Shown: positions 1 through 32,116 of the stretch, in pieces
Numbering within the stretch: the stretch's first letter is position 1
How the letters are laid out: every line of letters starts with the position of its first letter
Assembly (NCBI GenBank): GCA_003564185.1
Contig: PXFS01000034.1
Coordinates: 1 to 32,116, forward strand
Origin: Flavobacteriaceae bacterium
Lineage (GTDB): Bacteria; Bacteroidota; Bacteroidia; Flavobacteriales; Flavobacteriaceae
Direction: 5' to 3'
DNA: 32,116 nt
Notes under the pieces: model-generated
Database searches by the model: none
Told to the model about the DNA's origin: nothing
What the model saw: only the letters and a program-made list of their open reading frames with translations
Position numbers and translations under genes: made by a program

Positions 1-2481
1 CCAAAAACCGCTCAGTATTACGGATTTTCAAGGAGTAAGCAAAGTAAACAGTCTTACCCAAGCTCCATTATGGGGATTATGGCATTGATGCGTCAATTTA
101 ATTATGATGCGCAATGGTATGCTGATGGCAATATTTCTGAAACCGATTTAGCGATTGAAGCTTACTTAGAAAACTTAAGCCTTCCACAAATTATTCATGC
201 CGGCAACTACTTAAATGTGTTGCGTTCGGCAGATGTAGCTGAACTTTTTGAATTCGATTTTATCCCTATTGGTGGAGGTGATGAATACAAGCGAATTGAC
301 GAAATTAAGAAAGTTTTTAGTCAGATTATTTTACCGCTGAATTTTCCAGATGCTTATGATGTGGAAGATCCCTATATGGCGAATTACGTGAGTTTAGCCG
401 AAATGAAAGATTGGCAACATAAGCCGAGAAATCCGAAGTATTTAGCTGAAGCTGGATTGGAAATTTCTTTTACTATGGAAGGTTTGAAAGATCCTTCAAA
501 ATTGATGGAAAACCTGAGAACAGCCATTGAAAAAGGATTACCTAAAGAAGTGGCTTTGCAAGCTTTGACTGAAAATCCAGCCAAAATCTTAGGTATGGAA
601 AACCAGATTGGCGTTTTGAAAAAAGGAGCTTTAGCTAATTTGATTATCACTTCAGGTGAGTTATTTGATAAAGAAACTAAAATCTATGAAAACTGGATTC
701 AAGGGCATAGAAATATCATTAAAGAAGCGCCTTTTTCTGAATTAGAGGGCAAGTATGAACTTGCTTTTGATAAGGAAAAAATTGAAATTGAAATTTCTTC
801 AAAAAAAGGTCAGCTTCAATTGAAAGCTAAAAAAGATAGTCTGAAACTTGGAACAAAAATCGATTATAAAAGAAACTGGTTGACCTTCATGCTCACAGAA
901 ACGGACTCCTCTTCTACTCAAATGAATCGTTTTGCGGCCCTAGTAACTTCAGCTGAAAACGAATTTTCAGGAAAGGTGTTTACGCATGAAGGCGAAATAC
1001 TTCCTTTTTCAGCCAAAAGAGTTTCAGTCGAAGACAAAGATGAAGATTCAGAAGATTCCGAAGAGGAAAAAGATTCAGAAGAAAAAGAAAATACAGAGGA
1101 GGAGTTTCTCTCGCTAATTACCTATCCCAATATGGCTTATGGAATGCCAAGTCCAAACGAAAAATCGGGTGAATACCTAATTACCAATGCTACCGTAATT
1201 ACCAGTAGTGATGCGGGGACTTTAGAAAATCATGATGTTTGGGTGAAAAATGGAAAAATCCACAAAATAGGTCAGAATTTAAAGGCTAAAAAAGCTGAGG
1301 TAATTGATGCTTCAGGTCAATTTTTAACCGCTGGAATCATTGATGAACATTCGCATATTGCGGCGAGTTCGGTAAATGAAGGAGGATCAAATTCTTCAGC
1401 AGAAACTACTATGGAAGACGTGATTAATCCAGATGATATTAGCGTGTATCGTTCGTTGGCGGGAGGAGTGACCACCACGCAATTATTGCATGGTTCGGCC
1501 AACCCCATTGGAGGACGCTCGGCCATTATTAAAATGAAATGGGGGGCTTCGCCAAGGGATATGATTATTGAAGATAGTCCTAAGTTTATCAAATTTGCCT
1601 TAGGTGAAAATGTAAAGCAATCTAATTGGGGTGGAAGAGAGCGTTTTCCACAGACCAGAATGGGAGTTGAACAGGTTTACGTAGATTATTTTTCGCGTGC
1701 CAAAGAATACGAAAAACAAAAAGCTTCAGGCAAGTATAGATACGATGAAGAAATGGAAGTTTTGCTTGAAATTATAAATGAAGAGCGATTTATTTCTTGT
1801 CATTCGTACGTGCAATCTGAAATTAATATGTTGATGAAAGTAGCCGAACAATTCGATTTCAAAGTAAATACTTTTACCCATATTTTAGAGGGGTACAAAG
1901 TAGCTGATAAAATGAAGGAACACGGTGCTGGTGCTTCTACGTTTAGCGATTGGTGGGCGTATAAAAACGAAGTAAAAGATGCCATTCCTTACAATGCCAC
2001 TTTGATGCTGAATCAAGGTTTAACCGTGGCGATTAACTCAGACGATGGTGAAATGATTAGACGCCTTAATCAAGAAGCGGCCAAAAGTTTAAAATACGGT
2101 GAAATAAGCGCAGAAGAAGCTTGGAAGTTTGTGACGATTAATCCTGCAAAATTATTACATATTGATGACCAAGTGGGAAGCATTGAAGAAGGAAAACATG
2201 CTGATTTAGTGCTTTGGAATCAGCACCCTTTAAGCATGTATGCCAAGGCGCAAATGACCATGGTTGAGGGAGTGATTTATTTTTCAGTTGAAAAAGATGC
2301 GAAACAGCGTGAGGAAATTAAAAACGAACGAAATTTACTTATTGCTGAAATGCTGAAAGCTAAAAATAAAGGCATGAAAACCCAACCTGTGGTGAAAAAG
2401 AAAGAACGCCACATGCATTGTGATACCTTAGACGATTTTCTGTTTGAAAACTTTTCTGAAGCTCATTCACACCAATACTAA
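1..2481 (+). CDS. Amidohydrolase family protein (two-module), 5' end outside window
   Basis: The reading frame is open from base 1, so the internal ATG at 70 is not the real start. What is visible is the C-terminal half of one amidohydrolase-like module (to about base 760, with the NPAKILGM and GVLKKGALANLII signature of the barrel end and closing beta-sandwich). A very acidic Glu/Asp/Ser linker follows (about 1027-1105), then a second, complete module. That module has the metal-binding HxH (His codons 1348 and 1354, in DEHSH), further candidate ligands His in CHSYVQ (about 1800) and FTHILEG (about 1879), and Asp in NSDDGEM (about 2040). The family (imidazolonepropionase/dipeptidase-like metallohydrolases) cleaves C-N bonds with one or two metals; the substrate here cannot be told. 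Only 3 bp separate its stop from the next amidohydrolase frame, so the two are probably one operon and may work as a pair in the envelope. Confidence 0.88.
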   Translation, partial: PKTAQYYGFSRSKQSKQSYPSSIMGIMALMRQFNYDAQWYADGNISETDLAIEAYLENLSLPQIIHAGNYLNVLRSADVAELFEFDFIPIGGGDEYKRIDEIKKVFSQIILPLNFPDAYDVEDPYMANYVSLAEMKDWQHKPRNPKYLAEAGLEISFTMEGLKDPSKLMENLRTAIEKGLPKEVALQALTENPAKILGMENQIGVLKKGALANLIITSGELFDKETKIYENWIQGHRNIIKEAPFSELEGKYELAFDKEKIEIEISSKKGQLQLKAKKDSLKLGTKIDYKRNWLTFMLTETDSSSTQMNRFAALVTSAENEFSGKVFTHEGEILPFSAKRVSVEDKDEDSEDSEEEKDSEEKENTEEEFLSLITYPNMAYGMPSPNEKSGEYLITNATVITSSDAGTLENHDVWVKNGKIHKIGQNLKAKKAEVIDASGQFLTAGIIDEHSHIAASSVNEGGSNSSAETTMEDVINPDDISVYRSLAGGVTTTQLLHGSANPIGGRSAIIKMKWGASPRDMIIEDSPKFIKFALGENVKQSNWGGRERFPQTRMGVEQVYVDYFSRAKEYEKQKASGKYRYDEEMEVLLEIINEERFISCHSYVQSEINMLMKVAEQFDFKVNTFTHILEGYKVADKMKEHGAGASTFSDWWAYKNEVKDAIPYNATLMLNQGLTVAINSDDGEMIRRLNQEAAKSLKYGEISAEEAWKFVTINPAKLLHIDDQVGSIEEGKHADLVLWNQHPLSMYAKAQMTMVEGVIYFSVEKDAKQREEIKNERNLLIAEMLKAKNKGMKTQPVVKKKERHMHCDTLDDFLFENFSEAHSHQY

Positions 2482-2490
2482 AATTTGAAA

Positions 2491-3804
2491 ATGATGATGA
2501 AAAATTTATATACAACAATTTTAATTCTCTTAGTTAGTTTCAGTTTCGCTCAGCAGAAACCTTCCACGGCTGGACCTACTTCGTTTATTTTATTAGGGGG
2601 AACTGCGCATGTGGGCAATGGAGAAGTTATTGAAAATTCACTTATTCAAGTAGAAAATGGAGTGATTACTAAAATTACTTCAGCAAACGAAGAGCAAGAA
2701 ACAAGTACCTCAGGACAGGTGTATGATATTCGTGGTCAGCATGTCTATCCTGGAATTATTGCTCCCAATGCCACGATAGGTTTGGTAGAAGTTGATGCCG
2801 TAAGAGCCACCGATGACGTGAATGAAATAGGAAGTTTTTTACCACATATTAGAAGTATTATTGCTTATGATGCTGAAAGTAAAATTGTAGAATCTATGCG
2901 TCCATCGGGAGTGTTGATGGCACAAGTTACTCCAAGAGGAGGAAGGATTACAGGGACTTCTTCCGTGGTCCAGTTGGATGCTTGGAATTGGGAAGATGCA
3001 TTGGTGAAAGAAGATGATGCTATTCACATTAATTGGCCAGACCGATTTGTAAAAAAAGGAGCTTGGTACGATCCAAAAGTTGGGTATGAGCAAAATGAAA
3101 AATACAAAGATCAGGTACAAGAATTAGAAGATTTTTTTGCCCAAGCAAAAGCCTATCAACAATCCGATGAACCAAAGCTGAATTTAGCTTACAAATCTAT
3201 GGGTGAAGTGTTTACAGGTGATAAAGCAGTTTTTGTCAGTGCCGATTCACCTAAGGATATTTTAGATGCTTTAGAATTTAAGCGTCGATTTAATTTATCG
3301 AACTTTGTGATTGTAGGAGGGAGGTACGCCCATCAAGTCGCCGAAGAATTAAAAGCAGCAAACGTAGCGGTTTTAGCTAATCGCGTTCATTCCACTCCAG
3401 AAGCAGATGACGACGATTACGATTTAAGTTACAAACTTCCGAAGTTGCTTCATGAAGCAGGCGTTTTAGTCGCTTTAGAAAATTCAGGACAAATGGAACG
3501 TATGAATTCAAGAAACTTTCCTTTTTATGCTGGTCAGGTAGTGGCCGAGGGTTTAGACAAAGAAGAAGCTTTGCAACTCATCACCTTAAATCCAGCTAAG
3601 ATTTTAGGGATTGATGATCATTACGGTTCATTAGAAGAAGGGAAATCAGCCACTTTATTTGTTAGTGCTGGAGATGCCCTTGATATGCAGGGCAACCGAC
3701 TTAGTTTAGCTTTTATTGACGGAAGAAAAATCAGTTTAGAGTCGCATCATACACAACTTTATAAAAGATATAAGGAGAAGTATGAAGAGGAGAGTGAGGA
3801 GTAA
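2491..3804 (+). CDS. Secreted amidohydrolase-like protein lacking the HxH metal motif
   Basis: 437 aa from the ATG at 2491; an in-frame TTG at 2485 is possible, and the ATG is preferred because it heads a good signal peptide (MMMKNLYTTILILLVSFSFA, then QQ). Composite amidohydrolase features are present: an N-terminal beta-sandwich (LLGGTAHVGNGEVIENSLIQ) and a C-terminal TLNPAKILGIDDHYGSLEEG closing strand. Where catalytic members read PGxIdxHxH, this protein reads PGIIAPNATIGL, so the two N-terminal metal ligands are missing. It directly follows a catalytic-looking amidohydrolase gene. I infer a non-catalytic or divergent partner exported with it. The fold assignment is secure; the role is not. 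Confidence 0.85.
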   Translation: MMMKNLYTTILILLVSFSFAQQKPSTAGPTSFILLGGTAHVGNGEVIENSLIQVENGVITKITSANEEQETSTSGQVYDIRGQHVYPGIIAPNATIGLVEVDAVRATDDVNEIGSFLPHIRSIIAYDAESKIVESMRPSGVLMAQVTPRGGRITGTSSVVQLDAWNWEDALVKEDDAIHINWPDRFVKKGAWYDPKVGYEQNEKYKDQVQELEDFFAQAKAYQQSDEPKLNLAYKSMGEVFTGDKAVFVSADSPKDILDALEFKRRFNLSNFVIVGGRYAHQVAEELKAANVAVLANRVHSTPEADDDDYDLSYKLPKLLHEAGVLVALENSGQMERMNSRNFPFYAGQVVAEGLDKEEALQLITLNPAKILGIDDHYGSLEEGKSATLFVSAGDALDMQGNRLSLAFIDGRKISLESHHTQLYKRYKEKYEEESEE

Positions 3805-3860
3805 AGTATAAAGGTTTTTCAAAGGTCTTTGTAAAACCAAAAACATAGTTTTTTAACGAT

Positions 3861-3922
3861 CAATAGGAACGGGATTTATCCCGTTCATAAATAGGTGGTC
3901 TTTTATTGGCTAAAGCCTATTT
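3861..3922. repeat. Tandem palindromes downstream of the amidohydrolase pair
   Basis: Two nested or adjacent hairpins are seen. GAACGGGAT/ATCCCGTTC (3867-3875 and 3878-3886) is a perfect 9-bp inverted repeat with a 2-nt spacer. AAATAGG/CCTATTT (3889-3895 and 3916-3922) encloses a small GGCT-AA-AGCC hairpin. Neither is followed by a T-tract, so this looks like a dispersed palindromic repeat rather than a classical intrinsic terminator, although it may still end transcripts between the two converging gene blocks. The remaining bases up to 3986 show no gene. Confidence 0.5.
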
Positions 3923-3986
3923 ATAATTTGTTTTTATCCACCATTTGAAGATAAGCAGAATTGGATTTTGTTTAAAAATACTTCAA

Positions 3987-4123
3987 CTTCAACGTTTTGC
4001 AACTACCCGAAGGTGGCGACTTAAAATGCGCAAGTTTTTCGGTTAAACTTTTACTTTTATAAAAATACACAAACCTTTCATTTCAGCACCAAATCTCGCC
4101 ATTTTTGTTATGCGCTGTTGGCA
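3987..4123 (-). repeat. attC-like recombination site A (end of cassette array)
   Basis: This is an imperfect palindromic unit between the last cassette gene and the flanking chromosome. On the plus strand it runs from a TTCAAC box (R' complement) through GTGGCGAC, a conserved AATGCGCAAGTTTTTCGG block and CGCCATTTTT to GTTATGCGC and GTTGGCAATGG. The GTGGCGA/TCGCCAT pairing is kept. The outer left arm (GTTTTGCAACTACCCGAAGG) does not pair with GTTATGCGC, unlike sites B and D. The same odd arm recurs in site E. Confidence 0.65.
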
Positions 4124-4165
4124 ATGGTTTTTTTTCAGAGTAACCACCTACATCTAAAAAGTTAA

Positions 4166-4576
4166 CTAGTCTATAATCAAATATGGATAATTATTTTCAA
4201 ATTCTGATTTCATTTTATCGCTTAAGTAAATGTATTCCATTCTCTCACTTTTGACTGAATCATAAACGATAATAAAATTTTCATTTTTTAGTTTATAAAT
4301 ACTATCACCAATATTAATTTGATTTAGAGTCGACTGTATGGGACTAATTAAAATTTTTTCATTCTGATTTGTTAATAATTCAAAATGTGTTTTCGCTCCT
4401 TTTCTGTTCGGAGACTTTTTGTTTGTGACTATTCCTTTGTATTCTTTAGAAATATTATTTCTAATAAGTTGTTGCCTATTTTTATTTATAATTTTTTTTG
4501 AGAAATAAGAAAGAGTAAAAACTCCGATTATTACAATAAATATTACGAATTTTTTTTTATTTATATTGCTTTTCAA
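4166..4576 (-). CDS. Hypothetical membrane-anchored protein (cassette gene)
   Basis: 136 aa, not recognised. There is one hydrophobic segment near the N-terminus (about residues 10-25, FVIFIVIIGVFTLSYF) after a Lys-rich start, then a soluble Lys/Asn-rich domain, so a single-pass inner-membrane protein with its C-terminus outside is likely. The only plausible start in frame is TTG at 4576; no ATG occurs in the first 40 codons. It is the sole gene of the cassette bounded by sites B and A and has its own intergenic space, as cassette genes usually do. Function unknown. Confidence 0.6.
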   Translation of the reverse strand: MKSNINKKKFVIFIVIIGVFTLSYFSKKIINKNRQQLIRNNISKEYKGIVTNKKSPNRKGAKTHFELLTNQNEKILISPIQSTLNQINIGDSIYKLKNENFIIVYDSVKSERMEYIYLSDKMKSEFENNYPYLIID

Positions 4577-4616
4577 ACCAATTATCAGTATCTATTTAAG
4601 TTAAGATTATTTTTAA

Positions 4617-4769
4617 ATTACCGCTAACGTCTCGCGCATAACATGAGTGGCGACTTAAAATGCGCAAGTTTTTCGGTTAAACTTTAAGTTTCTAAAAATA
4701 CACAAAACTCTCGTCCAGTCTGACCGTGGCAGGTAGGCAGATTTTTGTTATGCGCTTGTTGGGCATAGT
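4617..4769 (-). repeat. attC-like recombination site B
   Basis: The outer arms GCGCATAAC and GTTATGCGC are perfect 9-bp complements, flanked by CGCTAAC on the left and GTTGGGC on the right (R'/R'' boxes with AAC/GTT ends). The block AATGCGCAAGTTTTTCGG lies in the unpaired core. A roughly 27-bp GC-rich imperfect palindrome (about 4714-4740, GACCGTGGCAGGTAGGCAG at its end) sits where site D has the plain CGCCAT arm. On the minus strand it follows the zeta-like/50-aa cassette. Confidence 0.72.
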
Positions 4770-4773
4770 GCTA

Positions 4774-4926
4774 TCACTCAGGTTTTATTTTGACGATTTT
4801 GTCGCCTTTCATTATTACGAGTTCACTTTTTTTCTCTTTTTTAAATTCGATAAGTTTTTCATAAACTTTTTCAAGTCCATTAACAATTTTGTCTTTTAAT
4901 TCTATTTGTTTATCTCTTTTGCTCAT
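4774..4926 (-). CDS. 50-aa charged protein, partner of the zeta-like kinase
   Basis: A short ORF (starts MSKRDKQIEL, ends DKIVKIKPE) beginning 17 nt before the end of the kinase gene in another frame, so the two are probably translationally coupled. It is Lys/Glu-rich and predicted helical over most of its length (KIVNGLEKVYEKLIEFKKEK) and closes 5 bp before attC-like site B. Its size, charge and overlap with a toxin-like kinase suggest an antitoxin or accessory protein. In classical epsilon/zeta operons the antitoxin gene comes first, so the order here is reversed. No family was recognised. Confidence 0.6.
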   Translation of the reverse strand: MSKRDKQIELKDKIVNGLEKVYEKLIEFKKEKKSELVIMKGDKIVKIKPE

Positions 4927-5497
4927 AACTTTTCTTTAATTCGTTATACTTTTTTGCATTTGTAATTACTATATCTTCGTACTCTATTTTTTGAGCTATT
5001 AGTTCGTGCTTACCAAATGAATTATCAAAAATCAGTACTCCGTCAACAATGTCCATATAAATATCGAACAAATTTTTAATACCCTTGGTATAACGCCTTT
5101 CAATCACTTTATTTGGAATATTGTGTCCACCTTCTTTTACTCTTGTTTTTACACGTTCTTTTGCTAATTCAACATTATTTAACCAAAAGAAAAGCAAAGT
5201 CACAGTATATCCGTTTTGTTTGGCGCTTAGAATTTTGTTTTTGTAACTTTTAGTAGATAAGGTCGTTTCAAACCCAAAACTCTCATTTTCATTTAGAAGT
5301 TCTTTAATTCTTTTAAGCATTATTCTTCCAGCTTCAAAAGAAACCTTTTCTGGTTGAAACGGGGAAAGTCCTTTCGCAATTTCGTCTGCGTTCACGAATT
5401 CTTTACACTCAATAATTTCAGGTAAAATAGTGAATGAAGCAGTCGTTTTTCCCGCTCCGTTACATCCTGCTATAATATAAAGATTTTTTTCTTTCAT
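4910..5497 (-). CDS. Zeta-toxin-like P-loop kinase
   Basis: 195 aa starting MKEKNLYIIAGCNGAGKTT. Walker A is at residues 11-19. The NADEIAKGLSPF segment near residue 40 and GFETTLST near 75 match the substrate-binding part of zeta-toxin/COG4185-type kinases. Known members phosphorylate UDP-N-acetylglucosamine or other small substrates and act as growth-inhibiting toxins; the substrate here is not established. The length is typical for the short bacterial form. It is the first gene of a two-gene cassette, with its own likely promoter just upstream and a 50-aa ORF overlapping its 3' end. Confidence 0.8.
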   Translation of the reverse strand: MKEKNLYIIAGCNGAGKTTASFTILPEIIECKEFVNADEIAKGLSPFQPEKVSFEAGRIMLKRIKELLNENESFGFETTLSTKSYKNKILSAKQNGYTVTLLFFWLNNVELAKERVKTRVKEGGHNIPNKVIERRYTKGIKNLFDIYMDIVDGVLIFDNSFGKHELIAQKIEYEDIVITNAKKYNELKKSYEQKR

Positions 5498-5504
5498 ATA
5501 ATGG

Positions 5505-5512
5505 CAAAGTTA
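5505..5512 (-). promoter_or_regulatory. Bacteroidota-type -7 element upstream of the zeta-like gene
   Basis: On the minus strand TAACTTTG fits the Bacteroidota -7 consensus TAnnTTTG exactly and ends 7 nt before the ATG at 5497. Transcripts would therefore be leaderless or nearly so. A clear -33 TTG was not found at ideal spacing, which lowers confidence. It suggests this cassette carries its own promoter. Confidence 0.45.
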
Positions 5513-5555
5513 GTCTTTTTTAAACTAAACTTTTTTAAGGATTTCGTTTTTTTCG

Positions 5556-5706
5556 CATTATGCCAACAGTCCGCGCATAACGAAAGTGGCGACTTAGAAT
5601 GCGTAAGTTTTTTGGTTAAGGTCTAAGTTTCTAAATATACACAAAACTCTCGTCCTGTCTGACCGTGGCAGGTAGGCAGATTTTGTTATGCGCTTGTTGT
5701 GCAAGG
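5556..5706 (-). repeat. attC-like recombination site C
   Basis: GCGCATAAC and GTTATGCGC arms are present, with outer boxes TATGCCAAC (left) and GTTGTGCAAGG (right). The core is AATGCGTAAGTTTTTTGG. It carries the GC-rich imperfect palindrome (about 5653-5679) seen in B, E and F. The stop codon of the lipoprotein gene (5709-5707) abuts the R'' side directly. Confidence 0.7.
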
Positions 5707-6336
5707 TTATTCTAGTCTATTAAGCTTATTATCAATCAATTGATATTCTCGAAACTCTACTGAATCTTTTAGCCAACTGGTTTCTTCGTTAAAGTCCTGA
5801 AACTCTGTCGTTAATTTCATTTCACTAATTTCAGTCACAGTTTCTAAATCTGAAAATTTTCCGCCACCAAAGTCATTCTTAACTCTTTTGTACTTGTTAT
5901 TTTCTGAAACATAAATATGCCATTCAATTCCAAAAATATTTCCTGATTCTGGACTCCAAATCGATTTTATCGCAAAATCAATTTTATCGTCTGCGTTCAG
6001 TCTTCCAGTGATAATATCATCTTTATTAATTCTATAGTATTCCTTATAAGTTTCATCAGATTTATCGCTTACTGTATCACTGAAAAGTTCAATATAAAAG
6101 TTACCATCGTTGTCAAATTCGTATTTACTGACTTGTTCTTTCTGAAATTTATTCAAAATCTCATCAGCAACAATTTTTATCATTTTGTTTCTGTCAGTTT
6201 TATCAGATTTATTTAATCCTGATTTTTGAATAGAAGAGTTGTTTACGTTTTTCTTATCGTTATTATCTTCCGTTTGTATATCACAACTACAAAAAGAAAT
6301 CAATAGTAAAGTTAAAATGGTAGTCTGAATTTTCAT
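5707..6336 (-). CDS. Hypothetical lipoprotein (cassette gene)
   Basis: 209 aa from the ATG at 6336. A longer frame reaching 6393 only translates the attC site and is rejected. The N-terminus MKIQTTILTLLLISFCSC is a lipoprotein signal with Cys at about 16 or 18 as the lipidation site. It is followed by a low-complexity Asp/Asn/Lys linker and a soluble domain with EYYRINKDDIITGRLNADDK and an FGGGKFSD stretch. It should sit on a membrane facing the periplasm or surface. The start codon lies 18 nt from the R' box of site D. No family recognised. Confidence 0.68.
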   Translation of the reverse strand: MKIQTTILTLLLISFCSCDIQTEDNNDKKNVNNSSIQKSGLNKSDKTDRNKMIKIVADEILNKFQKEQVSKYEFDNDGNFYIELFSDTVSDKSDETYKEYYRINKDDIITGRLNADDKIDFAIKSIWSPESGNIFGIEWHIYVSENNKYKRVKNDFGGGKFSDLETVTEISEMKLTTEFQDFNEETSWLKDSVEFREYQLIDNKLNRLE

Positions 6337-6344
6337 TTTATAAT

Positions 6345-6485
6345 GTGCTACAACGTCTCGCGCATAACGAAAGTGGCGACTTAAAATGCGCAAGTTTTTC
6401 GGTTAAACTTTAAGTTTCTAAAAATACGCAAAACTCTCATTTCAGCACAAAACTCGCCATTTTTGTTATGCGCTGTTGCCAGTAG
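6345..6485 (-). repeat. attC-like recombination site D
   Basis: This is the cleanest copy. GCGCATAAC (left) pairs with GTTATGCGC (right), and inside it GTGGCGA pairs with TCGCCAT. Outer boxes are GTGCTACAAC at 6345-6354 and GTTGCCAGTA at 6475-6484. The unpaired core of about 70 nt contains AATGCGCAAGTTTTTCGG. The R'' box matches the reverse complement of the 5' end of its own cassette (TACTGCCAAC, 7262-7271) in 9 of 10 positions. Confidence 0.75.
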
Positions 6486-6494
6486 TACTTTTCG

Positions 6495-6659
6495 CTATGC
6501 TGTTAAATCTTTACTTTTCTTTTCAGCTCGCTTATTTGTTTTCCTTTCTGAAATACGTTTCTTTTTCTTTGCAAAATATTCTTTTAAGGCTAATTCTTCT
6601 TTTTTTGTTAATGAGCCTTGTCCGCCAATAATATCAGTTTCAATTATATTTTTTTTCAT
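6495..6659 (-). CDS. 54-aa basic protein coupled to the GNAT-like gene
   Basis: A small ORF starting MKKNIIETDIIGGQGSLTKK and ending in a strongly basic helix-like tail (KKKKRISERK, then RAEKKSK). Its ATG overlaps the TGA of the upstream gene as ATGA (6659-6656), a coupling arrangement. It ends just before attC-like site D. The size and charge suit a nucleic-acid-binding or regulatory partner of the upstream gene. Function not recognised. Confidence 0.6.
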   Translation of the reverse strand: MKKNIIETDIIGGQGSLTKKEELALKEYFAKKKKRISERKTNKRAEKKSKDLTA

Positions 6660-7193
6660 AAGTCTAAGTTTTTAAAACATCTATTTATTAGTTTGATTGC
6701 TGATTTAGTTTCTATTATCATTACTCGACCACCAAAGTGAAATGCTCCAAGGTTTTTTTCATAATGTTCAATTAAATCAGTTTTCGATAAAAAGGATACA
6801 TTTCCTTCATACCCACGCTGAAAGGAAAGTCGACAATCAAAAGCTACTAGATTCCCTGGAACTCCAGAATACATTTTTGTTTTACCACGATTAAATGGTG
6901 CATTTTCTACCAAATGCATATAAACGTGATCTTGTTTAATTTCAACACACATTAATCCTTGTACTACATTTGAATTTCCAGCAATCGTTAATTTATAAAC
7001 TTCTCTTTCAGGTTGTCTATGTTCGTATTTCCAATTGAAAAGCCAACCATTTTTTTTAGTTATAGCTTTTAAATTGCTTGTTGAAGCTAATGAAACTACA
7101 GTTTGAAAACTGTCACCAGTAACAACATTTTCAATCGAATTTGTTAGTTTATCAACTAAGAAATCAAGTTCATTATTTTCTTTTTTTTTTCAC
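6656..7193 (-). pseudogene. GNAT-like protein with poly-A frameshift at its start
   Basis: The frame is open from about 7189 down to 6656, about 175 codons, but contains no ATG before 6952 and a TGA at 7192-7190. A GTG at 7193 followed by ten A residues would enter this frame if the run had nine A. Read that way, the protein begins MKKKENNELDFLV and includes GWLFNWKYEHRQPEREVYKL, HVYMHLVENAPFNRG, GVPGNLVAFDCRLSFQRGYEG and a YEKNLGAFHFGGRVMIIET tail. This resembles small GNAT-fold acetyltransferase-like proteins (acetyl-CoA loop, then a LIEHYEKNLGA helix). It is a real gene frame. The broken start may be a homopolymer base-call error, slippage or genuine decay. Confidence 0.6.
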
Positions 7194-7261
7194 TCTACTA
7201 AGTTACGAAAATTTGTCTTTTAAAACAATTGTTTAATCTTAGAACTGAATTTTTTTCGTTT

Positions 7262-7456
7262 TACTGCCAACGTTTTGCAGCTACCCGAAGGTGGCAACTT
7301 AAATGCGCAAGTTTTTTGGTTTGCCTGTATTTCGGCTTAGCTCAATGACCTCCGGCAAAGGCAGGTTAAGGTCTAAGTTTCTAAAAATACACAAAACTCT
7401 CGTCCTGTCTGACTGTGGCAGGTAGGCAGGTTTTTGTTATGCGCTGTTGTGCAAGG
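7262..7456 (-). repeat. attC-like recombination site E (enlarged)
   Basis: At 195 bp this is the longest copy. Outer boxes are TACTGCCAAC (7262-7271) and GTTGTGCAAGG (7446-7456). The left arm is GTTTTGCAGCTACCCGAAGG, like site A, and does not complement the right-hand GTTATGCGC. The core carries an extra insert of about 46 bp (about 7321-7366) with TTTGCC/GGCAAA inverted ends, plus the GC-rich imperfect palindrome (about 7404-7430). Confidence 0.65.
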
Positions 7457-7469
7457 TTTTTTATTAAGT

Positions 7470-7989
7470 TCAATCTTTAGGTTTATCGAATTTTTCAACC
7501 TTAATCTTTTTTCCGTTTACTAAATGAACTGTTTTAGATTTATAGATTGAATCTAAACTTTTAGAATACTTATAATAGTTTTGGATCAAATGAATTGACA
7601 GATTATCATACTCACTTAAAAGCTCACATAAATCATTCGTTGTACAACTTATTTTGGTAGCAATCAATTCGGATTGAACTTGACCTTTTCGATTATTCTT
7701 TTTAGCATACATTAAACTTCCTATTTCATCATAAATATGAATTTGATCAATATTTCCATTATTATAGTACTCTAAATATTTACCTTTTAAAAATGAAAAA
7801 TATTGTCCATTACATTCGTATAAAATATTTTGTCCTTTGGTTTTTAAACTTCCCTGTTTATTTTTTTTTAATAACTTCAGTAGAGTCAACTGGTTTTAAT
7901 CCGCTAATTAATTCTTTATATTTCTCCGTTTGTTGAGAATAAACATTTGAAGAAATTAGAATCCAGAAAATAAACATAAGGTTCCTCAT
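7470..7989 (-). pseudogene. Exported hypothetical protein, frameshifted in a poly-A run
   Basis: The N-terminal part starts at ATG 7989 with a signal peptide (MRNLMFIFWILISSNVYSQQ) and runs to DSTEVIKKK, then stops at a run of nine A (7869-7861). The C-terminal part continues in the next frame (NKQGSLKTKGQNILYECNGQ onward) to 7470. With eight A the two halves join into one protein of about 172 aa. The middle has a YYNNGNIDQIHIYDEIG stretch resembling a single MORN/YwqK-type repeat. Function unknown. The ATG lies about 23 nt from the R' box of site F. Confidence 0.62.
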
Positions 7990-8002
7990 TTTTTTTTCAA
8001 AT

Positions 8003-8170
8003 GTTGCACAACGTCTCCCGCATATGGTTTGTGGCGGGACTGAAACCGCTCGCCATTCAGTTGAGTTCATAAGTTGATAAAAATACTGAAATTTTTGGTT
8101 TATCAAAAATCTCGTAATCTGCCTGACTGCCGCAGGTAGACAGGTTTTTGTTATGCACTGTTGTACCACG
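8003..8170 (-). repeat. attC-like recombination site F (divergent)
   Basis: Outer boxes are GTTGCACAAC (8003-8012) and GTTGTACCAC (8160-8169). The left arm CCCGCATATG pairs imperfectly with GTTATGCAC. The core differs from A to E and lacks the GCGCAAG block. The GC-rich imperfect palindrome is present in a variant form (about 8119-8144, CTGCCTGACTGCCGCAGG). The 5' box of the cassette transcribed from it (TTGCACAAC) is the exact complement of the R'' box of site E. Confidence 0.6.
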
Positions 8171-8691
8171 TTTTTTTACTTTATTTTCTCTCCATCTAAA
8201 AATTTTATTAAGTCGGTTTTATAATATTGTTTTTCTCCAATTTTGTCTTCAGTTACAACTTCAAATGATTTTGACTTTATAATTACGTCTTTTCTAAATC
8301 GGGTTGACTTTTCATATCCAAAGAACGACCATGGAGAGAAACCTACACACTATTTGCTTAAATTTTTACCTTTTTCGTCAACAACTATTGGTTTAATAAT
8401 CAATTTATTAAAGGTCCATTCATTTAGGTATCCAATCCCATTCGTGTCAACAGTCAAAATATTATTTTTTACATTAGATTTTATTAGAATTACTTGTCCT
8501 GTATAGCTTTCTGGTACTATAATTTTCAATTTCGGAGAGTAGATATGATAATAGAAAATACCAAAAGCAATGGCTGTTATTGTAAAATAATTTGTCCAAA
8601 ATGAAAGACGTTTTGAAATTAATGTTGGTAACCAAGCTAAGACAAGTCCGCCAACTAAAATTAAAGTGATGTATCCATCCGAGCAACTACA

Positions 8692-8804
8692 TTATTTCTT
8701 CCATTGATTAGGGAGTAGTTCTTCTATATGTTGGATATTGTAATCTGGTATTTTTTCAAGTATTTCTTGTAGCCATTCTCTCGGGTTTGGAATTCCTAAT
8801 AATT
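8692..8804 (-). mobile_element. 3' remnant of an IS66-family transposase
   Basis: Between the IS3 element and the membrane-protein fragment is a short frame reading VTKLLGIPNPREWLQEILEK, then IPDYNIQHIEELLPNQWKK and a TAA at 8694-8692. The WLQEIL-(8-12)-IEELLPNQW pattern is that of the extreme C-terminus of IS66-type transposases (usual ending LLPWNW). Only about 37 codons survive. No IS66 sequence is seen on the other side of the IS3 copy, so an IS3 insertion followed by deletion of the rest of the IS66 element is likely. Confidence 0.62.
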
Positions 8805-8818
8805 TTGTGACATTTTTT

Positions 8819-9703
8819 TTAAGCCGCTTTATTAACTTTTCCTCTTAATTTGATTTCCATTTCTAGGGGGGAAAGATACCCTAAAGATGAATGTATTCTT
8901 TCTGTATTATACCAGTTTATATAATCTGCAACAGAGTTATTTAGCTGACTTGTAGAAGTATATTTAAAACGATACAACCATTCACTTTTGATTGTTTTAA
9001 AAAAACTTTCAGATACAGCATTGTCCCAACAATTTCCTTTTCTACTCATACTCTGGGTTGTTTTTCTATTAAAAGAAAATAACTTAACCATCTTGTTAGA
9101 AGCAAACTGAATACCACGATCTGAATGAAATACAAATTCGCTACTAAGTGACCTATTTGATCTAGCATGAAGCCAAGCTTTCATGATTGTATTTTCAGTA
9201 GTCATATCTTCACTTAATGACCATCCTATTACTTTTCTATCTGCAAGATCTATTACTGTTGTTAAATAGTTCCAGTCATTATTAACCCTTATGTAGGTAA
9301 TATCGGACACCCATTTCTCACCAAGTTGTGAACTATTAAAATCCCTATTCAGCTTATTATCTGCAATACCAAATGCATGATTCGAATCCGTGGTAATTAC
9401 ATATTTTCTCCTCAAAACACTTTTTAAATTCATTTGCCTCATCAAAAGAGCTATATAGGAACGGCTATAGTACAAGTTTTCTCTTTCTAACATCTTTTGA
9501 ACTCTATGACTGCCATAGATTTGCCTACTTTGCTTAAAAATCGATCGAATTCTTTCTTTTAACAAAACAAGTGACTCTTTTTCAACTTTATTGTCTTTTG
9601 TTTTTATCCAATTGTAATAGGCATTTCTACTAACTTTCATGCATTTACACATCCGCTCAACAGTAAAACTATCAGTATTATTTAAAATAAATTGATATCT
9701 CAC
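8819..9703 (-). CDS. IS3-family transposase OrfB (DDE integrase core)
   Basis: 294 aa counted from the GTG at 9703. The native product is probably an OrfAB fusion made by -1 frameshifting, since the frame is open upstream to the slippery site. An N-terminal HTH-like region carries the IYGSHRVQKML motif near residues 62-72 (HTH_21). The catalytic core has Asp134 (WVSDITYI), Asp195 (FHSDRGIQF) and Glu232 (NAVSESFF), the D,D(about 35)E triad. The ending YNTERIHSSLGYLSPLEME is the standard IS3 tail. It cuts and joins the element's ends during transposition. Confidence 0.93.
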   Translation of the reverse strand: MRYQFILNNTDSFTVERMCKCMKVSRNAYYNWIKTKDNKVEKESLVLLKERIRSIFKQSRQIYGSHRVQKMLERENLYYSRSYIALLMRQMNLKSVLRRKYVITTDSNHAFGIADNKLNRDFNSSQLGEKWVSDITYIRVNNDWNYLTTVIDLADRKVIGWSLSEDMTTENTIMKAWLHARSNRSLSSEFVFHSDRGIQFASNKMVKLFSFNRKTTQSMSRKGNCWDNAVSESFFKTIKSEWLYRFKYTSTSQLNNSVADYINWYNTERIHSSLGYLSPLEMEIKLRGKVNKAA

Positions 9704-9981
9704 CTGTCGCTCTTGGAGAAGATGCTGACTGCCTTTTTTAAGATATCCCTTTCCATAGTTATCTCTCGAAGCTCTTTTCTCAAAGCTTTCAACTCTTTTT
9801 CTTCTTGAGACAACTCTTTTTTATTTGTAAAATCACCTGATTTAGCTTCGTACTCTCTTCTCCATCTTCGGATCATAGCTCCGTTTAAGCCATACTCTTC
9901 ACTTACCTCTTTAACAGGTCTTCCAGACTTTAATAACTCTGCTATTAAAACCTTAAATTCATTTTCATACTTCTTTGCCAT
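9700..9981 (-). CDS. IS3-family transposase OrfA (HTH protein)
   Basis: 93 aa. The N-terminal helix-turn-helix (FKVLIAELLKSGRPVKEVSE, then YGLNGAMIRRWRREY) recognises the element's ends. It is followed by a leucine-zipper-like helix (LKALRKELREITMERDILKK) for multimerisation. Its TGA (9702-9700) overlaps the GTG of orfB by the GTGA pattern. The start lies about 42 bp inside the left inverted repeat. Confidence 0.92.
   Translation of the reverse strand: MAKKYENEFKVLIAELLKSGRPVKEVSEEYGLNGAMIRRWRREYEAKSGDFTNKKELSQEEKELKALRKELREITMERDILKKAVSIFSKSDR
9733..9739 (-). other. Programmed -1 frameshift site of the IS3 element
   Basis: In the orfA frame the sequence reads TTA AAA AAG, giving the slippery heptamer A AAA AAG in the right phase. 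A -1 slip moves translation into the orfB frame, which is open from here (KKGSQHLLQERQVRYQF). This would yield the OrfAB transposase as in other IS3 members. Confidence 0.75.
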
Positions 9982-10167
9982 AATTCAAATTTAAACATTT
10001 CGGGCTGAATTATTTTGTCACAACAAATATAGACACTCCAAATCACTCCGAACTTATTTGGGGCTAAATTAATTCCGTCTTGAGTTTCAATCAACTTATG
10101 AATTGATGCAGCTAATAGTCCGAGTGGAATTAGTCCTAATACTATTTTTAGTTTTCGTTTCATTTAA

Positions 10168-10317
10168 ATGTGCTACAACGGTCTTGTATATGAAAAGTAG
10201 CGGATTTCTATACACTAACTTTTCAGTTTTACACTGAACTTTGATTTATCTTTTATCTTTTATCTTTCCTTTAATCACTTAAACCGCTATTACTTATACA
10301 CAATGTTGGCGGTAGTT
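10168..10317 (-). repeat. attC-like recombination site G
   Basis: Outer boxes are GTGCTACAAC (10170-10179) and GTTGGCGGTAG (10305-10315). Inner arms are TGTATA/TATACA and TAGCGG/CCGCTA. The core includes a TTTTATC triplicate-like stretch and does not share the GCGCAAG block of A to E. The R'' box matches the complement of the 5' end of its own cassette (TACCGCTAAC, 14337-14346) in 9 of 10 positions, 4.2 kb away. The last ten codons of the methyltransferase gene lie inside this site. Confidence 0.7.
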
Positions 10318-11189
10318 TTTACTTTTTTCAGTTTAAATCTCAATGGATTCCAATCTTTGATTTTAGGCTGTTCGATATTATTGCTAAAAAACAATATTTC
10401 TTTTCCTTCCCTAATTTCATAAGCAGTATGATTAAATGAAAACTCTTTTTTTGGACATTCCGCATACAATTTTTTAATTTCTGGAACATTGTCATACGAA
10501 ACTATCCACTTAATATTTTGAATGGACTTAATCTTGTCACTTACTTTTTTATGATTTTTATCTTCGTAATGATTCATATAAAGCGTACTAGCTTTTAGAT
10601 AATAAGGTGGGTCGAAATAAAAAACTATGTTGTCATTTTGTGCTTCTTGTTCTATTTTGTCAATTAATTTGACAGCATCTTTTTTATATAGTCGTATGTT
10701 TTTTTTGTGATATGCAATGTTTTTTATTCTCTGTATGAGTTCAGTTTTATTAAATCTGCAATCCATTAAATAGTTACCTGTCTGTTCGATTCCTCCCATT
10801 ACACCTGCATTAATTATTCCCGAACGATTTGTGCGATTTAAGTAGAATGTAGAAAAACCTAAATCAAGTAAATCAGCTTTTCGTTTATTTGACTGAACTG
10901 ATTTTTGCTTTTTCCATTCTTCTATTGATAGTTCTGCATTTTCTATCAATTGGCATAATTGTTTAGTTTTATTCAGGGCTGAATACCAAAAAGCATAAAT
11001 TGAACGGTCTCTATCATTTATTGTAATTTTCTCAACAAACCCCTCCATTAACAGAAATAGGGCCACCGAAGCTCCACCAGAATATGGCTCAACATAATGG
11101 CCATTTATATTGTTGTCAATACAAATCTTTGCAATAAATGCAGAAAGTTTATTTTTTCCGCCTGGATATCTTAATGGTGAATAAAACAT
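10290..11189 (-). CDS. D12-class (Dam-like) DNA N6-adenine methyltransferase
   Basis: 299 aa. The hallmarks of the MethyltransfD12 family are in order: SPLRYPGGKNKL at residues 4-15 and EPYSGGASVAL at 34-44 (S-adenosylmethionine binding), FYLNRTNRSGI at 115-125, and the catalytic DPPYY at 193-197. The family transfers a methyl group to adenine N6, commonly in GATC or other short sites. The target here is unknown. It is the last gene of the ParB/OLD-like operon, 7 bp after the ATPase gene, so its likely job is to mark self DNA or to modify the DNA that the other two proteins act on. The extreme C-terminus (KTTANIVYK) is encoded by the attC-like site. Confidence 0.9.
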   Translation of the reverse strand: MFYSPLRYPGGKNKLSAFIAKICIDNNINGHYVEPYSGGASVALFLLMEGFVEKITINDRDRSIYAFWYSALNKTKQLCQLIENAELSIEEWKKQKSVQSNKRKADLLDLGFSTFYLNRTNRSGIINAGVMGGIEQTGNYLMDCRFNKTELIQRIKNIAYHKKNIRLYKKDAVKLIDKIEQEAQNDNIVFYFDPPYYLKASTLYMNHYEDKNHKKVSDKIKSIQNIKWIVSYDNVPEIKKLYAECPKKEFSFNHTAYEIREGKEILFFSNNIEQPKIKDWNPLRFKLKKVKTTANIVYK

Positions 11190-11196
11190 ACTTATC

Positions 11197-12756
11197 TTAA
11201 AAAATTTTTAATTGATTCAACAAGTCGTCAAATTTACGATTAAACTCAACAACAAACTCTTTATTGGTCTTTTTCCATTCATTTAGAACTTTCGAAGCAT
11301 TTCTGCCCCAAATAGGGAGGTGTTTATTAAACCACTCTTTAGCTTTGTCTCTGTCTTTTTGGATGTCATCATTTGAAATTACTTGAAAGCAATATTGATG
11401 ATCAAATGTATCGTCAATTTTACTCCATAACGGATGAGAGTCCTCCAAATCATTTAAATAATTCGCAATTATTTGTTCAGGGGATCTATCACCTGGTAGC
11501 AATAAAATATTTTTTAATTTATTTGCAGCCCTCAACTGTTTATTGTTCTGCTTTACATCACCGTCTAAAACGATTATTGAGTGCGGAAAAGAAAAAGATG
11601 GAACCTTAATTGTCGCTAGTTGAATTAAATTGCCACACCCTAAATTTACTTTAACAAAGTTTATATACTTTGTTTTACGACCTATCAATGATTTGACAAA
11701 AATGACCCCTTCCCGATCCTCGGTATACAAGTCTACTCTTTTATTAGTGACTTTTCCCGTAAGAGTCTTATTCAAATGATTTCTGATGAAGTCAAAAGAT
11801 GTATTGTTACTTATATTTATTTTACCATCTTTTTTTGATAGAAACATTAATTTTACCTGTCCGTTTCTTTTTTGATTACCTTCAATTTTCCCAGCTTCTT
11901 CTAAAATTGTAAGAGAATGTGATGTCAAGATTATTTGAATTTTAAATTTTGAAGCAAAATGAATCAATGCATCAAATAATATTTTTTGTGACCCTGGATA
12001 AAAACTGGCATCAATTTCATCAATTGCTAATATTCCACCTTGATAATCTTCTTTGTATTTCTTTTGCAGTTTTTTAAAAGACAATACCGCAAGTAAGATT
12101 TTACTTAAGTTATCTTGACCAGCTGAGTTTGACTTCCAATCATAATGATCCGTATTTGCGCCAACAGTTTGTTTATTTGTACTAAGTAAAAAACTAGAAC
12201 TCAAAACTTTATCCTTATCTCTAGTAAGGATTAAAATCTTATTAAACCATTTTTTGTAGAAGGCGAATTCTTCATTTGTAAGTTCAGAATTTTTATCAAC
12301 TGATAAGCCATTATCCTCAGCAATTGGCAGTAGTCTTTTAAGGCTTAAATAAATTACAGGCAGTTGAATGAAGCCAGAACCTTTGGTTCGATCACCTTTT
12401 TTCCAAAACCGTATCTTTCCTTTTGATTTATCTCTATGTATACTCTCTACAGTATAAGGTGGAAATATATTGTTCTTAAAGTGAAGCGTCCATTCATGTT
12501 CTCCAGCAATATCAAAACTTTCAGAAAGTTTAAATTTATCTGCAAATGATGAAATATAATTTCCGCCTGATAAAGGTTTTTCATTTTTCATTGGATGCTC
12601 GTCATCCTTAATAGCAAAGGGTTGACTTAACATTCCAAGGATAGTTGTTTTCTGAGTACCGTTTTGACCAGCAATCACGGTTACTAAATTCCCTAATTCG
12701 AATTCGACGTTTTCAAACCCTCTAAACTTATCGACATGTATCTTATTGATTATCAT
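11197..12756 (-). CDS. OLD-like ABC ATPase with TOPRIM domain
   Basis: 519 aa. ATPase part: IHVDKFRGFENVEFEL at the start, a Walker A variant GQNGTQKT at 30-37 (Lys36 kept, but the Gly before it replaced by Gln), an ABC-type signature SAGQDNLSKIL at 211-221, Walker B ILAIDEID at 242-249, and an H-loop ILTSHSL with His280. C-terminal part: YTEDREGVIFVKSLI with Glu346 and IIVLDGD with Asp398/Asp400, fitting a TOPRIM metal site, then LLLPGDRSPEQIIANYL as in OLD-family nucleases. The expected activity is ATP-controlled DNA nicking or cleavage; activity here is inferred. It overlaps the ParB-like gene by 14 bp and precedes the methyltransferase. Confidence 0.82.
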   Translation of the reverse strand: MIINKIHVDKFRGFENVEFELGNLVTVIAGQNGTQKTTILGMLSQPFAIKDDEHPMKNEKPLSGGNYISSFADKFKLSESFDIAGEHEWTLHFKNNIFPPYTVESIHRDKSKGKIRFWKKGDRTKGSGFIQLPVIYLSLKRLLPIAEDNGLSVDKNSELTNEEFAFYKKWFNKILILTRDKDKVLSSSFLLSTNKQTVGANTDHYDWKSNSAGQDNLSKILLAVLSFKKLQKKYKEDYQGGILAIDEIDASFYPGSQKILFDALIHFASKFKIQIILTSHSLTILEEAGKIEGNQKRNGQVKLMFLSKKDGKINISNNTSFDFIRNHLNKTLTGKVTNKRVDLYTEDREGVIFVKSLIGRKTKYINFVKVNLGCGNLIQLATIKVPSFSFPHSIIVLDGDVKQNNKQLRAANKLKNILLLPGDRSPEQIIANYLNDLEDSHPLWSKIDDTFDHQYCFQVISNDDIQKDRDKAKEWFNKHLPIWGRNASKVLNEWKKTNKEFVVEFNRKFDDLLNQLKIF

Positions 12757-14305
12757 AAGGAATGTTGTTACTTAAGATTACAAAAAGAGGCTCCAAATGC
12801 TGCCATGCTCTTTTATTATGCTCTAAATCCACTATTGTTTCAATGTTGTGGACTGCTAAGTCCAAACCATCTTTTATTCGATCAATATAGTGGTTTAAAT
12901 TTTTTAGTTGAAGAGTATCTAAATGATTTTCTAATTCATTGTTTTTGATATAATCCAACATTATTTTGAGTGAAGCACCTGTATAATCTTTTTTACTATT
13001 AAATCTTAAAATAGTCATTATTTCGGTAGATTCAATTTCATCTTTAATAGAATGTTTTCCTTTAAAGTAAGCAATTAAATTATCAACTTTTCTAAGACTA
13101 TTTTTTTCGTTTTCAGAATTTGTTTTAAGGCTCAAATCTTCAAATAATTCTTTTTCTTTAAGATAAAAATAAAGAGATTGTTCTAAGTAAGTTCTTAATA
13201 AAACTGAAAATGAATAGACTTTGTCGATAGGCAAGTGCTTTAATTCAGCAAATAATCCATCAAGCTTTTCGTTATCAAAAATTATTTCTTTGTCGGCCAA
13301 GATAATTCGATTTTGATATGATTTTTTCTTAGACCTTTTTCTTCTGCGTGTTACCTTTTTCTTTTTTTCTTCTAAATCCGATTTCTTTTTTGAAGACTTA
13401 CTTTCCGTTTTTTCTTCTTTAGTTGCAGAAAAATCAAACTTAGGATTACTATTAAGTTTGGCTATGAATTGTTTTTTATCATCATCTCTGTTGAAGTCTC
13501 GAGAAAATCTCTCTGCATCAATTAATATTTTAAACACTTCTAGAAGTCTAATTTCAAATTCTTCTTGAGGAAGGCTAATTATCAATTCTCCTGTTTCATC
13601 ATCAAACTCAATTCCGAGGAATCTTCTTGCTGGTTCGTAGGAATAGAATCGTTCAAGGTTAGTAAATTCAAAATCGGCAACGTCTATTACAATACCTTCT
13701 TCTTTTTCTAAAATTTGTTTGCCTTCATAAAATAAGTTATAAGCTTTTAAAGGCTTTAGAATTTTTGCTCTACTTTCATTTAATACATCACAAATATCTT
13801 CAACAACTAAACCATCTTCATAGAACATTTCCGCAACAAAAGCATATTGATTCCCTGTTTTCCATTTTTTTAGTGAGTCGCCTTGGTGTCTTTCATAAAT
13901 TATTGGATTTGCAAGTAAACGATTAGGTGAGATATAACATCTTAACTTTCTATCTACTGGGAAGTCATTTTTTAAAATGTTTTTTAGCAATGTATTCGCT
14001 TTAGCTGTCGATAAATATTTTTTAGGTTCTTGAAGTAGTTTTAAGGCTGCTGTTCTTCTATTGCCTTCAAGTACAACCTTTTTATTGTTTTCAATACATA
14101 TTATTGGCTCTTCTCCAACAAAATACCCTTCTTCTGATATTTTTTTTGCTAACTCGTAAACACCCTCATTATTTATTAAGAATTTTAATATTTGAGTTTG
14201 ATTCATGGTGTCTCCTCTATATTTTATTCTTGGATTATTCAAATCTAATTGTAATGTTTTCAAGCTATATTCAAATGTTTCCCAAGAAGAGTAGTCTATA
14301 TACAT
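12743..14305 (-). CDS. ParB/Srx-domain protein with helical C-terminal domain
   Basis: 520 aa, first gene of a three-gene operon. The N-terminal ParB/Srx-like domain (about 15-130) includes the VLEGNRRTAALKLL motif, with the box at 80-87 that forms the nucleotide site in ParB CTPases and related nucleases or kinases. A middle helical region contains DICDVLNESRAKILKPLKAY (about 170-189), like a HTH. A highly basic linker (297-328, with VTRRRKRSKKKS) probably contacts DNA. The C-terminal helical domain (about 335-515) ends with GLDLAVHN (His486), reminiscent of HEPN-type folds, though this is only a resemblance. It may be the DNA-sensing or clamp part of the system. The start ATG lies 41 nt from the cassette boundary. 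Confidence 0.75.
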   Translation of the reverse strand: MYIDYSSWETFEYSLKTLQLDLNNPRIKYRGDTMNQTQILKFLINNEGVYELAKKISEEGYFVGEEPIICIENNKKVVLEGNRRTAALKLLQEPKKYLSTAKANTLLKNILKNDFPVDRKLRCYISPNRLLANPIIYERHQGDSLKKWKTGNQYAFVAEMFYEDGLVVEDICDVLNESRAKILKPLKAYNLFYEGKQILEKEEGIVIDVADFEFTNLERFYSYEPARRFLGIEFDDETGELIISLPQEEFEIRLLEVFKILIDAERFSRDFNRDDDKKQFIAKLNSNPKFDFSATKEEKTESKSSKKKSDLEEKKKKVTRRRKRSKKKSYQNRIILADKEIIFDNEKLDGLFAELKHLPIDKVYSFSVLLRTYLEQSLYFYLKEKELFEDLSLKTNSENEKNSLRKVDNLIAYFKGKHSIKDEIESTEIMTILRFNSKKDYTGASLKIMLDYIKNNELENHLDTLQLKNLNHYIDRIKDGLDLAVHNIETIVDLEHNKRAWQHLEPLFVILSNNIPYDNQ

Positions 14306-14332
14306 ATTTATTCTATTATTTCTTGTTTTTTC

Positions 14333-14400
14333 AAATTACCGCTAACTTACTTATATCCCCAACTTTTATCGGCATAGCTTACCTCATAAGATGAGTAAGC
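14333..14400 (-). other. Bare R'-type cassette boundary (H), possible decayed attC or attI-like end
   Basis: ATTACCGCTAAC at 14335-14346 is identical to the boundary box of site B (4617-4628) and complementary to the R'' box of site G, so it marks the 5' end of the ParB/OLD/Dam cassette. The rest of a full attC is not found to its right. Instead there is a small hairpin, CTTACCTCAT/ATGAGTAAG (14378-14387 and 14391-14399). No integrase gene follows. Confidence 0.45.
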
Positions 14401-14874
14401 ACAAGATTTATATTTTTAATTAATACAATATTAATCATTTTAGCTTAAAATCAATTGAATATGAATGAAAAAACCTAATTACATGATGACATGTTACCTG
14501 CCACGAGTGTTTTGAGGTATGTGGCTAAGGCTTTAAAAGTTTTAGTTGCTAAAGTTTTCATTACGATTACAGAAAGGGTAAAAAATGTTATTTTTACTTT
14601 TCAATAAATATATTCTGTAAGCTAAATTTTAAGAGATTGCCATAATTTTTCAGTTTCAATATTCAGAAGAGTTAGAGTTAAAACATTAGTATATTTTCAA
14701 CCTACTTTAAATGCAGTTTTTATCAATATCTTTAATAGCTATGCCGCCAGTTGTATGAAAAAAAGCCTATTCCATGATGATTAATTTTAAATGTGTAATT
14801 TTGTGATGCATATATTTATTAGTTTGTTTCTTTTATATTTAATCAGAGACAACTTAAAACCTAAATTTTTTATT
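14401..14874. other. Intergenic stretch, no supported gene
   Basis: AT-rich sequence between the cassette array and the lipoprotein gene. I see no coding frame with family features and no structured RNA or clear repeat. The region just before 14875 should hold the lipoprotein promoter, but no convincing TAnnTTTG element was found. Confidence 0.4.
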
Positions 14875-15336
14875 ATGAGAAATAATCAAATATTCTTGAT
14901 ATTTTTAATTTCAAGCCTTTTAGTTAGTTGTTCTGTAGGCAGCTACATGACCCAGGAAATGATTTCTGAAAATGGAGTAAAAACCTATGAATATGATAAA
15001 GATGAGGTCTGGGATGCTGTAAAAGCCGCTTTGGTTACAAAAGGTTATGAAATAGCTTATGAAGATCAAGAGAAAGGCAAAATCAATACCAAGCAAAAAC
15101 TTGTTAGCCAATCAGCTGTTATTGGTGACTATTCAGCACAAAGCGTTGCCTATTATAGACAGTATTTGGTGAAAATTGAAACGATTTCTTCACATCAAAC
15201 CAAAGTAACATTACAGCCTAAAGTTTATCAGGGAAGTAATGATATTTCTGACAAAAAAGTATGGGATATTGAAAGTGAAAAAGGGGAAATTCAGCTCTGG
15301 GAAAAAATGTTTATTGAAATAGACGAATTACTGTAA
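14875..15336 (+). CDS. Small lipoprotein, unknown function
   Basis: 153 aa from the ATG at 14875; an upstream in-frame ATG at 14791 would put 28 extra residues before an excellent lipoprotein signal and is rejected. The signal MRNNQIFLIFLISSLLVSC places the lipidated Cys at residue 19. The mature part (VKTYEYDKDEVWDAVKAALV, KGYEIAYEDQEKGKINT and several beta-strand stretches) looks like a small alpha/beta domain of the kind seen in outer-membrane-associated lipoproteins that contain a YdeI/BamC-like fold, but this is a weak resemblance. It stands alone, outside the cassette array and on the opposite strand. Confidence 0.75.
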   Translation: MRNNQIFLIFLISSLLVSCSVGSYMTQEMISENGVKTYEYDKDEVWDAVKAALVTKGYEIAYEDQEKGKINTKQKLVSQSAVIGDYSAQSVAYYRQYLVKIETISSHQTKVTLQPKVYQGSNDISDKKVWDIESEKGEIQLWEKMFIEIDELL

Positions 15337-15440
15337 TTAAAGTTATGATAATCCGTAGTGTGTGATCTTAAAAAATAGGTCAGCTCGAGCCCCCGAAAAT
15401 TTTGCAAATCTTATTTAATAGAAAGTAACAGTTTTCAGCC

Positions 15441-15573
15441 TTGTTTCAAGTTTAAGCCCTTCGGCTTGGCTCAGGACATGCTCAGTCGAGATGTGAGTGG
15501 TTCTCGACACTTCGACGGAGTTTATCCCGAAGAATTGAGGGGCTCAGTACTGGCAAGCTCGAACTTGAAACAA
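15441..15573. repeat. 133-bp palindromic dispersed repeat
   Basis: Perfect 12-bp terminal inverted repeats, TTGTTTCAAGTT (15441-15452) and AACTTGAAACAA (15562-15573), enclose GC-richer sequence with TCGAGATGTGAG, TTCTCGACACTTCGACGG and CCCTTCGG/CCGAAG motifs of the flavobacterial TCGA-type dispersed repeats. There is no coding capacity. It may be a small non-autonomous mobile repeat. Confidence 0.6.
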
Positions 15574-16366
15574 AACCCTAATAATCATTATTTTAAAAAA
15601 GATGTCATTAGTAGCTTCAGATAACTTTGTGAATTTCATTTAATTGAAACTGACATTGTTTCATGTGCTTGAAGTTCGAGTCCTTCGTCTAGGTTCTGGA
15701 CTGGCTTAGCATGGATCATTGATTTTATCACAAAATATTATTCTCGATAGTTTTGCTGAGCTTAGTCGAAGTACAATTTTTTTCTCGCTTTCACATTAAA
15801 AAACCCCTCGAATTAACAGATTTTGTCTAACAATTCACCATAATAAACCGCAGGTTAGGATAGCAATAATTTAAAAGTGCTTTTGTAATTTCTTTACATA
15901 AGAATTGATTCATATATAATCAGGTGTTTGTTTTTTTACACAAAATTTAAACAGTTTTTGAAAATTTTGAGAATGTTAAAATGCTATTATTTATATCTGA
16001 TTTATTAGAATTTACATACATTTGTTTGAAATCTTTGATTAATTACGTTCTAAAACTTGGTTATTGCTATCATTTGATAAATTAGCCAGTTCATAAATTG
16101 TCTTTTAAATTTACTATTATAAAAAATTCATGTGTTCTAATTGTGTTGTTTATGAAAGGAGAAACTGCATCTCATGAAGACAAATTTTTTACCAGAAATA
16201 CTATGGTCTCTGGCCAGTATTTAAACTTTAGTTTAACTAACATCGATGAATTAGTTTTAACTATAAACTAAATTTTTTTTTGACATATTTTATGTACTTA
16301 AAGTCTCCTTTATTATTACGCTATTAGGATAAAGTTTATTGAAATATTAATTTTAAAAACATTATT
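15574..16366. other. Gene-free leader region of the Tc locus with a decayed repeat copy
   Basis: From about 15656 to 15771 there is a degenerate relative of the neighbouring palindromic repeat (TTGTTTCA, AGTCCTTCGTCTAGGTTCTG and GCTGAGCTTAGTCGAAGTAC). The rest, to 16366, is strongly AT-rich with no supported ORF. It must carry the tcA promoter and 5' leader, but I could not fix a promoter with confidence. Confidence 0.4.
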
Positions 16367-19300
16367 ATGGAAACAATTCCTACTGATTCAACTCAAAATC
16401 AATGGGTTGACTACATCAAGACATTCCCTATCGGCCAACAAGTAGTCATTCAATCTTTAAGAAAGACTTACCAAAATGAATTTGGGATAACCGACTTTAG
16501 GCAATTTGAAAAACGACTTAAGACAGAAACGCAAATCTTATTTAGTGAGCTTTCACGACTCCCTTCAGGCACAGAATTTATTATATCATTAAGCCAATGG
16601 TTAAAAGAAAAAGCATTAGGTGTTAGAGACTGGAATGAATACCCCGTAAGGTTTGATGATTTTGAAGAACCCTTTGCAACAATTATAAGCGAGTATTATT
16701 CAAACCTAAGAAAAATTTCTGTCGAGCAATTTCAAGATCTACCAGACAACGTTATAGCCTATGACATTGTATTTTCACTTCCCTCTTTCAATAAAGAATT
16801 CTGGCAATATTATATAGAAATCTTAGCTACTCAATATGCGGAATTCCTTGAGGGACTTCAAATTATTGAGCAACCAAAAAGTGTAAATGGCTGCCCAGGT
16901 GAAATTAAAACTTTTACAGTTGTAACAAATTTGAGTAAAGTTTCTTACCAATGGAGAAGAGATGGTAGAGATATAAGGGGTGAGACTAATGATACTTTTA
17001 AGATAAAATTATTAGCAGGAGATAATCTGGCAAAAATTAGTGTTTTAGTTATTGGTGAGGATACATCTGTTTTATCTACATCTGCAATAATAAGAGTGGA
17101 AGTACCACAGATAATTGACCAGCCAGCTGATGCAAGTGTACAGTCAGGTAATAGTGTATCTTTTAGTATTTCTGTTAATGGTGAGAATATTAACTACCAG
17201 TGGAGAAAAGATAACATACCATTAAAAGGGGAAACTTCTCCAATATTAAAACTTGAAGAGGCGCAATTTAGTGATTCAGGTTTTTATGATTGTGTAGTTA
17301 GTAATGATTGTCAATCTATAATTTCGCAAAAAGCAAGTTTAGTCGTATTAGACAATTACATGGTGAAAGGTAAAGTTATTATGGCTGATCAATCACCTGC
17401 AATTAATTATCTTGTTCAGGCTTACCATTATGAAAATGGAGTTAAATATTTGCTGGGTGAAAGCCATACAAACAACGATGGAAATTACATGGTTCCTTTT
17501 ACAGCAGAGCAGTTTGGTTTAAAATGGAAAGGTAAGGCCAACCTATTTGTTGTAGTTACTTCACAAGGTATTAACCAAAAGTCACCCCTCATTCTTGGTG
17601 CCAAAAAAGTACAGGAAATAAATGTTATAACATCTCAGCTTGACATTAAAGCTATAAGTGAATATTTTAAACTCAAAGAATGGTTTGATACAAATGTACC
17701 AAATTTTGACTGGAACAACGTTACACAGGATGATGTAGAAACATTTACTAAAAGTTCTAGATTATTTGAGTCTTGGGTGAAATCCTATAGCCAAGCTAGG
17801 TTCATTTCACAATCTTTAGAAGATGTAGAAGGATATTACGGCATGATTAGAACAAAATCAGGCTTCAAAACAATAGATTTTATTAACCTTAAAAAAGAAG
17901 AAGTTGAAAGTGCGCTTAATTTAGCTAAAGAACGTAATTATATATCAAGTACATTTGATGAGACTAACATCACAAATCAACTCAGCCTAAACTATGACAA
18001 TGAAGTTGAAAGCTTAATTGAATCAAACACTGATAATGATATTAAGAAATTTGTTGATCTTGTTGATTTTGGAGGCGCTTCGGTTGCTATTAAGAAAAAG
18101 TTTTTTGAACTCTACCGTGAGAATAGAGATACACCAAAAAAGTTTTGGCTTGAAGTAGATACTAATTTAAGTGATTTTAGTCAAAGCCTTAAATTAGTAT
18201 CTCAGATGGGTGCAGTTACCTCATCAAATTTTGATTTGATGAATGAGATTAAACGTACACACAGTTTTAATACAGCACAAGATCTCGTTAAGCTTACAGA
18301 AATAGATTTAGAAACAAGTATTCAAAATGCAGGAAATCCAATTCCTGCTTATATTCAAGGCGAAACACTCTCTGAGAGGCGGAAAAATTATGCCCAATGG
18401 ATTAGTGGTCAAATTGAAGAAGCTTACCCTACATCATACATGGCAGAACGAATTTCTGAAGAACCAGATTTTCCATCCAAAACAGACTTTAGTACATTTT
18501 TTGGGAATAATTCAAATTTTAATTTAGGCAAAGAACCTATTCATGAATACCTAAGTAAGAATGAAAATGCCTTAGCAGGTATAACAGATCCTGAAGAATT
18601 CACTTTGAATTTACTTAAATTACAGCGTTTCCATACAATTGCTCCAAAAGACAAAAAAGCCATAGTTTCAAAATCACTTTTCAACAAAAACTATCAAAGT
18701 GCTCCGGATATCGCTATTACTACTTATGAGACTTTTGTTAATGAGCTTTCAGCCGATATAGGAGAAATTACCGCAAGTCAGGTTTATGCTAGTGCTCGAG
18801 AGGTAACTGCTAGATCAATCAATCTAGCTGGAAAATATAATCAAAGTCTTAATTCAACTGAATTTAGTGTTGTAAGTGGAAATAAGTTAGACTCTTATAG
18901 CAATAGACTAAAAGATATTTTTCCAGACATAGAAACGCTTTTAGGAGAAACTGATTATTGTGCTTGTGAGCACTGTAAGTCTATTTTTGGTCCAGCAGCT
19001 TATCTTGTAGATTTGCTCAAATATAGTCAGAATATAAAATCAGAAAATCTTTCGCTTTATCATGTTCTAAATCAGGTTTATAGTGATCTAAATCAACCTA
19101 GGCGTGGCGATATGCCAAAAATAGATTTAACATGTAAAAATACCAATGTCCCTCTTCCTGCTATTGACATAGTAAATGAGTTATTATGTAAACTAACTCA
19201 TGATTCTTTTCCAGATTCACGTCAAACCACTTGGACGGAAGAAGAGTTACGTATAGCTCCAAAATATCCTCCTACTAATCAGATCAATGAAATATTAGCA

Positions 19301-22300
19301 ACAAATGAATTTCCATGGAAATTACCATTTGATTATTTTACTCAATTAATAGATCTTCAGTTGCCTATAGCAAATGTTTCACGTGAGGAAATTTCTTGGA
19401 ACCTTCCTAAAGTTGACGGAGATACCACTTCAGACGGTGAGCTACAAGAAATAAGAGCAATCAGTTCACTATCAGTATCCAAATCTACTTGGTTGATGCT
19501 TATAATGAAAGAGTTCAATATACATAGTGTTTACAATGTATCAGGAAGTATAAATGATTATTTTGAAGATAGCTCAGGAAACCTTTTAGTAAAAAAGTTT
19601 ATAGACCACATAGGAATTTCGTTTGTTAGGTTCCAAGATTTATTGAAAATAACAACTTTAAACCCGTATGAACCTAATGGTAATCGAAAATATACTATTA
19701 GTTATGAGGATGATGAATGTTCTCTAGAAAAAGCTAGAGTTTCAGGAGTGGAAAATTTCTATAAACGTTTATATTATATTGAAAAGCTTTCTACTTCATT
19801 AAAATGGGATTTACGAAATGCTGACTTATTTGTAAGAGGATATAATTTGGTAACTGCAGTAGATAATTCCAATAGCATTGAACTAGAAAAATCTTTAAAA
19901 GATATAGCTTTAATAAAAAAATTAGCATCTAAACTTGGCATGGATTTGTACCATACCTTAAGTTGGTTTACTAGCTTAAATACCACGACATATAAAGAAG
20001 ATGAACTCTCTCAATTTGAAACAATCTATCTAAACCCAGAAGTCGCCTATACTTATTCAGATATAGAAAAGAATGGATTATTACTTAATAATCAAAGAAC
20101 AGACTTACTTTCTCCAAGTACTCTCAATGAGATGAAAAATGTAATACTTTCGTCGCTTCAAATCAGCGGAAAATCTTTAGATTTAATTGTTAGTAGCGGT
20201 TGGCTTGGTGAGAGTTCATATGTAATGGAGGTTAATTTTGTACGCCTGCAACAACTCTATGCAGTTACTAATCTTGCAACTAATCTGAACGTTGACATAT
20301 CATCTTTGATAATGTTATGGAAAGCTTACACTAGTAACACAAATTCGCCAATACAAAACACCTATCAGGATATTGAAAATCTAATTGATTTTGTTGATTT
20401 TGTTTTACAATTAAAAGCTTCATCTTTTACCATTGATGAGGTTGATAAGCTTTTTAATTATAGTGATTTGGAAAGAGTTTTACCAATTGGTGATGTTACT
20501 GATTTTTTAAACAAATTAAGGAGTACTCTTAAAGAACAATGGCAACAAAAAATCAATAATGTAGATAAAACACAAAAAGGCATTCATTTTTTATTGAGTA
20601 CTCAGACCTTAAGCAATGTGTCAGATGTCGATATTAATAATATTGATATAATTATTAGAGGAGAATATAATGAAACTGATCAAGAAGTTTTAATTGATTG
20701 GTGGAATAGCGAATTTGAATTGATTAACTTCATCAATATTGATACCGATGATTTCCGAGAAAAAGTGATTAATATTTCTGATCCAAGCTATTTAACTGAC
20801 CCGAAAAACCGGATTGAGTATATTTATACTGTTTTTTTTGAGGCACAGCAAGTTGCTCCAGAAACAGTTACTTTAACTGAAACAGTATTTACTAAATATA
20901 CTGGACAGTTTGCTGTCGAAGAGTTTGTTTCTCAATTTTTAGAAGACTATCCACAAGTTTCTCCATTACAAAACACTTTGTTGACTGATTCTAATTATTT
21001 ACATAGTCTTACCGATACATCTATTCCAATAATTAATGTTTTTACAAATAAAACAGAATTTGTAGAAAATGAACTTCCAATAAAATTTGATAATTTTCCT
21101 GAAGTATATAACTCTTACTACTTAATCTTCAAAAACCTTAGTTTCTTATCTAAGTTTCAACACATAGATAAGTATTATAGCCTTTTCTATAATTACCGTC
21201 CAGAAAATTGGCCAAACCCAGTAAAATTTCCTGTCACAGATGTTTCAGGTATATCAACAAAAGGATTACAAAAGGTTTTTGAACTTTATGAGGCAGAAAA
21301 AAATCATGCATTAGACAAATCAGAATTGTTTATTATGATGTTAGGAGTGCATCAAGGTTCATTAGAAAATCAAGATAATGTAAGATTACAACTATCTAAG
21401 TTAACAGAATGGTCGTTAGCTGAAATAAATCACCTTACCAACTCATCAGGTTTTAATTTTGAAGGAGAATATTACCTAGAATCAGATTGGATATATAAAT
21501 TAAATAAGGCTTTTTATACTGCAAGCAAGTTAGAAATTGAACCATCAGTGGTACAGGAACTAAACAAACTAATATTTTTAAGATCTGATGCTTCAGCTGT
21601 TCAACAAACCATTCGAAAAAGCCTTGTCGGTTCAACAGGAACTGAAAAACTAATTGAAGCTAACGATAGTTTACGTGAATCTTTGCGTGATGCGCTTGTT
21701 GGATATGTGATTTTCAAAACAGATGTACTTGATAATGAGCTTTTCGAAAAAAGTAAAGCAGGTTTGTCAGACTTTCTTTTAACAGATATAGAAAAAAGTG
21801 CATGCGGTAAAACAACACGAGTAAGACAAGCCCTTTCTGCTATACAAATGCTTATGCAAAGAGCCCTTATGGGGTTAGAGCGTCTTGATGGAGTTTCTTC
21901 TACTTTCGAAGTCCCTAACGGCCCTGCTGAGGAGTGGATTTGGAGAAAAAACTATCGTGTGTGGGAAGCCAACCGTAAAGTATTTATGTATCCTGAAAAT
22001 TGGTTACTAAATGAAACTCGTGATGACCAAACATATCTTTATCGTAATTTCGTGGAAGAGCTTTCGCAAAGCAATGTCACTGATGAAAGCGCTCGAAGAG
22101 CTGTAACCAATTACCTTAAAGAGCTAAATGAAATAGCAAAATTACAGATTGCTCAGATATATCAAGAAGGCGAGAGTGTTGGCAATGCTAGGCGAAGAAA
22201 CCTAACCAATACTACGCATATATTTGCAAGAACTCAAAATGATCATCACTCTTATTATCACAGAAAATGGATTGATGATGCTTACTTTACTCCTTGGCAA

Positions 22301-25300
22301 GAGTTACCTATAGATATTGAAGGAGAACACTTGATCCCAACAAAATATTCTGGTAGATTATGGTTGTTTTGGCCAATTTTTGTAGAAAAGGCTATTGAAG
22401 ATGAGGAAGTCTCTTCAGAACTTAGTAATGTACCAACTCCTCAAGATGGACGGTTTTCTGCTACACCTGCACAGCCCAATAAGTATTATGAAATAAGCAT
22501 AGCTTGGACTACTGAATTTCGTGGGCAGTGGCAACCTAAAAAAATGTCAAAAGTAAAATTTACCACTAAAGGAATTAGTTTTGGTGAAAAAAGCAGTTAC
22601 TATTTTTATACTGATGTTGGTGATAATAATGACCTCATATTGACCCCTGTTTTTTATCGACCTGGTTTACGAAATGTTGATTCTGATGTTGAAAATTATA
22701 CGCCAAATACATTTAATCAGTCCATGCGTTTTTCAGGAAGCAACTCACAACCTGAGTTATTAAATGAATCAGTTATTTCTAGTAATGCTTTGTTAGCAGG
22801 AGCTAAACCTTTCTACATGCACAATCGTTTTGGTTCAAATGATCCAATCCCTAGATTAAGCTCTGGAGCATTTCCTACGGATCCAGCTGTGAATAGGTTA
22901 ATTACTTCTACAACAAAATCATTAGCTACTTTACCGCAAGAATTTCCACATAATTCAACTCGCTCTGATTATGCATTTTTCTATGAAGATCAAGATCGTA
23001 TTTTCTTTGCAAATCCTGAGGCTGATACATCTCAAAATATTGATGATGTAAGTGTTTCTACTCTAGAAGCGCTTGGTGCAACAATAGTAAGAGCGATGAC
23101 TAAAAAGACTTTAGAAACTACAGGGAGAAGCAACTTGCTTAATATTACTGGTCCAGGTAATTTAACGCCTGAAAATCAGCAAGTTCCTGTGTTGTCAGAC
23201 ATCGATGGCACCCCTTATTACGGTTCTAACAATAGTAACAACGTAATTATAGGAGGAGGAGATGAAGACGATACTGATTTTACAATTACTAAGCCTATTA
23301 TTTTTGTGCCAATAGAGCCTGAAGATCCTGAAGATTCATCAACGCCTTTATTACCTTCCCACCGATTTTATACACATTATCATCCTTATGCTAATGATTT
23401 TTATCAAGAGGTTAATCGTTATGGTTTACGTGGTATATATCAACCCATACAACAAAATCTTAAAAGGCAGCTTGCTCAATCTGGATTTGATTTTGATGAG
23501 GTTTATCAACCAAGTACAGGAGTCATACCAAAATTCCCTATAGAAGACATAGATTTTTCATCCTTTGGGGCATATAGTGTTTATAATTGGGAACTTTTTT
23601 TACATGTACCATTAACAGTTGCGCAAAACCTTACAGCTAATTATCGGTTTGCAGAAGCTCAAGACTGGCTTCATCATATCTTTGATCCAACTGATTCTGA
23701 AGGTGAAACTCCTCAACGATTTTGGAAGATTAAACCATTGTATAATTTTTCAGCGGTTGATACCGAAGAAGAGCTTATTGATTTAATGAATGGTAAAGAC
23801 GAAAACCTTCAAAAGTTGATTAAATTATGGGAAAAAGATCCTTTTAACCCACATTTAATTGCTCGTTTTCGAGTTTCTACTTATATGCGAAGGATTATAA
23901 TGGTTTACATTGAAAATTTATTGGCTTGGGCAGATCAACTTTTTACCACTGACACTATGGAGTCGATAAATGAAGCTTTCCAAATTTATATGCTTGCATG
24001 GCGTATTTTAGGTGAACGTCCTGAAAAATTACCTTCTCAAGAAAAAAATCCTAAAAATATAGATGAACTCTTAGGTCAAGATCCTACTTCAAATTTAAAT
24101 GCATTAGCACAGCTTTCTGATGTTGTATCTACTAATATTATTAATACTGCTGTAAGCTTTACTCCATCAGTATGGCAATCTCCTGCAATACAGTTAAACA
24201 CTTTACCTGTTTATAATGAAAGTATTAGTAGTGGGTTATCTGATAATATAACCACAAGTAATGCAATGGTAAGTCAGCAGATATTACCATTACAGGATGA
24301 AGATTCTAGCACCTATAATCCCGCAGCAGATCAATTTACACAAGCTGCTGAGTCAATGAACACAATGGGGTATTTTTGCGTGTTGCCAAATACTCAAATG
24401 TACGATTATTGGGATACGGTAGAAGACCGTCTTTTTAAAATTAGAAATTGTTTAAATATAGCTGGAGAAGAGCGCAGTCTTGCATTATTTGAACCACCTA
24501 TCGATCCAGGGGCTATTATTGCTGCATTAGCAAGTGGACAAAGTTTAGGCGCTGCCATAAGTGGAATCACTGCTCCATTGCCATATTATAGATTCCGTTA
24601 TTTACTAAACAATTGCTTTGCCTTGGTACAAGAAGTGAAAGGACTGGGGCAATCTATGTTGTCTGCATTAGAAAAAGCTGATAGTGGCGAGCTCACACTT
24701 TTACGAGAACAACACCAACAAAATGTTTTAGAGGCTGTCCGCAAAGTTAAGATACATGCGGTTGAAGAAGCAGAACAATCTCTACTAGCATTGCAAGCAC
24801 AGCAAGAGAATGTCAAGTACAGAGAGCAGTTTTACAGAAACCGAAAATATACTATTGCAGAAGAAGAAAATTATATCAGCGGTATGCAAACGGCTAATGT
24901 TTTAACATCAAGCGCCACAGGGCTAACAGCAGTTAGTGGAATACTACGGAATTTCCCATCAATTTCTGCAGGAATCAATGGTGCTTTTGGTTCTCCCCAC
25001 TTTTCAGCAGAGGTAAATGGAGAGCAATTAGCAGCAACCACAAGTGCTGCATCAAGTATTTTACAGTTTTCAGCGGGGATTGCTAGTAGCAAAGCAGGTA
25101 TTGAAAACACCAAAGGTTCTTGGAAACGAAGACAAGACGATTGGACATTTCAGGCAGAATCTGCTAAAAAGGAAGTATTACAGATAGATGAACTTATTTC
25201 AGCAGCTGAAATACGTATAGAAATGGCTAAAAGAGACTTAGATGCTCATGATCGTCAAATTAAAAATGCTGTTGAAACACAGCAAGTAATCGATACGCAA

Positions 25301-26602
25301 TTTACTCATCGAGATCTTTATATGTGGATGCGTTCTGAACTAAGTAGTTTATATCGCAAATCTTACAATGAAGCCCTAAGTCTTGCAAAACAAGCTGAGC
25401 AATGTTTTCATTTTGAGCTCTGGGGCGACCAAGGACCTACCACAGATAATTATATTTTAGATGATCACTGGGACGGATTAAAAAAAGGCTTATTGTCTGG
25501 TGAAAAATTAGAACGTCAATTACGCAGTATGCAAAAAAGCTACGACGATCAAAATGAAAGGCTATTTGAGTTAAGAAAGAATGTGTCGCTCTCTGAAATA
25601 GATTCAGGTGCTTTATTAAGGTTAAAGCGTACAGGAAAAACTACCTTCAGTATTCCAGAATTTCTTTTTGATCTTGACTTTGCGGGACAGTACCAACGAC
25701 GCATTAAATCTGTAGCCATTACTATACCTTGTGTGACAGGTCCTTATGGTAATATTACTGCAAGACTATCATTAACGGGTAATCTAGTCCGGAAAGATGC
25801 TACACTCATCAATAATGAATACGAAAAACAGGATAACGACACACGGTTCCGTAACGGTATATCCCCTTCCCAAAGTTTAGCTACAACCATAGGTACAAGT
25901 AGTGCTAATCGTGACAGTGGTCTATTTGAACTCAACTTCAATGATGAACGCTATCTCCCATTTGAAGGAGCCGGAGTGATTAGTGACTGGGTATTGGAAC
26001 TCCCTACAGCATACAAGCAGTTCAATTATGATTCAATTAGTGATGTGATTCTTCATATTGATTATACAGCTAGAGAAAACACAGGAACTTTCAAAACTGC
26101 TGTCAATTCATTTCTAAGTGATAATTTGAATTCAGCTCTTGAAATAGATGCTGGGTGGAATGAACTCATCAGTATCAAATCACAATTTTCTGATGCGTTT
26201 TATAAGTTTTTAAATCCTGCTGAAGAACAAAATATGGAGGCTGACTTTGTAATTACCAACAAGCAATTTCCCTATATCTTCAATGGTTTAGAAACAAAAA
26301 TAACCAATATGATGATGATTATTCAGCCTAAAGAAGAATTTGTTGATGAGTTTAATACCAACCAAGTAAAAGTTATTCTTGGGGATGCTGATAACCTCCC
26401 TACTCAAGAAACTATGCTTTATGGTAATAGCGACAAAGAGAAAACATATCAATTGCTCTATGCAGATTTTAATTATTCTCCGTCAATTCAGGGAACAGAA
26501 AAGAAAATTACAATGAAAAAGATGGCTGATAGATCAACTCCTGTGGTAGCTCCTGAGAAAGTAGAGGATATCTTACTCTTAGTAAGTTTTGAAAAATCAT
26601 AA
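16367..26602 (+). CDS. Tc toxin subunit A (TcA), 3411 aa, with Ig-like domains
   Basis: One intact giant frame. Order of parts: a unique N-terminal region (1-165); two Ig-like domains (about 168-330; the second has YQWRKD near 278 and SDSGFYDCVVSN near 303); a carboxypeptidase-regulatory-like sandwich (about 330-425); a VRP1-type segment with C865-A-C-E-H-C870 followed by PAAYLVDLL; the ABC_toxin_N region (WEANRKVFMYPENWL, about 1866); a neuraminidase-like beta domain (HHSYYHRKWIDDAYFTPWQE, about 1955-1975); a conserved FYTHYHPYAND segment; and a pore/coiled-coil region from about 2705 (ALFEPPIDPGAI) with long helices and a Gly/Ala/Ser-rich stretch (about 2840-2915). The C-terminal TcB-binding domain (about 3095-3411) starts with FSIPEFLFDLDFAGQYQRR. 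Family members form a pentameric pore that docks TcB-TcC and injects the TcC toxin. No signal peptide is seen. It is well above the usual 2300-2500 aa because of the extra N-terminal domains. The TcB gene follows after 140 bp. Confidence 0.94.
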   Translation: METIPTDSTQNQWVDYIKTFPIGQQVVIQSLRKTYQNEFGITDFRQFEKRLKTETQILFSELSRLPSGTEFIISLSQWLKEKALGVRDWNEYPVRFDDFEEPFATIISEYYSNLRKISVEQFQDLPDNVIAYDIVFSLPSFNKEFWQYYIEILATQYAEFLEGLQIIEQPKSVNGCPGEIKTFTVVTNLSKVSYQWRRDGRDIRGETNDTFKIKLLAGDNLAKISVLVIGEDTSVLSTSAIIRVEVPQIIDQPADASVQSGNSVSFSISVNGENINYQWRKDNIPLKGETSPILKLEEAQFSDSGFYDCVVSNDCQSIISQKASLVVLDNYMVKGKVIMADQSPAINYLVQAYHYENGVKYLLGESHTNNDGNYMVPFTAEQFGLKWKGKANLFVVVTSQGINQKSPLILGAKKVQEINVITSQLDIKAISEYFKLKEWFDTNVPNFDWNNVTQDDVETFTKSSRLFESWVKSYSQARFISQSLEDVEGYYGMIRTKSGFKTIDFINLKKEEVESALNLAKERNYISSTFDETNITNQLSLNYDNEVESLIESNTDNDIKKFVDLVDFGGASVAIKKKFFELYRENRDTPKKFWLEVDTNLSDFSQSLKLVSQMGAVTSSNFDLMNEIKRTHSFNTAQDLVKLTEIDLETSIQNAGNPIPAYIQGETLSERRKNYAQWISGQIEEAYPTSYMAERISEEPDFPSKTDFSTFFGNNSNFNLGKEPIHEYLSKNENALAGITDPEEFTLNLLKLQRFHTIAPKDKKAIVSKSLFNKNYQSAPDIAITTYETFVNELSADIGEITASQVYASAREVTARSINLAGKYNQSLNSTEFSVVSGNKLDSYSNRLKDIFPDIETLLGETDYCACEHCKSIFGPAAYLVDLLKYSQNIKSENLSLYHVLNQVYSDLNQPRRGDMPKIDLTCKNTNVPLPAIDIVNELLCKLTHDSFPDSRQTTWTEEELRIAPKYPPTNQINEILATNEFPWKLPFDYFTQLIDLQLPIANVSREEISWNLPKVDGDTTSDGELQEIRAISSLSVSKSTWLMLIMKEFNIHSVYNVSGSINDYFEDSSGNLLVKKFIDHIGISFVRFQDLLKITTLNPYEPNGNRKYTISYEDDECSLEKARVSGVENFYKRLYYIEKLSTSLKWDLRNADLFVRGYNLVTAVDNSNSIELEKSLKDIALIKKLASKLGMDLYHTLSWFTSLNTTTYKEDELSQFETIYLNPEVAYTYSDIEKNGLLLNNQRTDLLSPSTLNEMKNVILSSLQISGKSLDLIVSSGWLGESSYVMEVNFVRLQQLYAVTNLATNLNVDISSLIMLWKAYTSNTNSPIQNTYQDIENLIDFVDFVLQLKASSFTIDEVDKLFNYSDLERVLPIGDVTDFLNKLRSTLKEQWQQKINNVDKTQKGIHFLLSTQTLSNVSDVDINNIDIIIRGEYNETDQEVLIDWWNSEFELINFINIDTDDFREKVINISDPSYLTDPKNRIEYIYTVFFEAQQVAPETVTLTETVFTKYTGQFAVEEFVSQFLEDYPQVSPLQNTLLTDSNYLHSLTDTSIPIINVFTNKTEFVENELPIKFDNFPEVYNSYYLIFKNLSFLSKFQHIDKYYSLFYNYRPENWPNPVKFPVTDVSGISTKGLQKVFELYEAEKNHALDKSELFIMMLGVHQGSLENQDNVRLQLSKLTEWSLAEINHLTNSSGFNFEGEYYLESDWIYKLNKAFYTASKLEIEPSVVQELNKLIFLRSDASAVQQTIRKSLVGSTGTEKLIEANDSLRESLRDALVGYVIFKTDVLDNELFEKSKAGLSDFLLTDIEKSACGKTTRVRQALSAIQMLMQRALMGLERLDGVSSTFEVPNGPAEEWIWRKNYRVWEANRKVFMYPENWLLNETRDDQTYLYRNFVEELSQSNVTDESARRAVTNYLKELNEIAKLQIAQIYQEGESVGNARRRNLTNTTHIFARTQNDHHSYYHRKWIDDAYFTPWQELPIDIEGEHLIPTKYSGRLWLFWPIFVEKAIEDEEVSSELSNVPTPQDGRFSATPAQPNKYYEISIAWTTEFRGQWQPKKMSKVKFTTKGISFGEKSSYYFYTDVGDNNDLILTPVFYRPGLRNVDSDVENYTPNTFNQSMRFSGSNSQPELLNESVISSNALLAGAKPFYMHNRFGSNDPIPRLSSGAFPTDPAVNRLITSTTKSLATLPQEFPHNSTRSDYAFFYEDQDRIFFANPEADTSQNIDDVSVSTLEALGATIVRAMTKKTLETTGRSNLLNITGPGNLTPENQQVPVLSDIDGTPYYGSNNSNNVIIGGGDEDDTDFTITKPIIFVPIEPEDPEDSSTPLLPSHRFYTHYHPYANDFYQEVNRYGLRGIYQPIQQNLKRQLAQSGFDFDEVYQPSTGVIPKFPIEDIDFSSFGAYSVYNWELFLHVPLTVAQNLTANYRFAEAQDWLHHIFDPTDSEGETPQRFWKIKPLYNFSAVDTEEELIDLMNGKDENLQKLIKLWEKDPFNPHLIARFRVSTYMRRIIMVYIENLLAWADQLFTTDTMESINEAFQIYMLAWRILGERPEKLPSQEKNPKNIDELLGQDPTSNLNALAQLSDVVSTNIINTAVSFTPSVWQSPAIQLNTLPVYNESISSGLSDNITTSNAMVSQQILPLQDEDSSTYNPAADQFTQAAESMNTMGYFCVLPNTQMYDYWDTVEDRLFKIRNCLNIAGEERSLALFEPPIDPGAIIAALASGQSLGAAISGITAPLPYYRFRYLLNNCFALVQEVKGLGQSMLSALEKADSGELTLLREQHQQNVLEAVRKVKIHAVEEAEQSLLALQAQQENVKYREQFYRNRKYTIAEEENYISGMQTANVLTSSATGLTAVSGILRNFPSISAGINGAFGSPHFSAEVNGEQLAATTSAASSILQFSAGIASSKAGIENTKGSWKRRQDDWTFQAESAKKEVLQIDELISAAEIRIEMAKRDLDAHDRQIKNAVETQQVIDTQFTHRDLYMWMRSELSSLYRKSYNEALSLAKQAEQCFHFELWGDQGPTTDNYILDDHWDGLKKGLLSGEKLERQLRSMQKSYDDQNERLFELRKNVSLSEIDSGALLRLKRTGKTTFSIPEFLFDLDFAGQYQRRIKSVAITIPCVTGPYGNITARLSLTGNLVRKDATLINNEYEKQDNDTRFRNGISPSQSLATTIGTSSANRDSGLFELNFNDERYLPFEGAGVISDWVLELPTAYKQFNYDSISDVILHIDYTARENTGTFKTAVNSFLSDNLNSALEIDAGWNELISIKSQFSDAFYKFLNPAEEQNMEADFVITNKQFPYIFNGLETKITNMMMIIQPKEEFVDEFNTNQVKVILGDADNLPTQETMLYGNSDKEKTYQLLYADFNYSPSIQGTEKKITMKKMADRSTPVVAPEKVEDILLLVSFEKS

Positions 26603-26742
26603 TATTTCAATTTCCAAAAAGAGAATATATGAGCCATAACATGAAAATATAATTAAAATTCAGCCACACGGCATTAATGATTTGAATTAAAAATTTTCTG
26701 TAAAAATATTTTTTTCTGAAATGCATTAATAAATAAACAGAA

Positions 26743-29700
26743 TTGGATAAAGATAAAGACATACCAAATATAAAGAGCGCGAATAAGACGGAAGCAACCA
26801 ATACTGGGACAGCTCAAGAAACAACTGCTACCAGTAAAACCACAGCAGCTTCTGGAGAGGCTTCAGCACCTGCTGTAGAGTTACCCAAAGGAGGTGGAGC
26901 CATTAGAAGCATAGGTGAAAAGTTTTCAGCCAATCCAGTGACTGGAACAGCTTCTCTATCCATTCCTTTGCCGACAAGTAAGGGGCGTAACGAATTTCAA
27001 CCCGAACTTAGTCTGGCTTACAATTCTGGCGGCGGGAATAGCCCTTTTGGAATGGGATGGAATGTAGAGGTGGCTTCTATTACTCGTAAAACAAATAAAG
27101 GGCTACCTAATTATACGCCAGAAGATGTTTTTTTGCTCGCTGGTGCAGAAGATTTAGTCCCCGTCCTAGATGGCAATGGGGCTATTTATGAGCGTGATGA
27201 AACAGATAATTTGGTTTATAGGTACCGTCCACGGGTAGAAGGACTTTATCACCGTATTGAACGTTGGGAAAATAAAAATAGTGGTATCAGCCATTGGCGA
27301 TTGACCGATAAGGAGAATGTGACTTCGGTCTTTGGAGAGCAACAACAAGCAAGAGTCTTTAATCCTAATAACGAGAGAAATGTGTTTGAATGGATGATTG
27401 AAAAGCGTTTCGATGCTTTAGGCAACATCATTCAGTATGAATACAAGCGTGAAAACGAAGAAAATGTTAATAGGGGGCATAGCTGGGAAAGTCTAAGGTT
27501 AAGGAATGGAGAGTCTTTTAACCGACTTTACCCCAAAAAACTGTTCTACGGAAACACGCAAATGTACCCATCTTCTTCCTTTGAATCGGCTAACGATTGG
27601 CATTTTCAGGTGGTCTTTGATTACGGAGAACATGATTTGACAAAGCCTACACCGTTTCCTGAGAATTCTTGGAAGGTTCGTCAAGATCCTTTTTCTACCT
27701 ACAACGCAAGATTTGAGTTACGCACCTATCGCCTCTGTCATCGGATATTGCTTTTTCATCAGTTTTCTAACGAAAATGAAGGAAATCCTTTGTTGGTAAA
27801 AGCATTAGAATTGAACTATGAGGAGAGCCCGACAGCCACACAATTAACTTCTGTAAAACAACGAGCTTATAGAAATGGTATATCAGAAACAATTCCTGCA
27901 CTAAAATTTTCCTACACCCGTGCTAAAGTTAATCCTATCGTGAAAAAGCTTGATTCGGAGAGCATCCAAAATCTGCCAGCTGGCTTAGGAAATAATTACC
28001 GTTGGGCAGACCTGTATGGGGAAGGGATTTCAGGTGTACTTACACAAAGTGCCAATGCTTGGTTCTACAAGCCTAACCGAGGAGATAAAAACTATTACAA
28101 AGATCATCCACAGGATGAGCAACCTCAACCTGTTCCAGAATTGGGAACGATGTCTAGATTGAAAAGTCATCCCACACCCGGTACTACGGCAGACTTACAG
28201 GATATCGATGGAGATGGTCAGCCTGAAGTTGTAGTAAGGCAACCTGGACTTCATGGCTTTTTTAAATGGGAGGCTGATAGCCCAAAAGCTTTTTTTCAAG
28301 CTTTTGATGGAGCGCCTAATCTAGATTGGGAGAGTCCAGATTTGCGTTTTGTAGATCTCACTGGAGATGGATTGGCTGACATTTTAATTACAGAGCAAGA
28401 CCAAATAGAATGGGTTCAATATCATAATGACCCTCCAGGATATGATAAACCCAAAAAAATTGCCAATGCCCTAGAAGAAGAAAAAGGCCCCCGAGTGGTC
28501 TTTTCTAACGGAAAACAAAATATTTTTTTAGCAGATATGAGTGGCGATGGCCTATCAGATTTATTACGCATAGAGAATGGCTCGGTATCTTATTGGCCTA
28601 ACCTAGGTTATGGACATTTTGGTGCCAAGGTGGCAATGGGTAACATATCCCAATTTGACCGCAGAGACTTTTTTGACGCGAGTCGCATCCGCTTAGGGGA
28701 TACAGATGGCAGCGGTACAACAGATATCATTTACTTGGGTGTACAGAAAACCACTTACCATCTCAATCAGTCGGGCAATAGTTTAGCAGCGCCTGTAGAG
28801 CTAGAGCTCTTTCCTAGGATGGACAATTTGGAAAATGTAAGCCTTACTGATGTTTTTGGAAATGGCACCGCTTGTTTGGTGTGGAGCAGCCCGGAAGAAA
28901 AAGCCAAACCTTTTCAAATTCGTTATATCGATTTAATGGGGCAAAAGCCTTATCTCTTAGAAGAAACAGACAACAGTATGGGCGCACTGCGTAAATTTAG
29001 TTATGCACCCTCCACCAAGTTTTATCTACGAGACCAGCGGAACGGAACGCCATGGGCTACCAAGCTGCCTTTTCCAGTTCAAACCCTAGAACGAGTGGAA
29101 ATTTACGAACAGATTACGGCAAGACGTTTTGTAAGCCGTTATGCCTACCACCACGGTTATTTTGATCCTCACGAAAGGGAATTCCGTGGATTTGGAATGG
29201 TGGAACAATGGGATAGCGAAAATTACAATTCTTTTCAACGTCCTGCACTTTATAGTGTGGGGAGCAATGCCTTAGAAGAAGAAAGCCATACGCCACCAAT
29301 TTATACCAAAAGCTGGTTTCATAATGGGTATTACAGTAAAACCACAGCTTTAGAAAAAGCCTACCAAAAAGAATATTGGAAAGGAGATGATGAGGCTTGG
29401 CATTTACCATCCGTAGTTTTTTCACCTCAACAATATGCCAATTGGATGCCAGATGAATTACGGGAAGCTCACCGAGCATTAAAAGGCAGCCTACTGCGTC
29501 AGGAAATTTATGGTCTCGATGCTACGGATAAAGAAGGCATGCCCTATCAGGTAACCGAAAATAGCTTTTTCACCCATTTATTACAGAAAAAAAAGCATAA
29601 TCATCATGCAATATTTCGGACGCTTCAGCGTGAATCGCTCACCTTTGCCTATGAACGTGAATCTACAGACCCGCGTATCAATCACCAGCTCACAATGGAG

Positions 29701-32116
29701 ACAGACAGCTATGGGAACGTACTCCAAGCTGCTCAAGTAGCTTACCTAAGACGGGGTTCGGGTCACCAACCCGAACAACAAAACACTTATATTTCGGTAA
29801 GTCAGGCGAGTTTCATCAATAAAACAGATAGCCTTAGCTTCTATCGTATTGGTGCGCCTGAAGAGCAAAGTTTATGGGAGTTTAGCAGCAATACCAACCC
29901 AATTTCTGAAAACAATCGCCCACCTTGGAGACCTGATGAACTAAAAAATGCGATCGATAATGCAACGCTAACTCCTCCAGAAACAAATTTTTCTGGCACT
30001 GGAAACGAAAAACAACTCCAGAGCCAAACTTACAACACCTATTACAGCCAAGATTTAGCCAATGAACTTCCTGTAGGAGAAATTGCCGCTCATGGCTTGC
30101 CGTATCGCAATTACCAATTGGCTTTTACAGAAGGTTTAATCAATAACATTTACAACTCTGGAACGACCCGAATCGACCTCAATACTTCACCTAATCCAAT
30201 CACGGAAAGTGGCTACATAGAGACTTCTTTTAGCACATCTGGAAACTGGTGGGTGCCTTCGGGAAGAATGATTTTTGATGCAAATAGCTTTTATCTTTTA
30301 AATGAACAACACGATCCTTTTGGAGGGATAACCAAGTTTACTTATGATGATTATAACCTACTGATTACACAGGTTGAAGATGCAATTGGAAATAAAACCT
30401 GGGTAGAAAATGAATATGTGGGCTTGCAGCCTTGGCAAATTACCGATGCCAACGGCAACCGTCAAGCGGTAGAGTTGGATGCACTAGGACGGGTAACAGC
30501 CCAAGCCGTGATGGGCAAAGCACCTTCAGATCCAGATTACCCCGGTTATGAACAAGGCGATTCTTTAGCTGTCCCGGGAACAACATTCACCTATGACTTA
30601 CATGCGTTTGAACAACATGGAACTCCAGCTTCAGTAAAGGTCGTCAAACGGGAAACGCATATCCATTCCCCCAATGCCAATAATGAAACCTTAACAGAGG
30701 TGGCTTATACTGATGGACTGGGCAAGGAACTGCAACGGCGGGTACAATTTGGTCCCGAGTCTTCGGGAGAAAACGAGACAATGCCAGTTACAGTAACTGG
30801 TCGGCAAATTAAGAACAACAAAGATTTGGTGGTGGTACAATACGAACCTTATTTGAGTACAGGTCTAGCCTATAGTGAAAACACACCGCCAGAAGCTGCT
30901 AAAATACGCATGACTTATGATGCTTTAAACCGCTTGGTCCGGACAGATTTTGAAGACGGCACCTTTACAAAAGTAGGCTTTAATGCTTGGCAACAAAGGG
31001 AATATGATCAAAACGATACGGTAATGGATAGCCAATGGTACATCCACCGAGGCAGTCCCGACCCTTCCGGCAATGAACCCAGTGATCCAGAAGAACGGGC
31101 AGCTTGGCTAGCGGCTAAAGCCTACAATACCCCTCGGGTACTCGAATTAGACCCTCTGGGACGTATGTTTTTAAGACGTAACGATAACGGAAGCGATGGC
31201 TCTCCAGTATTTTATGATACCCGATTTGAATTAAGCATCAAAGGGAACAAACAAAAAATGATAGATGCCCGTGGAATGACGACGGCGTATAAAACTGGCT
31301 TGCACGACCCCAAAGTAGGAGAAGAAGGCGAAGAAGAACAACTTTGGAGTCTGATTGATAACCCGGATAGCGGAAAAACTTGGTTATTAACAGATGTCGC
31401 CAATAAGCCTGCCTATAAATGGGATAGCCGTGGTTATCAACAGCGAATGAGCTATGATATAGCCCAACGTCCCATAGAGAAATGGGTAAAACAGCCCAAT
31501 GAAACCAACGAAGTTCTAAAGCAACAAAGTCTTTATGGAGAAGCGGCAACGGCTCCCCGTGCCAAAAACTTACTCAATCAAGTTTTTGAACAATTTGATC
31601 AATCAGGGAAACAGAGTTTTAAGGAATATGATTTTAAAGCCAATTTAAAATCTGAAGAACGCCAGTTTGCACAGGTTTTTGATGCGGTGTTGGATTATAG
31701 CGGGAACGTGCCTTTAAATGAGGAAATTTATACCAATTCTTACGACTATGACGCCCTAAACCGTCCAACCAGCAAAACTACTCCCGATAACAGCACCTGC
31801 AAATACAGCTACGCTAAAAATGCGATGCTAGAAAGTGAAACAGTAGATGTTCGCAATAGTGGCAGTGACCAGGATGCAATAAACGATATAAACTATAATG
31901 CCAAAGGCCAACGCACAGACATCTACTATGCCAATGGCAGCAAAACAAAATACGAGTACAACCCTAAAACCTTTCGAATTGAAAGAATTTTAACTACACG
32001 AAACAATGGGGTTGATATTCTCCAAGAATTGTTGTATATTTACGATGCAGCAGGCAATATTACCCAAATGAAAGACGATGCGCAACAGACAATATATTTT
32101 GCAAACCAAGTGGTAG
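26743..32116 (+). CDS. TcB with Rhs/TcC-like extension, 3' end outside window
   Basis: Open for 1791 codons to the window edge. An in-frame TAA lies 9 nt upstream of TTG 26743 and the next ATG is deep inside the SpvB domain, so TTG is the likely start (MDKDKDIPNIKSAN). A Thr/Ala/Ser-rich leader (to about 47) precedes the SpvB domain (GGGAIRSIGEKFSANPVTGT at about 50, GMGWNVE at about 104). FG-GAP/VCBS-type repeats include DIDGDG at 487, ADMSGDG near 598 and GDTDGSG near 650. The TcdB middle domain (about 737-830) has RKFSYAPSTKFYLRDQRNG and YHHGYFDPHEREFRGFGM. Rhs repeats follow (YDALNR at 1392 and 1669, YDAAGN at 1767). TcB/TcC form the cocoon that holds the toxic C-terminus. A standalone TcB usually ends near 1500 aa, so this is probably a TcB-TcC fusion whose hypervariable toxin end lies beyond the edge. 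Confidence 0.9.
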   Translation, partial: MDKDKDIPNIKSANKTEATNTGTAQETTATSKTTAASGEASAPAVELPKGGGAIRSIGEKFSANPVTGTASLSIPLPTSKGRNEFQPELSLAYNSGGGNSPFGMGWNVEVASITRKTNKGLPNYTPEDVFLLAGAEDLVPVLDGNGAIYERDETDNLVYRYRPRVEGLYHRIERWENKNSGISHWRLTDKENVTSVFGEQQQARVFNPNNERNVFEWMIEKRFDALGNIIQYEYKRENEENVNRGHSWESLRLRNGESFNRLYPKKLFYGNTQMYPSSSFESANDWHFQVVFDYGEHDLTKPTPFPENSWKVRQDPFSTYNARFELRTYRLCHRILLFHQFSNENEGNPLLVKALELNYEESPTATQLTSVKQRAYRNGISETIPALKFSYTRAKVNPIVKKLDSESIQNLPAGLGNNYRWADLYGEGISGVLTQSANAWFYKPNRGDKNYYKDHPQDEQPQPVPELGTMSRLKSHPTPGTTADLQDIDGDGQPEVVVRQPGLHGFFKWEADSPKAFFQAFDGAPNLDWESPDLRFVDLTGDGLADILITEQDQIEWVQYHNDPPGYDKPKKIANALEEEKGPRVVFSNGKQNIFLADMSGDGLSDLLRIENGSVSYWPNLGYGHFGAKVAMGNISQFDRRDFFDASRIRLGDTDGSGTTDIIYLGVQKTTYHLNQSGNSLAAPVELELFPRMDNLENVSLTDVFGNGTACLVWSSPEEKAKPFQIRYIDLMGQKPYLLEETDNSMGALRKFSYAPSTKFYLRDQRNGTPWATKLPFPVQTLERVEIYEQITARRFVSRYAYHHGYFDPHEREFRGFGMVEQWDSENYNSFQRPALYSVGSNALEEESHTPPIYTKSWFHNGYYSKTTALEKAYQKEYWKGDDEAWHLPSVVFSPQQYANWMPDELREAHRALKGSLLRQEIYGLDATDKEGMPYQVTENSFFTHLLQKKKHNHHAIFRTLQRESLTFAYERESTDPRINHQLTMETDSYGNVLQAAQVAYLRRGSGHQPEQQNTYISVSQASFINKTDSLSFYRIGAPEEQSLWEFSSNTNPISENNRPPWRPDELKNAIDNATLTPPETNFSGTGNEKQLQSQTYNTYYSQDLANELPVGEIAAHGLPYRNYQLAFTEGLINNIYNSGTTRIDLNTSPNPITESGYIETSFSTSGNWWVPSGRMIFDANSFYLLNEQHDPFGGITKFTYDDYNLLITQVEDAIGNKTWVENEYVGLQPWQITDANGNRQAVELDALGRVTAQAVMGKAPSDPDYPGYEQGDSLAVPGTTFTYDLHAFEQHGTPASVKVVKRETHIHSPNANNETLTEVAYTDGLGKELQRRVQFGPESSGENETMPVTVTGRQIKNNKDLVVVQYEPYLSTGLAYSENTPPEAAKIRMTYDALNRLVRTDFEDGTFTKVGFNAWQQREYDQNDTVMDSQWYIHRGSPDPSGNEPSDPEERAAWLAAKAYNTPRVLELDPLGRMFLRRNDNGSDGSPVFYDTRFELSIKGNKQKMIDARGMTTAYKTGLHDPKVGEEGEEEQLWSLIDNPDSGKTWLLTDVANKPAYKWDSRGYQQRMSYDIAQRPIEKWVKQPNETNEVLKQQSLYGEAATAPRAKNLLNQVFEQFDQSGKQSFKEYDFKANLKSEERQFAQVFDAVLDYSGNVPLNEEIYTNSYDYDALNRPTSKTTPDNSTCKYSYAKNAMLESETVDVRNSGSDQDAINDINYNAKGQRTDIYYANGSKTKYEYNPKTFRIERILTTRNNGVDILQELLYIYDAAGNITQMKDDAQQTIYFANQVV

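Follow-up and report, generated by a model that had tools for sequence, protein, structure and literature searches.

What do three tightly packed genes for a ParB-like protein, an ATPase-TOPRIM protein and an adenine methyltransferase do together, and do they form a defence system of their own? The question arises from a Flavobacteriaceae contig (PXFS01000034.1), of which a stretch of 32,116 nucleotides, the window, was analysed, and in which an earlier note had proposed a new, restriction-like anti-phage trio that moves as one cassette. Judging by sequence comparison, two of the genes correspond to the already known PD-Lambda-5 pair, and the combination of this pair with an OLD-type protein recurs without a catalogue entry of its own that we could find. 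We consider it fairly probable, at roughly 60%, that the locus is a PD-Lambda-5-type, methylation-licensed anti-phage system plus a second effector.

Gene organization and protein families

The three open reading frames lie on the minus strand and are termed A (12743-14305), T (11197-12756) and M (10290-11189). An ORF check confirmed both the genes and their previously described spacing, a 14-bp overlap between A and T and a 7-bp gap between T and M.

Gene A encodes 520 residues. The first 290 (13436-14305) are predicted to form a ParB/Srx fold followed by a helical, DNA-binding-like part. The ParB assignment, also made in the earlier note, comes from the fold rather than from Pfam, whose ParB models match neither A nor its relatives (39 members): comparison of the predicted structure (AF2, mean pLDDT 83) finds ParB, KorB and Noc, and the GxRR box is present as GNRR at residues 81-84. 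The basic linker described before is a Lys/Arg-rich segment (residues 291-342, 13280-13435) that is modelled poorly, with pLDDT below 50 at residues 305-311 and 317-330. For residues 343-520 (12746-13279), the model tentatively suggests a helical HEPN-like domain, presumably an RNase. R371 and H486 of this domain are invariant among the relatives of A that were compared, as is the GNRR box; the two residues lie far apart in sequence, the HEPN catalytic motif for comparison being Rx4-6H, and the Foldseek listing for A contains no HEPN chain. At the level of profiles, A is a PD-Lambda-5 component A: 20 of the 21 PADLOC models that match it are PD-Lambda-5_A (best 2.9e-40), the longest single match spanning residues 3-454 (4.9e-36), and phrog_9592 matches with 8.1e-42.

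The 299-residue product of M is a D12-class N6-adenine DNA methyltransferase, as had been recognized (Pfam D12, 7.8e-17), with profile matches to 7m6b and to DpnM (2dpm). PADLOC assigns it to PD-Lambda-5 component B, the PD-Lambda-5_B model covering residues 2-280 with 1.3e-116. Residues 106-150 (10740-10874, minus strand), which we take to be the target-recognition segment by analogy with the structures of Dam and DpnM, are among the best-conserved stretches of the family: in 143 non-redundant rows, their three 15-residue blocks have entropies of 1.29, 0.94 and 1.42. The middle value is the minimum over all M blocks. Low values are also found for residues 1-15 (1.17) and 31-45 (1.11), and the rest range from 1.60 to 3.48. 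The presumed recognition segment is near-constant across the compared rows, be they from A+M, T+M or trio loci. Neither the PD-Lambda-5 matches of A and M nor the HEPN-like end of A featured in the earlier note.

The PD-Lambda-5 pair itself has been reported to protect E. coli against phage (Vassallo et al. 2022, PMC9519451). That report states that plating or plaque size was affected for all but one of ten phages, describes the pair as a compact 'RM+Abi' system, and mentions a cloning host that lacked the mrr region.

Gene T encodes 519 residues, in which an ABC ATPase half (residues 1-333, 11758-12756) with an unusual Walker A motif, GQNGTQKT, is fused to a TOPRIM-like half (residues 338-450, 11407-11745), in line with the architecture first proposed. 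Pfam AAA_15 matches with 8.7e-16, and Foldseek with the AF2 model (mean pLDDT 88) ranks TsOLD (6p74, E 7.9e-14) first, followed by retron Eco8 and GajA. In this case, as for A, sequence searches of the PDB gave no useful relative, and the relatives came from fold comparison. The TOPRIM-like half carries the conserved acidic residues E346, D347, E349, D398 and D400, with E346, E349, D398 and D400 invariant in 29 of 29 aligned rows. The fusion fold and the conserved acidic residues place T in the OLD nuclease superfamily, and T is probably a DNA-cutting protein. It is also matched by phrog_3940 (3.8e-106), whose PHROG function label is 'unknown'. No PD-Lambda-5 model is among the 25 best PADLOC matches of T, and the PADLOC-DB 2.0 matches listed for the window T and four relatives include no full-length model for the family.

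The identities of T with Gabija, MADS and retron proteins were dropped, as the matches are only partial. PADLOC GajA matches reach 1.1e-14 at best, with residues 184-284 as the best stretch, which argues against a full-length GajA, and a Pfam scan of ten window ORFs, including those flanking the locus, revealed no UvrD-like GajB helicase. NCBIfam MAD3, the ATPase of MADS, scores 19.7 bits against a curated cut-off of 420. PDC-M38A was rejected for the locus as well, its PADLOC models matching A (9.4e-9) and T (3.1e-15) weakly and in small parts only.

Recurrence of the three genes

The earlier note had proposed to look for the three genes together in other genomes. They are found together at 26 of the 80 best of 147 genome loci anchored on T, in at least four gene orders and several lineages. 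The most constant partnership is that of M with T, which adjoin each other in 69 of these 80 genome loci and in 74 of the 80 best of 108 T-anchored viral loci. A survey of 395 Bacteroidota genomes found M in 22, and across three samples the trio accounts for 26 of 80, 6 of 80 and, in these Bacteroidota, 3 of 22 loci, the 80s being the best rows of longer lists. Viral scans with single sequences of T and A retrieved no relative; scans with alignments of T and M succeeded. Some viral loci, such as L102 and L103, seem to be near-duplicates; L075 and L107 seem to represent a single locus that two collections share.

Both halves of the trio also exist alone, and A, T and M have been exchanged independently of one another among the relatives. 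T+M without A make up 43 of the 80 best of 147 T-anchored genome loci, and A+M without T make up 12 of the 22 Bacteroidota M loci; close relatives of the latter kind include L018, whose M is 81% identical to that of the window, and L276 (A 55%, M 73%). Anchoring on A gives a similar picture: at eight of nine A-like places outside the window's own genome, a DNA methyltransferase lies within about 4.5 kb. One of these eight methyltransferases is C5-like by our reading of its sequence. As regards novelty, we found no entry for the trio as such in PADLOC-DB, NCBIfam or PHROGs, nor any description in literature searches, which turned up papers on other systems. A+M is the catalogued PD-Lambda-5 pair, which also occurs without T, and the earlier claim of a new system is not supported in its original form.

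Since A+M and T+M loci both occur, neither A nor T needs the other. This bears on the possibility that T is the main restriction nuclease, with A as its DNA clamp or loader and M protecting the host sites. The ParB-type fold of A and the conserved ATPase and TOPRIM residues of T would suit such an arrangement; however, we regard it as improbable given how often each pair does without the third gene (A+M without T at 12 of 22 Bacteroidota loci, and T+M without A at 43 of the 80 best of 147 genome loci) and given that A has, tentatively, a HEPN-like end. With that end, A would be an effector in its own right, and T is then more likely to be an additional effector than the only nuclease. What remains of the restriction-like system first envisaged is its logic, restriction-like or abortive, which still fits; T as its only nuclease is disfavoured.

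Did the trio arise simply because a PD-Lambda-5 pair and an OLD+M pair were merged onto one M by gene capture, with no cooperation between A and T? The existence of the separate pairs is what such a history would leave behind: the viral M scan (best 80 of at least 573 rows) comprises 42 family-level M loci, with A but not T at 26 and T but not A at 12. The variable gene order points the same way, with T on the opposite strand in L001, L030, L104 and L312. However, the trios are not scattered evenly over the tree of T. The window T falls into a clade of 32 rows (SH-aLRT 99) of which 22 belong to trios, versus 7 of the 98 rows elsewhere. In the window, moreover, the 14-bp overlap and the 7-bp gap favour co-expression, and on balance we find capture without cooperation unlikely. 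These are quick trees, built from 130 of 180 rows for T and 143 of 195 for M after dropping short, odd-length and low-scoring rows and then near-copies (85% identity); 34 of 127 inner branches in the T tree and 49 of 140 in the M tree are weakly supported.

Integron-cassette setting

The minus strand within 3985-8170 contains six attC-like stretches, each about 137-196 nt long (3985-4128, 4620-4766, 5558-5706, 6346-6482, about 7262-7457 and 8003-8170) and bound small cassettes; the repeats were sorted into families D1-D9. A divergent attC-like site at 10165-10312 (minus strand), whose start encodes the C-terminal residues of M, aligns with five of the other repeats. The consensus for attC ends is RYYYAAC/GTTRRRY; the site has the ends CAAC...GTTG, which differ from it. 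On the upstream side of the trio, direct reading of the sequence shows a junction at 14333-14346 (minus strand) that consists of a 14-base core only, GTTAGCGGTAATTT, identical to 4615-4628; a complete attC is lacking there.

Folding of seven stretches as DNA singles out 6346-6476 alone (z -3.60). The site at 10165-10312 gives z -1.23, with 16 of 200 shuffles folding as well, and the junction stretch 14335-14460 gives z -2.02; the stretch 3985-4120 is matched by 177 of its 200 shuffles and folds less well than most of them. In the window's own genome, a 90%-complete assembly of 173 contigs, no integron integrase exceeds the curated TIGR02249 cut-off, and the matches below it were rejected. An integron-cassette setting of the trio is plausible, and the attC-bounded cassette described earlier is borne out in part: attC-like repeats lie nearby and, in divergent form, at the M end, and the upstream boundary is reduced to its core.

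One of the nearby cassettes is zeta-toxin-like. Could the locus itself be an addiction or maintenance module, with M as antidote and A and T as toxins, selected for the stability of a cassette or prophage rather than for defence? Trio-type genes occur on phages and plasmids, and PD-Lambda-5 is also reported from Pseudomonas genomic islands. If M were lost, toxic effectors could stay behind, as in restriction-modification systems, and the zeta-toxin-like neighbour would be in keeping with such a role. However, protection against phage has been measured directly in E. coli for the PD-Lambda-5 pair (PMC9519451), and addiction and defence are not mutually exclusive; as an explanation in place of defence, we consider addiction very improbable.

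Proposed mechanism

In a methylation-licensed system with two effectors, the reading we prefer, M would methylate adenines in one conserved target across the genome and thereby provide a self mark, as its family suggests. Going by its predicted structure, A may bind DNA through its ParB/HTH part and sense DNA that is unmarked or otherwise behaves as foreign; it could then activate its HEPN-like part, presumably an RNase, and halt the infected cell. T would be the second, DNA-cutting effector, responding to the mark set by M or else to phage activity.

That the trio recurs hints at interchangeable weapons, which a single 'self' mark can license. Carried further, one lineage of D12 methyltransferases might write a shared self password, around which ParB-HEPN, OLD-TOPRIM and perhaps HerA-NurA effectors are exchanged, an idea that we put forward tentatively and at somewhat less than even odds. 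The effectors could be exchanged freely around M because each would read the same mark, and the exchange would become predictable. The trio would then represent a two-tier immunity with one mark and with RNA- and DNA-killing arms, so that a phage blocking one arm would still face the other. If this is right, PD-Lambda-5, for which the accessible part of the literature naming the system gives no mechanism, may work by a methylation mark that restrains a DNA-reading HEPN protein, and the OLD family of T would share that mark.

Comparison with known systems

Finally, we would like to set the locus beside systems that it resembles. OLD nucleases, Gabija GajA, the OLD protein of retron Eco8 and Septu PtuA have in common with T the ABC ATPase, and OLD and GajA also the TOPRIM domain. 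However, T is only about 13-15% identical to them and is partnered with a D12 methyltransferase, and the Pfam scan of ten window ORFs found none of the partner genes of these systems. The locus of the P2-like phage Wphi also places a ParB-like protein, gp98, beside a DNA methyltransferase on a phage, but there the methyltransferase is a cytosine enzyme by annotation, a separate gp96 has no Pfam match, and no OLD protein is annotated within that stretch. At L045, L047, L323 and L324, a D12 methyltransferase matched by the M profile is retained, with T at L045 and L047, whereas HerA-like and NurA-like genes replace A. The HerA-like assignment was checked for L047 only (Pfam DUF87, PADLOC HerA); the other gene, which has no PADLOC or Pfam match, is presumably NurA-like by its general features. 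The closest system is PD-Lambda-5, whose components A and B are matched by A and M of the window and whose two genes are adjacent in many relatives. In the window, by contrast, the OLD-type T (519 aa) lies between them, and because T separates A and M, the locus is a PD-Lambda-5 variant rather than a plain member.

Gene organization and cassette setting

The tight packing claimed in the earlier note is real: the minus-strand ORFs for the ParB-like protein A (12743–14305, 520 aa), the OLD-type protein T (11197–12756, 519 aa) and the methyltransferase M (10290–11189, 299 aa) lie close together, with A and T overlapping by 14 bp and T and M set 7 bp apart. Pfam identifies M as a D12 adenine methyltransferase, and Pfam and Foldseek identify T as an ABC ATPase of the OLD type that carries a TOPRIM half. 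No Pfam ParB model matches A in the profile search; its ParB match comes from the predicted structure. The closest named relatives of the M and T proteins are found in Flavobacteriaceae (Kordia, Aequorivita).

The trio had been proposed to form an attC-bounded cassette, which is plausible but only partly borne out. Six attC-like repeats lie at 3985–8170, and a divergent seventh (10165–10312) sits right at the end of M, whose last residues are encoded by the start of this site. CAAC...GTTG termini are present in five of six aligned sites, while 4620–4766 closes with GTTA instead, and one of six folded sites clearly beats shuffles. The upstream junction (14333–14346) consists only of a 14-base core, identical to 4615–4628, and no integron integrase was found above cut-off in the source genome (2.63 Mb, 173 contigs, 90% complete). 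The locus is best described as a cassette array with no recognized integrase. The suggestion of toxin-like cassettes nearby gains support from a Zeta-toxin-like protein in a neighboring cassette (4910–5497, minus strand; Pfam Zeta_toxin, 5.4e-10). The array also holds two minus-strand transposase genes (9700–9981 and 8819–9703), which we take to be IS3-like, and is flanked at low coordinates by two plus-strand amidohydrolase-family ORFs (70–3804). It adjoins a plus-strand ORF of 3411 aa (16367–26602) whose domains are those of a Tc-toxin A subunit: a TcB-binding domain (2.9e-103), ABC_toxin_N and a neuraminidase-like one.

The M gene ends of the Aequorivita trio L022 and the viral A+M contig L018 are similar to that of the window. 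In L018, the stretch after the M stop also resembles the window's (score 36, equaled by 0 of 500 shuffles), and, judging from 5640–5760, the A+M pair of this contig may formerly have formed a cassette. No such resemblance was seen after the M stop in L022, L023 or L276.

Recurrence of the components

With T as anchor, the best 80 of 147 relatives in species genomes were kept. M adjoins T in 69 of these 80 loci, and both A and M accompany T in 26: 15 in the order T-A-M plus one with a second A-like gene, five A-M-T, four A-T-M and one with T facing M-A. T+M without A accounts for 43 loci and T alone for 11. Among the latter, five reach a contig end (L051, L052, L057, L065, L074), two carry HerA-like and NurA-like genes with a D12 methyltransferase at greater distance (L045, L047), and, by reading of the neighborhood, L069 has an adjacent C5-methyltransferase-like ORF and L062 adjoins type I restriction genes; no DNA methyltransferase was recognized in L091 and L099. 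In viral contigs (80 of 108 T loci kept), M is present in 74 of 80 and A in six, and 64 of 80 show OLD-TOPRIM and D12 methyltransferase as a two-gene unit without A. L002, L005, L006, L071 and L095 are A-less units as well, and T+M loci come from phages or genomes whose hosts include both Gram-negative and Gram-positive bacteria.

Anchoring on M in viral contigs (80 of at least 573 rows kept) gave family-level M in 42 of 80 loci, the remaining 38 being remote D12 enzymes; the 42 comprise 26 with A but not T, 12 with T but not A, one with both and three with neither. Among 395 Bacteroidota genomes (E up to 1e-50), M is present in 22: 12 A+M loci (A split in two of them), three trios including the window, one T+M close to a contig end, and six with neither A nor T, of which two have a truncated M and two are HerA-NurA-like by reading. 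A scan anchored on A covered 295 genomes of the class: a DNA methyltransferase, in one case C5-like by reading, lies within about 4.5 kb at eight of nine A-like places outside the window's own genome, the exception being L280. From these counts, A or T is seldom found without a DNA methyltransferase in the sampled loci, and the trio is a minority arrangement that recurs.

Exchange of components and a possible shared mark

A quick tree built from 130 T proteins places the window's T in a 32-row clade (SH-aLRT 99) of 22 trios, six T+M and four loci without adjacent M, two of which stop at contig ends; outside it, trios make up seven of 98 rows. Sequence comparison indicates that A, T and M are exchanged among loci. 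Relative to the window, identities are 64% for T, 82% for M and 26% for A in the Kordia trio L023, 81% for M and 26% for A in L018, and 58% for A and 46% for M in Pedobacter L026. All three are retained in L022 (83, 72, 78%), and L276 lacks T (A 55%, M 73%). On a quick M tree, 29 switches between A+M, T+M and trio are required; the architecture labels are more clustered than when shuffled, and well-supported branches force 10–13 changes for each.

How could such exchange be tolerated? The recognition segment of DNA methyltransferases is usually their variable part. Across 143 non-redundant M proteins, however, residues 106–150 are among the most conserved, with 15-residue block entropies of 1.29, 0.94 (the lowest of all blocks) and 1.42 bits; only residues 1–15 (1.17) and 31–45 (1.11) are comparable, the others ranging from 1.60 to 3.48 bits. 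In alignment with DpnM, this segment maps onto LYMLRVNFNGLYRVN, presumably within the region by which Dam-type enzymes recognize DNA. In the A+M, T+M and trio rows shown, and likewise in L045 and L047, M approximates LNRTNRSGI..GVIGG..Q.GNY..DCRFNK, although a few rows (L319 and L033 among them) depart at RS. Two more remote HerA-linked D12 enzymes have LNRTSFNGI in place of LNRTNRSGI, and remote D12 enzymes diverge (e.g. NKCSYSGLT). Constancy where variability is the rule suggests one target sequence common to M of all three architectures, and, if true, such a common target would account for the exchange of A, T and M without co-evolution.

Relation to known systems

Related D12 methyltransferases also occur with a HerA-like ATPase and a partner that, from its features, we assume to be NurA-like (L045:6001–12128, L047:6001–12288, L323, L324); the HerA-like identity was checked for L047, and T is also present in L045 and L047. 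Shorter ParB-like proteins (~376–391 aa) in L026:10166–12280, L277:7364–9411, L282:7938–10046 and L283:6665–8680 are each followed by a 280–320-aa protein that matches nothing in Pfam, with a D12 or C5-like methyltransferase nearby; these loci may follow the same scheme, with the effector encoded as a gene of its own. ParB-like proteins pair with other methyltransferases too: in the P2-like loci of phage Wphi (L262), L263 and L264, a DNA methyltransferase (cytosine-type by annotation in Wphi, BspRI-like in L263) faces a ParB-like and a gp96-type gene.

T belongs to PHROG 3940, a family of unknown function, and no full-length model for it was among the PADLOC matches shown, nor among those shown for T of L005 and L006. 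The T+M pair is separate from the trio: common in the scanned viral contigs and without a full-length T model among those matches.

A and M match the two components of a known defence pair in PADLOC-DB, PD-Lambda-5_A (best 2.9e-40) and PD-Lambda-5_B (1.3e-116). The restriction enzyme Mrr has a taste for methyl-adenine. According to Vassallo et al. 2022 (PMC9519451), who discovered PD-Lambda-5 and characterized it as compact 'RM+Abi', the system was cloned in a host without the mrr region and, in E. coli, changed plating or plaque size for all but one of ten phages. The choice of host suggests that its methyltransferase is active. The window trio, which the earlier note had proposed as a candidate new defence system, is best read as a new PD-Lambda-5 variant in which a methyltransferase presumed to mark self is joined by two putative effectors, one perhaps RNA-directed, the other DNA-directed.
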